DNA of 64,000 nucleotides. Origin: Lachnospiraceae bacterium (GTDB lineage Bacteria > Bacillota > Clostridia > Lachnospirales > Lachnospiraceae). The stretch spans positions 124,001 to 188,000 of the forward strand of contig CAJTEY010000003.1 in the NCBI GenBank assembly GCA_910575775.1, in the 5' to 3' direction. Within the stretch, counting starts at the first letter, position 1. Every line of letters starts with the position of its first letter. Both the position numbers and the translations under genes were made by a program. This document shows positions 1 through 64,000 of the stretch, piece after piece. Below the pieces are notes generated by a model. It made no database searches, was not told where the DNA came from, and worked only from the letters and a program-made list of their open reading frames with translations.

Positions 1-1080
1 TTCAAGAACAGCTATTATACCTATGACCTCTTCTCGTTCACTACTTTCTCCGTTAAATTTTTCATAATCAACTATACAGCTTTCCCTCTTCCCCGTTTTA
101 ATAAAAAACCGCCTCAGCTTATGGCACAATAGTTCATCTCCAATCAAAACCACAGTTTTGTCCTGTAAAACACAGGTTAGTTTTGAATCAGGAATATCCA
201 TATAATCTTTTAAGAAAAAAAAGCTTTCATCCCGTTTATAGCCTTGATAAGCATAATGATCCACTTTTCCCAGACCGAGCACACTATCCTTATGTGTGCA
301 ATCCACTAATGCCAGATCAGGCATCCCTCTAATCTCATCTGGTGTCAGGATTTCCTTTCCCAACCATTGCATACCATCATAATCTTTTTCATTGCGCAAA
401 AATCCTTTGATTTCCACCCCATAATGCATAAAAAGATCAAAGGCATCCTCCATTTCATAATCTGCCTCCCCCAGTAAAAATACATTTCTTCCCTTCAAGA
501 GCTGTATGAATTGTTCCAGGCTTCTTTTAGCGTTACAAATTTTCCCCGTCCTCACATTTTCCATATACAACTGATAAATGCAGTCAAACTCTACAGAGGA
601 AGTGCGAGTAGCATCCATACAGGGTACATTAAAATGTTCCCATGTTCCCTCTGCATAAACCACCAGCAAATTATGATAACTTTTATCTATAATCTCTGTA
701 TCAATTTCCAGATAATCCCAATACTTCCCCGTCAAGATCACTGCTATTTTCCGCTTCCGCAGATATTCACATAACTGTGCTGCAAGTTCATTGCAACCCT
801 GTATCATTACGCCGGAATACTTCGAATAAAGTTCTTCAAATTGTAGTGCACCATGTTCTTCCATAATCTCATTCAGCATTCTCAGTTCCTGATTCGCCAC
901 TTCATCCTGCCACGCAAAGCATACCACATTCCCCGCTGCATCAATTACAGGTACACTTTTCTCATTACGATGTACGGCGAAAAACCGTTTTCCCTGTTCC
1001 CATATATCTTTATTAAAAAGAATTGTATCATCGCCTTTTTTGTATCCGTTCGCTGAATTATATTCGCAAAAACGCAACAT
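1..1080 (-). CDS. Unknown protein of the glycan/phosphoramidate operon, 3' end cut by window edge
   Basis: An uninterrupted frame of 360 codons runs off the left edge. The ATG is preceded by AGGAGA at 6 nt and lies 10 nt after the stop of the CDP-phosphoramidate kinase gene, so it belongs to the same operon. I do not recognise the family. The first ~190 residues have no motif I can name. Around residue 195 (GRNVFLLGEA) and again around 307 (KTVVLIGDELL) there are two short Rossmann-like starts (hydrophobic strand, then Gly, then an aspartate or arginine about 20-25 residues on), similar to the small Rossmann modules in other proteins of this locus. By position, last after the phosphoramidate genes, it could be a phosphoramidate transferase or an activity that recognises the modified sugar. 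That is inference only; the C-terminus is not visible. Confidence 0.75.
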   Translation of the reverse strand, partial: MLRFCEYNSANGYKKGDDTILFNKDIWEQGKRFFAVHRNEKSVPVIDAAGNVVCFAWQDEVANQELRMLNEIMEEHGALQFEELYSKYSGVMIQGCNELAAQLCEYLRKRKIAVILTGKYWDYLEIDTEIIDKSYHNLLVVYAEGTWEHFNVPCMDATRTSSVEFDCIYQLYMENVRTGKICNAKRSLEQFIQLLKGRNVFLLGEADYEMEDAFDLFMHYGVEIKGFLRNEKDYDGMQWLGKEILTPDEIRGMPDLALVDCTHKDSVLGLGKVDHYAYQGYKRDESFFFLKDYMDIPDSKLTCVLQDKTVVLIGDELLCHKLRRFFIKTGKRESCIVDYEKFNGESSEREEVIGIIAVLE

Positions 1081-1090
1081 GTCGTTTCTC

Positions 1091-1600
1091 CTATAGTGCA
1101 AAATATTCCATGATCCTATCGGCTTGTTCACCCGGCAATATTTCTCCATCGTTTTCCAATATTAAGTCCGGGCGCATTGGTTCTTCTCCAATAATGTGTA
1201 TCCCCATGACATCTGTATTCCGTTCATTGGTCTTCCCACTGTATAGCCCTTTCTGGTCTCGCTTCTTTAAAGTGTGCATTGAAACTTTAATATAAATTTC
1301 CCTATAATTTTCAATGTATTTTCGATTCCATTCGCGCACACTCTCAAACATTGAGATCGTACAAATAACAATCGTTATTCCCTGTTCCGAAAGAAATTTA
1401 CACAATCGGGAGTACCTCATCGCACATTTTCGTCTGTCAGTTTCCGAATATCCCAAATCATCGCCAAATACCTGCCGCAATGTGTCTCCGTCCAAAAAGA
1501 CTGTTGCTGGATCATTCTTTTTTAACTTATTAAAAAAAATCTTTCCTATCGTAGTCTTGCCGGCTCCCGACAACCCGGTTATCCAATAAACACATGCCAT
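1091..1600 (-). CDS. CysC-like kinase, probable cytidine diphosphoramidate kinase (Cj1415-like)
   Basis: A 169-aa P-loop kinase of the APS-kinase (CysC) fold: Walker A GLSGAGKTT at residues 9-17, the family LDGDTLRQVF segment near 36-45, and a basic lid around 113-125. CysC normally phosphorylates the 3'-hydroxyl of adenylylsulfate, but no ATP sulfurylase or PAPS-using gene is nearby. Instead it directly follows homologues of Cj1416 and Cj1417. In C. jejuni the CysC-like Cj1415 phosphorylates the 3'-OH of cytidine diphosphoramidate to give the activated donor for phosphoramidate transfer. The same role is inferred here. Start ATG has GTGAGGA upstream; the preceding gene ends 8 nt away. Shorter than a typical CysC (~200 aa). 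Confidence 0.82.
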   Translation of the reverse strand: MACVYWITGLSGAGKTTIGKIFFNKLKKNDPATVFLDGDTLRQVFGDDLGYSETDRRKCAMRYSRLCKFLSEQGITIVICTISMFESVREWNRKYIENYREIYIKVSMHTLKKRDQKGLYSGKTNERNTDVMGIHIIGEEPMRPDLILENDGEILPGEQADRIMEYFAL

Positions 1601-1607
1601 AATATCC

Positions 1608-2387
1608 TCACTCTATTTCTGATTCAACTACACGAAGATCCCCCACATCGTCAATTTCAAACCAGCCCCGGTGTATATGAACTGCTTTTAACTTATTGCC
1701 TTCGTCAATCAGTCCCTGCAGTAAATCCGTCATATACATTTTCCGATATGTCCGGGCTGTTCTCCAAAGTGCGATCCCCTTTGCCGTTCTCTCTTCAGCT
1801 TCCTTCGCAAGACCAAGCATTGCATGCAGGCCTTCTCTTTGAAATCTCATCAGACCGATGTATTGGGATTGTACTCTTGCCAATTCTGTCGTCTTCTGCC
1901 CGATCTCGGTCAGATAATCATCCCGGTCAAACAGAAGCGTTTCCGCATCATCCAGCGGATTCCCGCACCGTTCGGACCAATAGGCGTACCATCCGTCATC
2001 CACAATAACAGAAGCGGCTTCGTCAGACGCCAGGATTTTTTTCAAAACTTTCTCATTATAAATGATATCCCCATAGGAAATTAAAATGTCGTCTTGACTC
2101 TCCATCAGTTCTCTCGCACACATCAGGGAGCATACCATGTTCGTTGTCCCATACTCCTCATTCACGATAATACGGATTTCGGTGCCTGCAAACCTGCTTT
2201 GCAGCACGTCCCCGCGATATCCGGCTACAATCGTTATGTCTGTATCCCGGATACCACATGCATGCATCGTATCAAGCTGTCTTTCAAGAATACTTCTTCC
2301 TTTTACTTCCACCATACACTTTGGCCTGTCATCCGTAAGGGGACGCAACCTTGTCCCCTGTCCTGCCGCTAAAATAATCACTTTCAT
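1608..2387 (-). CDS. CTP:phosphoglutamine cytidylyltransferase-like nucleotidyltransferase (Cj1416-like)
   Basis: A 259-aa sugar-nucleotidyltransferase-fold enzyme. The N-terminus has the diagnostic AAGQGTRLRPLTDDRPKCM motif (nucleotide-binding loop and catalytic Lys), and SYGDIIYNE supplies the metal-binding Asp. The family includes LicC/CTP:phosphocholine cytidylyltransferases. In C. jejuni, Cj1416 joins CMP from CTP to L-glutamine phosphate, giving gamma-L-glutamyl-CDP-amidate. The context (glutamine kinase, amidate hydrolase and CysC-like kinase in the same operon) points to that substrate rather than phosphocholine. I chose the ATG at 2387 because AGGA lies upstream and the glycine-rich loop begins immediately; the longer in-frame extension is Arg/Leu-rich and overlaps the hydrolase gene. 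Confidence 0.85.
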   Translation of the reverse strand: MKVIILAAGQGTRLRPLTDDRPKCMVEVKGRSILERQLDTMHACGIRDTDITIVAGYRGDVLQSRFAGTEIRIIVNEEYGTTNMVCSLMCARELMESQDDILISYGDIIYNEKVLKKILASDEAASVIVDDGWYAYWSERCGNPLDDAETLLFDRDDYLTEIGQKTTELARVQSQYIGLMRFQREGLHAMLGLAKEAEERTAKGIALWRTARTYRKMYMTDLLQGLIDEGNKLKAVHIHRGWFEIDDVGDLRVVESEIE

Positions 2388-2409
2388 TTCTGCACTTCCT
2401 TTATCCACA

Positions 2410-3009
2410 TTAACCAAATAAGTTCTTAATCCTGTCAATATCAGTTGCCTGATAAGGACTCTCCCTCTCCGGATGCCACATCGTAACAACAATATTCTTA
2501 TCCGGATAAGCTGCCGCCTCAATCACACCATCTTCCGTCCGGGCCATTGCCACGAGCGGATTCTTCAGTTCTTTACATGCCTGATTATGGAAGCTGTTTA
2601 CCTCCATGCTTCCCCATTCGCCGTCCACAGTATGCCGCAGCGCCACATGTCCCAGGACAGTCTCCATCTCACAGCCAAAATAGTCCAGGACAGACTGCAT
2701 CCCCCTGCAAAAACCATATAGCGGAATATTTCTTCGCAACGCTATCCCGATAAGCCGTCGGTCCGTTTCATCCCGCTCCGGCGCCGTTCCACCATATTTA
2801 ACGAGACTGTTTCCTCCTGTCAGCATAATTCCTGCGGGAGAAACCGTCTCCACAAACATATCCAGATCAGTTATCACATTAGGAACGGGTACCGGAAGAT
2901 ACCCGCATGCCTCTAAAAGCAGCGGTATGTTCTGATCCGTACAGTCTCTGCGTTCCCGATAGCTCTCCACAACTTCTACCCGCTGTGTATAAATCACCGT
3001 TCTCTTCAT
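2410..3009 (-). CDS. Class I glutamine-amidotransferase-like hydrolase, probable gamma-glutamyl-CDP-amidate hydrolase (Cj1417-like)
   Basis: A 199-aa class I amidotransferase/PuuD-type domain. The nucleophile elbow is YGFCRGMQ with Cys101, and the rest of the triad is His179 and Glu181 in MWHPERESP; the oxyanion strand is LTGGNSLV. Such proteins are usually annotated as gamma-glutamyl-GABA hydrolases, but the neighbours match the C. jejuni phosphoramidate pathway, where Cj1417 cleaves glutamate from gamma-glutamyl-CDP-amidate and leaves cytidine diphosphoramidate. The start has GAGGG 8 nt upstream. It lies 31 nt after the methyltransferase gene and 22 nt before the cytidylyltransferase. Confidence 0.85.
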   Translation of the reverse strand: MKRTVIYTQRVEVVESYRERRDCTDQNIPLLLEACGYLPVPVPNVITDLDMFVETVSPAGIMLTGGNSLVKYGGTAPERDETDRRLIGIALRRNIPLYGFCRGMQSVLDYFGCEMETVLGHVALRHTVDGEWGSMEVNSFHNQACKELKNPLVAMARTEDGVIEAAAYPDKNIVVTMWHPERESPYQATDIDRIKNLFG

Positions 3010-3040
3010 CCAAAATACCCTCTTCCCTTGTTGCCTACAT

Positions 3041-3790
3041 TTATCTGGCCTGCGCCATCCATATTCTTGTGGTATAAGGCACTTTCACATACCTGTCTCC
3101 TTTTGCTTCCACAACTCTGCGTATTTCCCGGTTAATCAGATCAAACTTGTCTCTCGACTGGCGCTGTACCGTACCATGGGATTTCCAACCCTCAATAAAA
3201 TCTTCTGTGAGGATATCATGTAAAACCGTTCCTTCGACATAAATCACTTCTCTAAACAGGTTACTCCGGTTAATAACCTCTGTCTGATCTTCCCTTCTGG
3301 TTCCGTAGCTGTAATCAGCAATCTGCGACTTTAGGATATCCTCTATCTCTTTCTGGAGTGGGTTATCCAAATCCCTGTGATTCCACATACAGGCAAACCA
3401 ACCATTATCTTTTAAAATCCTTCTGCTCTCTGTCAACGCTTCCTGCCGGTTACATACATTGAAGGAAGAACCGAACGTTACCAGATTAAATTTGCTGCTC
3501 TCCATTCCTGTATGTTCTCCGACTCCCTCGAACCACTGTACATTTTTATACGTTGCCGTCTTCTTTATACCGTTCTCACGCATGGCATCGTTTGGTTCCA
3601 CCGCACAGATATTTAGTCCGTATTCTGCCAGCTTTAAAGTCAGGTGAGCCGCTCCCGCTCCCACATCACAGGCTGTATCCCCCTTCTTCACACCCGAAAT
3701 TTCAAACATTTTTTCGATTGCACTTTGCGCATAACCCGGTCTTTTCAAATACGCCTCCGCAAGATCTGTGTAATCCCATTCTGTTTTCAT
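3041..3790 (-). CDS. SAM-dependent methyltransferase, phosphoramidate cassette (Cj1419/Cj1420-like)
   Basis: A 249-aa class I methyltransferase. It begins with a YTDLAEAYLKRPGY segment shared with its downstream-numbered neighbour, then SAM motif I ACDVGAGAAHL near 37-47 and the acidic end of strand 2 in AVEPNDAM. ATG at 3790 is chosen because AGGAGG precedes it by 9 nt. It is a divergent paralogue of the methyltransferase at 3880-4644, mirroring the paired methyltransferases Cj1419 and Cj1420 next to the phosphoramidate genes of C. jejuni. The likely job is O-methylation of the phosphoramidate or an intermediate; which of the two acts when cannot be told from sequence. No homopolymer is present in this copy. 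Confidence 0.82.
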   Translation of the reverse strand: MKTEWDYTDLAEAYLKRPGYAQSAIEKMFEISGVKKGDTACDVGAGAAHLTLKLAEYGLNICAVEPNDAMRENGIKKTATYKNVQWFEGVGEHTGMESSKFNLVTFGSSFNVCNRQEALTESRRILKDNGWFACMWNHRDLDNPLQKEIEDILKSQIADYSYGTRREDQTEVINRSNLFREVIYVEGTVLHDILTEDFIEGWKSHGTVQRQSRDKFDLINREIRRVVEAKGDRYVKVPYTTRIWMAQAR

Positions 3791-3879
3791 AGTACCAGTC
3801 CTCCTATTTTTTGTGTAATCTGACTTCAGATGCCGCAAAACAAAAGGACATGGATCTATCCTATCCAGACAGTCATAGA

Positions 3880-4644
3880 CTATTTACAGCTTTGCACTGT
3901 CCACGACCTGGAAAGATACGGAACCTCTATTTCATCGAATTCCTGAATAATCTCCTCGATTTTATTCAATATTCTATGAAACCCCTCTTCGCCTGCCTGC
4001 ACCTGAATATCATTTACAGACTTCCATGTATTCATATATCTTTCTTTCGTCATGAGCTCCACATGAGGAGCCTCCACGAAAAGAATGTTTTTAAAATATC
4101 CTTCATAAAGCAGTTTTTCTTTCATTTCCTCCATGGAAATCGCCTTGCCGGAAGAAACCCTTTTCATTTTCGGAACTTCGGCATAAACGGCATCCTCAAT
4201 TCTCTTGTGCAACTCACTGCCCTCAATATCCCTCGGATTCCAGATCGCCGTAAAAAAGCCGCCTGGAACCAGGATCCGATAGAACTCCTTCACTGCCAGA
4301 ACGCTGTCCGCCCAATGGAAGGAAGATCCCATCAATACCCAGTTAACACAGCTGTCTTCAAGCCCTGTAGCTTCCGCTGTTCCCTCAGACCACGATATAC
4401 CCCCCCCCCAGTTTTTTAGAGCCGCCTGACTGCGCATTGCAGCATTGGGTTCTACCGCATAGCCGCTAAGCCCGATCTCCGTCAGGTTTTCTGTCAGTTT
4501 TCCTGTACCCGCTCCGATATCAGCCACTTTACCTTCTCCGATACAGTTGAAAATATGATTCTTCAGACATTCCAATACTACCTTTGAATATCCCGGCCTG
4601 TTCTCATAAAACTTTGCCAACTCCGTAAAATCTCCATGCTTCAT
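3880..4644 (-). CDS. SAM-dependent methyltransferase with internal G10 tract, phosphoramidate cassette
   Basis: A 254-aa class I methyltransferase: FTELAKFYENRPGY at the N-terminus, SAM motif I VADIGAGTGKL, AVEPNAAM, and the family segment LMGSSFHWAD. Start ATG has AGAGAGG 7 nt upstream. The coding strand carries ten consecutive Gs that encode Trp-Gly-Gly-Gly at about residues 79-82. In this read the frame is open; gain or loss of one G would truncate the protein soon after, so the gene could be phase-variable. C. jejuni methyltransferases and transferases of the phosphoramidate locus also carry poly-G tracts. Paralogue of the 3041-3790 gene. Confidence 0.85.
   Translation of the reverse strand: MKHGDFTELAKFYENRPGYSKVVLECLKNHIFNCIGEGKVADIGAGTGKLTENLTEIGLSGYAVEPNAAMRSQAALKNWGGGISWSEGTAEATGLEDSCVNWVLMGSSFHWADSVLAVKEFYRILVPGGFFTAIWNPRDIEGSELHKRIEDAVYAEVPKMKRVSSGKAISMEEMKEKLLYEGYFKNILFVEAPHVELMTKERYMNTWKSVNDIQVQAGEEGFHRILNKIEEIIQEFDEIEVPYLSRSWTVQSCK
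4400..4409 (-). repeat. G10 homopolymer inside methyltransferase coding sequence
   Basis: Ten consecutive C on the plus strand (G10 in the coding strand), at codons for Trp-Gly-Gly-Gly. This is far longer than expected by chance in a mid-GC genome and lies about 235 nt into the gene. Tracts of this length are typical slipped-strand contingency sites in host-associated bacteria; length variation between cells is inferred, not seen. Confidence 0.9.
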
Positions 4645-4668
4645 ATAAAAACCTCTCTTTCCATTATT

Positions 4669-7029
4669 TTACTTCAAAATTTTAATTGTTTTAGATAAAG
4701 CATCAATTTCCAGCACCCTTACATTTTTGTATTTCTCATACAGTTTCTCTCCCACCCCTATCGCTGCTGGTATCCCAAGTTCCCCGGCACGGATTGCCAT
4801 ATGGGAATTAGCACCTCCGTACATTGTAATAAATCCTTTAATATGATGCGAAAAAATCCAATCATATCCTGGATCTGCACTAACAGTCAAAACAATTTTA
4901 TTCGTTATATCCTGATTTTTGATACCATCGCATAATTCTGCTATTTCACCACTTGCTTTATTCTGTGTAATATAATTTGCCTCTGTATCTAAATAATGGA
5001 ATCTCCACACCTCATCCGAATGAATCAGAATAGGAGGGAGGACTAATGTTTTGGTAAGCTCGTAATCTTTCCTGCCTTCATCAACTGACTTTTTTATAAC
5101 TTCGCCAGCATCTTTTGTTGTTGAATACAGGCGTCTTATTGCCTGAATGTCCAGATACGCACAGTCATCCCTTGTCAGTCCAAATTTTTCTCCCAGGTAT
5201 CCTATCATCTGTATTGCCTTGCTTAAACTTTTTGTAAAAATAAATTTGCCATATTCCCTGCCCGCAATTACAGTCTTAATAAAGTCCATCATTCTCAATA
5301 TATCGCTGTTTAATCCGCTTTCTATAAGCGCATCTTCTAAGCGATGCATCTGCTCTATGGACAGAGCAAATTTTTTTCTTTTCTCCAAATATTTGTCTGC
5401 CGGTTCCCGCTCTGTCCAGTCAAAATATAGATCTGGCGCTTCATCATAGCGTAGGGAATTAATGTCATATGTGCCCGGTCTTAGATGCCCATACTTATCC
5501 AAAAACAAATTTTTTGTTAATGTTCTAAAGTCATAGCCCATATCTGCATTAACTGTGTCAACATCGTTCATAAAGTTCTGGTAATCTTCTTTGGAGATAA
5601 TATTCCTTTTTTCCATCGACCGCAAAAGCTGTACCGCTATAAATGCCCCACGTGCAAGTCCCGCAAACGGTAATGTCCCATAACGTTTACAATCCTCTAA
5701 CAGCCAATAAATCTTTTCTATTTCCCCCATACTGCTGTCAATTATTTTTTGATAACGACTTTCCAAAATATTAATTTTTTCGTAATCTTTACGCCATAAT
5801 CCAGTATCTGAATTGATAATTCTATTTGTTACATTCCTCAACGCCGAAATAATGCATTCAAGTTCCTGATCTGAAAATCCGTGCTCTTTTAAAACACATA
5901 TTCGCTCTGGCAAATCCAAAGTGTAACAGGAAAAAACAATATCAAATTCTATCTTATCGTGCTTTGACGGATCTTGCTCCAATCTGTCCAAATAATAATT
6001 TACAAGCTTGTTGCTTATTTTCTCATCAAGTCCAGCTGGAATAAAAGAGTTAAAACTCACCCGGACATCTATGTATGGAATACCGCCAAAATTAATCATT
6101 AGCGGAAAGCTCCGCATATTGCGATACCCATAGTTATCTCTCTGGTATGCCCATACACTATCTGTAATAATTTCCTGATATAATGACATGGCTAATGGTT
6201 TGGGTCTTATCCCTATCATTTCAGCCGGATTCCAATCCGGCATGACCCCATATATACTCCTGTTGCCACATAGATACGGTTTTTCTGTTGCATTCCGATC
6301 CAGTTTTGTCTGGATCCGCTGTAACTCCCTATACTGTTTTTGATAATCTACCGGCTTTCCGCTGATACAGAGGGGGCGAACTTGGAGAATATATAGTTTA
6401 TCATCCTTTGTTAACGCAAATTCGACATCAAGATTATTCTGTCCAAATAATTCTTCTAATTGTTTCAGTGTTTTGCAAAGTCTCTCGAGATACTCTGGCA
6501 TCAGTCCTGATTCTTTTCCCTTAAAAACATATAACAACTTATTAGCACACCCATTTCCCGATGTGACCGCAGATGTGCCACCACTCTCATCATAATTAAT
6601 GACATAATAGTTCCCCAGCGAATTGGGATCTAAAGTAAACGCAACACCGCATATTTTCGTATCCCTCAGCATAGGCTGTACCAATACCTGGTTTTCACCA
6701 TCTTCACTGTCATAAGACATAATCACTTTATTTACCGCATCTGCGAATTGCTTTTCACCCTGCACATTTGCCACAGACGCGAATTTTCCTGCCTGTGAAC
6801 TTTCCTGTGTATCTTCATTGATCGCACTACTGCGAACAATAACTTCTTGCTCCCAATCTAACCATGTTTTTATATATTTTTCCACACAGCCATCTGTGTT
6901 AGTTTTCCATTCGTCTACAGAAAAATAGATCTGTGGCAATACGTATGCATACTTTAATTCATTTTGAATTCTCAGAAGGGTCTCCGCCTTTGTTCCAAAC
7001 TTCACCATATCAGCCAATTTCCTTTTCAT
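4669..7029 (-). CDS. L-glutamine kinase-like protein, PEP-synthase fold (Cj1418-like)
   Basis: A 786-aa protein with PEP-synthase/PPDK architecture: N-terminal ATP-grasp domain (VIVRSSAINEDTQESSQAGKF region near 65-85, ending with VEFALTKDDKLYILQVRPL), a long family-specific middle, and a C-terminal swivelling phosphohistidine domain with GGANSHMAIRAGELGIPAAI and the phospho-acceptor His at about residue 743. There is no PEP/pyruvate TIM-barrel domain, which excludes ordinary PEP synthase or PPDK. This layout matches Cj1418, which phosphorylates the amide nitrogen of L-glutamine with ATP, the first committed step to phosphoramidate. First enzyme of the cassette in transcription order. The ATG at 7029 lacks a clear Shine-Dalgarno; ATG at 7008, with AAGGA upstream, is an alternative start. 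Confidence 0.87.
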   Translation of the reverse strand: MKRKLADMVKFGTKAETLLRIQNELKYAYVLPQIYFSVDEWKTNTDGCVEKYIKTWLDWEQEVIVRSSAINEDTQESSQAGKFASVANVQGEKQFADAVNKVIMSYDSEDGENQVLVQPMLRDTKICGVAFTLDPNSLGNYYVINYDESGGTSAVTSGNGCANKLLYVFKGKESGLMPEYLERLCKTLKQLEELFGQNNLDVEFALTKDDKLYILQVRPLCISGKPVDYQKQYRELQRIQTKLDRNATEKPYLCGNRSIYGVMPDWNPAEMIGIRPKPLAMSLYQEIITDSVWAYQRDNYGYRNMRSFPLMINFGGIPYIDVRVSFNSFIPAGLDEKISNKLVNYYLDRLEQDPSKHDKIEFDIVFSCYTLDLPERICVLKEHGFSDQELECIISALRNVTNRIINSDTGLWRKDYEKINILESRYQKIIDSSMGEIEKIYWLLEDCKRYGTLPFAGLARGAFIAVQLLRSMEKRNIISKEDYQNFMNDVDTVNADMGYDFRTLTKNLFLDKYGHLRPGTYDINSLRYDEAPDLYFDWTEREPADKYLEKRKKFALSIEQMHRLEDALIESGLNSDILRMMDFIKTVIAGREYGKFIFTKSLSKAIQMIGYLGEKFGLTRDDCAYLDIQAIRRLYSTTKDAGEVIKKSVDEGRKDYELTKTLVLPPILIHSDEVWRFHYLDTEANYITQNKASGEIAELCDGIKNQDITNKIVLTVSADPGYDWIFSHHIKGFITMYGGANSHMAIRAGELGIPAAIGVGEKLYEKYKNVRVLEIDALSKTIKILK

Positions 7030-7066
7030 AATCTAAAAATGCTTCAGTCTGCTGTATTTCCTTATC

Positions 7067-7948
7067 TCAGTTTTTCAGCAGTGCCATACTGCACCCGTCA
7101 CCTATCGGGGTTTTGGCAATGCGGATTCCCTGCTCCCGCTCAAACAGATCCACGGCCTGCTTCACGCCCTGGAATACATCCGAAAAATAATCGTGCAGTA
7201 AAATGCAGCCACCATCCGCCATCCTGTCCCAGAAATACCGCAGGCCGTTGAGCATCGGGACATAAAGATCCATGTCAAGGTTCACGAAGCAGAACCTGTC
7301 ATCCACCCCCTGCATGCTTTCCGGGAAATATCCTTTCCTTACCACGACATTCTGCGGGTAAGTCATTTTTTCCATCACGAGGCCGACCCCCGTTTCCGCA
7401 AAAAAATCCCGGTCCGCAAAGCGGCTCTTCCCAAAGTCCCCGCTGCCGGCCTTCTCATGCTGCATGTCGCTGCTGTCAAACCCCTCAAACGTATCGCACA
7501 GGTACAGCTTCCTGTCCGGGAAATAATAATTGATGAACTTCGCGCAGTCCCCCCGGAACACGCCGCATTCCGCCACATTTCCTTCTATTTTTTCACTCCA
7601 GATCCAGTCAGCATACCCGCTGATAAAACAGATCCTCTGGTCTATAAATAAATCCATAAACCGCAGATCCGCAAAGGCATTCACTACCTTATCCTGCGGC
7701 ACCCCCAGCTGCACTGCCTGCGCCTTTATCTGTCCTGCCGCTGACGGGCTGCCGGCCACAGTCAGCAGTATGTCAAATGTCTGGTCCGGCACCTGTTCCG
7801 GTGCAATGACCGGGACTGATAAAAGGCGCTGTCCCCACAGGCTTTTATTGTTATCCGTGCACGCCACGGTCTCATATTTTTCCGATATCAGCAAGTTCGG
7901 CAATACACGCCTGCCAAAATCCCCGCATCCCCACATGATTACTTTCAT
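7067..7948 (-). CDS. Rossmann module fused to TylF/macrocin-type O-methyltransferase
   Basis: About 293 aa. Residues 1-95 form a nucleotide-binding-like Rossmann module (MKVIMWGCGDFGRRVLPNL, then ACTDNNKSLWG), of the kind found at the ends of other proteins in this locus. Residues ~100-293 are a TylF/MycF-like class I methyltransferase (NVAECGVFRGDCAKFI, LCDTFEGFDSSD, VNLDMDLYVP, LLHDYFSD). It probably methylates a sugar or its modification on the glycan. The ATG sits 6 nt after a G10 tract that acts as its Shine-Dalgarno. Upstream in-frame starts (GTG 7987, ATG 7978) would run through the G10 as Gly-Gly-Gly, so length changes could switch either the frame or the ribosome spacing. Confidence 0.8.
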   Translation of the reverse strand: MKVIMWGCGDFGRRVLPNLLISEKYETVACTDNNKSLWGQRLLSVPVIAPEQVPDQTFDILLTVAGSPSAAGQIKAQAVQLGVPQDKVVNAFADLRFMDLFIDQRICFISGYADWIWSEKIEGNVAECGVFRGDCAKFINYYFPDRKLYLCDTFEGFDSSDMQHEKAGSGDFGKSRFADRDFFAETGVGLVMEKMTYPQNVVVRKGYFPESMQGVDDRFCFVNLDMDLYVPMLNGLRYFWDRMADGGCILLHDYFSDVFQGVKQAVDLFEREQGIRIAKTPIGDGCSMALLKN

Positions 7949-7954
7949 GGTGTT

Positions 7955-7964
7955 CCCCCCCCCC
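7955..7964 (-). repeat. G10 homopolymer in the translation-initiation region of the TylF-like methyltransferase
   Basis: Ten Gs on the coding strand end 6 nt before the methyltransferase ATG, in the short gap after the glycosyltransferase stop at 7999. No other good Shine-Dalgarno is present, so the tract itself must pair with the 16S anti-SD, or else the true start is upstream and the tract is coded. Second G10 of the locus. Confidence 0.88.
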
Positions 7965-7998
7965 TGTTTCCTGCTCATTTCTGTCACCGCCGGACAGC

Positions 7999-9393
7999 TT
8001 ACATAAATGCCCCAATAACCCTGGCCAGATTTTCTTCAAACACATCCATGGAAAAATGCTGTTCATATATCCGTCTGGCATTTTTACCCATCTGCCCCAG
8101 CCTGTCCCGGTGCTCCACACACCATTTAATCTTTGCAGACAGTTCCTGCGCATTCTCATTTTCAAAAACCAGTCCGTCCCCGTCCTGTATGTATGCTGCC
8201 GTTCCCACGGCATCCGACAGGATGCAGGGCACCCCGTGCATCATGGCTTCTGCCGCTACGGTGGGCATGGGATCTTCCCTGGACGGGCAGACCATCACAT
8301 CTGCCCGGCTTAAGATCTTCCCGAGTTCTTCCCTGTCTACAGGCCCCGTCACAGTCACCCCCGAAAAATCCCTCGCCTGCTCCTTAATCCTTTCTGCCAA
8401 TAAAGACGTATCTTGCCCAACCAGATAAAAAACCGCCTTTTCCCTTGCACTCTCATCCAGCATCCTGACCGCACGCAGGAGAATGTCCTGTCCCTTCCTC
8501 TCTTCTATATGGCCGACTGTTACAAAACAGGTTTTTTTCGCTTCTTCCTGCCGGCAGATCTCTTTCCTTTCTTCACTTCCCGCACAATCCTCCACTCCAT
8601 ACAGGAGCCGGCCCACTGCCAATTCCGGCACCGTCTCATGGATGACCTGTTCAGGGACCGGCCCTACAGAGAGCACCGTAAGATTTTCCTGTGGAATCCT
8701 GCGCAGCATCTCTTTGTCCACGCCGTCGTAAAAAAAGGACGAGTCATGCAGCCACCAGACCACCGGGATCTCCAGGTCACGTTCCGTAAGGAAGATATAA
8801 TACCCCACCGAATTGCACAGGATGAGGGAAAATCCTGACAGCCACCCTGTCTCCCGCATCGTTGCAAGCTGGAGGTTGGGGTCTATCACTACCGGGATGC
8901 CATAAAGTTCCGCCTGCTTTCGCAGGGGCCCGTCCATCATGGAAGCTAGCAGAATCGGATATCCCCGTTTTTTTAAGGCCCTGGCCATCTGGAACAACGC
9001 AATGGCAGTTCCCCCCAGGGCCAGGTCCGTCGACAGGAGGGCAATCCCTTTTTCCTCGTCATCCCACGGCTCCCGGCCCGGAATCCCGTAATACGCAATA
9101 TCCTGTTTATTAAGGGTCACAAGCCTGCGGAGGTCATAAAAGTGGTAGATGTTTTCCTCATCAGCGCCCAGCTCTATAAGCTGCTTTTTCATGGCTTTCA
9201 CATGAAAGCTCATGATAATAACCGCATCGTATTCTTTCGCAAGTCCCTCCTGCGGGGAAAGCACCTCATGACCATCCATAATGGTATGCTGCTTTACCGG
9301 CGAATTGTCAATCAGCGCTGCAATGGCCTCTTTTGCGAGCCATTTCTTAAACCGCTGGTAATATTCTCCCGTTCCAAAAACAAGCAGTCTCAT
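7999..9393 (-). CDS. Glycosyltransferase family 4 with N-terminal Rossmann module
   Basis: A 464-aa protein. Residues 1-~95 are a Rossmann-like module (MRLLVFGTGEYYQRFKKWL, ALIDNSPVKQ). The rest is a GT-B GT4 enzyme: an N-terminal half with STDLALGGTAIALFQMARAL, and a nucleotide-sugar-binding half with VGHIEERKGQDILLRAV and CPSREDPMPTVAAEAMMHGV. It adds a sugar from a nucleotide donor to the growing surface glycan, likely on the cytoplasmic face. Fifteen nt separate it from the upstream GT2 gene. Donor and acceptor are unknown. Confidence 0.88.
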   Translation of the reverse strand: MRLLVFGTGEYYQRFKKWLAKEAIAALIDNSPVKQHTIMDGHEVLSPQEGLAKEYDAVIIMSFHVKAMKKQLIELGADEENIYHFYDLRRLVTLNKQDIAYYGIPGREPWDDEEKGIALLSTDLALGGTAIALFQMARALKKRGYPILLASMMDGPLRKQAELYGIPVVIDPNLQLATMRETGWLSGFSLILCNSVGYYIFLTERDLEIPVVWWLHDSSFFYDGVDKEMLRRIPQENLTVLSVGPVPEQVIHETVPELAVGRLLYGVEDCAGSEERKEICRQEEAKKTCFVTVGHIEERKGQDILLRAVRMLDESAREKAVFYLVGQDTSLLAERIKEQARDFSGVTVTGPVDREELGKILSRADVMVCPSREDPMPTVAAEAMMHGVPCILSDAVGTAAYIQDGDGLVFENENAQELSAKIKWCVEHRDRLGQMGKNARRIYEQHFSMDVFEENLARVIGAFM

Positions 9394-9407
9394 CTTCCTC
9401 TCTCCGC

Positions 9408-10559
9408 CTAAAGCGTTATCCTTTCCCTTTTCATTGAGGCAAGCAGATCCGTAATGCTGCAGATCCGTGTCTCCGTCATCGTCTCCAGTTCTGCCTTGAT
9501 GCTCTCTTCCGCCTCCGCCAGAGAAATAAGAACCAGATCCACAGACGGCAGACCTGCCTGCGGCAGATATACCGGAATCTTCTCCTCCAGATACGCCGCA
9601 TTCCTGTCAATAAAATATCTGACCTGTATCCCGTTTTTCTGCAGGCGGTAATACAGTCTCTTCCCAATATAACTGTCCCCGTAGATCGCAACGCTGTTCA
9701 CTCCGGCACGCTTCAGATACTGGTGAAGATACCGTCCTTCTTCCTGCTGCTTCATCCAGTCATCATAGATAAAAAACATTTTCTGAAACTTGCTCAGCAG
9801 CCTGATATGGTCTTCTGCCGCTGCCCGAACGGCTCCCCGCAGCTTTGCCAGTTCCCCCGGAGAAAAGAGACCCGCTGACGCCGCGGCATCATAAACTTCC
9901 TGCTCCGACGCCATCATATGTACCGCATTGATTGACTCATTTTCACCTTCCACCACATGTTCAAATAAGATTTCCGGGTTCAGTGCAAGTTCTGCACCCG
10001 CTCCCAGCATACACAGCCACAGCAGCCAGTCATCCGCACCATTGTTACTTAATCTGGTGTTCTTCCAGACTGCCGGTATCTTATCCCTCCTGATCAGTAC
10101 CTGTCCGGGAGAGATAATGGAATTTCTGACCGAGATGATAAAATCTCTGGTAATCACCCGTTCAAACGGCATCCTCGTATCATAAAACTGCCTTCCCTCA
10201 TGCAGCAGTTTACAGACCACCGCATCCGCCTGCCCCAGACAGGCAAGCTGACTCACAAAATAGCCCGGCCGGATCCTGTCATCCTGATCCAGGAAAAGGA
10301 CATAGTCCCCCGTACACTGCTCCAGTCCCCGCACCCTGGCTCCGTGAATACCCCTGTTTTTTTCCGTTTCAATCACCTTGGTTTCCATCATCTCTGAAGC
10401 CAGATTACCTACCGGCTCAGACGGATCATCATTCACGAAAAGAAGTTCCAGTGCACACACACTGTCACACTTCGCTGCACAGTCCTCTATCTGTGCAATC
10501 ATGCCATCTATGTATTTTCCACCGCGATAGATTGGTACGATTATACTGGTTTTTTCCAT
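9408..10559 (-). CDS. Glycosyltransferase family 2 with C-terminal Rossmann module
   Basis: A 383-aa protein. The N-terminal GT-A domain begins SIIVPIYRGGKYIDGMIAQIE, with VNDDPSEPVG and the DXD-like LDQDDR motif near residue 95. After a helical linker, residues ~285-375 form a Rossmann module (VNSVAIYGDSYIGKRLYYRL, YFIDRNAAYLEE, VDLVLISLAEAEE). The same module is N-terminal in the neighbouring enzymes, so its placement here at the C-terminus shows it behaves as an independent unit. Cytoplasmic glycan assembly is the likely role. Confidence 0.87.
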   Translation of the reverse strand: MEKTSIIVPIYRGGKYIDGMIAQIEDCAAKCDSVCALELLFVNDDPSEPVGNLASEMMETKVIETEKNRGIHGARVRGLEQCTGDYVLFLDQDDRIRPGYFVSQLACLGQADAVVCKLLHEGRQFYDTRMPFERVITRDFIISVRNSIISPGQVLIRRDKIPAVWKNTRLSNNGADDWLLWLCMLGAGAELALNPEILFEHVVEGENESINAVHMMASEQEVYDAAASAGLFSPGELAKLRGAVRAAAEDHIRLLSKFQKMFFIYDDWMKQQEEGRYLHQYLKRAGVNSVAIYGDSYIGKRLYYRLQKNGIQVRYFIDRNAAYLEEKIPVYLPQAGLPSVDLVLISLAEAEESIKAELETMTETRICSITDLLASMKRERITL

Positions 10560-10583
10560 ACAGTCTCCGTCACATCAGCTTTG

Positions 10584-12734
10584 CTATTCCTTTATCAGAC
10601 TCTCATGTATATACGTCTGTTCTGTCGCCCCGTTACAGATCATCAGATACCCGTTTTCATTGAGCAGTTTTTTAATTCCTCTGATCTTGTCCACACTGTC
10701 CGGGAACATCCTCGCATGTGTTTCCAGGCAGAGCTGGTCGAATCTGACACCCGATCCTAGAATCTCCGGCAGGGCCAGGAACTCCGAACCTTTCACATCC
10801 ATCTTCAGAATATCAAGATGCCCGAATCCGAACTTTTTCATCAGTGTTGCAAGACGGTACATTTCAACCGTAATTGTCTTCTCTGATGTCCAGGCCGCAA
10901 AATACTCCGAGTAGTCTGTGTAAGCCTGATCGCTGTTCGGACAGTGAAACTCCTTTTCCCCATCCTGGTCCGACAGTCCATAAGGAAAATAATGCAGCTT
11001 TTCCGGCACATCACTATCTTCCATATATCTGATTACCTCAGGCGTCGGATCAAAGGCATATACTACCGCTCCATATTTTTCCGCCAGCTCTTTTTCAAAA
11101 GTGTAATCAAATCCTACTCCAAACGAAAAACAGACGGGATCTGTCACTCCTTCTAAATGACTTTTAGCCAGCCGGAACGGCATATTTTTTCCACAAGGCA
11201 CCAGTTCCATTTCCACATCTTTTTCACCCTGCAAAAAGGCGGGCAGATTTCTGTAATACTCCACCCCATGATCTTCCAGTGCTGCCACTACACGTTCCTT
11301 TTCCTCCTCGTCATCCATGGAGATGACAAACGGGTTTTGTCCAAAACGCTGCACTGCCATTTCCAGATTTAACACCTGGCACCCCTTAAACAGGGTAATC
11401 TGATCCGCCACTTTATCACAAAATGCATCAACGTGAACATTCTGTTCCGTCAGCATTTCAAAGTTTTTTGCTCCCCTTAAGTTCACCCCATAAATTACAA
11501 CTGACTGGTTTCTGTTTAGCATTTGAACCTTCCTCCCGGATATTTTAAGTCTTTCCCGCAATGGTGCAATAAACCGTGCAATCACTGCATCGTAAATGAC
11601 AGCCGAGTCGTTATAATCCTTCAGCCGGTTTAAATATAAAGTGTACCATTCTTCCGGACTTGCTTTTATATCTTTCAAGTAGCCATATCCCCTCCGGCAT
11701 GTTTTATAATGCAGTTCTTCCCCCGATCTTGTGAAATAGTGGTTTATACGGATCTTTTCACAGCACCCGTCAGGAAAAAGCATGTCTGTAATATATGATC
11801 CCTTTTCACTCAGACAGGCAAAACCAGCAATATAATCCATGTGGTGTGGATGGCACTTCTGTACTGTCCTCGGATTTGCAACTGTTTTGATATGGGCAGA
11901 TTCTATCCTCTCTTCCCCCAGCCGGTGCATATAGTTTTCAATCACCAGTCCACCCGGCCGTTTCTTATGCCCGCTCGTTCCATATACACGCCAGTTAATT
12001 CCTACTCCGCCGCCGAGCAGTTTCTGTATACCATAGGATTTCATTCTCTCCCGGTGTCCATCCAAAATCCCGTCCAGCATTCCCATAAGCAGCTCATCTG
12101 CCGGACTGTCTACCGGCACAAGAAATTCATCCACATCTATAATTGCCATATACTTGCTTTCAAACTTATAGTGGTCTACCGCATGCTGATATGCCTCTGA
12201 CTGTCCGTCTGTCCAGTATTGATATGTCACGGTATCCTGTTCTATGTATTCTGTAAGAAACTCTCTCAGATCATCTGTGCTCTCATTATCATAAATATAA
12301 AAGTGATCTACTCCCAGCATCCGATGGTATTCCATCCACTCCCTCAGATACGATGCTTCATTCTGGATAATCAAGACAATAGAAAGCCCATATAAATACG
12401 TGCCCTCAAAATATGTCTCATGAAGATAATCTATCAAAGAAACCACTTTTTTTCCGTCAATGCCTTTCTCTGACAGCGACATCTGTATTTCCCGGAAATA
12501 CCTGTTAGTCGTTACTACAACAGAATCATAAGAATCATTTGGAACATCACATATATCCTGTATGATATACGTCTGATGTCCTACCTGTATTTCTTCCCCA
12601 AAACGGTCTGCATTGCCATCACAAAGCGCGATAATATCTGCTCCCATCTCTTTTGTCAGGCTGTCATACAAAGAGGCCTGTCCAAAATAGACACGAAAAT
12701 CTTTCCCAATTCCGTAAATGATGATTTTTTTCAT
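10584..12734 (-). CDS. Multidomain GT92-like glycosyltransferase fused to FkbM methyltransferase
   Basis: A 716-aa protein. Order of domains: an N-terminal Rossmann module (MKKIIIYGIGKDFRVYF, ALCDGNADR); a GT92/DUF23-type glycosyltransferase at ~110-400 (VLIIQNEASYLREWMEYHRM, FYIYDNESTDD, AIIDVDEFLVP); a second Rossmann module at ~430-520 (SVVIYGVNLRGAKNFEML); and an FkbM methyltransferase from ~540 (SFGVGFDYTFEKELAEKYG, YAFDPTPEV, LDILKMDVKGSEF). The start at 12734 forms an ATGA overlap with the previous stop. It may both attach a sugar and O-methylate it or its neighbour. Substrates are unknown. Confidence 0.82.
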   Translation of the reverse strand: MKKIIIYGIGKDFRVYFGQASLYDSLTKEMGADIIALCDGNADRFGEEIQVGHQTYIIQDICDVPNDSYDSVVVTTNRYFREIQMSLSEKGIDGKKVVSLIDYLHETYFEGTYLYGLSIVLIIQNEASYLREWMEYHRMLGVDHFYIYDNESTDDLREFLTEYIEQDTVTYQYWTDGQSEAYQHAVDHYKFESKYMAIIDVDEFLVPVDSPADELLMGMLDGILDGHRERMKSYGIQKLLGGGVGINWRVYGTSGHKKRPGGLVIENYMHRLGEERIESAHIKTVANPRTVQKCHPHHMDYIAGFACLSEKGSYITDMLFPDGCCEKIRINHYFTRSGEELHYKTCRRGYGYLKDIKASPEEWYTLYLNRLKDYNDSAVIYDAVIARFIAPLRERLKISGRKVQMLNRNQSVVIYGVNLRGAKNFEMLTEQNVHVDAFCDKVADQITLFKGCQVLNLEMAVQRFGQNPFVISMDDEEEKERVVAALEDHGVEYYRNLPAFLQGEKDVEMELVPCGKNMPFRLAKSHLEGVTDPVCFSFGVGFDYTFEKELAEKYGAVVYAFDPTPEVIRYMEDSDVPEKLHYFPYGLSDQDGEKEFHCPNSDQAYTDYSEYFAAWTSEKTITVEMYRLATLMKKFGFGHLDILKMDVKGSEFLALPEILGSGVRFDQLCLETHARMFPDSVDKIRGIKKLLNENGYLMICNGATEQTYIHESLIKE

Positions 12735-13813
12735 TTCTTGACTCCCCTGACAATTCCTCTGCACAGTCTCGTCGACACATAATTCTGTCTTACCATCTGC
12801 GGGAACCACATGTATCCTTTTGCGGCAGAAAATGCCATACCATATTTTGTAAGCGCATCTTTAATTAGTATTTCATCAAAATCTCCGTGATAAGCGCATA
12901 TGGCACACTTTAAGTCTGGCGATCTGGATATTAGTTCCTCGGCTCCCAGCAGAGCATCCCACTCGTTCCCTTCTATATCCATCTTTATGAAATTGACAGG
13001 TTCCTGTATCATAGAATCCAGTCTGGCATACTTCCCTAAATCCAGAGAAGTCACAAACTTATTCATAATTACAACTTTGTCTTCATAATCCTTAAAAGTT
13101 TCCTTAAGCGCCTCAATCCATTCCTCATCCGATTCTATTATGTACAGCCTGGAAACCTTGTCGATAATCTGTATCGAAAAATTCCCTTCCGCAACACCAA
13201 CATCTACCACCACATCTCCATTTTTTACGCAAAAACTATCGTCCATATATTTATGCGGTGACTCTGGATCCTGTTCAGTCAGAATGCTCCTATAGTAATC
13301 AGCTACCATTTCCCTGGTATTCAACGATCTTGCAAAGTACAGGCGTTTATCCCCATAACAGATAAAATGCATTCCACAAACTTCATCAAATCCAATATCA
13401 AAATCCATATCTTCATATTTTTTTACAAAATCATAATTAAATACCTGTAAATCATTTTGCTCCAGCCGCTTTAATATCCCTATAATTTCTGGATCCTTGC
13501 TGCCAAGGTACCGTTTTACAACACACTGTTTATAAAAGAAATTCATTGTCTCAACAGTCGCCTTGATTTTCGGAAAATCCCGCCTGATCTGCCTTTCTAT
13601 CTCTTCATACCGCGCCGTTACTATCACAATTCTATCCGGCGGTGTCTTATGTAAAATGTTCGGTGAATAAACTTTTCCTCCACAAAACATGTTTCCTATT
13701 TTCTCAGGATCATTATCGATAAAACCCAGCACATCATACATGCTCCGAATATCACACTGCCTCAGCGCCTGTCTTGCCAGATTGCCGGTTCCCCAGATAA
13801 ATATTTTTTCCAT
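12731..13813 (-). CDS. FkbM family methyltransferase with N-terminal Rossmann module
   Basis: A 360-aa protein. Residues 1-~95 are a Rossmann module (KIFIWGTGNLARQALRQCD, GFIDNDPEKIGN, RIVIVTARYEE). From ~145 an FkbM methyltransferase follows (VVDVGVAEGNFSIQI with SAM motif I, YIIESDEEWIEAL, VNFIKMDIEGNEWDALLGAE). The start at 13813 overlaps the preceding stop as TAATG, so translation is coupled. Predicted to O-methylate a sugar of the glycan. Confidence 0.87.
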   Translation of the reverse strand: MEKIFIWGTGNLARQALRQCDIRSMYDVLGFIDNDPEKIGNMFCGGKVYSPNILHKTPPDRIVIVTARYEEIERQIRRDFPKIKATVETMNFFYKQCVVKRYLGSKDPEIIGILKRLEQNDLQVFNYDFVKKYEDMDFDIGFDEVCGMHFICYGDKRLYFARSLNTREMVADYYRSILTEQDPESPHKYMDDSFCVKNGDVVVDVGVAEGNFSIQIIDKVSRLYIIESDEEWIEALKETFKDYEDKVVIMNKFVTSLDLGKYARLDSMIQEPVNFIKMDIEGNEWDALLGAEELISRSPDLKCAICAYHGDFDEILIKDALTKYGMAFSAAKGYMWFPQMVRQNYVSTRLCRGIVRGVKK

Positions 13814-15150
13814 TAACCGTTCTCCGTCCGTTCTTTGTTTCGTTTCATGTTCCACACACCCGCTTCTGCTACAATCTGTTTTCTGTATTCATCTTCCCAA
13901 TCCGCATTTCTTCCTGTCATATCATTTGCGCATCTGCCTTTTTCTACCTCAGCCACCATCTTACCCGGGATGGCAATTCTCTGATCCACACCTCTGATGT
14001 ACCATTCGTACTCATTATCTAACTGCCCAATATCAAGCGCCTGATATCCGGCAAGGGCCAGATCATAGGCAAGTACCGTTGCTGTCGGGCCAAGCGAAAT
14101 GCATACCAGTGTGTCCTTTCCTGCTTTTTCTTTAACCGTTCGCAGAATATCTTCATATATATTCCATGCATTTTTCTCCGGGCATTCGATCCGGCTGACT
14201 CCTTTTGCTTCCCAAAACAGATCATTACCCACACCAATCCGCGATTTCCTTCCTTCGACAAGAAGCACATCCCTGCCCTGCCATATCTTTTTAAAAAGAC
14301 CGAAAATTGTTTTTGCGTGTTCTTTGTCTCGGTAAATAATATACGGTCTGGAAACATATGCATCATAATAAACACAATCTTTATCAAGCAGTGCACAAAT
14401 CTCCTGCCTGTTGGGAACCATATATTCCCTTATGTCATCCGCCATCTTTTCCTTATATTTTTCAAGCGTTCCGAAATTATCCGCCAGCGCAACAATGACA
14501 TTATCCCGTTTAGAGACAATGATTTCTCTCAGCCGGCCGGCCAGTGCATTATCCTCCTTTTGAAACCACGCCCTATCACGATGCAGCATAATCTCAAACT
14601 CGCCATCGCCGTATCTGCAAAGCGAGCATCCTTCTGCTATAATACGGTTTAACAGGTCTTCTGCACTCCTGATCCGTACAGCCGGTTCTCCCGCCAGTCC
14701 CCACTCAAATGGTGCATTCAAATATCTGTTCCTGTATCTGTCACATCTCTTTTCTGCCTCCAGCACTCTGTCCGCACGATTCCTAAATACTCCTGCCGCG
14801 TCTTTATCCCTCCAGTAAGTTACAATCTTTTCTTTTGGGATCCCCATGTCGCTACACTGTTTTTCAATACCAGTATAGTTTTTCGGGGAAATAAACACAT
14901 AATCAAACGCAGCCTGACTGAGGAGCTCCGGCGGTGAAATATGCAGGCCATGCTTCCATTCTGTTCCCTGCTTTTCGGTATCCGAATCAACTACTCCCAC
15001 TACAATACATTGTTCATTGTCAATCTCTGGATAAATAAAATCTGCATAATATCCCGCTCCCCATATGTACACCTTATTCTTGAAAATTTCCTTGTCGAAA
15101 TTGTGTTTCGCGTCTGTAAGCATATCATCCATACCCCATATCATTTTCAA
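13813..15150 (-). CDS. GT-D fold glycosyltransferase (DUF1792-like) with N-terminal Rossmann module
   Basis: About 445 aa. An N-terminal Rossmann module (KVYIWGAGYYADFIYPEID, GVVDSDTEKQG, AAFDYVFISP) is followed by a domain with SLCRYGDGEFEIML near residue 180, the signature of GT-D/DUF1792 glycosyltransferases known from serine-rich-adhesin glycosylation loci, and by LVCISLGPTATVLAYDLALAG. The start is uncertain: the frame opens with TTG at 15150, and ATGs follow at 15144, 15132 and 15123 with weak ribosome sites. Likely adds a hexose in the cytoplasm. Confidence 0.82.
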   Translation of the reverse strand: MKMIWGMDDMLTDAKHNFDKEIFKNKVYIWGAGYYADFIYPEIDNEQCIVVGVVDSDTEKQGTEWKHGLHISPPELLSQAAFDYVFISPKNYTGIEKQCSDMGIPKEKIVTYWRDKDAAGVFRNRADRVLEAEKRCDRYRNRYLNAPFEWGLAGEPAVRIRSAEDLLNRIIAEGCSLCRYGDGEFEIMLHRDRAWFQKEDNALAGRLREIIVSKRDNVIVALADNFGTLEKYKEKMADDIREYMVPNRQEICALLDKDCVYYDAYVSRPYIIYRDKEHAKTIFGLFKKIWQGRDVLLVEGRKSRIGVGNDLFWEAKGVSRIECPEKNAWNIYEDILRTVKEKAGKDTLVCISLGPTATVLAYDLALAGYQALDIGQLDNEYEWYIRGVDQRIAIPGKMVAEVEKGRCANDMTGRNADWEDEYRKQIVAEAGVWNMKRNKERTENG

Positions 15151-15193
15151 TGTGATGAAACTGCCAGCCCCTCAGCAATATGCGCTTTCATTT

Positions 15194-16378
15194 TTATGGT
15201 TTCCTCCAGACAAAACGATCCACAATGCCAGTATAGCTCTGAATAATCTTAACCACCTTCGTGCTGACATTTTTTTCACTGTAATCATATACCGGCGATG
15301 CCGGTTCCCCGTCCTCGTTCATCGTAACCGCCAGTTCCACCGCCTGTAATAACGATTCTTCACTGACTCCCGCCAGCACAAAATTCGCCTTGTCCATGGC
15401 TTCCGGTCTCTCGGTAGACGTCCTTATGCATACAGCCGGAAAACTGTGACCGCTGGCCGCATAAAATGCACTTTCTTCCGGCAGTGTGCCGGAATCGGAC
15501 ACCACAACAAAAGCATTCATCTGCAGATTGTTATAATCAAAGAAGCCTAAAGGCGCGTGCCTTATAATCCGTTTATCCAGAGCAATCTCCGACTGCTCTA
15601 TTCTTTTTTGTGAACGGGGATGGCAGGAATACAGAATCGGCATGTCATATTTTTCCGCCAACGCATTCAGCGCGTTAAACAGAGAGCGGAAGTTTTTTTC
15701 CGAATCTATGTTTTCCTCCCTGTGCGCCGAAAGCAGAATATATTTTTTCGGTGCCAGCCCCAGTCTGTCTATGATATCCGAACGCATGATTCCATCCAGA
15801 TTGTTGCTAAGTACCTCTGTCATCGGAGAACCCGTCACAAAAACCCGTTCTTTAGGCAGTCCGCATTCGTGCAGATATTTCCGTGCGTGTTCGGAATATG
15901 CCATATTTACATCGGAAATGATATCCACAATACGCCTGTTTGTCTCTTCCGGCAGGCACTCATCCTTGCATCGGTTGCCCGCTTCCATGTGAAAGATAGG
16001 TATATGAAGTCTTTTCGCTGCAAGAACGGACAGACAGCTATTGGTATCTCCCAAAACCAGCAGCGCATCCGGCTCCGTTTCCCTCATCAGCTTATAGGAG
16101 CAGTTGATAATGTTTCCGTATGTAGCCCCGGGATCGTCCCCGGCTGCATTCATATAAACTTCCGGCGGGGCAATCATTAATTCTTCAAAAAAAACGCCGT
16201 TCAAATTGTAATCATAATTTTGTCCCGTATGCGCCAATATGCAGTCAAAATATTTCCTGCATTTTCCGATCACGGCGCTAAGCCTTATAATTTCAGGCCG
16301 CGTCCCCACGATAATTAAAAGCTTTAACTTTCCATTATCCCTGAAACTAACGTCTCCATAATCCAATTTCATGTCCAA
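15194..16378 (-). CDS. fnlC: UDP-GlcNAc 2-epimerase family, UDP-L-FucNAc pathway
   Basis: A 394-aa non-hydrolysing UDP-sugar 2-epimerase (WecB/CapG/FnlC family): LLIIVGTRPEIIRLSAVI, AHTGQNYDYNL, VLGDTNSCLSVLAAK, HMEAGNRCKDECLPEETNRR, LLSAHREENID and the C-terminal VVSDSGTLPEES. With FnlA and FnlB directly upstream it completes UDP-N-acetyl-L-fucosamine synthesis (2-epimerisation of UDP-2-acetamido-2,6-dideoxy-L-talose to UDP-L-FucNAc). TTG at 16378 has GGAGGAG 7 nt upstream and is preferred over the ATG two codons on. Confidence 0.93.
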   Translation of the reverse strand: MDMKLDYGDVSFRDNGKLKLLIIVGTRPEIIRLSAVIGKCRKYFDCILAHTGQNYDYNLNGVFFEELMIAPPEVYMNAAGDDPGATYGNIINCSYKLMRETEPDALLVLGDTNSCLSVLAAKRLHIPIFHMEAGNRCKDECLPEETNRRIVDIISDVNMAYSEHARKYLHECGLPKERVFVTGSPMTEVLSNNLDGIMRSDIIDRLGLAPKKYILLSAHREENIDSEKNFRSLFNALNALAEKYDMPILYSCHPRSQKRIEQSEIALDKRIIRHAPLGFFDYNNLQMNAFVVVSDSGTLPEESAFYAASGHSFPAVCIRTSTERPEAMDKANFVLAGVSEESLLQAVELAVTMNEDGEPASPVYDYSEKNVSTKVVKIIQSYTGIVDRFVWRKP

Positions 16379-16411
16379 GCCAAGTCTCCTCCTACCCTGA
16401 TGATGAATTCC

Positions 16412-17611
16412 TCACACGTTCTCGGAAAATGTGTCGGGATGCACCGGGTCAAACTGCTCGTTTGCCCACATCACCGTCACCAGATCTTCCGTTTCCGACA
16501 GGTTGATAATATTATGTGTATATCCGGGAAGCATTTGTATTCCTTCTATCTTCTCTCCCGACACTTCATATCTGATCACCTCGTCAGATCCGATTTTTCT
16601 CTCCTCTATGAGCCCGTGTCCTGCTACAACAAAGAAAATTTCCCACTTGCTGTTATGCCAGTGCTGTCCTTTCGTAATACCGGGTTTGCTTATATTAACC
16701 GATACTTGTCCGCATTTATCAGTCTTTAATAATTCCGTGAAGCTTCCTCTCTCATCCGTGTTCATCCTGAGCGCATAAACTGCCTTTTCCTTCGGCAGAT
16801 AAGAAAGGTAGGTAGAATACAGTTTCTTCGCAAAAGATCCAGATGCTATTTCCGGCATAACCAGGGTATCCGTCTGCTTGCGGAACTGTTCAAGCAGCCC
16901 GACAATGTTGCCCAGCGTCGCATGATACACCGCAGGAACGAAACAGTACTTTCCGTCCGCATCCTCTGTCATTTTAAATTCACTCCATTCGCATCTGTGC
17001 TCTTTCCCTTCCATGGCGTCAAACATTTCCTGGATCAGGTCATCTATATAGACAAGATCCAGTTCCACGGAAGCGTCGTTGATCTGAATTGGCAGATCAT
17101 TGGCGATATTATTGCAAAAAGTAGCGATGACAGAATTATAATTGGGCCGGCACCATTTCCCAAACATATTGGGAATCCGATATACCAGCACTCTGGCTCC
17201 CGTTTTCTTTGCGTATGCAAACAGCAGTTCCTCTGCCGCCAGCTTGGATTTTCCATATTCGCTTCCCGCAAATCTGCCATGCAGCGTGGCCTGAATAGAA
17301 GACGCATACATAATGGGACATTTATTATTCCACTTTTCCAGTTCCTGCAGCAGATGGCAGGGAAACATATAATTGCCTGTCATAAATTCGGACGTTTCCT
17401 TAGGCCTGTTAATTCCGGCAAAGTTGAACACAAAGTCCGCTTTCCGGCAAAAGTACGAAAGCTCCTCCGCCGAAGTATGCAGATCATATTCATATATCTC
17501 ATGTATGATCAGGTTTTCGCGCGTCCTGTCCTTTGCGTCCCTGATATTTTTTAATGCTGCCACAAAATTTTTTCCCATAAATCCGGCTGAACCAGTCACA
17601 AGTATATTCAT
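16412..17611 (-). CDS. fnlB: Bifunctional epimerase/reductase, UDP-L-FucNAc pathway
   Basis: A 399-aa CapF/FnlB-type protein. An N-terminal short-chain dehydrogenase domain (ILVTGSAGFMGKNFV nucleotide loop, FNFAGINRP, catalytic Tyr-x3-Lys in EYGKSK) is followed by a cupin domain (~280-399; GQHWHNSKWEIFFVVAGHG, LPGYTHNIINLSE). In S. aureus CapF the cupin half performs C3-epimerisation and the SDR half NADPH reduction to UDP-6-deoxy-L-talose-NAc. It begins 3 nt after the fnlA stop, so the two are translationally coupled. Confidence 0.94.
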   Translation of the reverse strand: MNILVTGSAGFMGKNFVAALKNIRDAKDRTRENLIIHEIYEYDLHTSAEELSYFCRKADFVFNFAGINRPKETSEFMTGNYMFPCHLLQELEKWNNKCPIMYASSIQATLHGRFAGSEYGKSKLAAEELLFAYAKKTGARVLVYRIPNMFGKWCRPNYNSVIATFCNNIANDLPIQINDASVELDLVYIDDLIQEMFDAMEGKEHRCEWSEFKMTEDADGKYCFVPAVYHATLGNIVGLLEQFRKQTDTLVMPEIASGSFAKKLYSTYLSYLPKEKAVYALRMNTDERGSFTELLKTDKCGQVSVNISKPGITKGQHWHNSKWEIFFVVAGHGLIEERKIGSDEVIRYEVSGEKIEGIQMLPGYTHNIINLSETEDLVTVMWANEQFDPVHPDTFSENV

Positions 17612-17614
17612 GCC

Positions 17615-18673
17615 TTACTTTCCCTCAATTCTTCTGATACTTTCCCATGCCGCCAGCTCATCCTGCACATAGCGCAGCGCCAGCAATTTTTCTTTCACCT
17701 GCTCTACATCCAGAATTTTTGTGTTGTTACTGTTAAATTCCGTCAGATCCGCGTGTTCTTTATTTCCTACCTTAACGTATTTATCATAGTTTAAATCCCG
17801 CTTATCGCAGGGCACTCTGTAAAAACCGCCTAAATCAGACGCGTGCGCACATTCCTCCTGTGTCAGTAATGTTTCGCACTTCTTTTCTCCGTGTCTTATT
17901 CCTATCGTTTTAATCTCATGCCCCGGTTCAAAAATTTCCGTGACAGCCTTGGCCAGCGTTTCAATCGTGCAGGCCGGCGCTTTCTGTACCATGATGTCTC
18001 CGCTTACCCCGTTTTCAAAAGCAAAAAGCACCAGATCGACCGCTTCCTCAAGCGACATGATAAAGCGGGTCATTGCCGGATCGGTGATTGTAATCGGAAC
18101 CCCCTGCTTGATCTGATCTATCCACAGGGGGATCACCGACCCCCTTGAGCACATGACATTTCCATATCTGGTACAGCATATTCTTGTGCTGCCCGCTATA
18201 ACTGCTCTGGATTTCGCCACGATAACCTTTTCCATCATGGCCTTGGATGTTCCCATCGCATTAATAGGGTAAGCGGCCTTATCCGTTGACAGGCAGATAA
18301 CAGCCTTCACCCCTGCTGCAATTGCAGCAGTCAGAACATGATCCGTACCCAGAACATTTGTTTTGACTGCCTCAACGGGAAAAAATTCACAGGACGGCAC
18401 CTGTTTTAAAGCTGCCGCATGAAATATGTAATCAACACCGTTGACCGCGCTCCTAATGGAATCAATGTCCCTGACATCTCCGATGTAAAACTTTATTTTA
18501 TCAGCCACTTCCGGCATCCTGACCTGAAATTCGTGGCGCATATCATCCTGCTTCTTTTCGTCGCGGGAAAATATTCTGATCTCTCCTATATCAGTCGCCA
18601 GAAACCTGTTTAAAATGGCATTTCCAAAAGAGCCCGTCCCCCCGGTTATCAAAAGTGTCTTATCCTTAAACAT
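17615..18673 (-). CDS. fnlA: UDP-GlcNAc 4,6-dehydratase/5-epimerase, UDP-L-FucNAc pathway
   Basis: A 352-aa extended SDR enzyme of the CapE/FnlA/WbjB family: TLLITGGTGSFGNAIL NAD(P) loop, IFSRDEKKQDDMR, HAAALKQVPSCEF, VICLSTDKAAYPINAMGTSKAMMEK. The MGTSKAMMEK region carries the modified active site (Met for Tyr) typical of inverting dehydratases. It makes the 4-keto-6-deoxy intermediate for L-FucNAc from UDP-GlcNAc. AAGGAGAGG precedes the ATG. Confidence 0.94.
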   Translation of the reverse strand: MFKDKTLLITGGTGSFGNAILNRFLATDIGEIRIFSRDEKKQDDMRHEFQVRMPEVADKIKFYIGDVRDIDSIRSAVNGVDYIFHAAALKQVPSCEFFPVEAVKTNVLGTDHVLTAAIAAGVKAVICLSTDKAAYPINAMGTSKAMMEKVIVAKSRAVIAGSTRICCTRYGNVMCSRGSVIPLWIDQIKQGVPITITDPAMTRFIMSLEEAVDLVLFAFENGVSGDIMVQKAPACTIETLAKAVTEIFEPGHEIKTIGIRHGEKKCETLLTQEECAHASDLGGFYRVPCDKRDLNYDKYVKVGNKEHADLTEFNSNNTKILDVEQVKEKLLALRYVQDELAAWESIRRIEGK

Positions 18674-18688
18674 CTCTTTCCTCTCCTT

Positions 18689-19864
18689 TTAATTATCCAA
18701 ACAGCCCTCTCTCTTTATTTTTAGAAAAAAAGTCTCACCAAGATGGTATTTATTTAACGGATGATATACTGCCCGTCTGATTTTTTCATAATCTTCCAGG
18801 TTTGTTTCATAGCAGAGCAGGCCTTCCAGCAATTCATAAAGAAAGAAATATTTACTCGTACTTTCCAGTGTCTCCTGCGCCATGATCATTCTGAGTCCTG
18901 ACAAAATCCTGCTTTCCAGCTCTTCCTGACGGCCCGATTCCATTGCACATTCACGAATAATACTGTCTTCATACATTTTTAATGCATTGGCTGCCTTTTC
19001 TTCCGTTGTCAGTTGACAGGCCGGATGGCACATGGTATACAGTTCATCTGTCAGTTCGCCCATCCGTCTGCCTGACCAGTATTCCCTGACATCTTCCTGA
19101 TACAGGTTCCACGCTTTATATAATGATCTGTTACCTGTATAGATATCATTGAACATTTCGTGCAGATACGGATAATATTTACCTTCCGATGCATTCATAT
19201 GGGGAACTCCATACACCATGAAATCATACACTGCCTCTTTCATAACGAATGCAGAGTGCACATCGTTTGCTATCGCTATATTGAACAGCGTATCCGCTCC
19301 ATATACGTCATTGCGGAACGGATGCCTTAACATCAGCTCCCTTTTATACAAATTTGCCTGATTGTGATTCAATCCTTGAAGCGTCAACGTAAACCATGCA
19401 TTTCTCACCTCGTTCACATCAGATAAAAAAACATCGTTCTTTACCTTCTGGTCTGCTTTTCCACAATCATATTCCATGATTTTTTGTTCCGCATCACACC
19501 TGTGCGACAGAACCTTCGTCCATACCACATCCGGCCCATACTGCTTCACGATCTGAACCATTTTTGCCAGCATGCCTTCCCGCATCCTGTCATCAGAATT
19601 TAATATGTAAACATATTTCCCTGCGGCCTCTTTAATTCCGTTATTGAAGCTCGCGTAAATCCACTGGTTTTTCTGGTGGATCACCCGGATTCTTTTATCC
19701 TCTCCGGCAATTTCATCAACAATCTGCGGTGTATTGTCAGTAGAGCCATCGTCGACAATGATATATTCATAATCGTCAAACCCTTGCCGCAATACACTCT
19801 CTACCGCGTTTTTTACATACTTTTCGTTGTTGTATACCGGCGTAATAATTGAAATTAACGGCAT
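18689..19864 (-). CDS. Glycosyltransferase family 2
   Basis: A 391-aa GT-A enzyme: ISIITPVYNNEKYVKNAVESV, IIVDDGSTDNTPQIVDE, VYILNSDDRMREGML with the DXD-type metal motif. The C-terminal ~150 residues are helical and family-specific, with no membrane segment seen. GGAGG lies 5 nt before the ATG. Between the GT4 gene and the FucNAc genes, it may transfer FucNAc or the following sugar; specificity cannot be read from sequence. Confidence 0.9.
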   Translation of the reverse strand: MPLISIITPVYNNEKYVKNAVESVLRQGFDDYEYIIVDDGSTDNTPQIVDEIAGEDKRIRVIHQKNQWIYASFNNGIKEAAGKYVYILNSDDRMREGMLAKMVQIVKQYGPDVVWTKVLSHRCDAEQKIMEYDCGKADQKVKNDVFLSDVNEVRNAWFTLTLQGLNHNQANLYKRELMLRHPFRNDVYGADTLFNIAIANDVHSAFVMKEAVYDFMVYGVPHMNASEGKYYPYLHEMFNDIYTGNRSLYKAWNLYQEDVREYWSGRRMGELTDELYTMCHPACQLTTEEKAANALKMYEDSIIRECAMESGRQEELESRILSGLRMIMAQETLESTSKYFFLYELLEGLLCYETNLEDYEKIRRAVYHPLNKYHLGETFFLKIKREGCLDN

Positions 19865-19877
19865 GATTTCCTCCAGA

Positions 19878-21131
19878 TTATTTTTTCTGATTCCATCCCA
19901 CTATTTCCCGATACATGCCAAGCACTTTCTGTACATTCTTTTCCTCATCGAAGTCTTCTAACGCCCTTTTCCGCGCATGTTCTGAAAATGTTTCTGCAAG
20001 CTGCCGGTCACTCATCAGCCTGTATAAGTAATATGCCAGCATGTGCGGCTCATCTACCCGGTAGATATATCCTTCTTTTGCATGTTCCATCATGCTGCTC
20101 ACTCCACCCACATCGGCCGCTATGCAGGGAACGCCCAGTATCATGGCCTCCGCCAGGGAATTGGGCGAATTCTCGATCACAGAAGGCAGTACAAAAACAT
20201 TTGCTTTAAGAAACTGCTCCCACATTTTTTTCTCACCCAGAGCACCAAGAAAGCAGACCTGTTCCTCCAGTTGATATTCTTTCATCATCCTTTTTATATA
20301 TTTTCCATACGGAGAATTCATATTTCCCGCACATATATTCTGTCCGCCGATATAAACCTTTACCTCAGGAACCAGTTCCTTTAACATATGGAACGCCCGA
20401 AGAAAAATATGCAGCCCTTTTACCGGGTAGGATGCCTGGCTTAAGAAAATGGAATACGGCTCACAATCTGCTATCCGCCACTGTCCCTCGTAAAAACTTT
20501 TTCGCAGTATTCTGCTGCATTTGAAATACCTGCCCGAAGGATTCATCAGTTTCACATAGGCGGCATCAAAGTCTGTTCTTCCTTCAAAAAATTTTATTTG
20601 TCTGAATACATACTGTTCATACTGCCCATGAATTTCATACTTCTTCTTTTCTTTCTCCAAACAGTCTATTTTCCCCGACTCTCCTATGCAGGGCATCAGT
20701 CTGTCCTTCATGGCAATACCTGTACAATAATGTTTCGCAATCAGACTCATAATCCCCTGTATCGATATGACAATCCTGTCTGGATCAATTCCCGCTCTCA
20801 CCGCTGCATAGGTATGAAAATATTCACTGCCAAATATGTGGACGATGTCCGGCTGTTCCGCTGCACAAATATCCTTCAGAACCTTTTCCATCGTCTTATC
20901 ATAAGTAAGCGCTCCCATATTCTCATAAAACCCGTAGAACCTGATCTGATCCAGTTTCTTTTGAATCAATGATTTCGTTCTGGTTTGAGGGAAGCAATAA
21001 ATAAATTCTATTTCTTCCATTTTCACAAGATGATCTGACAGCGCCGTCAGCCAGCCGCCCATCGGCGTATTTATACCAATTCTTTCACCCATTTCAGGCA
21101 GCGGTAAATTGGCAATCCACATGATTTTCAA
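19878..21131 (-). CDS. Glycosyltransferase family 4
   Basis: A 417-aa GT-B enzyme. N-terminal MWIANLPLPEMGERIGINTPMG and HIFGSEYFHTY; C-terminal nucleotide-sugar half with FLSQASYPVKGLHIFLRAF, VCFLGALGEKKMWEQFLKA and VLPSVIENSPNSLAEAMILGVPCI, including the E-x7-E type retaining motif. The frame opens with TTG at 21131 after a GGGGGG stretch; the ATG at 21122 is an alternative start. Acts in glycan assembly; donor unknown. Confidence 0.88.
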   Translation of the reverse strand: MKIMWIANLPLPEMGERIGINTPMGGWLTALSDHLVKMEEIEFIYCFPQTRTKSLIQKKLDQIRFYGFYENMGALTYDKTMEKVLKDICAAEQPDIVHIFGSEYFHTYAAVRAGIDPDRIVISIQGIMSLIAKHYCTGIAMKDRLMPCIGESGKIDCLEKEKKKYEIHGQYEQYVFRQIKFFEGRTDFDAAYVKLMNPSGRYFKCSRILRKSFYEGQWRIADCEPYSIFLSQASYPVKGLHIFLRAFHMLKELVPEVKVYIGGQNICAGNMNSPYGKYIKRMMKEYQLEEQVCFLGALGEKKMWEQFLKANVFVLPSVIENSPNSLAEAMILGVPCIAADVGGVSSMMEHAKEGYIYRVDEPHMLAYYLYRLMSDRQLAETFSEHARKRALEDFDEEKNVQKVLGMYREIVGWNQKK

Positions 21132-21143
21132 TGCTTTGCCCCC

Positions 21144-21593
21144 CTACAGGCTAAATAATACGTCATCTAAAGATAGCACCGGAACATTCACACTCCGCTC
21201 TATATCTGCCTTAATCACTTCAAATTTATCCACGACTGACACAACAATTACATCAGCCTCTTCCCCTGCTTCCTTTAACGTAACTGTCTTAATCCCCTGA
21301 GCAGAAATGTTTCCGGCATTTTGGTCTATTACATATGGAATTTCGATACTCGTGTCGCGTAGCTCTTTCACAAACAACCTGCCCAGTTCTCCCATACCGT
21401 AAACAGCTACCCTGTTATATCCATTCTCCAGAAAGTAGTCCGTTATCTGTACCCCGTCCTGCCGTATACATATCCATTGATGCAGAGTCTTGTACCATTG
21501 ATAATAGCGATCCGGGCTCTTTTTTAAATAAGATCTGCTTCCTGCTATACAAATTCCCCCGCACAGGGCCGCCAAAAAAAGAGATTTTCTCAC
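21144..21593 (-). CDS. Small membrane-anchored Rossmann-module protein, copy 1
   Basis: About 149 aa. I place the start at GTG 21593 because GGAGG lies 9 nt upstream, which gives an N-terminal hydrophobic segment (LFLAALCGGICIAG) like that of its neighbour. It continues with a helical YYQWYKTLHQWICIRQDG segment, then a stand-alone Rossmann module (RVAVYGMGELGRLFVKEL, YVIDQNAGNISAQG, ADVIVVSVVDKFE). Paralogue of 21685-22161. No catalytic residues are seen; it may bind a nucleotide-sugar or anchor a partner at the membrane. Function unknown. Confidence 0.75.
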   Translation of the reverse strand: MRKSLFLAALCGGICIAGSRSYLKKSPDRYYQWYKTLHQWICIRQDGVQITDYFLENGYNRVAVYGMGELGRLFVKELRDTSIEIPYVIDQNAGNISAQGIKTVTLKEAGEEADVIVVSVVDKFEVIKADIERSVNVPVLSLDDVLFSL

Positions 21594-21684
21594 ACCTGAT
21601 ATCCTCCAAAAACGAGTAACTATAAGACACGTTCTTCTAAATGAATGAAACTGCTTCACCACTGTCTCAAATAACTATGAGGTT

Positions 21685-22161
21685 TTAAATTTCATATAAA
21701 ATATCTTCCAGAGAAATAACCGGACAATCCAGCTTCTGAGAAAGTTTCTCCAAAATATCGTCAAAAAAAGTAACTGCAGTCACTATAACAGCATCTACCT
21801 CTTCCAGTTCGTCCTCCACGGACACAATATTAAAATTGGCATATATAGATTCACATTTCTGGTCAATGCCATATCTAATTTCTACTTCTGTATCCGCCAG
21901 TTCTTCAGCCAATGTTTCTCCGGCATAGCTCATCCCATAAATAGCAATTTTTCTATACCCTTTTTCCCCTAAATAGGAAGCCAGATTTTTATTTTTCTGC
22001 TTCACTTTTACCCACTGGTTCATCATCAGGAACAATGCCAAATGTTTATCCGACATTTTTCGTGCCTTATCCAGCTTCTCTCCCGACATTTTTCCTACTG
22101 TACCAGCTCCGGCCGCTGCACCTGCCAGCATGGATAATACTGATATAATTTGTTTTTTCAT
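21685..22161 (-). CDS. Small membrane-anchored Rossmann-module protein, copy 2
   Basis: A 158-aa protein with an N-terminal hydrophobic or signal-like helix (IISVLSMLAGAAAGAG), a charged helix ending HLALFLMMNQWVKVKQKNK, then a single Rossmann module (KIAIYGMSYAGETLAEEL, YGIDQKCESIYA, VDAVIVTAVTFFDDI). It resembles copy 1 along its whole length, so the pair arose by tandem duplication. ATG at 22161 has GGAG 11 nt upstream. Not a known enzyme; it is the module that is fused to glycosyltransferases and methyltransferases elsewhere in the locus, here on its own. Confidence 0.8.
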   Translation of the reverse strand: MKKQIISVLSMLAGAAAGAGTVGKMSGEKLDKARKMSDKHLALFLMMNQWVKVKQKNKNLASYLGEKGYRKIAIYGMSYAGETLAEELADTEVEIRYGIDQKCESIYANFNIVSVEDELEEVDAVIVTAVTFFDDILEKLSQKLDCPVISLEDILYEI

Positions 22162-22212
22162 AATAATTTGTTCTCCTCTCTGAAAACACAAAAACATTTG
22201 GTATAAATATCT

Positions 22213-23388
22213 CTATCTGTCATCCAGCAGCGAATTCCACCTTTCCCCAACTCTGCTGATCAAATACATTTTGGCCCGTTTCCTTGAACGCTTACAATAT
22301 TCCTCATAAATCCTGTCTTCTGACAATACTTTCATCATTGCTTTACCCAGAAGCTCCTCTTCTTCCACTAGCGGAAGAGCAGGATTTAATTTCGTATCCG
22401 GCATAGCGGGAACCAAAATACCATATCTGCACAGTACCATTGAGTTAACTTCACCCATTTTTACAGGCTTTCCAACAATTTCTCCACATGCCCCCGGTGA
22501 ATCCGTAGTAATAACCGGCGCCCCACAATGCATGGCCTCTATCATACTATTGGGGAATCCCTCTACCTTCGATGCCATAACAAATGCCCTGGCCTGTTTT
22601 AAATAGAACGTTATCCGTTCAGTAAATCCGGCAAATATGACTTTATCTTCAAGGCCGTATCTCGCACACAGTCTTTTCAGATAATTTAAATTAGGACCCT
22701 TACCCAGAACAATCAGTTTTGCCTGTTTTTCCTTATCCGTAACATAGGAAAACGCCCGGATAATCCGATCATGCTGTTTGACGGATTCCAGCCGCCCCAC
22801 ACACACCAATGCCTTGTTTCCATATTCCCATCTGTCTTCTTTTCCCATGTCAAGGCCGGCAACTGCATTGGGGATTTTTATAAGCTTCTTGCGGGACAGT
22901 CCATAATAGTCGCACATATCCTTCAGCGCATAATTGCTCATTACAATCACTTTGTCTGCCATAGAATAAAAAATATGTACTATCGCCTTTTTATATAAGA
23001 ATCCATCCAGGTCTTTTCTCTGCGACAATATCGTACAGACTCTGGTAATTACCGCTTCCCTTCCCTTGGACAGTACGTTTATATAATTAAATTCTTCCAT
23101 AAAACTAATTGCCACATCTATATCATATTGATGCTTTAACCTTCTCATCTGCAAAGAAGATTTAAAGAGCCAGAACAGTCTCTGAATATCGCTGATATCT
23201 TTTGACATACAGCTTTTGATATTCGTCTGTATAATTTCTCCACGCACCAAATATTCCTGTTTCACGTTTGTATCCAGTAAAAAATAGAATACCCGGTTCC
23301 CGCCCTCAATAAAATAATTTCCTAATATTTGAGACGCCCGCTCCGCACCCCCGCCTCCCAGTTCAGGTATCAAGATTCCTATATTCAT
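22213..23388 (-). CDS. Glycosyltransferase family 4
   Basis: A 391-aa GT-B enzyme of the GalNAc-transferase-like GT4 group: IGILIPELGGGGAERASQIL at the N-terminus, VCVGRLESVKQHDRIIRAF opening the donor-binding half, VIFAGFTERITFYLKQA, and VMASKVEGFPNSMIEAMHCGAPVI with the catalytic Glu pair. ATG at 23388 is preferred; an ATG seven codons earlier is possible. Cytoplasmic glycan assembly. Confidence 0.9.
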   Translation of the reverse strand: MNIGILIPELGGGGAERASQILGNYFIEGGNRVFYFLLDTNVKQEYLVRGEIIQTNIKSCMSKDISDIQRLFWLFKSSLQMRRLKHQYDIDVAISFMEEFNYINVLSKGREAVITRVCTILSQRKDLDGFLYKKAIVHIFYSMADKVIVMSNYALKDMCDYYGLSRKKLIKIPNAVAGLDMGKEDRWEYGNKALVCVGRLESVKQHDRIIRAFSYVTDKEKQAKLIVLGKGPNLNYLKRLCARYGLEDKVIFAGFTERITFYLKQARAFVMASKVEGFPNSMIEAMHCGAPVITTDSPGACGEIVGKPVKMGEVNSMVLCRYGILVPAMPDTKLNPALPLVEEEELLGKAMMKVLSEDRIYEEYCKRSRKRAKMYLISRVGERWNSLLDDR

Positions 23389-23449
23389 CGTGCAGCAATA
23401 TCCTTCCATGCCTTATTGTCTGGCCTCTTATTGACTACAAAACATGTAA

Positions 23450-24529
23450 TCACAAAGTTGCATATAAAATGGTGCCATAACACCTTATGCCCATATGCCG
23501 GATATACATTTTGTACTCCGGAACCAATTCATGAATCATGAGGGGAATTTCCCACAAATCATTCGGTTTATGGTAAATACAGATCGCCAGTTTCGGCTTA
23601 TCCTTCTGTATTATATTTTTTGCGCCTTTTATTGCTTCAGCCTCTGCACCCTCTATATCCATCTTCAAAAATGTAACCCGCTCATCAATCAGCTCATCAA
23701 GCGCTACCGTTTCGATCACACAGCCTTCTTTCTCCTGATCCACTATCTTTCCGGAGTACATATTGTCTCCATTCTGAAATGAAAGTGAAGTCCTGCATGA
23801 CCATAATCCATATTCATACAGCTGGACCTTGCCCTCCCCCCATTTCCACAGGCTGTCCCTGATAATCTGGTTCTTGTCTTTTTGGGGCTCAAAAGAATAT
23901 ACTCTCTGATAATTCCCTTTTGTCCATTTTATAAATTCCTCAATCGTATCTCCTGTATATCCCCCTCCATCTATAAATACCTCTTTACCATCCTTTGCAG
24001 GTCTCCAAAATTCCTCCAGAAAATATTCCGTACCCGTCCATTCTTTTATATCCGTATAATCCATAAATCCACTGTTTCTCTTCTCAACAATCGCATCAAC
24101 CACATCTTTTGACCGCTGATCTGCCAAACAGTTTTTTAAAAGATTAATTTTTTCATTGTCTGTTTCCAGTTTATAGTAGTCCTTCATCTCCGCCGACATC
24201 CAGAATTCAGAATAGTAGTTCTGAATTCCCATGGACTCGAGCTGCTTTCCTATCTCTCCCGTATGCATGCCACAGATCAGCACAACTATATTATCTATAT
24301 TTTCTTTGTATAAAATGTCTGGATTGCTTACAGCAATTCCAGTTTCCAGCAGGTTCCCCCATTTTGCCCTGTCATTATCCACTACTCCCGTCAATTTCCA
24401 TGGACAGCTATATTTTTTAATGTCATATAATAACTTCTCTGCCCCGGCTGCACCAAAAATATACAGTTTTTTATCTTTTATAACCCCATTAAATTCTTCC
24501 CATGTGTCTGTCCTATAATCCTTCTGCAT
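23450..24529 (-). CDS. FkbM family methyltransferase with N-terminal Rossmann module
   Basis: A 359-aa protein. A Rossmann module at ~17-110 (KLYIFGAAGAEKLLYDI, GVVDNDRAKWGN, IVVLICGMHTGEIG) precedes an FkbM methyltransferase (EVFIDGGGYTGDTIEEFI motif I, VYSFEPQKDKNQI, VTFLKMDIEGAEAEAIKGAK). GAGGGAG stands before the ATG. Same domain order as the 12731-13813 gene but divergent, so the locus has at least three FkbM domains for methylating different positions. Confidence 0.87.
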   Translation of the reverse strand: MQKDYRTDTWEEFNGVIKDKKLYIFGAAGAEKLLYDIKKYSCPWKLTGVVDNDRAKWGNLLETGIAVSNPDILYKENIDNIVVLICGMHTGEIGKQLESMGIQNYYSEFWMSAEMKDYYKLETDNEKINLLKNCLADQRSKDVVDAIVEKRNSGFMDYTDIKEWTGTEYFLEEFWRPAKDGKEVFIDGGGYTGDTIEEFIKWTKGNYQRVYSFEPQKDKNQIIRDSLWKWGEGKVQLYEYGLWSCRTSLSFQNGDNMYSGKIVDQEKEGCVIETVALDELIDERVTFLKMDIEGAEAEAIKGAKNIIQKDKPKLAICIYHKPNDLWEIPLMIHELVPEYKMYIRHMGIRCYGTILYATL

Positions 24530-24538
24530 ATTGCTCCC

Positions 24539-25495
24539 TCACTTTCCCTCCGCATAACTGCTCAGTGAACTTCCTTTATATGTGCTTTCTGCCCTCTCAA
24601 ATACGGCTTCCAGATGACTGTACATATTTTCTATACTGGATCTGCTCAAAAACGTAGGACTGCCCCCCGGCATCAGTTCGGAGGAATGTATCATAAATTC
24701 CAAATAGTCGCACTCGCTTTTCTCATATTGTTCAACAATACCAATCATATCTTGCAGATTATTTCCGTTCGGTCTCAACCATATTTTCTTTGACATAATC
24801 TCCCTGTATGCATGCGGTCTGCACAATATATCTTTTACCCTGCGCCCAGCTGGCAGGGAGGTTATTGTAGGAGGAACCTCTAAGATCCTGCTATTTCCTT
24901 CCCTGAATATGTGCCTGTTGTCCAGGCGGTATACTTTCTGCGGGAATTTCCTGTAATCTCTTCCACCCCTCCCGTATCCAATATGATTTTTCCAGCTTAC
25001 TCCCGGTGTCACACTACAGTCTGCTGTATATCCCAGCTTTTCCAATGCCTGAATATACCATGCGTCAATATACCATCTTCCGCCCCTATGGCTCACAGGT
25101 TTTACTCCAAACTGCTCCTGCAGTAATTCTGTCATCCCCTTCAGCTTGGCCCACAAGACTTTACGGGGATATTCTCCCGCATACGGATTATTACTCCCCC
25201 GTCTGTACTGTAATTCATAAACCGGCGGAGTGTTCCATGCATGCATATGCATGCCTATCTCACATTTCTTATCCTTTACCCATTCCCTGGCCATCCCGGC
25301 AAACGGCTCTGCCTTTGCCATTTCATAATTGACCAGGTAAGTCGGGATAAAATGATACTTTTCACAGGTTTTCTGGAACCGCTCTATATATGCGGCATTC
25401 TTAACCGTAATATTCCTCATCCCGTTCGGTCTGATTACCGGCTCCCATAAATTATCCCCTTCCGTATCAACCGTTATAATAAAATACTTTTCCAT
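24539..25495 (-). CDS. Polysaccharide deacetylase-like protein (NodB-fold)
   Basis: A 318-aa protein with a NodB-like barrel: FIITVDTEGDN supplies the Asp, EIGMHMHAWN the metal-binding histidines, and SHRGGRWYID a conserved loop also seen in WalW-like proteins of polysaccharide loci. No signal peptide, so it likely acts in the cytoplasm on a precursor or lipid-linked sugar. Ten nt from the neighbouring FkbM gene. Removal of an acetyl group would expose an amine; the substrate is unknown. Confidence 0.8.
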   Translation of the reverse strand: MEKYFIITVDTEGDNLWEPVIRPNGMRNITVKNAAYIERFQKTCEKYHFIPTYLVNYEMAKAEPFAGMAREWVKDKKCEIGMHMHAWNTPPVYELQYRRGSNNPYAGEYPRKVLWAKLKGMTELLQEQFGVKPVSHRGGRWYIDAWYIQALEKLGYTADCSVTPGVSWKNHIGYGRGGRDYRKFPQKVYRLDNRHIFREGNSRILEVPPTITSLPAGRRVKDILCRPHAYREIMSKKIWLRPNGNNLQDMIGIVEQYEKSECDYLEFMIHSSELMPGGSPTFLSRSSIENMYSHLEAVFERAESTYKGSSLSSYAEGK

Positions 25496-25512
25496 CTGGC
25501 ATCCTCAAATTT

Positions 25513-27234
25513 CTATCCTGTCAGTTCTTTCCACTCATGGCTTAGCCTTTCACATGTAATTGGAATATTCTTTCTCCTTGCCGCAAAATACTCCGACGGG
25601 ACAGAAAACCCCCTCTTTTTCCTATATAAAATCTCCTTCGGAATCACTGTGGAATAGGCATCCTTCATAATCCTTTTGAGCGCATGGGAAGTGCAGCATT
25701 CCTCCTCACTTAGGGAAAACGCAAACTCTATGACCTCCTTCCCCAGAAAGGGAACCCTTGCCTCTAACGAATTTGCCATACTTACCCGGTCTACTTTTGT
25801 TAATATATCCCCTGGCAGATATGTCTTAAAATCCAAGTACCTTACACGCGTAATTTGGGGAAGTTCCTTAACATAATATTTTTTCAGATGCCAGTAAGGA
25901 TCATAATCTTTTCCGATGTTCCACCGCTTCCGATATGATTCCACTGCTGACTTTTCAGCCAGCATAATATACGGAAAATAATTTTCCAAACCAGTATTTA
26001 AGTATTTTTGCACCTTATCCTCTGGCAGAATACGATGCAGTCCAATCCATTTCCCCGCCTTACTGAACATTTCACTGTCCATCCGTTTCCCGTCAACCGT
26101 TTTCGCATACAGGCTGTATCTGTCATATCCGCCAAACAATTCGTCTCCGCCATCTCCGGTCAGAACCACTTTTACATCCTGCCTCGCCAGTGCCGATACA
26201 ATATAGGATGGGTACGCTGATGTATCCGCAAACGGTTCATCGTACCATGTTTTCATTCTGCCTTTGATCCTGTCAACATCCCGATGATTCAGAATTTTTG
26301 TTTTGCAGTTAAGATGATATTTCCCGATCATCATATCCGCAAATCCTGATTCATCATATTTCTTTTCCTCAAATCCGATCGTATATGCATGTATATCCGG
26401 GCTGTAATGGTTACACTCGTATGTAATTATGCTGGAGTCAATGCCGCCGCTTAAAAAGCATCCGACCGGGACATCTGCTGTTAAATGTTTCTGTACTGAC
26501 CGGGACAAAATAGATCTCAGTTCATCACATAAAACTTCCTCTTTCCTGTACCTGCCTTTTGCAGTGTTCACATGCAGCTTCCAGTATTTGCTGACTTCTT
26601 TGATTCTCCGTTTTTCCAGATCATATACCAGCATGTGTGCCGGCGAAAGTTTATAGCAGTCTTTGTACATTGTCTTTGGATCCGGTATATACTGGTAAAA
26701 CAAATAATCATATAATGCAGTATAATCAATCTTCCAATCCACATCCGTACAGGCGGCAGTTAATGCCTTGAGCTCTGAGGCAAATGCAAACTGCCCGTCA
26801 CGGTAATAATAATAAAGAGGCTTAATACCTGCCCTGTCCCTGTATAGTTTTATCTGCCGGTTTCTTCTGTCATATATTACAATTGCAAACATCCCGTCAA
26901 TATGATCCAAAAAACGATCTCCATACTCAAGATATGCATACAGAATAACTTCCGTATCAGAATGCGACTGAAAATGATATTTCTTTTCTAACTCTTTCTT
27001 CAGAAGATCATATCCATATATTTCTCCATTGTATACAATCGTCACGCTTCCATCTTCACACGTCATTGGCTGCATTCCGTTTTCTGATAAATCCATGATT
27101 GACAACCGTGTGAATGCCAATGTGCAGTCTGACAGTTTAACTACTTTCTGTGCATCCGGCCCACGATGAAAAATACTGTTGATTCCTTTGTTATAATCCC
27201 ATCCCTGATTATTCCCGCCTAAAATTCCACACAT
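25513..27234 (-). CDS. asnB: Asparagine-synthase-type glutamine amidotransferase (AsnB family)
   Basis: A 573-aa protein. It starts MCGILGG with the N-terminal nucleophile Cys2 of class II amidotransferases, has NGEIYGYD and the SHSDTEVILYAY glutaminase segments, and a synthetase domain with PP-loop LSGGIDSSIITYE (~258-270) and VVLTGDGGDELFGGYDRY. Glutamine supplies ammonia and ATP activates a carboxylate. In polysaccharide loci such AsnB-like enzymes often amidate uronic acids rather than make asparagine; this is inference from context. AGAGGG precedes the ATG. Confidence 0.9.
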   Translation of the reverse strand: MCGILGGNNQGWDYNKGINSIFHRGPDAQKVVKLSDCTLAFTRLSIMDLSENGMQPMTCEDGSVTIVYNGEIYGYDLLKKELEKKYHFQSHSDTEVILYAYLEYGDRFLDHIDGMFAIVIYDRRNRQIKLYRDRAGIKPLYYYYRDGQFAFASELKALTAACTDVDWKIDYTALYDYLFYQYIPDPKTMYKDCYKLSPAHMLVYDLEKRRIKEVSKYWKLHVNTAKGRYRKEEVLCDELRSILSRSVQKHLTADVPVGCFLSGGIDSSIITYECNHYSPDIHAYTIGFEEKKYDESGFADMMIGKYHLNCKTKILNHRDVDRIKGRMKTWYDEPFADTSAYPSYIVSALARQDVKVVLTGDGGDELFGGYDRYSLYAKTVDGKRMDSEMFSKAGKWIGLHRILPEDKVQKYLNTGLENYFPYIMLAEKSAVESYRKRWNIGKDYDPYWHLKKYYVKELPQITRVRYLDFKTYLPGDILTKVDRVSMANSLEARVPFLGKEVIEFAFSLSEEECCTSHALKRIMKDAYSTVIPKEILYRKKRGFSVPSEYFAARRKNIPITCERLSHEWKELTG

Positions 27235-27279
27235 GCTATCCCTCTTCTAATATCTGTATATCCTCTCATATTCCGGCTT

Positions 27280-27900
27280 TTATCTGGTGATCTGCCTATA
27301 AATTAAATTCCACCTGCTTCCCCGGGCTGCTTCATATCTCCTGCTTTTCTTATATAATGTATAGCCCAGTTCCCCCATAACCTTCTCCCAGTCATGTATG
27401 TATCTATACGCAGGGGATTTGAGCTGGTCTACCACTATATAGTCCACCGAATTCCTTTTGGTCACCCCTGCAAGCAGTTCAGTAACGGTATTTCCGTCTA
27501 TGGAATGTAAAAAATTTACTGCAATCAGGAAGCTAATATCTTCATTTGCAATGTCTGTAAAGCTCCCCTGTATAAATTTATTCATTGGATGCGCTAATCT
27601 GGCTCCTCCAATCACTCTGTTATCAATATCAAAGCCTGTTTTTTTCTGTACTGGCAGAGCAACGCCTGCAATAATATCACCGAGTCCACATCCAACCTCT
27701 ATTACCCGTTTCTTCCTAAGTCCGGGTTTTTCTGCTATAATTTTGTTGACTGTCTGAACCAGCTCTACCGCATAAATCCTCTCTTCAAACGGCATAAGAT
27801 GCCATAGATCGAAATGGAATATATTCTGCAGAATTTTATAATATTTTTCCCTTAAACATCTTGGCATAAATTTACACATCTCAGTCACTTCAGCAAACAT
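27280..27900 (-). CDS. Class I SAM-dependent methyltransferase
   Basis: About 206 aa from ATG 27900 (a longer form from 27933 would overlap the upstream gene by 44 nt). SAM motif I is VIEVGCGLGDIIAGV, followed by GFDIDNRVIGGAR and the motif IV-like SFLIAVNFLHSID. The N-terminal ~60 residues are helical. It lies between the CDP-glycerol transferase-like gene and asnB, so a role in decorating the glycan is likely. Substrate unknown. Confidence 0.75.
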   Translation of the reverse strand: MFAEVTEMCKFMPRCLREKYYKILQNIFHFDLWHLMPFEERIYAVELVQTVNKIIAEKPGLRKKRVIEVGCGLGDIIAGVALPVQKKTGFDIDNRVIGGARLAHPMNKFIQGSFTDIANEDISFLIAVNFLHSIDGNTVTELLAGVTKRNSVDYIVVDQLKSPAYRYIHDWEKVMGELGYTLYKKSRRYEAARGSRWNLIYRQITR

Positions 27901-30391
27901 ACGTTGATTCTTCACATAAAACATTTTTTTCAATAATCGCTTCCAACCAGTTATCTAATGCAAAAAGATATCCTGGTGCTCCTTCCATTACTGCCTCCCT
28001 ATATTTCCTAACTCGAAGCAGATCCTTATGTAAATCAAGATGCGCAATCAAGTCATCCCTGCTTATATGTATTGGCAATATTTTCACTTCATTTGAACTT
28101 ATTATTAATACGCTATAAGTGTTCAAATCTATAAATATTAACTCATTATTTTTCCTTTCCAGCAGCAATGAATTTCTCCATCTTGGATATTCATGTTCGT
28201 TTGTTTTTACCCCTGATAATATTTCTATTCTCTTTCCGTTCTCGCTAAATACTGACACACCTTTTCCGTTTTTATCACACAGATAAAACTTTCCCTTCGC
28301 ATAGCATCCGTCTATCCACTCTGCTTTTTTTTCAGTATAAATTTCTCTACATTCATCCAATTTTTCGTCACACTGAAACAGACTTCCTTTTCCTCCCAAA
28401 AAGAGAGTTTTATCATCAGCAAAACAGAACAACAACTCTTGTCTTTCCTTTCGGAGAAAGCTAATTTCATATCTCTCCGTTTCCAAATCAAAAATATATA
28501 CTTTATTTGATCCCATAAATACACCGTAAACCTTATTCCCAATCCTCGCATGCTTATCAAATAGAATAGTTCCCTTCATTTCCTCCTTTATATCCGCTTT
28601 TACTTTGAGCAGTTGCCCTGTCGTAACATTCAATTTTACTACTCCTGCATGGATATCAAAAAAATATATAAAATCCCCATATGTCTCTGCAAACTGATAT
28701 TTATCCTCAAATTCCAGATCGATATCTTCCAATACTTTTAAACTGATAGTCACAAACTTTGCACGATCCAGTTCATATATGGCAATATTTTGTGCTGAAT
28801 GCGGTATAAATATCAATTTGTTACTTGATCGAAACACCTTGATATATAGCCGGTCCGCATTTTGATACTCATCTGGAAATTGTGCTACATATTCTGTCTT
28901 TCCCGTTTCTATATTAACTTTACATAACCCATTAAAATCATTAGCTGAAAACCATAAATCATTTTCTACTTGTACACAATCCTCAAACCAAATTGGTATT
29001 TTATTCATATCCCGTAATTTCGCTTCTTTCTCCACATCCTGCACAAGTATATCCATACCACACTCCCGGCATAACTGCATTACAGAGCTCCAATCGCCAT
29101 AATACGCATCGCTTAAAACCACCGCCCGATCCATATCCGCCGAGTCATCATAAATCCCCCATCCCTCCGCAACATACCGATCCCGAATCTCCTGATATCC
29201 TTCCCACAGCTTCGGTCTCATACTCTCGATCGTCGCCTGAATCAGTGGGTGTGGTCTCCATAACAGCGCCACCTCATCCCTGTTCTCCTTGAAGATGCCA
29301 AACACCGACTCCATCTTTCTGAGCATTTTTTCACTGTGCTGCAATAGCGCACTCACACTCGTATTATAAAAAACAATCTTCTTCCAGCTCCCGTCCGGCT
29401 TTTCAATAATCCTCAGCCACTCTGCCGGAATCTCCAGATCCTCTCTTTTTGTATTCAGAACCTTGTCAATCTTCGGTGACCCTGTCCCCAGAAACTTCTT
29501 CTCCAGAAATTTCCTGTCCACATGTTCACCGGGCAGTCCCATTTCCTTTGCAGCCTTGATATATTCATTGATGTAAATCTGCCGCATTTTTTCTGACTGC
29601 ACAATTACCTGATGGGCATAAATCGTTCCCGGGGTAAAGCAGAAGTGTTTCATCGTATCAATCGCCGTCTGATCGTCCGGCTCTATTTCCCTCAAAATGA
29701 AATAAGGAATATACACTAACTTATCTGTATAATTTCTTAAATTCCTGGCATAAAAATGAGGGTGCACACTGGTCACATGATTGCATTCATCATAAGGATT
29801 ATGTATATAAATAATATCCGGGTGGTGTGCCTCCAGATCATATTTATCATAGCGGGTTATCGGCACATTCTTCGGGTACTGGTCGCCCTCATAATGCTCC
29901 TCCCTAAAGCTCCCGTCCGGGTTCTTGTCAAAATACGGAATCGGAATTACATAGGCTTTGCATGCAGGATCAGCATCCGCTTCTTTCCAGAGGCTTTCCA
30001 ATGAATCCCACATAGATGCTTTATATGGAAGAAACACAATTTCCTTTTTATCATCGGGCAGATCGTATTTGATGCCGTTATGCAGATTCGTCAGCTGCTT
30101 CTGAATCTTTTTTGAAATTTTCCGGCAAACATTTTCATCCGACAGGTTCTCGCTCATCTGATAAATGTTTTCGCAGTAATCTTCCAGGATGTGAACAAGA
30201 TTTGCATACTTTTCATCAAGTGTATCTATGTAAGTGCCAAGGACAATGGCTGACTCCTGACACTGTCCCAGCGCTTCCTCTGTTCCCCGGACATTGGTAC
30301 GGGCAGCCCTTGCGATGGCGTCATTGGCATTTAAGAGCGTATCTACTGTCTGCAGCATATCTTTCTTTTTATATCTTTCCAATGTCGCCAC
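27890..30391 (-). CDS. CDP-glycerol:glycerophosphotransferase-like protein with C-terminal propeller-like region
   Basis: About 830 aa. Residues 1-115 are helical; ~115-470 resemble the CDP-glycerol glycerophosphotransferase (TagF/TagB) GT-B fold: EIVFLPYKASMWDSLESLW, PDIIYIHNPYDECN, GTGSPKIDKVL, LWRPHPLIQATI, and LSDAYYGDWSSVMQLC near the donor site. Residues ~480-800 contain repeated beta-strand units with ILIF/IYFF-type blades, suggesting a propeller. Putative first gene of the glycan operon. GTG at 30391 overlaps its own AGAGG; TTG at 30382 gives better spacing and may be the real start. Likely transfers a polyol-phosphate or acts as a related polymerising transferase. Confidence 0.8.
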   Translation of the reverse strand: MATLERYKKKDMLQTVDTLLNANDAIARAARTNVRGTEEALGQCQESAIVLGTYIDTLDEKYANLVHILEDYCENIYQMSENLSDENVCRKISKKIQKQLTNLHNGIKYDLPDDKKEIVFLPYKASMWDSLESLWKEADADPACKAYVIPIPYFDKNPDGSFREEHYEGDQYPKNVPITRYDKYDLEAHHPDIIYIHNPYDECNHVTSVHPHFYARNLRNYTDKLVYIPYFILREIEPDDQTAIDTMKHFCFTPGTIYAHQVIVQSEKMRQIYINEYIKAAKEMGLPGEHVDRKFLEKKFLGTGSPKIDKVLNTKREDLEIPAEWLRIIEKPDGSWKKIVFYNTSVSALLQHSEKMLRKMESVFGIFKENRDEVALLWRPHPLIQATIESMRPKLWEGYQEIRDRYVAEGWGIYDDSADMDRAVVLSDAYYGDWSSVMQLCRECGMDILVQDVEKEAKLRDMNKIPIWFEDCVQVENDLWFSANDFNGLCKVNIETGKTEYVAQFPDEYQNADRLYIKVFRSSNKLIFIPHSAQNIAIYELDRAKFVTISLKVLEDIDLEFEDKYQFAETYGDFIYFFDIHAGVVKLNVTTGQLLKVKADIKEEMKGTILFDKHARIGNKVYGVFMGSNKVYIFDLETERYEISFLRKERQELLFCFADDKTLFLGGKGSLFQCDEKLDECREIYTEKKAEWIDGCYAKGKFYLCDKNGKGVSVFSENGKRIEILSGVKTNEHEYPRWRNSLLLERKNNELIFIDLNTYSVLIISSNEVKILPIHISRDDLIAHLDLHKDLLRVRKYREAVMEGAPGYLFALDNWLEAIIEKNVLCEESTYVC

Positions 30392-30400
30392 CTCTTTCCA

Positions 30401-30697
30401 CTTTCGCCTCGTCTGGCAGCCACAGGCACTGCATAATTAACAAGGCATATTGGTCACCCATTCGGTGATGCGGAAATTCCGCTTCGCTCCCGGTACTTCT
30501 CCCTTTCGGAAGTTCCCAAAGGTCCTGGCATACCCAATACCCGGCCACAGCCGGCTTCTAATGCCGTCCGGCGTTACGGTTTCTATTACAAATCCGTTAC
30601 GTCCATTTTTATCAAAAGAAATTTCCCACAGTCCTACTCCCTCAAATCAGTTTTGGTAAAACGCCTCTGCAGAGGCATTCATCTGTGAAAGCTTTCA
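30401..30697 (-). ncRNA. Candidate TnpB guide RNA (omegaRNA/reRNA-like) scaffold region
   Basis: The stretch after the dead-TnpB stop holds several hairpins on the minus strand: GCCTCTGCAGAGGC (30665-30678), a GCCGG...CCGGC arm pair (30541-30557), a CCGAAAGG loop, GGAATTTCC (30473-30481) and TCACCGAATGGGTGA (30453-30467). TnpB guide RNAs sit here, overlapping the 3' end of tnpB and the element end, and the last hairpin resembles those I know from IS605-type right ends. A 66-codon open frame also crosses it but has no good start. The same DNA is the leader of the glycan operon. Exact ends and the guide are not determined. Confidence 0.5.
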
Positions 30698-32002
30698 TTA
30701 TGAACTGATCCGGCCCCTTTTCAAGGCGTTTTTTGCAGCGTTCTCCCTTTCCGGCAGATTGGCTCCGCAATTCCCACAGGAAAAAATACCGTCTCTTTTT
30801 TCCCCGATGGCACCGCATCTGCTGCATTCATTGCTGATATTTTTTCCAAACACTTCTTTCAGCTCAATCGACTGTTCCCTGCATTTCTGGCTCAGCCGTT
30901 TTTTCACATATCCCTTCTGCCACATGCTGACAGAACTATTTATCTTTTTGTTAATACCTGCCCTGGAACTCTGCGGCAACTTGGGAAGATATATCACAGC
31001 AGGCTTTTCTGTTCTCAGCATACGGTTAATCTCCGCATTGATGTAAGTATGCAGGGCTGCCTCCAGCTTCTCCCTTCCTGCCATATATTTCTTTCTTCCC
31101 GGATTCTTTTCTTTGTTCCTCCGATAGCGAATATTGCCCTCCCTGACATATTCAGCAAGGGCATACTGATATTCGCTGTACTTTTCGCCGTAAACGGCAC
31201 CATTATCTGCCACAAACATAGTGCGTATGCCTACTGCCACTCCGATTTCCCTTCGGTATTCCTCGTTCTGTCTGATTTTTGTCTCTATGGGTACGTGAAT
31301 GACAAGGCTGCCTTCCTCTGGAAGAAGACGGATATACAACTGTTTGGTATAGTGGTTATTGTCTGTGAGGGGAATAAAAACACGCTTGCGTTTCTCTTTT
31401 ATAGCAAGATAAATTCCGCCGTCATCATAACGGTATGCCCGCTCCGCCACTGCGAAACCATCTATCGCATCTGTATGCAGTTTCTTCATATGTCTGCGTA
31501 CCTGCCTGCGAAGATATTGTTTTAAATGTTCTTCGTCAACCTCAGTCCGCACTTCTTCATAGGATTTCTGCCACTCCTGCGACAGGTTTATTTCCTGTTT
31601 CATGAGGATGCACGCAAAACAATTGCTCTGCTTCATTACAAACCGCAGGTAATGTCTGTCCTCCGGCGTCAGATTTTCGTTCTCCCGAATGCACTTTTCG
31701 ATCCTGCTTTTAGTCTGTGTCCACTGGTTCTTGATATCTCCCAGTGCGTCAAATACAGCCAGATAGAAATATACCGACGGCAGTCCCAGAGTTGTTCTCA
31801 GACCGCTTGCCGTCATCTCATTTTGCACCGTATAACCCGGATAGATCTTTGGCAGGCTTTTGATTCCACCGTAGCGCTGGTATACATAGTTCTTGACTGT
31901 ACTGTAATCCTTCGCGATCTCCTGAAGCTTTTTCATATCCGTCTCAGAAATGGGTTCGCTATTATATTGGCGGACGGTCTTGCATATAGTTCTCGGCGGC
32001 AT
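30698..32002 (-). CDS. Nuclease-dead TnpB homologue (IS200/IS605 OrfB family)
   Basis: A 434-aa TnpB-like protein from ATG 32002 (GGGAGG 13 nt upstream; a longer frame starts at 32038). The C-terminus has the TnpB zinc ribbon CSRC...CGNC and NAAKNALKRG. The RuvC residues are all missing: motif I reads EIGVAVGIRTM where GIDLG is expected (Asp to Ala256); motif II reads AVIYLPKLPQ where IVxEDL is expected (Glu to Pro340); motif III reads PERENAAKN where DxNAA is expected (Asp to Arg419 or Glu). No frameshift or stop, and no TnpA nearby. A full-length but cleavage-dead TnpB suggests an RNA-guided DNA-binding regulator rather than a transposon nuclease; this is inference. Confidence 0.85.
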   Translation of the reverse strand: MPPRTICKTVRQYNSEPISETDMKKLQEIAKDYSTVKNYVYQRYGGIKSLPKIYPGYTVQNEMTASGLRTTLGLPSVYFYLAVFDALGDIKNQWTQTKSRIEKCIRENENLTPEDRHYLRFVMKQSNCFACILMKQEINLSQEWQKSYEEVRTEVDEEHLKQYLRRQVRRHMKKLHTDAIDGFAVAERAYRYDDGGIYLAIKEKRKRVFIPLTDNNHYTKQLYIRLLPEEGSLVIHVPIETKIRQNEEYRREIGVAVGIRTMFVADNGAVYGEKYSEYQYALAEYVREGNIRYRRNKEKNPGRKKYMAGREKLEAALHTYINAEINRMLRTEKPAVIYLPKLPQSSRAGINKKINSSVSMWQKGYVKKRLSQKCREQSIELKEVFGKNISNECSRCGAIGEKRDGIFSCGNCGANLPERENAAKNALKRGRISS

Positions 32003-32038
32003 ATGGCTGTGTCTGCCTCCCGGTTTTTCTGATATCAT

Positions 32039-32067
32039 TTCGCAGAATTGGATATTCTGCGAATTTT
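32039..32067 (+). repeat. 29-nt hairpin repeat, copy 1 (5' of dead tnpB)
   Basis: Sequence TTCGCAGAAT, five-base loop, then ATTCTGCGAA and TTTT. It forms a 10-12 bp stem. It is identical over 29 nt to the reverse complement of 34321-34349 and diverges outside. Here it lies in the 5' untranslated region of tnpB on the minus strand, directly after a second hairpin (TTTTAGCT/AGCTAAAA) at the integrase 3' end. Confidence 0.9.
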
Positions 32068-32097
32068 AGCTGTTTAATAGCTAAAAGCACCCATTTG

Positions 32098-33234
32098 CTA
32101 TGCCTGACCACATAGCTGACCATAATCAGCTGAGAGTGCATTGATATATTTGCGCTTGGTATCCATGCTGGGATGCACGTATCGGTTTAGTGTAATCTGT
32201 ACATTGGAATGTCCCAAAATCTCACTCAGACTCTTGATATCCATTCCACTGTCAATGCAGTTTGTGGCAAAGGTGTGTCTCAAGATATGAAAGTTGTAAT
32301 TTGGAGCATGGATCTCTTCCAGATATTTTTTAAAATGATTTTGATAAGTACGAGGCTCCATCGGTTTATTATTTTGTAAAACATATTCCTGCCCCTCCTG
32401 TCGAAATCTTTTAAGAAGAGACATCAGCGTATCTGATATGGGGAGTGCCCGTTTAGAAAAATCACTTTTGGGAGCCGTCTCTAAAAGAATGGTTTTGGTT
32501 GGCCCTTCTTTGCTCTCGATTCTCTGTACGGTTCTGTTGACGTGAAGAAGTCCTCTGTCCTGATCTATATCAGCCCACTTCAAAGCACATATTTCACCCA
32601 GGCGAAGCCCGGTGAAAAGGCAAAGGTATATTCCTGCCTTGGAGATATTCATATCACTGTAAAGAAACTGGATTAATCTGGTTTGCTCTGTGCGGTTCAT
32701 AACTTCAACTGATGATGTTCTTTTCTGGAGGGAGCAGCCTGTGATAGCAGGCATGGGATGACCGTACTGTTTTTCGGCATATTGCAATGTCTGTCTGATA
32801 ATGGCGAAAACACTGTGTCTGGTCGAATCCGATACTTTCAACGCCGATATCCGAATCTGAATGTGGTTGTCGGACATCTGGGAAAGCATATCTGAGAAAA
32901 AGAGGTTCTGGATATGACATGTATAAAGCTTCTTATATTTAATATATGTAGAGTATTTTCTGTTTTGAGCTATCTCCTCCAGCCATTCCTCCACAAGTAC
33001 ACAAAAACCAGTATCATAAATCTGCATTCCATCATTTAACTGTGAAGCCAGCACAGCAGGGGATTCCCTGTTACTTAACAAATACATTTTGGCGGTAAGC
33101 TTTTCTTTCACCTCCCTGTAAGATTTTCCGTAAACAGACAGATAACGCTTTTTACCATCTGCAGATGTCACCGGATAGCGGCCTTCCCACCTTCCGTCTG
33201 TGCGTTTCCTTATGTTGTCACCTCGTCTTGGCAT
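32098..33234 (-). CDS. Tyrosine recombinase/integrase (Tn916-like)
   Basis: A 378-aa phage/ICE-type integrase. N-terminal basic DNA-binding region (RKRTDGRWEGRYPVTSADGKKR), SAM-like core-binding domain at ~75-165, catalytic domain with the Arg in FTGLRLGEICALKW, HILRHTFATNC (His-x-x-Arg), LGHSNVQITLNRYVH (His and nucleophile Tyr). All catalytic residues are present. ATG at 33234 has AAAGGAG 8 nt upstream. No excisionase, conjugation or phage gene is near, so it is a solitary integrase; it may be a remnant, or act on the nearby inverted repeats. Confidence 0.92.
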   Translation of the reverse strand: MPRRGDNIRKRTDGRWEGRYPVTSADGKKRYLSVYGKSYREVKEKLTAKMYLLSNRESPAVLASQLNDGMQIYDTGFCVLVEEWLEEIAQNRKYSTYIKYKKLYTCHIQNLFFSDMLSQMSDNHIQIRISALKVSDSTRHSVFAIIRQTLQYAEKQYGHPMPAITGCSLQKRTSSVEVMNRTEQTRLIQFLYSDMNISKAGIYLCLFTGLRLGEICALKWADIDQDRGLLHVNRTVQRIESKEGPTKTILLETAPKSDFSKRALPISDTLMSLLKRFRQEGQEYVLQNNKPMEPRTYQNHFKKYLEEIHAPNYNFHILRHTFATNCIDSGMDIKSLSEILGHSNVQITLNRYVHPSMDTKRKYINALSADYGQLCGQA

Positions 33235-33270
33235 ATGCATTTCTCCTTTCTGACCACTTTTTTGACCACA

Positions 33271-33300
33271 AATATATCATTAATAACAGTTTCGTGACAA
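33271..33300 (-). promoter_or_regulatory. Probable promoter of the integrase gene
   Basis: On the minus strand TTGTCA and TATATT are separated by 18 nt, about 37 nt ahead of the integrase ATG. A second TTGTCA-like copy lies just upstream. Fits sigma-70; no experimental support. Confidence 0.5.
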
Positions 33301-33348
33301 TTTATGACAAAATTTTACATATGGTTTAGCAGAAACGTTTTTTCGTGC

Positions 33349-33377
33349 TTGACATGCGCTAGACGGTTCTTTATAAT
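33349..33377 (+). promoter_or_regulatory. Consensus sigma-70 promoter of the Uma2 gene
   Basis: TTGACA and TATAAT with a 17-nt spacer, a perfect consensus and the strongest promoter I see in the window. It reads toward the Uma2 gene 220 nt downstream, divergent from the integrase promoter. Confidence 0.8.
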
Positions 33378-33597
33378 GTTTACAAAGCATAATATTTTAT
33401 CGACAACAAATGTTCGGTGTAATCTTATTTTACACCAGAGTCAAACAAATCGGTTTTCTGATCGGTTTCCAGTCTGTGTTTCAGAATTTCTATGCTTTTA
33501 AATCAATCAATACAATTTAAGAGCGGGAGATTCCAAACAATGTCCGGCAATAGATGTCGGGACAAGCTGGCTCTCCTGCAGAACAGGAGGGCAAGTC
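33378..33597 (+). promoter_or_regulatory. Structured 5' leader with Shine-Dalgarno-sequestering hairpin
   Basis: A ~215-nt untranslated leader. Near its end, TGTCCGGCA pairs with TGTCGGGACA (33541-33564, one bulge), and GCTCTCCTG pairs with CAGGAGGGC around a 5-nt loop (33570-33592). The second stem buries the AGGAGG ribosome site located 7 nt before the Uma2 ATG. This looks like translational control. No known riboswitch class is recognised. Confidence 0.5.
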
Positions 33598-34203
33598 ATG
33601 GATCATGCAAAAATCAGAAAAGAGGAACTGTTTATGGAAATTAAGGGAGGAAAGGGATATACAATTGCAGATATCGAAGCGCTGCCAGATGGAGAACGGG
33701 CGGAACTGATTGACGGCGAACTGTTTATGATGGCACCGCCAATGACAGTACACCAGCGGATTCTTGTAAAACTTATTTTTGAAATTGAAACCTATATCAG
33801 AAAAAATGGAGGAAATTGTGAGCTTCTTCCCGCGCCCTTTGGCGTTTACATTAAAAAAGACGACCGAAACTACGTGGAACCTGACATTTCGGTGATCTGT
33901 CATGGGGATCGCCTGGACGAAAAAGGCTGTCACGGCGCACCTGACCTGGTGATTGAGATTGTGTCACCTTCCAGCAGAAAAATGGATTATGTGCGAAAAC
34001 CTGCTCTATATCAGGAAACGGGTGTGCAGGAATATTGGATTGTTGATCCGGAAAAAGAAATCGTTACGGTTTATACAGCGGAGCGATGGGATATTCCGAT
34101 ATGCCATCCTTTTACGAAACGGATTCAAGTGGGTATTTATGGAGAACTATATCTTGAGTTTACAGAGTTTATTCAATGTGAAAGAATGGCTGCCAAAAGA
34201 TGA
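33598..34203 (+). CDS. Uma2 family (DUF820) restriction-endonuclease-like protein
   Basis: A 201-aa protein with the Uma2 core: YTIADIEALPDGERAELIDGELFMM, then EPDISVIC and GAPDLVIEIVSPSSRKMD, which contain the PD-(D/E)xK-type acidic residues, and YQETGVQEYWIVDPE. ATG 33598 has AGGAGG at 7 nt; ATG 33631 is closer to the usual family N-terminus. The role of Uma2 proteins is unknown; many are linked to mobile DNA. The high-expression promoter with a hidden ribosome site is unusual. Confidence 0.88.
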   Translation: MDHAKIRKEELFMEIKGGKGYTIADIEALPDGERAELIDGELFMMAPPMTVHQRILVKLIFEIETYIRKNGGNCELLPAPFGVYIKKDDRNYVEPDISVICHGDRLDEKGCHGAPDLVIEIVSPSSRKMDYVRKPALYQETGVQEYWIVDPEKEIVTVYTAERWDIPICHPFTKRIQVGIYGELYLEFTEFIQCERMAAKR

Positions 34204-34320
34204 CAGCACTGCCTGTTGCGGCAAAATTGACAAACAACCTTATCTAAAGTATAATTTATGACGATACATATCTTACAAACAGCTAATAAGCAAGTGACGT
34301 GCGCTGTAAGGTACATACAA

Positions 34321-34349
34321 AAAATTCGCAGAATATCCAATTCTGCGAA
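34321..34349 (-). terminator. 29-nt hairpin repeat, copy 2; Rho-independent terminator of the kinase operon
   Basis: On the minus strand, 15 nt after the histidine kinase stop, a 12-bp AATTCGCAGAAT/ATTCTGCGAATT stem with a 5-nt loop is followed by six Ts, a good intrinsic terminator. The 29-nt core, loop included, is the exact reverse complement of 32039-32067. Confidence 0.8.
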
Positions 34350-34363
34350 TTTTAATTTATAAC

Positions 34364-35629
34364 TCACTCCACCTTCTTCATCCTGCGCAGCTCTATCATG
34401 CAATATCCTCCGCCATCCTCCCCATTCCCGAATCGGATCTTTCCGCCATGCGCCAGAATAATCTTTTTTACAATCTCCAGGCCCCGGATCTGCTCTTCCG
34501 CCTGCTTCTTTCTGCTCTGCAGGCGACGCAGCGCCTCTTCCGGATAACCAACACCGTTATCTTTCAGGCAGATATGGCATCTGCTTTTTTCTTCCCATAT
34601 GACAATCGTAATTTTCAGCGGTTCGTTTTTGCCGCTGTGTTTCATACTGTTATGAATCAAATTGCGGAATACACGCACCAAAAGCTGCCTGTCCGCTTTT
34701 ACATGCATCTGTTCAGCATCCTGCTCTATCTGCACATCAATCTCCAGTTCTCCCGGCATAGCATCGTTAAGAAAAGAAGCCGCCACACTTCTGGCAATCT
34801 CCGCCGGACGCACTTTTTCTTTCCGCAGCGCCTGCATGGAGTAATCCAGTTTGGAGGTCAGGTTTAGATCCGCTATCAGTTCCTTCATCACCATGCTCTG
34901 GTGCCGTATCACGGCCGCCTGCTGCCTTGTCTCCGCCGGCAGTGTCATGCTGCGTTCCAGCGTGTCTGCATACCCCAGCACCACAGACAAAGGCGTGCGG
35001 ATATCGTGGGAAATGCCGGCAATCCACTCAATGCGGGCCCGTTCCCTGCTTCCCATAAACCGTTTTGTAAACGCAAAGGCAGATACCACAATCCATGCAA
35101 AATTTAGAAAGAAAAATGCAAGAACCGTCCGCTCGACAAATTCCATCCACGGCTTCGAAAATTCTACGGTATATTTCCACATGGTTTCTTTCTGCATCCC
35201 CACGATCATAATGCAGTCATCCCAGACACGCATCCGCACAGGATATCCTTTCAAATACCATTTGCTCATGCGGGCAACGTCCGATCTGCTGTACTCGTCT
35301 TCCAGTTCTTTCGGTTTCCGAAAACTCCAGACCACCCGTCCGTTTTCATCAAGAAGCATCGCCCACTGTTCTTTCTGCGCCAGTTCTTCCTCCATCCCTC
35401 TGTCAAGCACATAGCCGTTTTTCGTCAAGGTAAGCGCCTCCATGACACTTTCCCCATAAATATAATGTGCCTCCGTATCCATATAAACGACCGCCGCCGC
35501 AAACAAAAACACCATATTGAGTATCAAAGTCAGGACAGCGACTCCCAGAACCGCCAGCGCCCAATAGAAAAAAAGGCGTGCCGCTCTTTTGTAATTATAA
35601 TTGACCCGCTCCGTTTTATCGCTTCTCAT
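34364..35629 (-). CDS. Sensor histidine kinase of a lantibiotic/peptide-sensing two-component system
   Basis: A 421-aa membrane kinase. TM1 ~20-50 (FYWALAVLGVAVLTLILNMVF), an extracellular sensor of ~110 residues, TM2 ~165-190, then the H-box GISHDIRTPLSVVLGY, N-box NLIHNSMKHS, G1 DNGVGYP and a shortened G2 region (GLEIVKKII). It starts with an ATGA overlap with the response regulator stop. It faces a divergent lantibiotic-type ABC transporter, so it most likely senses an antimicrobial peptide and induces the transporter (compare CprK, LanK). Confidence 0.9.
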   Translation of the reverse strand: MRSDKTERVNYNYKRAARLFFYWALAVLGVAVLTLILNMVFLFAAAVVYMDTEAHYIYGESVMEALTLTKNGYVLDRGMEEELAQKEQWAMLLDENGRVVWSFRKPKELEDEYSRSDVARMSKWYLKGYPVRMRVWDDCIMIVGMQKETMWKYTVEFSKPWMEFVERTVLAFFFLNFAWIVVSAFAFTKRFMGSRERARIEWIAGISHDIRTPLSVVLGYADTLERSMTLPAETRQQAAVIRHQSMVMKELIADLNLTSKLDYSMQALRKEKVRPAEIARSVAASFLNDAMPGELEIDVQIEQDAEQMHVKADRQLLVRVFRNLIHNSMKHSGKNEPLKITIVIWEEKSRCHICLKDNGVGYPEEALRRLQSRKKQAEEQIRGLEIVKKIILAHGGKIRFGNGEDGGGYCMIELRRMKKVE

Positions 35630-36336
35630 ACCAGCCTGTACCCCAGCCCTCTCACCGTCAAAAGGTATTTCGGATGTGAGGGGTCTTCCTCAATTTTCTC
35701 CCGCAGCCTGCGGATATGCACAACAAGCGTGTTTTCGTATCCGTAATTTTCTTCACGCCAGACCGCATCGCACAGGGCATCAATGGTCACGATCCGCCCT
35801 CTCTCCTGCGCCAGTTTCTGCAGGATCGCGTATTCTTTCGCAGTCAGTATCATTTCCCCACTATCCTCTGCGCCCCTATTCCACTTTACAACCCCGCTCC
35901 CCAGGTCAACCGCGCATTTGCCGAGTGAAATCAGCTCCTGCTCCTGCATGTTTTTTACCCGGTACGCCCGTTTCAGCACGGCCGTCACACGCAAAATCAG
36001 TTCTTCCGGCAAAAAGGGCTTCGTGATATAATCATCCGCGCCGAGCCCCAGCCCACGCAGTCTGTTCTCGTCCTCGTCCCGCGCCGAGAGAAAAATCACG
36101 GGAACTTCCGACATTTTCCTCAATCTTTTCAATAAGGAAAAGCCGTCTCCGTCAGGCAGCATAACGTCCAGAAGAACCAGATGCGGTTCTTTCAGCGCAA
36201 ACAATTCTTCGGCCTCCATGCAGTCTGCCGCCGCAGTTACCTTGTGAAATCCCGCCCTGCGAAGAAATCCGCCCACCATATCCCGCAGCGCCTTCTCATC
36301 ATCTACCAACAGAATTTTGCAGTCATATAAGTTCAT
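35626..36336 (-). CDS. OmpR-family response regulator
   Basis: A 236-aa regulator: receiver domain with ILLVDDEKALR, phospho-acceptor Asp in LVLLDVMLPDGDGF, conserved Lys in DDYITKPF; C-terminal winged helix (LTAKEYAILQKLAQERG, VVHIRRLREKIEEDP, YLLTVRGLGYRL). ATG at 36336 is the family N-terminus (GGAGGG upstream). Translationally coupled to the kinase. Likely targets lie in the intergenic region shared with the ABC transporter. Confidence 0.93.
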   Translation of the reverse strand: MNLYDCKILLVDDEKALRDMVGGFLRRAGFHKVTAAADCMEAEELFALKEPHLVLLDVMLPDGDGFSLLKRLRKMSEVPVIFLSARDEDENRLRGLGLGADDYITKPFLPEELILRVTAVLKRAYRVKNMQEQELISLGKCAVDLGSGVVKWNRGAEDSGEMILTAKEYAILQKLAQERGRIVTIDALCDAVWREENYGYENTLVVHIRRLREKIEEDPSHPKYLLTVRGLGYRLV

Positions 36337-36355
36337 GTACGCTCCCTCCAAATAT

Positions 36356-36384
36356 AGTATATGGCTTTCCGCATGATCTGAAAA
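36356..36384 (-). promoter_or_regulatory. Possible promoter of the response regulator-kinase operon
   Basis: TTTTCA, 17 nt, TATACT on the minus strand, ending ~20 nt before the response regulator ATG. The -35 is weak (4/6), consistent with a regulated promoter. The rest of the 190-nt divergent region holds no further element I can support. Confidence 0.4.
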
Positions 36385-36526
36385 GATTCCCTAACGATTC
36401 TTAAGGTAAATGTAATCTTCTCTTCATTCCCCTGTAAGCCTGCCGCCTTATCCTGTCTATAGCAGGCTGATGTTCCCACAAACGAACCGCCTGCCGCAAA
36501 ATCTTCCAAAGAAAGGACGAAATGCC

Positions 36527-37447
36527 ATGCCAACACAAAATCTGGTAGAAACCCATAATCTCACAAAACAGTACGGCAAAGTCTGCTGTGTAAACACCCT
36601 CAATATGATGGTTCCTCCCGGCGCGATTTACGGCTTTTTGGGGCCGAACGGCGCGGGCAAATCCACCACTTTAAAAATGATTCTCGGACTGGTCAGACCT
36701 ACCAAAGGCAATATCACACTCTTTGACACGCCGGTCAATGAACAGAACCGCATGAAGCTCCTCGCACAGACAGGATCGCTCATCGAATCACCCAGTTATT
36801 ACGGCCATCTTACCGGGGAAGAAAATCTGCGCATCATCCAGACGCTCAAAGGCTGTTCCGAAAAGGATATTGACGAGGTATTAAAAATCGTCCGTCTGAA
36901 CGAGGCCCGGGGAAAACTGGTTAATCACTACTCTCTCGGTATGAAACAGCGGCTCGGCCTTGCTGCGGCACTGCTTGGTTTTCCCAAGCTTCTGATTCTT
37001 GATGAGCCCACCAACGGCCTTGATCCGGCAGGCATCCAGGAAATGCGCGAGTTGATCTGCTCCCTGCCGCAGGCTTACGGTATGACGATTCTTCTCTCTT
37101 CTCATCTGCTCAGCGAAATCGATCAGATGGCCGACCATGTGGGCATCATCCGAAAGGGTGTGCTGGTCTATCAGGACACACTGGAATCCCTGCACGCCCA
37201 CTCCAAAGAACAGATTGCGCTCCGCGTCAGCCACACGAAGGTTGCGCTCGATCTGCTCCGGCAGGATGGAATCGAAGCCACACAGGAGGACGGCTATCTT
37301 CTGTTTCCCATGGTGGATGACACCTGTGTGGCAAATCTTTGCAGACATCTTGTCGCGCAGAATATATCGCTCTATCGTATCGAGAAGCGGGAGAAGAGTC
37401 TGGAGGATATTTTCTTATCCCTGACAGGAAAGGAGAACAGCTTATGA
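36527..37447 (+). CDS. ABC transporter ATP-binding protein, lantibiotic protection type
   Basis: About 306 aa. Walker A GPNGAGKST, signature YSLGMKQRLGLA, Walker B LLILDEPTNGLDP, H-loop LLSSHLLSEID, and a C-terminal ~80-residue extension typical of BcrA/LanF-type ATPases. ATG at 36527 follows AAAGGA. Its stop overlaps the next ATG by 4 nt. Energises export or membrane clearance of antimicrobial peptides with the two permeases. Confidence 0.92.
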   Translation: MPTQNLVETHNLTKQYGKVCCVNTLNMMVPPGAIYGFLGPNGAGKSTTLKMILGLVRPTKGNITLFDTPVNEQNRMKLLAQTGSLIESPSYYGHLTGEENLRIIQTLKGCSEKDIDEVLKIVRLNEARGKLVNHYSLGMKQRLGLAAALLGFPKLLILDEPTNGLDPAGIQEMRELICSLPQAYGMTILLSSHLLSEIDQMADHVGIIRKGVLVYQDTLESLHAHSKEQIALRVSHTKVALDLLRQDGIEATQEDGYLLFPMVDDTCVANLCRHLVAQNISLYRIEKREKSLEDIFLSLTGKENSL

Positions 37448-38196
37448 GTACTCTGCAGATGGAATTCAGAAAAATCAAGAGAAAGTGGATCGGCCTGACC
37501 ATGTGTGCGCTGATCGGTGTCCAGTTTGCCTGGCTTCTCTGGGCAGGCAGTCGTCCCAACGAAACAGAGCGGCTGTATGGCTGGATCGAAATGCTCTATT
37601 CCCTTCCACTGGTAAGCGTTATTATGATGCCCACCATCATGGCCGTGCTCGCCTCCCGCCTTGCCGATGTGGAACACAAGGGCAATACCTATAAGCTCCT
37701 GAAAACGCTGCGCCGCCCGGGCGCTCTCTATCACGCAAAGGTAGTCTGCGGCGGGCTTTTTATTCTGGCAGTCTCATCTGCGCAGTTTCTCTTTATCATT
37801 GCTCTTGGATACGCCAGAGGCTACGCCGGGCATCCCGAATGGAAGCATTATGGCGCGGCTTTTTTCCTAAATCTGGCCTGCTGCCTTTCCCTGTATCTGC
37901 TGCAGCTTCTGCTGTCCATGTTGTTTTTCAACCAGATGGTTCCTCTTGCGGCCGGTCTTGGCGGCTCTATGCTCGGACTCGTTTTGATGTATATTAAAAT
38001 GTACTCTTTCCTTCCCTGGGGCGGCTTTCTCTCCTCCGCCCAGGTAACGATGGACTGGAACCCGGAAACCAGAGTCATACATTTTTATTACCGCGAATAT
38101 TCATCGGTTGAGCTTTGTGCACTGGCCATGATTTTTGTCTGGATTCTGGTTTTTTATGGGGCAGGCCGGATTTTATTTGCCAGAAAGGAATCATAG
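37444..38196 (+). CDS. ABC-2 permease, lantibiotic protection type, subunit 1
   Basis: A 250-aa membrane protein with six predicted helices (e.g. WIGLTMCALIGVQFAWLLW, LVSVIMMPTIMAVLASRL, LCALAMIFVWILVFYGAG). Begins MSTLQMEFRKIKRKW, typical of MutE/EpiE/LanE-like immunity permeases. Coupled to the ATPase gene by an ATGA overlap. Confidence 0.88.
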   Translation: MSTLQMEFRKIKRKWIGLTMCALIGVQFAWLLWAGSRPNETERLYGWIEMLYSLPLVSVIMMPTIMAVLASRLADVEHKGNTYKLLKTLRRPGALYHAKVVCGGLFILAVSSAQFLFIIALGYARGYAGHPEWKHYGAAFFLNLACCLSLYLLQLLLSMLFFNQMVPLAAGLGGSMLGLVLMYIKMYSFLPWGGFLSSAQVTMDWNPETRVIHFYYREYSSVELCALAMIFVWILVFYGAGRILFARKES

Positions 38197-38255
38197 ATTG
38201 CGCAGTTTCCCAAAACAGCGCCATTGAAAATATGCTCATGCAAGGAGGTATCAAC

Positions 38256-38993
38256 ATGTATACATTTTATATCAGAGTCATCAGGGCGGAATCCTTGAAA
38301 CTGAAACGGAGCCCGGTATGGCTGGCGTTCTTCACGCTCCCTCTCATATCCGCCTTTTTCGGCACGATGAATTACAAACTGAATATCAGTGTCCTGCAGT
38401 CAGAATGGTACAGTTTATGGAGCCAGCACACGCTCTTTTTATGCTACCTTTTCATGCCGGCGCTGATCGGCACTTACTGCTCCTATCTGTGGCGGCTGGA
38501 GCATACCCGCCACAACTGGAACAGCTTCCTGACCGCGCCTGTTCCCATTTCCATCCTTTATCTCGGCAAACTGACACAGGCGGTTCGCGTAACCATCCTC
38601 GGAAATTTATGGATATTTTTGCTGTATTATGTCTGCGGTAAGTTCGCCAGGATTCCAAGTTCTTTTCCCCGGGAAGCTCTGTCGTGGTTTCTCTGCGGAA
38701 CGCTTGGCTCGGTGGTTGTCTGCTGTGTGCAGCTTCTCCTCTCCCTGCTGATCCGTTCCTTCGCCATCCCAATCGGCATTGCCCTTGCAGGAAGCATATT
38801 CGGTCTGTTTATGACGAACCGGAACTATGGCATGAATTACCCATACTCACTTTACTGTATGGGGATGCGGGCCAACAATCCTTATATGGAAATCCACATA
38901 TCGACTCTATTGGTCAATTCCATCGGTTATATCCTGCTTTTTGCTGCGCTCTCCATTTTTTATCTGCGAAAGCATGAGAGATCCGCCGGCTGA
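38256..38993 (+). CDS. ABC-2 permease, lantibiotic protection type, subunit 2
   Basis: A 245-aa six-helix permease starting MYTFYIRVIRAESLKLKRSP, the usual N-terminus of LanG/MutG-like subunits. AAGGAGG lies 7 nt before the ATG. Similar in layout to subunit 1; together with the ATPase it forms an E-F-G type peptide-resistance transporter. No lantibiotic precursor gene is in the window, so resistance to foreign peptides is more likely than self-immunity. Confidence 0.88.
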   Translation: MYTFYIRVIRAESLKLKRSPVWLAFFTLPLISAFFGTMNYKLNISVLQSEWYSLWSQHTLFLCYLFMPALIGTYCSYLWRLEHTRHNWNSFLTAPVPISILYLGKLTQAVRVTILGNLWIFLLYYVCGKFARIPSSFPREALSWFLCGTLGSVVVCCVQLLLSLLIRSFAIPIGIALAGSIFGLFMTNRNYGMNYPYSLYCMGMRANNPYMEIHISTLLVNSIGYILLFAALSIFYLRKHERSAG

Positions 38994-39066
38994 TTGTTAC
39001 ATCCTGCCACCAGACACACGCACCATAATCGAAGCATATTTTTATGCAAAAGTCATCGAAAAAAAG

Positions 39067-39109
39067 AAACGCTGACCATCCCTCTGCCAGGTCAGCGTTT
39101 CTTTTTTTC
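39067..39109 (+). terminator. Rho-independent terminator of the ABC transporter operon
   Basis: An 11-bp perfect stem AAACGCTGACC/GGTCAGCGTTT with a 12-nt loop, then CTTTTTTTC on the plus strand. The A-rich left flank would also allow termination from the opposite strand, downstream of the small gene at 39136. Confidence 0.9.
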
Positions 39110-39135
39110 ATTTTATATAACCTGTGGTTTCCCTC

Positions 39136-39351
39136 TCAACCTTGCTTCTGCTGATCCAGGAGATCCTTCAGCGCCTCGTCTCCCACACTCACCCAGGCAT
39201 CCTCCTCCTCGGCATTTAAACCGAGATATTCCCGCAGCGTATCGGTGGTATCGGAAAATCCCCACTCCTGGCTGTAGTCGTCGATCTCCTCGAACGCCAG
39301 CTCACCCGCCAAATATTTTTCCTTGAATTTTTTCTCCGTATTTTCTGCCAT
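39136..39351 (-). CDS. Small acidic hypothetical protein
   Basis: A 71-aa acidic protein (MAENTEKKFKEKYLAGELAF, IDDYSQEWGFSD, REYLGLNAEEEDAW). GGGAGGG lies 4 nt before the chosen ATG. I know similar short proteins (DYSxxWxxSD, LRxYLGLTxEExxAW) from Lachnospiraceae, probably small regulators or antitoxin-like, but the function is not known. It follows the broken ketopantoate-reductase-like gene at 29 nt. Confidence 0.72.
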   Translation of the reverse strand: MAENTEKKFKEKYLAGELAFEEIDDYSQEWGFSDTTDTLREYLGLNAEEEDAWVSVGDEALKDLLDQQKQG

Positions 39352-39380
39352 TTGTCCCTCCCGTGTCAGCATATGTCAAG

Positions 39381-40302
39381 TTACTGCAGGCCGTCCTTCC
39401 GCGCCTTATCCGCAATCATCTGATAAGTAGGTGTGGGAACGCCATATTGTTTTCCCATCCGCACCACTTCATAGATCAATCCGTCGATCTCGGAAGCCTT
39501 GCCCGCGTAAATATCGCGCTGCATAGATGTGCTGGCCGTAGGATTAAGGGCATCCAGAATCTGCAGATTAGTCGTGACAATATCTATGAGGAAAGGGACG
39601 CCCATTGCCACAGCCAGCGCATCAACCTCCCTCATCAGCTTTACAAACGTATCTCTCGGCTCCCCGGTGACCTGTACATCCCCGGCGCCTACATGGTAAT
39701 AAAGGCCGCAGGCCGCCATAGGAGACACATAGGCAAACTTCTGCAGGGCATCCCTCTGTATATTCTCTGAAAGCACACCGTCGATCCCGCTCTCCTTTAA
39801 ATCTTTCGCCACCTCAAACAATTCCGGCCGCAGTTCTTCCTTTTTCCTCGTACCGTACACCACCCGGAATATATCCCCGTTCTGCCAGATCGTCCCCGGC
39901 TCTCTGATCTCTGCGGCTATATAGATGCAGCCGTCGGTCACCAGAATTTCCGGCAGCTTTTCCTGCATCCTGCCGCCCGTGCCATAAATATTTAAAATAG
40001 GAATTACAATCGTCGTTTCTTTTTCCACACGCTTGATAAAAGGAATCGTCTCATCCAGCGAGTAGCCTTTCACACAGACAAAAATAATGTCCGGCTGTTC
40101 ATCATAATGCGCCATGTCCACTGCCCTAATGGGATGCACAGTGTAGCTGCCCTTTCTGGTCGTCTCCATTTTAAGACCATGCTCCTGGATTCTTTTCAGG
40201 TGTTCCCCCCCTCGCAATCAGGGTCACATCCTTTCCTGCCTCCGTCATATACGCACCAATACTGCCGCCTGTGCCGCCCGCTCCGATCACTAAGTATTTC
40301 AT
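39381..40302 (-). pseudogene. Ketopantoate reductase family (PanE/ApbA) gene broken by a frameshift in a G7 tract
   Basis: From ATG 40302 (CGGAGG upstream) the frame reads MKYLVIGAGGTGGSIGAYMT, EAGKDVTLIARG, the NADP-binding N-terminus of PanE-like reductases. At seven consecutive Gs (40205-40211) it goes out of frame and meets a stop about 40 nt later. Removing one G restores IARGEHLKRIQEHG and continues through ~278 codons to the C-terminal domain (DVQVTGEPRDTFVKL, PTASTSMQRDIYAGKASEID). So either a true +1 frameshift, a slippage-prone site, or a sequencing error. The product would be a 2-oxo acid reductase of uncertain substrate. Confidence 0.8.
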
Positions 40303-40466
40303 AGATGCCTCCGTTTCGATGGTTTTACCGCCAGGCGCATTCCGCCGTGCCGTCTATAAATCTCATACAGGGCGTGCGCCCCATAGAAAACATGATAGCC
40401 GATTCCCCGGCGAAAAACAAGTGTGAAGAAAAAGAGCACGGCCCGCGCCCCTCATCGACATTTCTC

Positions 40467-40495
40467 TTGACACTTGTTTGTTTTAGATACATAAT
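40467..40495 (+). promoter_or_regulatory. Probable promoter of the Mrp antiporter operon
   Basis: TTGACA, 17 nt, CATAAT, ending 85 nt before mrpE. The leader shows no strong hairpin. The only good sigma-70 match in the 278-nt gap. Confidence 0.65.
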
Positions 40496-40580
40496 ATTAC
40501 CGTTCCTATCAGATCCTTATATAAATATAGTTAAAACACACTTAAGGCTTAAAAATATTTTCAGAAGAACGGAGTGAAAC

Positions 40581-41048
40581 ATGTTTATTCTTTTTTTTCT
40601 GATCTGGGTCATTTTTAGCGGGCAGCTTACTGCGGAAATTGCTGTCTTTGGTGTCGTCATCGCAGGGGTTATGTACTGGTTTCTATGTCAGTTTTTTAAT
40701 TACAACCCCCGGTACGACCTTTTTTTATGGCGAAAAGCGCCGCTTCTGCTTTATTACCTTATCACACTGGTGGTGGAGATCCTGAAAGCAAACGCGGCTG
40801 TCTTTAAGCTGATTTATACTGCAGAATATGAGCTGGAGCCTGCAGTCGTACACTTTAAGACCGATCTGCGCTCCACATTTGCGCGGGTGCTGCTGGCAAA
40901 CTCCATCACTCTGACCCCAGGTACCATCACTGTCGCGTTGACAGGCAGCGAATATACCGTACACTGTCTCGACAAAGAACTGGCGGAGGGCATTTCCTCC
41001 TCCGTGTTTGTACAGCTTCTGACAAAAATCGAGGAGGGACTGCATTAA
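40581..41048 (+). CDS. mrpE: Na+/H+ antiporter subunit MrpE (MnhE)
   Basis: A 155-aa protein with the MnhE pattern: two N-terminal helices (FILFFLIWVIFSG, IAVFGVVIAGVMYWFL), a third (LLLYYLITLVVEILKAN), and the conserved soluble tail ARVLLANSITLTPGTITVAL. GGAGTG precedes the ATG. Accessory subunit needed for assembly of Mrp complexes. First gene of a ten-gene operon with short or overlapping junctions. Confidence 0.92.
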   Translation: MFILFFLIWVIFSGQLTAEIAVFGVVIAGVMYWFLCQFFNYNPRYDLFLWRKAPLLLYYLITLVVEILKANAAVFKLIYTAEYELEPAVVHFKTDLRSTFARVLLANSITLTPGTITVALTGSEYTVHCLDKELAEGISSSVFVQLLTKIEEGLH

Positions 41049-41079
41049 GTCATTCTCTGATTGTGAAATGGAGGAAACT

Positions 41080-41412
41080 ATGGAAAAAGAAATGATTTAC
41101 CATCCGCTTTTCATTCTGGTGCTGGTTGTCCTTTCCTTTATGCTGCTGGTCTGTCTGATCCGTGCCGTAAAGGGTCCCCGTGTGGCTGACCGTCTGATGG
41201 CAGTCAATATGATGGGTACGATGGTTATGGTTATGATTTCGGTTCTGGCGCTGCTTTTTCAGGAAAGCTATCTGGTGGACATCTGCCTCATCTATGCCAT
41301 GATCAGTTTTCTCTCTGTGGTTGTGATATCTAAAGTTTACATTGGTATCTACGAGGAGCAGCACCACAATCAGGAACATGTGGAAGGGGGAAATACCGAT
41401 GAGCGCAGTTGA
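41080..41412 (+). CDS. mrpF: Na+/H+ antiporter subunit MrpF (MnhF)
   Basis: A 110-aa three-helix protein with the MnhF motif LIRAVKGPRVADRLMAVNMMGT and LVDICLIYAMISFLSVVVI. ATG 41080 is chosen over 41068 because GGAGG lies 5 nt upstream. The 3' end overlaps mrpG by 14 nt. Confidence 0.92.
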   Translation: MEKEMIYHPLFILVLVVLSFMLLVCLIRAVKGPRVADRLMAVNMMGTMVMVMISVLALLFQESYLVDICLIYAMISFLSVVVISKVYIGIYEEQHHNQEHVEGGNTDERS

Positions 41413-41803
41413 TTGGATCCGTCTTGTGATCGGATCCCTGTTTGTATTGGCCGGGATAGTCATATTCTTTACGGAACTGTACGGGGTCTTTCACTTTAAA
41501 TATGTCCTGAACAGAATGCACGCAGCCGCCATGGGCGACACGCTGGGCATCAGCGCGTGTCTGATCGGTCTGATGATTTTTTCGGGATTAAACTTTACGA
41601 CTTTAAAAATGTTTCTGGTAATCGTTTTCCTGTGGTTCGCTTCCCCTGTCTCCTCACACGTTCTCTCACGGCTGGAGGCCGCTACCAACGACAATCTGGC
41701 GGCACACTGTGAAATATATGAGGATGTGGAAGTTCTTGACAGAGAACTCATTGCAGCGAAAGCCGATAAAAATTCAGAGGAAAAGGAGGCGTCAGCATTA
41801 TGA
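41399..41803 (+). CDS. mrpG: Na+/H+ antiporter subunit MrpG (MnhG)
   Basis: A 134-aa protein: MSAVDWIRLVIGSLFVLAG start, FHFKYVLNRMHAAAMGDTLG (the MnhG signature) and WFASPVSSHVLSRLEA. Three helices and a charged C-terminus. Overlaps both neighbours, so translation is coupled. Confidence 0.92.
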   Translation: MSAVDWIRLVIGSLFVLAGIVIFFTELYGVFHFKYVLNRMHAAAMGDTLGISACLIGLMIFSGLNFTTLKMFLVIVFLWFASPVSSHVLSRLEAATNDNLAAHCEIYEDVEVLDRELIAAKADKNSEEKEASAL

Positions 41804-42075
41804 CCGCTTTTCAGATCATTTTGATGGGACTGTTAATCATCTGCGCGGTCTCCGTCAGCTTTTCCCAAAACCTGTTAAACTCCATTTTGATTTATATGTC
41901 TTTCAGTCTGGTCATGTCCATGCTCTGGATCTGTCTGGAGTCTCCTGACCTTGCCATCACGGAGGCTGCTGTCGGCGCGGGAATCACCAGTGTCCTCTTT
42001 TTTGTGACACTCAAAAAAATCCACGCCATCGACGCTTCGGAGCCTGAAGCAAAGGAGGAAACGGAAAATGAGTAG
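41800..42075 (+). CDS. MbhD-like (DUF4040) antiporter subunit
   Basis: A 91-aa membrane protein with LNSILIYMSFSLVMSMLWIC and SPDLAITEAAVGAGITSVLF, the hallmark of MbhD and of the corresponding C-terminal part of long MrpA. Here it is a separate small subunit, as in archaeal Mbh/Mbx-type clusters. ATGA-type overlap with mrpG and 8 nt overlap with the next gene. Confidence 0.87.
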   Translation: MTAFQIILMGLLIICAVSVSFSQNLLNSILIYMSFSLVMSMLWICLESPDLAITEAAVGAGITSVLFFVTLKKIHAIDASEPEAKEETENE

Positions 42076-43027
42076 GAAAAAGTCTATTGAAGAATACCAA
42101 AAAACCTCCGCTTTCCGATTCTTCCGCTGGCTTTCCGGCGAGGAAGATCCTTATATCGGGAATGTGGAAATGTGCCCCCAGGAAGAATACCAGCCGGATC
42201 AGGAAGCGGCTCTCCGCCGCGAAAAAGAGCATGACGCAATCCTGGACAAGGTTTATGACACCACGCACAACAAATCGCTGTATCTGTTTCACCGATTGTA
42301 TCAGGCAACCAGCGTTCTCTTTTGTCTGTTTCTGATTGCCCTGCTGCTTGTGACCGTCTCCTACCTGCCCGCTAACGGAACCGTGATCCGGCCGGTCAAT
42401 AACGAGGTTGCAGAGCGCTATATTGAGAAAGGGCTGGAAGAGACAGGCGCAGTGAACATTGTCGCCGGTATGATTCTGGATTACAGAGCTTTTGATACAT
42501 TGGGGGAATCCCATGTGCTTTTTACGGCAACCATCACCGTGCTGATTCTTCTCCGGCTGAATAAAACCGAGAAGGATGAGGCGGAAGTAAACGACCGCCG
42601 TTTCGAGCCAAAAAATGACGCAATCCTGCAGCTTGTAGCAACTTTCCTTGTCCCGATTATCATTATCTTTGGCATTTATATCATTTTAAACGGTCATCTC
42701 GGCCCCGGCGGCGGCTTCTCCGGCGGAGCGGTAATCGGTGCAGGTCTGGTGCTCTATTTAAACGCCTTCGGTTTCAAGAAGACAGAGCGGTTCTTCACGG
42801 AAAAAACGTATAAATGGGTATGCTTTTTCTCCCTCTCCTTCTACTGTCTGGCGAAGAGCTACTCCTTTTACACGGGCGCAAACCAGCTCCACAGCGTAAT
42901 CCCGAAAGGCACGCCCGGAGCGATCCTCTCAAGCGGCCTGATCCTTCCCTTAAATATCGCGGTTGGACTGGTGGTTGCCTGCACGATTTACGCTTTTTAT
43001 GCCATGTTCCGAAAAGGGGGATTTTAG
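42068..43027 (+). CDS. mrpB: MbhE-MrpB fusion-type antiporter subunit
   Basis: A 319-aa protein. Residues 1-70 are hydrophilic (charged, with CPQEEYQPDQEAALRREKE), then an MbhE-like helix and loop (LFCLFLIALLLVTVSYLP to GAVNIVAGMILDYRAFDTLGES), then the MnhB domain (~190-319; FGIYIILNGHLGPGGGFSGGAVIGAG). In Bacillus Mrp the MbhE part belongs to MrpA. The long polar N-terminus is unusual. Confidence 0.87.
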   Translation: MSRKKSIEEYQKTSAFRFFRWLSGEEDPYIGNVEMCPQEEYQPDQEAALRREKEHDAILDKVYDTTHNKSLYLFHRLYQATSVLFCLFLIALLLVTVSYLPANGTVIRPVNNEVAERYIEKGLEETGAVNIVAGMILDYRAFDTLGESHVLFTATITVLILLRLNKTEKDEAEVNDRRFEPKNDAILQLVATFLVPIIIIFGIYIILNGHLGPGGGFSGGAVIGAGLVLYLNAFGFKKTERFFTEKTYKWVCFFSLSFYCLAKSYSFYTGANQLHSVIPKGTPGAILSSGLILPLNIAVGLVVACTIYAFYAMFRKGGF

Positions 43028-43028
43028 G

Positions 43029-43403
43029 ATGGGTCCGAATTTACTTGCAAACTACGGGGAGGCCGTCTCAGCCATTCTTTTCTGTATCGGCTTCACCAAT
43101 CTGCTCCTGCAGACCAATCTGATCAAGAAAATTATCGGTTTAAATATTATGGACAGTGCAATCTACCTCTTTCTGGCCGAAAAAGGCTATATCGCAGGGC
43201 GGGCTGCGCCCATTGTAGTGGACGGCGTCACCAGCGTTGAGGCCTATATCAACCCGATTCCAAGCGGCCTTGTGCTGACAGGTATTGTGGTTTCCGTCTC
43301 CGTAACCGCGCTGATGCTGTCTCTGACAATCCGTCTCTATCTCAGATATCACACACTGGATCTGGACGAGATTTCCATGCAGTTGAAAAGGGAGGGAAAA
43401 TAA
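43029..43403 (+). CDS. mrpC: Na+/H+ antiporter subunit MrpC (NuoK-like)
   Basis: A 124-aa three-helix protein: AVSAILFCIGFTNLLLQTNL, KKIIGLNIMDSAIYLFL, NPIPSGLVLTGIVVSVSVTALML, matching MnhC/NuoK. Begins 1 nt after the mrpB stop (ATG at 43029 chosen because it is the family N-terminus). Confidence 0.92.
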   Translation: MGPNLLANYGEAVSAILFCIGFTNLLLQTNLIKKIIGLNIMDSAIYLFLAEKGYIAGRAAPIVVDGVTSVEAYINPIPSGLVLTGIVVSVSVTALMLSLTIRLYLRYHTLDLDEISMQLKREGK

Positions 43404-43404
43404 A

Positions 43405-44898
43405 ATGGATTTTATCTGCAATTTTCCCTTTTTTTCTATTTTGATAAGTCTTTTTTCAGGCACCATCTGTTCCGTGTTGCCCGCGAAGGCAGCAAAGGCA
43501 GTAAACCGTCTGGTCATAGCCGCCGTCGGGCTGATGTCCGCTGTGCTTCTCCTGTATCTCCTCTCCACGGGTGAATCCTTCATCTACTGGATGGGGCATT
43601 TCCCCGCGCCCTGGGGCAATGAGATCCGGGCCGGTGTGCTGGAAGCCGGGATGGCGCTCTTTTTCTGCGTGATCATGTACCTGTCTATGGCAGGCGGCGC
43701 GCACAAGCTTCCAGGCGAGGTGGTGGAGAGCAAACACAGCCTGTACTATATCCTTGTGAACCTGCTGCTCAGTTCCCTGCTCGCCCTGGTTTACACCAAC
43801 GATATGTTTACGGCCTACGTTTTTGTGGAAATCAACACCATTTCCGCATGCGGCCTGATTATGATCAGGCAGGTGGGACGTACCATCGAGGCTGCCGTCC
43901 GCTATATGATTATGAGTCTCCTTGGCTCCGGCCTGCTTCTCTTCGGGCTTTGTATCATGTACGATCTGACGGGCCATCTTCTGATGAGTAACATCAAGGA
44001 ATCAGTGGCCCTTATCATGGCAAACGGCGAGTACCAGATTCCACTGATTGTCGCAGTGGCATTGATGTGCATCGGCCTATGCATCAAGAGCGCGCTGTTT
44101 CCCTTCCACTCCTGGCTGCCGGACGCATACGGATACTCCACGGTATCCTCTGCCGCAATTCTCTCCAGTCTGGTATCCAAAGGCTATATCTTTCTGCTGA
44201 TCAAGATTATTTACCGCGTGATCGGCTTCGACATATTTAACAGTACAAGAATCATTGACGTACTCTTTGTTTTCGGTCTCATGGGAATGATTTTCGGTTC
44301 CCTGTCCGCCATAAAGGAAAATGATATCCGCAGGATGATCGCTTTTTCCTCCGTGGCGCAGATCGGCTATATTTACATGGGTTTTGGCATGGGTACGCAG
44401 GCGGGCATGGTAGCCAGCATCTTTCACATTTTATCCCACGCCGCCACAAAATCCCTGCTCTTTATCGCCGCCATCGGTCTTACGGACGTGTCAGGCGGAA
44501 GCCGTAAATTCATAGATCTGACGGGAGCCGCCTACCGCAATAAATGGGCCGGCGTGGCCTTTACGGCCGGATCGCTGTCGATGGTGGGCATCCCTCTCTT
44601 TTCCGGCTTTATCAGCAAGCTTCTCTTTGCGCAGGCTGCCGTGCAGGTGGAAGGCAAGATGCTGGCTTCGCTGATCGTTCTGGGAATCAGTACGGTTTTA
44701 AACGCAGTCTACTTTATGAAAACCGTGATCCGTATTTATACTTCGGAACAGGATGCGCCCTACAGGAGCATTACTTTCCGGGACAGAAAAGGCTATACGG
44801 TAGTACTTGTATGTTCCGTCCTGTTAAATGTCATTCTGGGCGTCAGCTCACAGCCGGTTGTGGATATGATCGGCCAGGGCCTCGCCATGTTTGCGTAA
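43405..44898 (+). CDS. mrpD: Proton-conducting antiporter subunit, MrpD-type (NuoL/M/N family), 1 of 4
   Basis: A 497-aa protein with ~14 helices and the Proton_antipo_M core: VFVEINTISACGLIM with the helix-5 Glu, GLCIKSALFPFHSWLPDAYGYS with the key Lys and His-x5-Asp, and IAFSSVAQIGYIYMGFG. Directly after mrpC, the normal place of MrpD. Carries an ion-translocation channel. Confidence 0.92.
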   Translation: MDFICNFPFFSILISLFSGTICSVLPAKAAKAVNRLVIAAVGLMSAVLLLYLLSTGESFIYWMGHFPAPWGNEIRAGVLEAGMALFFCVIMYLSMAGGAHKLPGEVVESKHSLYYILVNLLLSSLLALVYTNDMFTAYVFVEINTISACGLIMIRQVGRTIEAAVRYMIMSLLGSGLLLFGLCIMYDLTGHLLMSNIKESVALIMANGEYQIPLIVAVALMCIGLCIKSALFPFHSWLPDAYGYSTVSSAAILSSLVSKGYIFLLIKIIYRVIGFDIFNSTRIIDVLFVFGLMGMIFGSLSAIKENDIRRMIAFSSVAQIGYIYMGFGMGTQAGMVASIFHILSHAATKSLLFIAAIGLTDVSGGSRKFIDLTGAAYRNKWAGVAFTAGSLSMVGIPLFSGFISKLLFAQAAVQVEGKMLASLIVLGISTVLNAVYFMKTVIRIYTSEQDAPYRSITFRDRKGYTVVLVCSVLLNVILGVSSQPVVDMIGQGLAMFA

Positions 44899-44939
44899 AA
44901 ATTTGCTTGCTTTTTCATACTATATCAGGAGGTGATGGC

Positions 44940-46427
44940 ATGTATTTGATTTTATCATCCATCTTTTTTCCTATTCTGGCAGGATTGTTTCTGCTGATCC
45001 GTTATCGGACGCCCCTCCCGGGAGAAAAACGTGCCATTGACAGAAAGGCGCTGACGACCCTGACCGGCATTTTCCTTCTCATCACGGCTGCGCTTGTCGC
45101 CGCCGCGCTTCTGCATGCAAAGGAAAGCTTTACTCTTTTTTATCTGACAAAAACCCTGCCCATTTATTTCCGAATTGACAGTGTGGGCAGGCTTTTTTCC
45201 ATGCTTGCAGTGATCGTTCTTCCCTGCGCGGGCTTTTTCTCTTTCGAGTACATGAAGCACGAAGAGCGGGAGAGCCGCTATTATGGTTTTTATCTGTTGG
45301 CATTCGGCGTGCTGAACGCCCTCTGCTCTGCGGGCAATCTGATCACCTTTTACCTGTTTTTTGAGCTATTAACCATGACTTCCATGCCGCTTGTGCTGCA
45401 TAGCTGCTCCAGGGAGGCTGTGATGGCTGGACTGAAATACTTATTTTATTCCCTGTGCGGCGCCTACGCGGCATTGTTCGGCATTTATTTCCTCTATCAG
45501 AACTGCGACTCGCTGGCTTTTACGGCGGACGGCGCCCTGCGCGCCTCCTCCATCGCGGAGCACGGCGGTTTCCTTCTGGTGACGGCTTTCGTCATGCTCC
45601 TGGGTTTCGGAGTGAAAGCCGGCATGTTTCCCATGCATGCATGGCTGCCCACCGCGCACCCCGTAGCTCCGGCTCCCGCTTCCGCAGTTCTTTCCGCCGT
45701 CATCGTAAAGGCGGGTGTTCTCGCCATTATCCGTGTACTCGGCATGTTCGGCAGAGATTTTCTGAGAGGCACATGGGTACAGAGCGTCTGGATCAGCCTG
45801 ACGCTTGTAACAGTATTTATGGGTTCCCTGCTCGCCTACCGGGAGCCTGTGCTGAAAAAAAGACTGGCCTACTCCACGGTAAGCCAGCTCTCCTATATCC
45901 TGTTCGGCCTCGCCGTTATGCAGGAAACAGCTTTCACGGGCGCTCTCTGTCATGTGCTGGCACACGGATTTATCAAGTCTTCCCTCTTCCTGTGCGCCGG
46001 AGCCATTATTTACAAGACGGGAAAAACGCGGGTCGAGGAACTGCGCGGCATCGGCAAAGAAATGCCCCTCACCATGTGGTGCTTCACGATTGCTTCCCTC
46101 GGACTGATCGGCATTCCGCCCACGGGCGGCTTCGTCAGCAAATGGTATCTGGCTCTTGGCTCTTTAAAGAGCGGTATGCCTGTTTTTGACGTACTAGGCC
46201 CGGTCATTCTTCTGGTAAGCGCGCTGCTGACTGCGGGATACCTTCTGCCGCCTGTCATCCACGGCTTTTTTCCGGGAGCGGACTACGATTATGGCAGACT
46301 GCAGAAAAAAGAACCATGCAGGCTGATGACTGTACCGATTTTCATCCTGACAACAGCGTCCGTTTTTATCGGCCTGTTTCCAGACTGTGTCAGCGGCATA
46401 ATTGCTGCGGCATTTACAGGGAGGTGA
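44940..46427 (+). CDS. Proton-conducting antiporter subunit (NuoL/M/N family), 2 of 4
   Basis: A 495-aa membrane protein starting MYLILSSIFFPILAGLFLL with AGGAGG 8 nt upstream. Core motifs: YLFFELLTMTSMPLVLHS, FGVKAGMFPMHAWLPTAHPVAPAPASAVLS, LAYSTVSQLSYILFGLAV. Key Glu, Lys and His positions are retained. Distinct in sequence from copies 1 and 4 and closest in appearance to copy 3. Confidence 0.9.
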   Translation: MYLILSSIFFPILAGLFLLIRYRTPLPGEKRAIDRKALTTLTGIFLLITAALVAAALLHAKESFTLFYLTKTLPIYFRIDSVGRLFSMLAVIVLPCAGFFSFEYMKHEERESRYYGFYLLAFGVLNALCSAGNLITFYLFFELLTMTSMPLVLHSCSREAVMAGLKYLFYSLCGAYAALFGIYFLYQNCDSLAFTADGALRASSIAEHGGFLLVTAFVMLLGFGVKAGMFPMHAWLPTAHPVAPAPASAVLSAVIVKAGVLAIIRVLGMFGRDFLRGTWVQSVWISLTLVTVFMGSLLAYREPVLKKRLAYSTVSQLSYILFGLAVMQETAFTGALCHVLAHGFIKSSLFLCAGAIIYKTGKTRVEELRGIGKEMPLTMWCFTIASLGLIGIPPTGGFVSKWYLALGSLKSGMPVFDVLGPVILLVSALLTAGYLLPPVIHGFFPGADYDYGRLQKKEPCRLMTVPIFILTTASVFIGLFPDCVSGIIAAAFTGR

Positions 46428-46431
46428 TACC

Positions 46432-47895
46432 ATGATTGTTTCAGTAATCTTAATTCCTTTTATCACGGGGATTCTGGTTCCCGTCATCCCGTTTCGGAAA
46501 AGGTGGCAGAAAGAGGTTTTCCTGGAGACGGCAGTGGTATTAAACAGCATCCTTGTATGGTATCTGCTCCTGCATCACTCGGACAGCACCTTCCTTCTGG
46601 CACATTTTACGGGCAATCTGAATATCAGTTTCCGTGTGGACGGCATGAGCATGGTGTTCGCGGGACTTGTCTCCGCACTCTGGCCCTTTGCCACCCTCTA
46701 CGCCTTTGAATACATGACAAAAGAGGAGAACGAAAATGTGTTTTTCCTCTTTTATACGCTGACCTACGGCGTAACACTTGGCATTGCTCTCGCCGCCAAT
46801 CTGCTTACCATGTATTTCTTTTATGAACTGCTGACGCTGGTCACCGTGCCTCTCGTCATGCACACGCTGACCCGCGAGGCGGTTCTGGCAAGCCGCAAGT
46901 ATCTCTACTATTCGCTGGGCGGCGCGGCCTTCGCCTTTCTCGGCCTGATTATGGTCATTGTCTACGGCAGCACCACTGACTTTATTCTGGGCGGTGTGCT
47001 TGATCCCGCCAAAACGGCTGGAAAAAATAACGTGTTGTTACTGATCTATGTGATGGCCTTTCTGGGATTTGGCGTAAAAGCGGCAGTCTGCCCGTTTAAC
47101 TCCTGGCTGCCCCAGGCCGGTGTGGCCCCCACGCCTGTCACCGCGCTGCTCCATGCGGTAGCTGTGGTCAAATCCGGCGCTTTCGCCATCATAAGGCTTA
47201 CTTACTACAGCTTTGGCACGGATTTCCTGCAGGGTACCTGGGCACAGGACGTGGTTATGGCCGTTGTCATGTTTACCATCGTCTACGGCTGCAGCCGGGC
47301 GGTGAAGGAGACGCACCTCAAGAGGCGCCTTGCTTACTCCACCATCAGCAATCTGTCCTACATTCTCTTCGGCGCCGTCATTATGACACCGCTGGGACTT
47401 GTGGGGGCACTGACCCACCTTGTGTTCCACGCCATAATGAAAATCAGCTCCTTCTTCTGCGCGGGAGCGGTCATGCACCAGACAGACCGCCATTATGTGC
47501 ATGAGCTGAATGGACTTGGATATAAAATGCCCCGTGTATTCGGCATTTTCACCATCTCTGCCCTGGCACTCATGGGCGTGCCGGGGCTTGCCGGGTTCAT
47601 CAGTAAGTGGAATCTGGCCGGGGCGGCAGTGGAAAGCGGAAATCCTCTGGCCTGGGGCGGAATCGCCTGCCTGCTGGTGTCGGCCCTTTTGACGGCAGTC
47701 TATATGCTGACAATTGTCGTGCGGGCCTTCTTCCCCGGAAAGGATTTCGACTACAGCACTGTTTCCGATATCCGCGATCCTAACTGGAAAATGCTACTGC
47801 CGCTGTTTGTGTTTACCGTATGTATTGTACTGTTTGGCGTTTATTCCCAGCCGATCGTGGACTTTTTTATGAGCGTTGCGGCGGGCGCGGTGTAA
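46432..47895 (+). CDS. Proton-conducting antiporter subunit (NuoL/M/N family), 3 of 4
   Basis: A 487-aa protein, 4 nt after the previous stop. YFFYELLTLVTVPLVMHT, FGVKAAVCPFNSWLPQAGVAPTPVTALLHAVAVVKSG, LAYSTISNLSYILFGAVI. Note Asn in place of the usual His of PFHSWLP, so its proton path may differ. Ends with VYSQPIVDFFMS. Confidence 0.9.
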   Translation: MIVSVILIPFITGILVPVIPFRKRWQKEVFLETAVVLNSILVWYLLLHHSDSTFLLAHFTGNLNISFRVDGMSMVFAGLVSALWPFATLYAFEYMTKEENENVFFLFYTLTYGVTLGIALAANLLTMYFFYELLTLVTVPLVMHTLTREAVLASRKYLYYSLGGAAFAFLGLIMVIVYGSTTDFILGGVLDPAKTAGKNNVLLLIYVMAFLGFGVKAAVCPFNSWLPQAGVAPTPVTALLHAVAVVKSGAFAIIRLTYYSFGTDFLQGTWAQDVVMAVVMFTIVYGCSRAVKETHLKRRLAYSTISNLSYILFGAVIMTPLGLVGALTHLVFHAIMKISSFFCAGAVMHQTDRHYVHELNGLGYKMPRVFGIFTISALALMGVPGLAGFISKWNLAGAAVESGNPLAWGGIACLLVSALLTAVYMLTIVVRAFFPGKDFDYSTVSDIRDPNWKMLLPLFVFTVCIVLFGVYSQPIVDFFMSVAAGAV

Positions 47896-47962
47896 ACCGC
47901 ACGAAACACAATCACAGCTCTCCGCTGCAGAAATTTGCCGTATGTCATTTATGGAGGTTACC

Positions 47963-50095
47963 ATGTACAACAAAACAGCTATTATCATAGAATGCGCCGT
48001 TTTTCTTCCCATGCTCGCGGCTCCTGTCAGTTACGCCATAGGGCGGAAAAGTAAAGACGGACGAAGTCTCTTTGCCGGTCTCATTACAGGCCTTACCTTT
48101 CTTCTCTGCGGCATGCTGTCGGTACAGATGCTGACAGGCACGCCCGTCAGCCCCGAATCTGTTTTCGAAATTCCCTATGTCTGCGGCATGGGACTGCATT
48201 TCACTCTGGACGGCTTCCGTGCGCTGTACGCGGCTGTGGCCGCCTTTATGTGGTTTATGAGCACCCTCTTTTCCAAAGAATATTTTGCACACTACAGAAA
48301 CCGAAACCGCTACTATCTGTTTCTGCTGCTGACGCTGGGCGCAACCGAGGGTGTCTTTTTCTCCGCCGACTTTTTTACGACCTTTCTCTTTTTTGAGATG
48401 ATGTCGTTTACCTCCTATGTCTGGGTGGTGCACGACGAGAAGCCAGAATCCCTTCGGGCAGGCGCAACTTACCTGGCCGTGGCCGTAATCGGCGGTCTGG
48501 TCATGCTGATGGGTATTTTCCTCCTCTACGATGCGGCAGGCACGCTCTTCTTTGCGGATCTGGCAGATTTGTCACTCTGTACCGGGAAAACAGCCGCACA
48601 GATCTGGGCCGCCGGCCTTTGCCTTCTGTTTGGTTTTGGGGCGAAAGCAGGCGCGTTTCCGCTTCACATATGGCTTCCGAAGGCCCATCCGGTGGCCCCG
48701 GCTCCCGCTTCCGCCCTGCTCTCGGGCATTCTGACCAAAGCGGGCATGTACGGTATATTGATTCTGACGACCTGCCTCTTTTTCAAAAGTGCGGCCTGGG
48801 GCGGTCTGATTCTGATTTTAGGTGTTTTTACCATGATAATCGGCGCGGTGCTCGCCCTGTTCTCCATTGATCTGAAACGGACACTGGCCTGCTCTTCCGT
48901 GTCACAGATCGGCTTCATTCTGGTCGGTGTTGGTATGTCCGGCCTGCTTGGCTCAGAGACCGCACTGGCTCTCCGGGGCAGCCTTCTGCATATGGTAAAC
49001 CACTCTCTGATTAAGCTCGTACTGTTTATGGCTACGGGCGTAGTCTTTATGAATGTGCATAATCTGGATCTAAATGCCATCCGCGGTTTTGGACGAAAAA
49101 AGCCGCTCCTTAACGTTATCTTTCTGACCGGTGCGCTGGGTATCAGCGGTGTACCGCTCTTTAACGGCTATGTCAGCAAAACGCTGATCCACGAAAGCAT
49201 TGTGGAATATGTGTTCCTGATCAACGCGAATGTGATCCCCGCCTTTTTTGCCGCCTCGCTTATGAGTGCTGTTGAGAAGATTTTCCTTATAAGCGGCGGT
49301 CTGACGGCGGCCTACATGGCCAAACTTTACGTCTGCCTTTTCATTGAAAAGAACGCCGACGAGGCTGTACAGGAAAAATACGATGCGATGCAAGGCAGCT
49401 ACATGAACCCCGTAAGCGTCCTTGCCCTCTCTGGAAGCGCTGTCCTGCTGCCCCTTATGGGATTGCTTCCCGGTATTGTCATGGACGGTATTGCCGACAT
49501 GGGGCAGACATTTCTGCGGGCAGAAGCAATGGAAAAGATTTCCTACTTTTCCTCCGGCAACCTGCGCGGTGCACTGACTTCTCTGGTGTTTGGCGCACTG
49601 ATTTACGTCTTTATTGTACGTCCTCTGCTCATGCAGAGAGAAAAAGACTCTGCGGGGAAATCCTATGTCAGCCTTTGGCCGCGCCGGCTGGATCTGGAAA
49701 ATCTGATTTATCGTCCTCTGCTGTTAAGGATTCTGCCTTTTACTTTCGGTATGCTCTGCCGTTTTCTTGACAGCCTGGTCGATACCATTGTTGTGGTGCT
49801 CAGAAAAACCGTTTACCGCGATGAGAAGCTGCCCCACGAGCGTCCTGAAGGCAATGTTTTTACCCACCTGGCCGCCTGCACAGCCTCCTTCTTTGAGGGA
49901 CTTGGCAATCTGTTTCTTCGCCGGAAAACCCCGAAAAGGCAGGACTACGAGCATAAGTTCGCGCTGCTGCACGAGGAGTGGAGCGAAAATGCCATGATGA
50001 TTACCAGAAGCATGTCCTTCGGCCTCCTGCTCTTCTGCGTCGGACTGATTCTCACCGTGGCGTATCTGTTTATCAAGGATGTGTTTGGGCTTTGA
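47963..50095 (+). CDS. Long proton-conducting antiporter subunit (NuoL/MrpA-like), 4 of 4
   Basis: A 710-aa protein. The antiporter core (~1-480) has FLFFEMMSFTSYVWVVHDE, FGAKAGAFPLHIWLPKAHPVAPAPASALLSG and LACSSVSQIGFILVGVG. The C-terminal ~200 residues contain helices and amphipathic stretches (LEN LIYRPLLLRILPF, TRSMSFGLLLFCVGLILTV) like the lateral extension of NuoL or MbxH-type subunits. GGAGG precedes the ATG. Last gene of the operon. No MbhD/MrpB-like domain is fused, unlike MrpA of Bacillus. Confidence 0.88.
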   Translation: MYNKTAIIIECAVFLPMLAAPVSYAIGRKSKDGRSLFAGLITGLTFLLCGMLSVQMLTGTPVSPESVFEIPYVCGMGLHFTLDGFRALYAAVAAFMWFMSTLFSKEYFAHYRNRNRYYLFLLLTLGATEGVFFSADFFTTFLFFEMMSFTSYVWVVHDEKPESLRAGATYLAVAVIGGLVMLMGIFLLYDAAGTLFFADLADLSLCTGKTAAQIWAAGLCLLFGFGAKAGAFPLHIWLPKAHPVAPAPASALLSGILTKAGMYGILILTTCLFFKSAAWGGLILILGVFTMIIGAVLALFSIDLKRTLACSSVSQIGFILVGVGMSGLLGSETALALRGSLLHMVNHSLIKLVLFMATGVVFMNVHNLDLNAIRGFGRKKPLLNVIFLTGALGISGVPLFNGYVSKTLIHESIVEYVFLINANVIPAFFAASLMSAVEKIFLISGGLTAAYMAKLYVCLFIEKNADEAVQEKYDAMQGSYMNPVSVLALSGSAVLLPLMGLLPGIVMDGIADMGQTFLRAEAMEKISYFSSGNLRGALTSLVFGALIYVFIVRPLLMQREKDSAGKSYVSLWPRRLDLENLIYRPLLLRILPFTFGMLCRFLDSLVDTIVVVLRKTVYRDEKLPHERPEGNVFTHLAACTASFFEGLGNLFLRRKTPKRQDYEHKFALLHEEWSENAMMITRSMSFGLLLFCVGLILTVAYLFIKDVFGL

Positions 50096-50303
50096 TTATG
50101 TCCACTTTCTGATCAATCTCCTACACCATATGTTGATTTTTGCCGCGGTTTTTTGGACTATACCCTGTTTGATGACAGGCCGAGTATCATATTCACGGGT
50201 GGGCCATTATTAGGATCTGCGGGCTCTCGCCAAGCGTGACGCCCGCATTCAACAGTTGCAGGCTGAAATAGAGGCGCTGAAAAAACAGATTCCTTACTTT
50301 ACA
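50096..50303 (+). other. Intergenic region with a short coiled-coil coding remnant
   Basis: Just before the terminator a short plus-strand frame reads RALAKRDARIQQLQAEIEAL and ends soon after. It has no credible start and looks like a piece of a coiled-coil gene, perhaps an old insertion. I see no promoter here. Confidence 0.35.
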
Positions 50304-50306
50304 AAA

Positions 50307-50336
50307 ATGAGCATACCTTTCGTATGCTCATTTTCC
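50307..50336 (-). terminator. Bidirectional terminator between the Mrp operon and the GLUG-protein operon
   Basis: Perfect 10-bp stem ATGAGCATAC/GTATGCTCAT with a 5-nt loop. On the minus strand TTTTTG follows, on the plus strand TTTTCC. Serves the convergent ends of both operons, better for the minus-strand one. Confidence 0.8.
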
Positions 50337-50379
50337 AAAGTATCTGTGCTGCTCCCTCTTTATTCGGATCCTGCAAAGT

Positions 50380-53300
50380 CTATTCCTTCGTCTTCTCCTC
50401 TGTCTCCGTGCCGCTCTTACTTTCCCCGTCCTTTTCTGCCTTTTGGGCCAGCCGCTTTTTCCGTTTTTTATGAACAAGCAGAACAGTCAGTGCAATCACT
50501 GCCGCAGCGCCGGCTGCAATAAAAAAGATATAATCCATAATCTCTTTCCCGGTCACGCAGACCCCAATCTCCACGCTGCTGCCGTCCACAAAAAAGAGAT
50601 GGTAAATACCCATAAGTTCTGTCTCCACTTCCATCCATGCCGTACCGTCATATACATAAATCTCAACGCCTTCCGTCTGTCCCTGTGGAGCCTGATAGCG
50701 GATCTGATGGGTTGACGCGCCGTCATCAGGAATCGTGATCCGCCAGCACTCGGTCAAATCCCCATCTCCCGGCAGAGCTGCATCGGCCGCATTCACATCC
50801 AGCTTTTCCACAGTCAGCTCATCCTCCTGAAGAAACCGGCCGTCCACCAGAAGAGACGACTGCCCGTTATCCCGCATCCAGCTTCCTGCCAGTGTCGTCA
50901 GATACCGCACATAGTCCACCGATACATCTTCATCCAGTCTGACATTCGCAAGCTCCTTATTGTCCCAGTCCGCGTAGAATCCTTCCTTCACCGGGATATT
51001 CGGATAGCTGTCCAATGCCACGCTGCCGCCGTATGAACACTCAACCGCTCCCACTTCCTCCTCATCCGCATAAAAAGTGATCTTCATCCTGCGGAAATCT
51101 GCGGGGATTCCCTCCCTCTGCAAAAGCGTCTGGTAGCTTATCGGCTCTGCCTTACCGCTGTAGCTGATGCGGTCAATCCCCGCAATCTCATCCGAGACAA
51201 AATAATTGTCCAGAATCTCCGCATTGTCAGAAACCTTGCCCGCTATGGCACCCGAAAAGGCATCCGCCTCTTTCACTTTGACCATAGCCAGACAGCCGTC
51301 TATTCCATTTCCCCATCCGGCAATGCCTGCCACATACTCCTTACCCGCCACCGTACATTTGGCATAGCTTTGTCTGATATGGGATAACGACTGGCCCGCA
51401 ATACCTCCTGCATAATCGCCCGCCGTACTCTCAATCCTGCCGTAATTCTCACAGCCAAGCACCATTCCCATCTCCTGCAGTCCGCATATGCCTCCTGCAT
51501 AGCTCTTCTGTGCAGTTACCTTCGCCCGGTTCACATTTTTTCTCAGTACACACTTGGTAAGGAACGTCGAATTTGCCCTGGCTTCATCAATCCCTGTGAT
51601 ATCGCTCTCCAGATCGAAATCATACTCGACTGCCATAGTCCCGGCAATACCCGATACATTCAGATCCGCCTCCACAGTTCCGCCGTTGGTACAGTTGGCA
51701 ATGGTGGCATCTATGCTCACCTCCGCGTCCTCCTGTGACTCATCCTCATATCTGCCGGAATAGTCCATATCCAGCACCCCGTCCAGCGCATCTGTATACA
51801 GGAGCATAATCTCACTGAACTGATCGTTGATATCCGCCAGATCATCTCCCAGAATATCCCCGGAGGATGACATCTCCTCATTCAGATATCCCATATTCTC
51901 AGAGATATTTTTCAGATTGGAATTAAGGCTTCCCGTAGTGGAACGGTAGTCTTCCCCCAGTCTCGGGAAGCTGAGATCCGGCTTCTCATTTAGGGTCGTC
52001 AGAATATCTTTCGTCTCATCCCCCATTTCTTCCATATTTTCTGCGGCATCCTTTGCGGAGGAAGCGGCGGATTTCAATTGTTTCTTCGCGTCATCCGTCA
52101 TCTCGTCTGCATGTCTGGATGCGATATCTGTCATGATTTCCAGATATTTGCGCATGTCCTCCGCGTAACTGCTGCCGTCGTGCGCCTCACGGTACTTCTT
52201 ATCCGCATAATCCCCGGCGGCATCTGCAATTTGCGAGGCATTTGCGGCCATATTTTCCGATACCTTTTTCTCTACCTGCCGATCTGCCTCCGCCTGCGCA
52301 CTGTCATCGGAAAGCGGAAATTCCCTGCTCTCTCCGCTGCCACTGTCATAATGCACCCAGCCGGTAATTCCCATATAATGTTCCGGTACATCCTGAAAAT
52401 CAATGGAGGCATAGCTCCAGCCACTGTCCACACCCGATTCCGTCACTGGCTTCAGATCGTATTCGTTCGTGGTGTCCTCGCTGGCCGCCTTGCCAATATA
52501 ATAATTCTCATACGCCTCCGTAGCTTTCGCCACATCCTCGGCATGCTGTTTCTCGGCCTCTTCAATCGCTTTTTTCGCCTGATCATACTGTTCCCGCTCT
52601 TCGGGCGTCATATATTGATAAAGATCCGCAGACTTTACCATGTCCTCCAATTTTCCCACCGCGTCTTTTACATCCCCCGCCGCGTCCGAAGCGTGGTCGA
52701 TCACCCCGCCCTCCTTCGCCGTTTCGTCCAGCACATAGTCAAACCGGCTCACCGCCTCATTGACGGAGTCCATCATGCTGTCCGTCCACTCCGCTGTCCT
52801 GTCTGCCAGAGAATAAGTATCGTCAAGCGCCCTGTCCGCAAAATCCCGGATCACAGACAGTCTGTTAGAGAGCACATCTGAGCGGTCTCCTGCATCGTCC
52901 AGCATCTTGCCGACCTGGTCATGCATGGTATCGATATGATCCGACAACTGCCGTACAATATCCTCCGACAGATCCACTGCTATGTACGGTTCCGCCTGCC
53001 CGGCGATACCGCCCACGTCCTTACGTCCATATATCTTTCCCTTGTTCACACAGGAATACACATACCCCGACTGTCTGCCGGCTATGCCGCCCACGTTATA
53101 GCCGACATGCTCATAGCCGACTGTACCCTCGTTTACACAGTTTTGTATGATTCCAGTGGAAAGGCCTGCGATGCCACCCGTATCCACCATATTTTCTGTG
53201 GTGGACAGCTTTTCGCTTTTCTCGTCTGCTCCCCCTTCCTGGGAACCGAACAAGCCCGCCGTATACTGCCCCAGATCAATATCTTCCAGAGATTTCGCCT

Positions 53301-54066
53301 TGTCTTCGCTGGAAACATTGACGTCGGCGCGGTTGACACATCCAACGATATTGCCCACATTATCTCCCGCAATACCGCCTGTATAGTGCGCACCCGTAAC
53401 TACTCCTAACGCCTCGCTGTCCATCAGCACACCGCTGATCTCATTGTAACCCGTGAGACCCCCTACATAATCGCCGGCCTCTACATCACCGTCAAAGACA
53501 CAGTTTAGCAGAATACCGCTGTTATCCCCCACGATACCCCCTACTACCATCTGCGTCCCAGTGGGCCTGACCGTTCCCTCTACTTTCAGGTTGGCAATCA
53601 CTGCCGTTTTCTGCGTGTAATTAAAAAGTCCCACATAGGAAACCGGCTTGCGCACCAGAAACCCGCTGATCGTATGCCCCTGTCCGTCGAAATAACCGCC
53701 AAAAGTAGGTATGGAAACAAAACCTTCCCCAGACAAATCAATGTCTGCCGTCAAATACACCTTTTTATTCTGCGACCATGTATCCAGCCAGCAGTCTCTG
53801 GAAAAGGCTTTTAATTCCTCCGCATTGCCTATATACACCTCTTCCCATGCTGTTTCCTCATTCTTATAGGACGCTATCGTCTCGTTGGCATCCTCCACGC
53901 TGGCGACTTCTTCCTCCCCTTTCTCCACCTGCGCCTCTTCTTCCTCCGCCTGCACAGATACCGCCGGAAAACTGCCCATCAGCACTGCAGCCGCCATCAA
54001 CAGGGCTGTCCGCCTTTTTCTGCGCAGCCATTCAGCATTTGACCAGACTGTCCTCTTCCTACACAT
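50380..54066 (-). CDS. Large secreted, membrane-anchored GLUG-repeat and coiled-coil protein
   Basis: A 1228-aa protein. Signal peptide at ~18-40 (TALLMAAAVLMGSFPAVSVQA), GLUG-type repeats at ~120-370 (YVGGLTGYNEISG, YTGGIAGDNVGNIVGC, NVGGIAGRQSGYVYSC), a long Ala/Glu/Asp-rich helical, coiled-coil region at ~375-800, a second GLUG block at ~830-970, a beta-rich C-terminal part, and one TM helix (YIFFIAAGAAAVIALTVLLV) followed by a charged cytoplasmic tail. No sortase motif. Its start overlaps the MMPL exporter stop by 8 nt, so the two are co-translated. Likely works with the exporter at the cell surface, bridging membrane and wall; function unknown. Confidence 0.85.
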   Translation of the reverse strand: MCRKRTVWSNAEWLRRKRRTALLMAAAVLMGSFPAVSVQAEEEEAQVEKGEEEVASVEDANETIASYKNEETAWEEVYIGNAEELKAFSRDCWLDTWSQNKKVYLTADIDLSGEGFVSIPTFGGYFDGQGHTISGFLVRKPVSYVGLFNYTQKTAVIANLKVEGTVRPTGTQMVVGGIVGDNSGILLNCVFDGDVEAGDYVGGLTGYNEISGVLMDSEALGVVTGAHYTGGIAGDNVGNIVGCVNRADVNVSSEDKAKSLEDIDLGQYTAGLFGSQEGGADEKSEKLSTTENMVDTGGIAGLSTGIIQNCVNEGTVGYEHVGYNVGGIAGRQSGYVYSCVNKGKIYGRKDVGGIAGQAEPYIAVDLSEDIVRQLSDHIDTMHDQVGKMLDDAGDRSDVLSNRLSVIRDFADRALDDTYSLADRTAEWTDSMMDSVNEAVSRFDYVLDETAKEGGVIDHASDAAGDVKDAVGKLEDMVKSADLYQYMTPEEREQYDQAKKAIEEAEKQHAEDVAKATEAYENYYIGKAASEDTTNEYDLKPVTESGVDSGWSYASIDFQDVPEHYMGITGWVHYDSGSGESREFPLSDDSAQAEADRQVEKKVSENMAANASQIADAAGDYADKKYREAHDGSSYAEDMRKYLEIMTDIASRHADEMTDDAKKQLKSAASSAKDAAENMEEMGDETKDILTTLNEKPDLSFPRLGEDYRSTTGSLNSNLKNISENMGYLNEEMSSSGDILGDDLADINDQFSEIMLLYTDALDGVLDMDYSGRYEDESQEDAEVSIDATIANCTNGGTVEADLNVSGIAGTMAVEYDFDLESDITGIDEARANSTFLTKCVLRKNVNRAKVTAQKSYAGGICGLQEMGMVLGCENYGRIESTAGDYAGGIAGQSLSHIRQSYAKCTVAGKEYVAGIAGWGNGIDGCLAMVKVKEADAFSGAIAGKVSDNAEILDNYFVSDEIAGIDRISYSGKAEPISYQTLLQREGIPADFRRMKITFYADEEEVGAVECSYGGSVALDSYPNIPVKEGFYADWDNKELANVRLDEDVSVDYVRYLTTLAGSWMRDNGQSSLLVDGRFLQEDELTVEKLDVNAADAALPGDGDLTECWRITIPDDGASTHQIRYQAPQGQTEGVEIYVYDGTAWMEVETELMGIYHLFFVDGSSVEIGVCVTGKEIMDYIFFIAAGAAAVIALTVLLVHKKRKKRLAQKAEKDGESKSGTETEEKTKE

Positions 54067-56632
54067 GATCCGCCACCTCCCTGCTCTTATCCTGCTCAGG
54101 CGTTTTTTCTTCCACTATGCCTCCTGTCGCAGTTTCCGGCAGCCGCCGGCTTGCCAGCTCCCCGGACACCGCCTCCGTCATCTGCCTGTATTCCTCCTCC
54201 GTAAGCGTTGTCACATCTCCGGCCTCCACATAGGCGCTCACATTCCCCCTGACAATGGCACTCATGCTGCCTGTCACGGTTCCCTCAATCCTGCCGCGCA
54301 CAAGTCCGTCCACCTTCATAAGCCCGGTCACGTTCTTCGTGCGGATCGGCATATTCATAACAAAGGCTGTCTTCTCAATAATCTTATCGCCCACCAGAAG
54401 AATCTGCGGCAGAACAAACATGGTCACCATAATGGAGATTGACGTTCCTCTCCCCAGACATTTTCCAATGCCAAAGATGGCCGCATTGGAAGTCAGTTTG
54501 CCGATCAGAAAACCCGCCACCACCATCATGGTTCCCGAGGTAATAATTGTCGGAAACGCCTGATTCATGGAATCTATGATGGACTGTCTTCTGCCGTATG
54601 TTTTGCGAAGCTCCATATACCGGCCCGCAATGACGATCGCATAGTCAATATTTGCACCCATCTGTATCGAACTGACAATCAGATAGGACATGAAGAAAAT
54701 ATTGTCATGCTGCAGCGCAGGAATCGAAAAGTTAAGCCAGATACATCCCTGAATCACCGCAATCAGAAGCACCGGCATACCCGCCGACTTAAAGGTAAAC
54801 AGAAGCACCACCAGCACGGCCAGAATAGAAACCACATTATTCACCAGATTATCACGGCCAAACGTCTTTTGCAGGTCATACTGGCTCACCGATTCCCCGC
54901 ATACCAGCACCCTTTCGTTCGGATAATATTTCTCCGCAATCTCATGCATCCTGTCAAGGAAAGCAAATGTCTCCTCACTCTCTTCGGGAAGTGTCAGAAA
55001 GACAAGCATACGGCTGTAGTTCTCACCCTGCAGCTGGTTTTTCGCAAAATTCATGGCATCATACGCCTCGTCCAGCGTATCCTGCAGATCATCCTCCAGC
55101 GTGACATACCCTTCCTCTACCTCGTCGTGGACAAACATAAACATGTCTATCAGAGACACTTTATATTCCGGGAGGCCGTTGACCACCTTCGCATAGTCTT
55201 CATCATTTACTGCATAGGCCGCATATACCAGTTCCGCCACCTCGTAATCCAGATCAATCAGCTCCGAAAACTGCCTCGGCGTCAGCCTGTCTGTCAGACA
55301 GTAATCGTCCAGCGCCTCTATGTTGGCAAGCCCCTGCGTGTAATCCACCTCTGGACATGCCTCCAGCTCTTCCAACAGCTTTGCTTCTTTCTCGTAGTCT
55401 CCCGCAGGCACAATCAGCGCAACCATATTGCTGGCGCCAAAATTATCCGTCTGCAGTTCCTCCGTCTTCTGGATGTTGTTCTGAATCGGCGGCGTGATCG
55501 TGCTGTCACCAAACACATAAGGACACCTGCCGGAAACCGTGTACGCCCCTATTATGACAAGAACAAAGAGTGGCGCCACGATATGTCTCGTCGCATAATC
55601 GAATTTCCCTACAAAGGGAATGTCCGGGATGAAATTCTTATGTCTGGTGCTATCCATCAGCTTGGAAAACAGCATAATAACGCCCGGCATCAGCAAAAAC
55701 ACCGAACCAAGGGCCAGGAAAATGGACTTAATCAGACAGACGGACAGATCCGGCCCCATCTTATACTGCATAAATCCCATCGCAATCAGACCCCCTATGG
55801 TGGTCAGGGAACTGCCGCAGATCTCCGGGATCGCTTTACTCAGGGCAACAATAACCGCCTCGCGGGATTCCAGTGCCGCATGTTCCTCCTTATACCTGTT
55901 CAGAAGGATAATGGCATAGTCCACCGACAGAGCAAGCTGCAGCACCACCGTCACAGAATTGGAGACAAAGGAGATCGTTCCGAAGATGAAATTTGTCCCC
56001 ATCTGCAAAACGGCCGCTGCCACGAAAGTAATCAACAAAACGGGCACTTCCGCATATGCCTGTGATGTCAGCAGCAGCACCGTCACTACCACAAACGCTA
56101 CCAGAACAACGATGACATTCATTTCCTCCGCGATCAGTTCCGCCTCGATATCTCCCAGCGTTGTGGACAGATAATAGTCATACCCGCCAAGCGCCTCCTT
56201 CACCCGCTCCAGCGCTTCCAGGCACTGGTCATCCTTCTCGTCATAATCGAAAGTGACATTATAATAGGAAGAACCATTAAAGTAATGTTCTTCCGTATCA
56301 TCAAAGTCTACCATAAAGATTCCTGGCACAAATTCCAGCTTCCGTCCGATAGACTCCGCCTGTTCATAAGAAACATTTGCCACCATCACATCACAGGTTC
56401 CGTATGTAATAAACTCCTGTTCCATCAGATCCAGCCCTTGTTTCGTCTCTGTGGAATCCGGGAGATAATGGGACATGGAGTTCTCTACGTTAACCCAGTT
56501 TCTTGATACGGCGGAAAAAATAATCAGAATGCCAAATAACAGAAAAAACAAATTCCGTTTATCTACAATGAATCCGCAGATTTTGAGCATTGCCTGATTG
56601 CCGCCCTTTTTTTCCATTTTCTCGTTCTCCAT
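54059..56632 (-). CDS. MMPL/RND-superfamily transporter
   Basis: An 857-aa protein with the two-fold RND layout: TM1 (LFFLLFGILIIFSAVSR), an extracytoplasmic loop, TM2-6 (NVIVVLVAFVVVTVLLLTS, VVLQLALSVDYAIILLNRY, GGLIAMGFMQYKMG), TM7 (~370), a second large loop and TM8-12 (GANIDYAIVIAGRYMELRK, SGTMMVVAGFLIG). SVDYAI and NIDYAI hold the proton-relay Asp of MMPL/HAE-3 proteins. ATG 56632 has AGAGGTG 7 nt upstream. Probably exports a lipid or peptide with the GLUG protein. Confidence 0.9.
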   Translation of the reverse strand: MENEKMEKKGGNQAMLKICGFIVDKRNLFFLLFGILIIFSAVSRNWVNVENSMSHYLPDSTETKQGLDLMEQEFITYGTCDVMVANVSYEQAESIGRKLEFVPGIFMVDFDDTEEHYFNGSSYYNVTFDYDEKDDQCLEALERVKEALGGYDYYLSTTLGDIEAELIAEEMNVIVVLVAFVVVTVLLLTSQAYAEVPVLLITFVAAAVLQMGTNFIFGTISFVSNSVTVVLQLALSVDYAIILLNRYKEEHAALESREAVIVALSKAIPEICGSSLTTIGGLIAMGFMQYKMGPDLSVCLIKSIFLALGSVFLLMPGVIMLFSKLMDSTRHKNFIPDIPFVGKFDYATRHIVAPLFVLVIIGAYTVSGRCPYVFGDSTITPPIQNNIQKTEELQTDNFGASNMVALIVPAGDYEKEAKLLEELEACPEVDYTQGLANIEALDDYCLTDRLTPRQFSELIDLDYEVAELVYAAYAVNDEDYAKVVNGLPEYKVSLIDMFMFVHDEVEEGYVTLEDDLQDTLDEAYDAMNFAKNQLQGENYSRMLVFLTLPEESEETFAFLDRMHEIAEKYYPNERVLVCGESVSQYDLQKTFGRDNLVNNVVSILAVLVVLLFTFKSAGMPVLLIAVIQGCIWLNFSIPALQHDNIFFMSYLIVSSIQMGANIDYAIVIAGRYMELRKTYGRRQSIIDSMNQAFPTIITSGTMMVVAGFLIGKLTSNAAIFGIGKCLGRGTSISIMVTMFVLPQILLVGDKIIEKTAFVMNMPIRTKNVTGLMKVDGLVRGRIEGTVTGSMSAIVRGNVSAYVEAGDVTTLTEEEYRQMTEAVSGELASRRLPETATGGIVEEKTPEQDKSREVADHV

Positions 56633-56660
56633 AGAACAACACCTCTTTCTTTCAATGGGA

Positions 56661-56689
56661 AATATAGCACTTCGACCATTGGTCGTCAA
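56661..56689 (-). promoter_or_regulatory. Promoter of the MMPL-GLUG operon with an operator palindrome in its spacer
   Basis: TTGACG, 17 nt, TATATT on the minus strand. CGACCA-n-TGGTCG (56673-56685) is a perfect 6-bp inverted repeat between -35 and -10, the typical setting for a TetR-family repressor. No TetR gene is in the window. Confidence 0.7.
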
Positions 56690-56719
56690 TTCCATACATG
56701 GCAAGTTTTATACATTCCC

Positions 56720-56748
56720 TTGAAATTGTACAGAATACGGCGTAAACT
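56720..56748 (+). promoter_or_regulatory. Probable promoter of ktrB-ktrA
   Basis: TTGAAA, 17 nt, TAAACT, ending 28 nt before ktrB. Divergent from the MMPL promoter 31 nt away, so the two operons share a compact control region. Confidence 0.5.
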
Positions 56749-56776
56749 ATATCTGTATCAAAAGAAAGGTTTTCCT

Positions 56777-58138
56777 ATGAAAAAGAAATCTCGTATCAAT
56801 TTATCCACAACGCAGACAATCCTGCTCAGCTTTTTGCTGGCAATTCTGGCGGGAAGCGCGCTGCTTGCCCTGCCCGTCAGCTCTGCGGACGGCATAGCCG
56901 TACCCTATATAGATGCGCTCTTTACTGCAACCACCTCCATCTGCGTGACAGGGCTTGTGACCGTTCCTACCTTTTCCACATGGAGCCTTTTCGGGCAGAT
57001 CATCATCCTCTTTCTGATACAGATCGGCGGACTCGGCGTTGTCACAATTATGTCCGGGCTGATGATCAGCCTTCACCGCAGAATCGGCATCAAGGACAGG
57101 ATGCTGATTCAGGACGCCTTCAATCTGAATACCCTGTCCGGCATGGTAAAGTTCATCCGTAAAGTGATCGCCGGCACGTTTCTGGTGGAGGGTATCGGCG
57201 CCCTCCTGTACATGACGGTATTTGTGCCGGAATTTGGCGTCAAAGGCGTGTGGATCTCCCTGTTTAACGCGGTATCTGCATTCTGCAATGCGGGTATGGA
57301 CGTGATATCGGAAAACAGCCTGTACGCCTATGTCCATAACCCCGTCATCAACATCGTGACCATCCTTCTGATCGTTTTTGGCGGCATCGGATATATTGTC
57401 TGGTGGGATATTATGGGCGTCCTCAAAAACATACGGCGGCAAGGGCTGAAATGCTTCGCGAATCTGACCTTTCACAGCAAGATTGCCCTCTCCGTCACAG
57501 GAATCCTTATCCTCGCAGGCACTGCGGCCGTTTTTATTTTTGAATATAACAATCCGCTGACTATGTACAGCTTTTCCGTCCCGGAGAAACTACAGGCATC
57601 GTTGTTTCAGTCCGTGACCACAAGAACTGCCGGCTTTGCCACTGTACCCCAGGAAAATCTGACAAACGCCTCCGCCCTGACATCCCTGCTCCTGATGTTT
57701 ATCGGCGGGTCGCCGGTGGGCACAGCGGGCGGCATCAAGACAGTAACCTTCGCCGTGCTGATCACCTCGGCCTTTGCCACAATGAAAACCCGTTCCGAAG
57801 CGGAACTCTTTCATCGGACCATTCCAAAACAGGCTGTCAGCAAGGCAGTCGCTGTGGTGAGTATGGCCTTTATTATCCTGTTTACGGCGACCCTCCTTCT
57901 GGCAGCAGTCACCGACGCGGACGCTCTTGACATTGTCTACGAAACCGTCAGTGCGGCAGCGACAGTAGGCCTGACCAGAAGCCTCACATCCGAATTAAAT
58001 ATCTGGGGCAGAATCATCATTATTATAACGATGTATCTCGGCAGAGTCGGCCCGATTTCTCTTATGATCGCGCTGAATACAAAGAAGGAAACGAAAAATA
58101 TCATCAAGAATCCCACCGAAGATATCAGCGTGGGATAA
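56777..58138 (+). CDS. ktrB: Potassium uptake membrane subunit KtrB/TrkH
   Basis: A 453-aa SKT-family channel subunit with four M1-P-M2 repeats: P-loops TTSICVTGLVT, SAFCNAGMD, TTRTAGFAT and SAAATVGLTRSL, each with the selectivity Gly. ATG 56777 follows AAAGG; the longer frame from 56720 would start inside the promoter. Pairs with KtrA for Na+- or ATP-gated K+ uptake. Confidence 0.95.
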   Translation: MKKKSRINLSTTQTILLSFLLAILAGSALLALPVSSADGIAVPYIDALFTATTSICVTGLVTVPTFSTWSLFGQIIILFLIQIGGLGVVTIMSGLMISLHRRIGIKDRMLIQDAFNLNTLSGMVKFIRKVIAGTFLVEGIGALLYMTVFVPEFGVKGVWISLFNAVSAFCNAGMDVISENSLYAYVHNPVINIVTILLIVFGGIGYIVWWDIMGVLKNIRRQGLKCFANLTFHSKIALSVTGILILAGTAAVFIFEYNNPLTMYSFSVPEKLQASLFQSVTTRTAGFATVPQENLTNASALTSLLLMFIGGSPVGTAGGIKTVTFAVLITSAFATMKTRSEAELFHRTIPKQAVSKAVAVVSMAFIILFTATLLLAAVTDADALDIVYETVSAAATVGLTRSLTSELNIWGRIIIIITMYLGRVGPISLMIALNTKKETKNIIKNPTEDISVG

Positions 58139-58207
58139 AAAATCATCGCTCGGCAGCGATGATTCAGAAGACAGAAGCAAAAAGGTGCTTCGGAATGGAG
58201 AAAACTT

Positions 58208-58858
58208 ATGGGCATTCATCAATCTTATGCAGTATTCGGCCTTGGCAGATATGGATTTGCCGTGGCAAAAGAGCTTGTAAGCAATGGCGCGGAAGTGCTT
58301 GCCGTAGATTCGGACGAGGAACTTGTCAATGCCGCCATCACTGAAATTCCCATCTGCAAATGTGCGGATATCACAGAAGCAGAGGTCATCAGGCAGCTCG
58401 GCATCGCCAATATCGATGTGGTTATTATCGCTATGGCCAGCAATCTGAAAGCCAGTGTCATGGCCACCATGCTCTGTAAAGAAATCGGCGTCAAAACTGT
58501 GATCGCAAAATGTGCCACCGATTTAGACCGAAAAATTCTAAATAAAGTAGGCGCAGACCGGGTTGTATTCCCGGAAAGCGAGTCCGGCATCCGTCTGGCA
58601 AAAAATCTCTTAAGCTCCGGGTTTATGGATATCATGGAACTTTCCAAAGATGTCTCTATGGTGGAACTGCCCGTCAGAGCGGACTGGGTGGGAAAAACAC
58701 TCATGGAATTAAACCTTAGGAAAAAGTATTCCATCAACGTGGTGGCAATCATAGAGGATAAAAACGTCCGCATTGATATTGATCCCGAAATGCCTTTACA
58801 GCCGTCCATGAAAATGATCGTGATTGCCAATACAGCAAAACTGGGGAAACTTGCGTAG
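58208..58858 (+). CDS. ktrA: Potassium uptake regulatory subunit KtrA/TrkA (RCK)
   Basis: A 216-aa RCK protein. N-terminal RCK_N domain (YAVFGLGRYGFAVAKELVS, VLAVDSDEELVNAA, DVVIIAMASNLKASVMA) binds ATP/ADP/NAD; C-terminal RCK_C (~140-216; SMVELPVRADWVGKTLMELN). GGAG precedes the ATG. Gates KtrB. Single RCK_N-RCK_C as in KtrA. Confidence 0.95.
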   Translation: MGIHQSYAVFGLGRYGFAVAKELVSNGAEVLAVDSDEELVNAAITEIPICKCADITEAEVIRQLGIANIDVVIIAMASNLKASVMATMLCKEIGVKTVIAKCATDLDRKILNKVGADRVVFPESESGIRLAKNLLSSGFMDIMELSKDVSMVELPVRADWVGKTLMELNLRKKYSINVVAIIEDKNVRIDIDPEMPLQPSMKMIVIANTAKLGKLA

Positions 58859-58864
58859 GGAAAC

Positions 58865-58886
58865 GCCGGCCAAAACGTTTCCCCGG
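58865..58886 (+). terminator. Possible terminator between ktrA and the metallo-hydrolase gene
   Basis: GCCGG pairs with CCGGC around a 12-nt loop and TTTCTCCTT follows; a wider AAACGCCGG/CCGGCGTTT pair (58861-58908) can form an alternative. Lies between convergent genes. Confidence 0.4.
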
Positions 58887-58906
58887 CTTTCTCCTTAAAC
58901 CGGCGT

Positions 58907-59551
58907 TTACAGCTTTAACGCCACCTGAATATTGTTGTCCAGACTTTCTAACATCTTTTGGAAATCCTGCCCATCGCTTTTCTTCCCCACAATGCTGCCG
59001 TAGTGCGTGGGGATTACTGCCTGCGGCTTTAACCGGGCGATATATTCTGCCGCCTGCTTCCAGTCCATCGTGTAAAATCCCCCGATCGGAACCAGCGCCA
59101 CATCGCAGCGCACCGTTCTGATATCTTCATTTACATCCGTGTCGCCGGATACATAGCAGCGCATGTCATCCATTTCTACCACATACCCCTGCCACTTCTT
59201 TCCCTTCGGATGAAAAGGTTTCAGCTTATTGTAAGCAGGCACCGTCTCTATCACCACGCCGTTTACTTCGTGGATTTCCCCCGGCTGATAAAACAGACAG
59301 TTCACCGGCGCAATACCCGATTCCGAAAGCGCCTTCTTTTTCATGGACTCCGGCGTGACAAGGAGCGTGTCATCCTTTTTCAGCTTCGCAATGGATTCCG
59401 GCTCAAAATGATCGTAATGTTCGTGGGTAACGAAGATAATGTCCGCGTCATTGGCAGCGGCCGGGATCTGATAGGGGTCGAAGTATAGGGTTTTCGAGCC
59501 TTGCATGCGAATGCTGCTCTGGGTGTTTACTGTGATGTGAGTCAGTGTCAT
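58907..59551 (-). CDS. Metallo-beta-lactamase-fold hydrolase (UlaG-like)
   Basis: A 214-aa MBL-fold protein: THEHYDHF zinc motif near 45-52, YVSGDTDVNED, VALVPIGGFYTMD and a late His in IPTHYGSIVG. Matches the UPF0173/UlaG-like group of cytoplasmic Zn-dependent hydrolases. Substrate unknown. Convergent with ktrA, separate transcription unit. Confidence 0.88.
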   Translation of the reverse strand: MTLTHITVNTQSSIRMQGSKTLYFDPYQIPAAANDADIIFVTHEHYDHFEPESIAKLKKDDTLLVTPESMKKKALSESGIAPVNCLFYQPGEIHEVNGVVIETVPAYNKLKPFHPKGKKWQGYVVEMDDMRCYVSGDTDVNEDIRTVRCDVALVPIGGFYTMDWKQAAEYIARLKPQAVIPTHYGSIVGKKSDGQDFQKMLESLDNNIQVALKL

Positions 59552-59624
59552 TCAGATGTCCTCCTCCCTGGAATCTGGCTTAATCAAAAGTCCGATCTTC
59601 GCATAAACATCGGAGTGCCAAAGT

Positions 59625-60329
59625 TTATTTTATCGCTATTATTACAGAAAATTTCTGATAAGTATAGATACATTTAACGCTTTTAAATCCTCTTTCAGCA
59701 AGCATCGCCGTTTCTTCCTCAACGGAGCATTCCCGATCCAGCTTCCTGCGCTCTTTCCACAATTCAATATCGTGTTCCGTCAGACCGCTGTCCGACAACT
59801 GGCTCTCCCAATAAGAATCAAACCAATCGTCCATGTCTGACTTTCCGGCACAAAACTGATCGTAGTTTACAAACACCCCTCCCTCCGGCAGTTTGTCGTA
59901 AATTCTCTCAAACAGCTTTTTCTTATCCCTGTTTTCCAAATGGTGTATGGACAGCGCCGAAATAATGACATCAAAATCTTGTGCCGGAAACTCTCTGGAA
60001 TAATCTGCCGCCTGATACAATACGGTATCTATTCCGGCAAACCTTTTTCTGGCAACTTGCAGCATGTCATCCGCAATATCGACAAGCACATATTCGGACG
60101 CCGGAAAATACAGATACCAGAAATAGGACAGCAGCCCTGTTCCCGCTCCTAAGTCCAAGATACGCTTCGGTTTATGTATATTTGATACAATAAATTTTGT
60201 AGTGTTTTTGTAGTAGTCCTCAAAACACGGAATAAATTTTCTGCGGTTAATGTCGTATTCCTCCGCAATTAAGTTGAATTGGTCTTCTATGCTTCCTAAA
60301 GTACCCTGGTTTTTCTGCTCCATTTCCAT
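59625..60329 (-). CDS. Class I SAM-dependent methyltransferase
   Basis: A 234-aa protein: FNLIAEEYDINRRKFIPCF, motif I RILDLGAGTGLLSYF, VLVDIADDMLQVAR, FDVIISALSIHHLE. Resembles small-molecule or tRNA-related methyltransferases of the Methyltransf_25 type. Nineteen nt from the HEPN-like gene upstream, likely one operon. Substrate unknown. Confidence 0.87.
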   Translation of the reverse strand: MEMEQKNQGTLGSIEDQFNLIAEEYDINRRKFIPCFEDYYKNTTKFIVSNIHKPKRILDLGAGTGLLSYFWYLYFPASEYVLVDIADDMLQVARKRFAGIDTVLYQAADYSREFPAQDFDVIISALSIHHLENRDKKKLFERIYDKLPEGGVFVNYDQFCAGKSDMDDWFDSYWESQLSDSGLTEHDIELWKERRKLDRECSVEEETAMLAERGFKSVKCIYTYQKFSVIIAIK

Positions 60330-60347
60330 ACTTTTCTTTTTCCTCCA

Positions 60348-60902
60348 TTAAAGCATAAGCTCATCGTCAAACAAATTGGATATAAGCGCTTCTCCCGGTT
60401 TTCCGACATCCTCTAAGCTGTCATACAATTTCCGATTCAAAATATATAAAGCCGCCATTGCATGCAGAACATTTTTGAGATTTGCCTTTGTATAATTATA
60501 CCGGCCCGCCTCGTTCGCTTCCATCCGCCTGTGTTTGATGTCATTGTATGCCTGCCACCAGTCCGATACCGAATCGTCGAACTTTACCATCGGCGTAATA
60601 TTCTTAATGTCATATGGGTACTTAGTATTCACCCTGTATTTTTTCAAGTTCGGGTATTCCTCAATAAGCACATCCAGTTTATTCCTTATTCCAAACGGAA
60701 TCTTTCCTTCATGGATCCCGCATAACTGCTCGGCAATAGAATCCATTTCACTGCATGTCGTCAGCAGCAGTTTTGTATATTGACTTGAAAATGTAGTATA
60801 ATTGTCTTTATCAATTGAAACATAGTCATCTGTTTGTATCAAGTCTCTCTCAAGCAGCCGATATTGTTTCCAGTATACTTTTAAAAACTCATCTCTGTTC
60901 AT
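60348..60902 (-). CDS. HEPN-like hypothetical protein
   Basis: About 184 aa from ATG 60902 (GGAG at 6 nt upstream). All-helical in appearance, with SDWWQAYNDIKHRRM near residues 118-132, a pattern (W-x2-Y-N-x-I-K-H-x-R) common in HEPN-fold proteins such as AbiV or Cthe-type hypothetical proteins. The Arg-His pair could be an RNase centre but is not the classical R-x4-6-H spacing. Might be a defence or stress RNase; unproven. Confidence 0.7.
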   Translation of the reverse strand: MNRDEFLKVYWKQYRLLERDLIQTDDYVSIDKDNYTTFSSQYTKLLLTTCSEMDSIAEQLCGIHEGKIPFGIRNKLDVLIEEYPNLKKYRVNTKYPYDIKNITPMVKFDDSVSDWWQAYNDIKHRRMEANEAGRYNYTKANLKNVLHAMAALYILNRKLYDSLEDVGKPGEALISNLFDDELML

Positions 60903-61005
60903 AGTAATCTCCATTCCGCCGCCAAGTCGGCGGCACAAATAGTAATGAAAGTCTTCCAATCCTCCACGTTGCTGATAAAATAATTGTTAAAGAATTGGTA
61001 CCGAT

Positions 61006-61245
61006 ATGACTCCGTTTTCTAATTCCAAACGCTTATGCTGTTGGGCAGGGCTGACTCCCGGTAACAATGAATCTGCTGGTAAGAAGAAATCTGTCAGGAT
61101 AACACGTGCCATCATTGCCATCGCCCGGATGATTCTTACTGCCATCTACCAGATGCTGTCCACTGGTGAGGTATGGAATCCGACCGATTGATACAAAGTT
61201 GATATGCCTGAACCTCTAAAAGAAAAACTTCGGTTTGATTTGTGA
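61006..61245 (+). pseudogene. IS110-family transposase C-terminal remnant
   Basis: The frame reads FSNSKRLCCWAGLTPGNNES and KKSVRITRA, the conserved C-terminal (transposase_20) block of IS110, then jumps to IIAIARMILTAIYQML and, through an in-frame TGA, YKVDMPEPLKEKL, the normal IS110 end. The N-terminal DEDD domain is absent and there is an internal deletion. A decayed insertion. Confidence 0.82.
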
Positions 61246-61325
61246 ACTGCCTTTTGCTATGGTGCTTGCCGCCTGCCTATATGCCAATATCTTTATAGTG
61301 ACTGATTGTGCCTCCATGTGTGGAA

Positions 61326-61818
61326 TTATATTTCTTTCCAGAGGAAATGTAAAACTTCTTCATGCCATTCCAAGGGGACTTTAAATGAACTTCCTTCAAT
61401 AGTTCCATAGAAACTTACATCGCCATCACCAATTCTTTTCATGAACTCAATATCATTATTAACCCCAACTGCACTCGCAGTTATTGAAGTGACTCTGCTA
61501 AAATCCCCATACTTTATAGCATTTTAAACCATTTGCTCATGTCCAAATCCCTGTTTTTTACTTTCATTGCTGAACTGCTTTACTATTGCATAAAAAGCAT
61601 CTGGCGATGTTTCCATTTCATAAAAACTTCAAAAAACAAAACTCCTCTGTCCTGAAAATATTGTCCAAATCATCTAAATCTACAAAATATGTAATTTTCT
61701 GTTCATCTATATACTTTCTATTCTTATCTACATGCCCTTTCATTTGAACTGGAACCTTATCATCATAACTTCTTTTGTCCTGAGTCCCATTTATGTCTTT
61801 ATATATCCAAATACACAA
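61326..61818 (-). pseudogene. Remnant of a DUF4365-like gene
   Basis: The minus strand shows three collinear pieces: YDDKVPVQMKGHVDKNRKY and TYFVDLDDLDNIF, a stop, then FYAIVKQFSNESKKQGFG, a stop, then ITASAVGVNNDIEFMKRI and FKVPLEWHEEVLHF. Their order and style match one longer hypothetical protein with a DUF4365-type nuclease-like N-terminus (VPVQxKGH). Stops and a deletion make it a pseudogene. Confidence 0.6.
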
Positions 61819-61843
61819 TTTACGCCAAATAATAATACATTGT

Positions 61844-61872
61844 AAAAACCCCCAACTTTATAAATTTGGGGG
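61844..61872 (-). terminator. Rho-independent terminator of the toxin-antitoxin remnant
   Basis: CCCCCAA/TTGGGGG stem with a 10-nt AT-rich loop (which can extend the stem) and TTTTT on the minus strand, 29 nt after the truncated toxin stop. Confidence 0.85.
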
Positions 61873-61900
61873 TATCATTCAAATTACTGAAAATTATCTT

Positions 61901-62050
61901 TTAAGAATGTTCTGCCAGCTTACCTGCTGCACCTAAAATGCCATCGGATATCCTCTGCGCCGCCTGTGGGTTACAAAGATTAACAAAAATATAGTATTCT
62001 ATGTCCAGCAGGTCATACTCCGCCGGCTCAGTAAATACCACCCTGTCCAC
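61901..62050 (-). pseudogene. Truncated ParE/RelE-type toxin
   Basis: From GTG 62050, overlapping the antitoxin end, 49 codons read VVFTEPAEYDLLDIEYYIF, NPQAAQRISDGILGAAGKLAEHS then stop. This is the N-terminal half of a ParE/RelE toxin (usual length 90-105 aa); the catalytic C-terminal strands are missing. Probably inactive. Confidence 0.7.
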
Positions 62051-62216
62051 GTTCTTTTCTCCTCTTTTCCAGTTTTTCCCTTACTTCTTCAATTGTACTG
62101 GTTCTGCCTTCCTGCATTGCTTTATAGCCTTCGCCAATTAATCTATATAACTCCAGTTTTGCAGAATCCGATGTTTCTGTAGTTATTTGCGGTTTGGTTG
62201 CTAACATATTAATCAC
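62028..62216 (-). CDS. Antitoxin of a ParE/RelE-type toxin-antitoxin pair
   Basis: A 62-aa protein: LATKPQITTETSDSAKLELY, RLIGEGYKAMQEGRTSTIEE, VREKLEKRRKERG. This matches short Phd/ParD-like antitoxins placed directly before ParE-type toxins in Clostridia. Its stop overlaps the toxin start. With the toxin truncated it is an orphan. Confidence 0.7.
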   Translation of the reverse strand: MINMLATKPQITTETSDSAKLELYRLIGEGYKAMQEGRTSTIEEVREKLEKRRKERGQGGIY

Positions 62217-62394
62217 ACCCTTTCTAATCAGTTACAGTATAGCATATATCTTTATTCTCAACAACAAATTCAAAATATATCTTACCATCTATATTATATG
62301 CTATAAAATACTATACCACTCTTCCAATTGATTATGCAAAAAGGAAATTTTGTCTTAAAAATTTATTTCAATGCCTTTCTCCCGTCAAATAATC
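62217..62394. other. AT-rich intergenic stretch
   Basis: Holds the likely promoter zone of the antitoxin on the minus strand (several TATAAT-like words near 62240-62320) but none with a convincing -35. Nothing else seen. Confidence 0.4.
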
Positions 62395-62508
62395 CTATGC
62401 TTCCTCATCGCTCCTTGTATCAAAAAACCACCCCCTAACCCCGCCAACCACAAAAACCGCCGCCGTAAACATCACATATCTCCCCAATAACCCCATTACA
62501 AAACCCAT
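62395..62508 (-). CDS. Small membrane peptide, 37 aa
   Basis: ATG 62508 with AGAGGTGG 4 nt upstream opens MGFVMGLLGRYVMFTAAVFV, then VGGVRGWFFDTRSDEEA and TAG. One hydrophobic helix with a charged tail. It lies 20 nt after the serine recombinase fragment on the same strand. Small peptides like this occur near clostridial mobile elements. Function unknown. Confidence 0.5.
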   Translation of the reverse strand: MGFVMGLLGRYVMFTAAVFVVGGVRGWFFDTRSDEEA

Positions 62509-62528
62509 CTTTCCACCTCTCCATTCCC

Positions 62529-63458
62529 TTATCTCTTCCTACGCCAACAATAAAACACCCGTCCCCCGACAGGCATTTTATTCTTACCGCAGACCGGCAG
62601 GAACAACGCTTTTATCCTGTCCGTGTATTCATCCGGCTGCTGTTCCTTGCCGTAGCTGCCGATCACCCGGATGACGTTCTGTCGGAAGGCGCCTACGAAA
62701 TCCCCTTCGTTTCTTGTGATGCGGTGGATGGCCTCCATGACCGCCCTGTTCAACGCGCCCTCTTCCAGCGTTTCGGAATCGCCGCATTTCTTTACCCCGT
62801 TTGTCAGGCGGTTCGAGCATCTCCAGACGATCTTCTTTCTGCCGTTCCTTGCCCAAGTCACCCGGCGGTATTCCTGTCCGCACTTTCCGCAGAGCAAGAT
62901 GCCTGTAAGGGCATATCCCGATGAATATTTACTCTTCTGGTTCTTCTTCCTTGTGACGGCTGATTTGCACATGGACGAGCGCCGCATGATCTCTTCCTGT
63001 ACCCGGAAAAACAGTTCTTTCGGTATAATGGCCTCATGGTCGTCCTCCACATAGTATTGGGGGACAATGCCGTTGTTGATGACTTTCTTTTTTGTCATAA
63101 AGTCTACGGTATAGGTTTTCTGCAACAGGGCATCGCCCATGTATTTTTCATTGCGCAGCATTTTCATCACTACGGTGGCATGCCATTTTTCTTTTCCTGT
63201 TGTGGTGCGGATGCCTTTCTCCTGCAGATGCTCGCTGATCTTGGCGGCGCTGTACCCTTCGAGGTAAAGCCGGAACACCGTCTGCACGATCTCCGCCTCT
63301 TCCAGCACGATGACCAGCTCGCCTTTTTCATTTTTGGTGTAGCCCATGAATTTGTTGTGGTTGACGATGACCTGTCCTTTGAGCCGGATTTTATGAAAAA
63401 GCTGATTGGCGTCCATGCGATGCCTTCCCCTTTCTGCCCTGTTGGGAAAAATATCCAT
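62529..63458 (-). pseudogene. Serine recombinase, C-terminal part only
   Basis: About 295-309 codons read a large serine recombinase without its N-terminal catalytic resolvase domain: recombinase domain (IVNHNKFMGYTKNEKGELVI, VFRLYLEGYSAAKISEHL, WHATVVMKMLRNEKYMGDAL) and zinc ribbon (GILLCGKCGQEYRRVTW, WRCSNRL, CGDSETL). The nucleophile Ser is not present. A remnant of an ICE or phage. Confidence 0.85.
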
Positions 63459-63509
63459 AAAGTATTAGACTGCTCTTATCAGAAGATCCAGAATGATTTA
63501 TGCCGCAGT

Positions 63510-63782
63510 TTACAAGCCATCACAATGGAAAGCATCATTGCAGATTATCACTGGAATACGCAGGATAGGTGAAAATTTAAATAAGGAGTATTCTGTCTGC
63601 CCGTCATATTTTTTCTGGTACTCCGTCTGGTCGAGGGCAATGCAGGCATTCCCATTCACGCACTGCTGTATCATCTCTACCGCGATGTTCATCTCTTCCT
63701 GAAACTGAATCCGCTCCGCCTCCAGTTCCAATGTGTCATAAAAGCGTTCCTTGACCGCCTCGTAGTCCTCCCGTATGCTTTT
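63510..63782 (-). pseudogene. Serine recombinase C-terminal coiled-coil fragment
   Basis: The frame reads SIREDYEAVKERFYDTLELE, FQEEMNIAVEMIQQCV and ALDQTEYQKKYDG, the usual C-terminal end of clostridial large serine recombinases, then diverges. It is out of place, upstream of the domain found at 62529-63458, so the two pieces come from different copies or a rearrangement. No gene is supported in 63783-63927. Confidence 0.7.
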
Positions 63783-63927
63783 TCAAAGTCTCTATTATTT
63801 CATCAATAATTGAATGACTTCCTTCATTGGACTCAATAATTAATACACGGCTGATGTTACCACCTCCTCCATTCAGAACATACCAAAGCATAATTACATT
63901 TTTATAATCCTGTTTATTTAGCTATTA

Positions 63928-64000
63928 TCAGCCAAACACTTCTGCTACATCCTTTAAATATTCCCGGATCGGCAAATGCTGCGGACAATGTTTTTCGCAT
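63928..64000 (-). CDS. Aldo/keto reductase with iron-sulfur C-terminus, partial
   Basis: Only the last 23 codons are in the window: CEKHCPQHLPIREYLKDVAE then VFG and stop. The C-x3-C-P-Q-H-x-P-I-R-E pattern is the hallmark of the C-terminal 4Fe-4S motif of clostridial aldo/keto reductases. The remainder lies beyond the right edge. Confidence 0.75.
   Translation of the reverse strand, partial: CEKHCPQHLPIREYLKDVAEVFG

Follow-up and report, generated by a model that had tools for sequence, protein, structure and literature searches.

A run of genes on the minus strand at the start of the window (the whole 64,000-nucleotide stretch of Lachnospiraceae DNA that was analyzed) probably forms an operon that makes and transfers a phosphoramidate group. 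As judged from sequence, L-glutamine would be converted to 3′-phospho-CDP-phosphoramidate, from which the group would pass to a surface glycan. Family scores, active-site residues, conserved gene neighborhoods, fusions, and a genome with no ATP sulfurylase above cut-off favor an activated phosphoramidate over the routine names APS kinase, GABA hydrolase, and PEP synthase. Six intact, co-directional open reading frames encode, in order of transcription, a glutamine-kinase-type enzyme (GK; 786 aa; 4669..7029), S-adenosylmethionine (SAM) methyltransferase B (254 aa; 3880..4644; Methyltransf_11, 5e-13), SAM methyltransferase A (249 aa; 3041..3790; Methyltransf_11, 4e-12), a putative γ-glutamyl-CDP-amidate hydrolase (2410..3009), a putative CTP:phosphoglutamine cytidylyltransferase (nucleotidyltransferase [NT]; 259 aa; 1608..2387), and a CysC-like kinase, putatively a CDP-phosphoramidate 3′-kinase (1091..1600). 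The methyltransferases are paralogues (~33% identity), and the true start of methyltransferase A is probably the ATG at 3790. All six genes and their domains were as the first-pass annotation had described them, but two of its boundaries had to be changed: the NT start moves from 2522 to the ATG at 2387, and the operon does not end at 1091, since a seventh gene lies beyond.

The GK consists of an ATP-grasp-like N-terminal domain, a central domain without a PEP barrel, and a C-terminal phosphohistidine domain with H743. Pfam assigned it PPDK_N and PEP-utilizers only, with the PEP-binding barrel absent, and H743, within the motif GGANSHMA, is near-invariant across 84 homologues; both results agree with the initial description of a PEP-synthase-like protein lacking the barrel and carrying a histidine at ~743. 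Its ATP-binding and phosphohistidine domains are common to the PEP synthase/rifampicin phosphotransferase family, from which it differs by the missing barrel and by a distinct conserved central domain. The GK scored 960.7 bits against NF004508 (cut-off, 501) versus at most 76 bits against PEP-synthase models and 48 bits against Rph models. It thus grouped apart from the two families with which it might have clustered, in line with a glutamine kinase of the Cj1418 type (EC 2.7.3.13), and a PEP synthase reading was ruled out by these scores and the missing barrel. A tree placed 81 GKs in one clade (stem, 1.56) against 18 PEP-synthase-like proteins, with a printed node support of 0.18, so it is the score gap that carries the separation from PEP synthases and rifampicin phosphotransferases. 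A PDB sequence search found no solved structure named as a glutamine kinase or γ-glutamyl-CDP-amidate hydrolase, and no Campylobacter was among the best 80 GK matches in a profile scan of genome contigs.

The hydrolase has a Peptidase_C26/GATase domain, and its top NCBIfam model was NF045546, the γ-glutamyl-CDP-amidate hydrolase model, at 104.2 bits; this leads the next model (46 bits) by 58 bits yet is below the equivalog cut-off of 250. The same model was best for hydrolases from the window and from diverse phyla alike (94 to 129 bits, always under the cut-off). The class I amidotransferase fold proposed at first reading is borne out, and the triad C101, H179, and E181, also proposed there, is invariant and, over 65 homologues, at least 93% conserved. 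The NT carries NTP_transf_3 and NTP_transferase domains, and its best PDB match was the CTP:phosphocholine cytidylyltransferase 1jyk (5.6e-13). The CysC-like kinase, which is APS_kinase-like, reached 176 bits against NF004041 (cut-off, 127) and 117.2 bits against the apsK equivalog TIGR00455, under the cut-off of 138.7.

The original gene set overlooked the seventh gene, a likely transferase of sulfotransferase fold. Its ATG at 1080 stands behind AGGAG, 10 bp past the kinase stop, and the gene extends beyond the window: the first 360 of its 912 codons occupy 1..1080, and it continues to −1658 (= G000:C3:122343). A sulfotransferase-fold domain spans about residues 420 to 760 of the 912-aa protein. 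A PDB profile search gave a match to CurM (4.9e-14), and a model of this domain from a homologue (pLDDT 84) matched CurM with a Z of 14.7, with the top 50 fold-match rows all sulfotransferases; the full 832-aa homologue model had a pLDDT of 57 and weak fold matches. The protein encoded here keeps the 3′-phosphate-type R...S motif (as R...GS), has a P-loop that reads FSGN instead of RSGS, and does not reach Pfam Sulfotransfer_3, which 24 of 37 relatives do. Its family profile (A5) had a single match in its own genome (E, 6.5e-73). Among 37 congeners, the gene was found in five of the eight with the cassette and in none of the 29 without it (p about 1.3e-4, calculated by hand and uncorrected for phylogeny). 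An association between kinase and transferase was not significant (p, 0.11) when only separate kinase genes within 5 kb were counted; it became borderline (p, 0.054) with fusions included and 9 kb as the distance limit, and was not relied on. The seventh-gene product is a predicted phosphoramidate transferase that probably attaches the group to a surface sugar.

Upstream of the cassette, the same gene run includes a TylF-type methyltransferase (7067..7987; PF05711, 4.7e-18) in a surface-glycan context, followed at 7999..15150 by glycosyltransferases (GT4, GT2, a GT92/FkbM fusion, and GT-D) and an FkbM methyltransferase. FnlA-like (TIGR04130, 510 bits; cut-off, 730), WbjC-like (NF047837, 347 bits; cut-off, 500), and WecB-like (TIGR00236, 212 bits; cut-off, 210) genes for a UDP-FucNAc-type sugar lie at 15194..18673, all on the minus strand. 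FucNAc genes of the right kind are therefore present, not next to the cassette as first stated but ~8 to 12 kb upstream, with the glycosyltransferases between. We infer each chemical step as follows. Starting from L-glutamine, the NT would join the GK product to CTP, the hydrolase would strip glutamate to leave CDP-phosphoramidate, and the CysC-like kinase would put on a 3′-phosphate to yield a donor resembling PAPS. From this donor, the sulfotransferase-fold protein would then move the phosphoramidate onto a hydroxyl of a surface glycan, which the adjacent glycosyltransferase and FucNAc-type genes may build. O-methylation by one or both methyltransferases is a probable addition.

The cassette had been treated as a near-unique find; it is in fact widespread, with at least 553 GK relatives. 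In the 61 well-covered loci for which synteny was counted, the NT accompanied the GK in 61, the hydrolase in 60, the CysC-like kinase in 56, and a methyltransferase (counted within 9 kb of the GK) in 47. Such constancy of the hydrolase (60 of 61 loci) and the NT (61 of 61) next to the GK is far beyond chance. GK fusions involve the CysC-like kinase in 13 loci and a methyltransferase in one (L060). Across the 61 loci, the methyltransferase never occurred without the kinase, nor the sulfotransferase-like gene without the methyltransferase. The core set is present across many bacterial phyla and is carried by Anaerotruncus colihominis DSM 17241, Azospirillum lipoferum 4B, and Eubacterium sp. 14-2. 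One partial match was seen in viral contigs.

It is extremely unlikely that the genes form a sulfation locus in which the CysC-like protein, as a genuine APS kinase, makes PAPS for a PAPS-dependent sulfotransferase downstream, with the PEP-synthase-like and hydrolase genes incidental. The Pfam APS_kinase assignment and the sulfotransferase fold fit such a locus, as does a Vibrio alfacsensis plasmid on which cysD and cysN adjoin a GK-hydrolase-NT set. However, PF01747 had no match in the source genome (97% completeness), where CysD-like matches were far under cut-off, and no ATP sulfurylase reached cut-off in seven cassette-bearing congeners; a role in sulfation for the kinase and the sulfotransferase-fold protein is therefore improbable. 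The sub-threshold apsK score, the 13 kinase-GK fusions, and the conservation of GK, hydrolase, and NT together with the kinase point the same way, and the APS kinase/sulfation reading was set aside because of genome content and fusions. A pathway feeding a small phosphoramidate natural product rather than glycan decoration is very unlikely. Secreted P-N metabolites are known (PMC6429109), but surface-glycan genes flank this cassette, no peptide-synthetase gene was seen among its neighbors here, and a Pseudomonas cassette follows a Flagellin_N-domain (FlgL-like) gene. The flagellin genes of the Lachnospiraceae genome are on other contigs than the cassette, leaving flagellin without support as the acceptor here.

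Within the preferred reading of activated phosphoramidate bound for a glycan, two further alternatives concern the transferase and the methylation state. Transfer by another protein, such as a glycosyltransferase-like or CDP-glycerol-phosphotransferase-like enzyme, is unlikely at this locus. Of the 61 well-covered loci, 32 have no sulfotransferase-like gene close to the cassette, which implies that there must be other transferases; in Vibrio, the NT is followed by a Glyphos_transf-like gene, the first annotation of Cj1421 and Cj1422 was as glycosyltransferases, and the altered P-loop is a further point in favor. Against it, the sulfotransferase-fold gene is translationally close to the kinase, is specific to cassette-bearing congeners, and retains 3′-phosphonucleotide motifs in a genome with no PAPS source above cut-off. 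Somewhat less unlikely is that the group moved is unmethylated and that the methyltransferases act on the sugar or another acceptor. Knockouts of Cj1419 and Cj1420 left capsule structure unchanged (PMC11800397), which leaves a methylation role unproven, unmethylated phosphoramidate has been reported from Xanthomonas and Shewanella lipopolysaccharide (PMC3907429), and 14 of the 61 loci have no methyltransferase. The L060 fusion argues against this reading, as does the finding that none of the 61 loci has the methyltransferase without the kinase or the sulfotransferase-like gene without the methyltransferase.

In Campylobacter, where it sits on the capsule, the phosphoramidate group is a phage receptor, and phosphoramidate-bearing commensal glycans may therefore matter for phage and immune recognition. 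The chances are about even that phosphoramidate on surface glycans, and perhaps on flagellins, is a widespread bacterial trait, transferred by a sulfotransferase branch that switched from PAPS to 3′-phospho-CDP-phosphoramidate; such a switch would explain the CysC-like 3′-kinase in the pathway. A 2022 review called glutamine kinase C. jejuni-specific (PMC9561416), while the core set occurs in many phyla under the labels PEP-utilizing enzyme, GABA hydrolase, phosphocholine cytidylyltransferase, and adenylyl-sulfate kinase. The seventh gene offers a testable transfer-step candidate for the locus described here and those related to it and a rationale for the 3′-kinase, synteny provides a genomic argument that the neighboring methyltransferases, which have no assigned role in Campylobacter, belong to the pathway, and the named carriers make the set testable outside a pathogen.

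Outside Campylobacter, a MeOPN-type cluster has been predicted in Borg elements (PMC12660748); that structure-based prediction concerns an archaeal extrachromosomal element and is set beside the Lachnospiraceae cassette by description rather than sequence. A C. botulinum flagellar-island paper (PMC2674064) was rejected as prior art because it merely cites a MeOPN paper. In the Clostridioides difficile type A flagellin glycan genes CD0241 to CD0244, a CTP:phosphocholine-cytidylyltransferase-like enzyme likewise activates a phospho-amino-acid for a glycan, but with phosphothreonine chemistry and a TagF-like transferase, and the portion of that source consulted names no glutamine kinase or hydrolase (PMC10714395). 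CysC/APS kinase and PAPS sulfotransferase systems share the kinase fold, the 3′-phosphonucleotide logic, and the sulfotransferase fold; here, by comparison, the genome has no ATP sulfurylase above cut-off and the kinase, under the apsK cut-off, is linked or fused to the GK. The closest likeness is to the C. jejuni MeOPN donor pathway Cj1415-Cj1418, with Cj1419 and Cj1420 beside it, in enzyme types, co-location, and surface-polysaccharide context, a likeness that rests on NF045546, the namesake model of its hydrolase (best for the Lachnospiraceae hydrolase, below cut-off), and on pathway logic, not on direct sequence comparison. Kinase, NT, hydrolase, and GK are co-located, as in the C. jejuni cassette. 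The enzyme types agree with the first-pass match to Cj1415-Cj1420, which was also called close in order; in that order, the GK and the two methyltransferases are swapped relative to Cj1420-Cj1415. The claim of a whole MeOPN set was overstated for the methyltransferases, because donor roles are assigned to Cj1415-Cj1418 only and none to Cj1419 and Cj1420 (PMC11800397). The Lachnospiraceae cassette is set apart from that of C. jejuni by its Gram-positive host and by the sulfotransferase-fold gene that follows it.

All six genes of the predicted MeOPN-like cassette are read from the minus strand. The first encodes the glutamine-kinase-type enzyme (GK; 7029-4669) and is followed by genes for methyltransferase B (4644-3880), methyltransferase A (3790-3041), the putative gamma-glutamyl-CDP-amidate hydrolase (3009-2410), the nucleotidyltransferase (NT; 2387-1608), and the CysC-like kinase (1600-1091), with intergenic gaps of 7 to 89 bp. 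NT and methyltransferase A had been called too long at their 5′ ends (2522 and a TTG at 3838, respectively), and 2387 and 3790 were used instead. All six co-directional genes proposed by the first-pass annotation were recovered, but it overlooked a seventh on the same strand, which begins at an AGGAG-preceded ATG (1080) 10 bp past the kinase stop and exits the window (912 aa). The gene run extends upstream of GK through a TylF-type methyltransferase gene and several glycosyltransferase genes, with FnlA-, WbjC-, and WecB-like genes ~8 to 12 kb upstream. The C terminus of the seventh-gene protein and a GT-D glycosyltransferase (13813-15150) both weakly match C2185-like_N (PF22674). Upstream of the glycan genes, a minus-strand TnpB-like gene (30698-33240; Cas12f1-like TNB domain) adjoins a phage-type integrase.

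GK scored 960.7 bits against NF004508 (cut-off, 501), compared with ≤76 bits against PEP-synthase models and 48 bits against the rifamycin phosphotransferase model; its domains are PPDK_N and PEP-utilizers, without the PEP barrel, and a PEP-synthase reading was rejected on these grounds. H743 and a long central stretch (e.g., WNPAE and KYGHLRPGTYDI) were near-invariant across 84 homologues. The top NCBIfam model for the hydrolase was NF045546 (gamma-glutamyl-CDP-amidate hydrolase), at 104 bits, below the cut-off of 250 (next model, 46); hydrolases from other phyla repeated this pattern (94 to 129 bits). The closest PDB relative of NT was CTP:phosphocholine cytidylyltransferase. The kinase passed NF004041 and did not reach the apsK equivalog cut-off. 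As had been anticipated, the genes on an Azospirillum lipoferum 4B plasmid are labeled PEP-utilizing enzyme, GABA-hydrolase family, phosphocholine cytidylyltransferase family, adenylyl-sulfate kinase, and methyltransferase.

Of the 37 genomes representing the genus, the source genome included, eight had a strong GK match, and exactly these eight carried a strong hydrolase (≥331 bits; next, 72). Several of the congeners have GK loci identical to those in named Lachnospiraceae records, which places the source genome in this family. Among 398 genomes sampled across the phylum, GK was found in the source genome only. At least 553 relatives occur in named genomes, the best 80 spanning Bacillota, Pseudomonadota, Acidobacteriota, Planctomycetes, Spirochaetes, Verrucomicrobia, and others, and GK is also present on 14 plasmid records. 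On a Cupriavidus taiwanensis conjugative plasmid (L150), nifK is separated by ~7.5 kb from a GK-family gene that scores 896 bits against NF004508 and has neither hydrolase nor NT annotated alongside; a 6-kb contig binned as viral (L147; IMGVR_UViG_3300027864_000720) holds a partial homologue (34% identity).

We compared 85 non-identical GK loci, 61 of them well covered (≥4 kb each side). Within 9 kb of GK, the well-covered loci contained NT (61/61), hydrolase (60/61), kinase (56/61), and methyltransferase (47/61). The five kinase-less loci also lacked methyltransferase and sulfotransferase-like genes. Kinase-GK fusions (kinase N-terminal, about 955 to 1,098 aa) were found in 13 loci, mostly acidobacterial records (L086, L093, L094, L099, L101, L114, L118, L119, L123, L124, L127, L129, and L133), and a methyltransferase-GK fusion in one Lachnospiraceae locus. 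Minimal cassettes of GK, hydrolase, and NT, with kinase, methyltransferase, and sulfotransferase-like gene all absent (L092, L121, L125, L132, and L083), belong to Treponema, a Spirochaetia bacterium, Bacteriovorax, and an Acetatifactor MAG. In Pseudomonas and a gammaproteobacterial MAG (L102, L106, and L111), the cassette follows a Flagellin_N-domain gene (FlgL-like; confirmed at L102:8260-9936), suggesting a flagellar glycosylation island. On a Vibrio alfacsensis plasmid (L148:7374-13036), the genes after GK encode the hydrolase, NT, and a CDP-glycerol-phosphotransferase-like protein, with cysD and cysN adjoining; by eye, a 210-aa N-terminal extension of this GK resembles a degenerate nucleotidyltransferase.

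The seventh-gene family was the fourth most common GK neighbor group (38 loci within 8 kb) and occurred in 29 of the 61 well-covered loci. Methyltransferase accompanied it in 29/29 loci versus 18/32 without it (Fisher P = 2e-5), and kinase in all 29 (P = 0.054); these statistics, like all our synteny associations, ignore phylogeny. Within the genus (n = 37), the family was present in 5/8 genomes with the cassette and 0/29 without, and the source genome gave a single profile match, at the seventh gene (E = 6.5e-73). Pfam Sulfotransfer_3 was detected in 24 of 37 relatives and not in the window's own protein. PDB matches to the domain profile were CurM (4.9e-14) and tyrosylprotein sulfotransferases. 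A predicted domain model of a Lachnospiraceae homologue (L078; pLDDT, 84) retrieved only sulfotransferases in the top 50 rows of a fold search (CurM Z, 14.7). The window's protein retains the 3′-phosphate-type R...S motif, and its P-loop reads SGN versus RSGS in other phyla. Directly upstream of GK in Paenibacillus kobensis (L109:2799-5564), a 922-aa protein ending in a sulfotransferase-like domain reads as an AMP-binding-enzyme fusion.

Sulfation by the kinase and the putative transferase was rejected, since no Sat-type ATP sulfurylase exceeded the cut-off in the source genome or the seven cassette-bearing congeners, where CysD-like matches also fell far below cut-off. With several genomes incomplete, this absence is strong but not absolute evidence. 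Without APS there would be no PAPS, and the kinase and a 3′-phosphonucleotide-dependent transferase would therefore require a different nucleotide. By analogy, CDP-phosphoramidate 3′-phosphate fits that role, which would make the seventh gene a phosphoramidate transferase. A second APS_kinase-like domain in the source genome (contig C6, ~144880) is fused to a methyltransferase and adjoins a LicD-family gene.

In C. jejuni, Cj1415-Cj1418 are reported to produce CDP-phosphoramidate 3′-phosphate, which is probably the donor there, and Cj1419 and Cj1420 have no role assigned in the literature (PMC11800397). Published work covers that pathway and assigns the transferase role to Cj1421/Cj1422, and a review terms the kinase C. 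jejuni specific (PMC9561416). Unmethylated phosphoramidate has been reported in Xanthomonas and Shewanella LPS (PMC3907429), and a MeOPN-type cluster has been predicted in Borg elements (PMC12660748). The wide distribution may have been noticed earlier; any novelty would lie in the transferase proposal. Likeness to the C. jejuni pathway was judged from family models and published descriptions.
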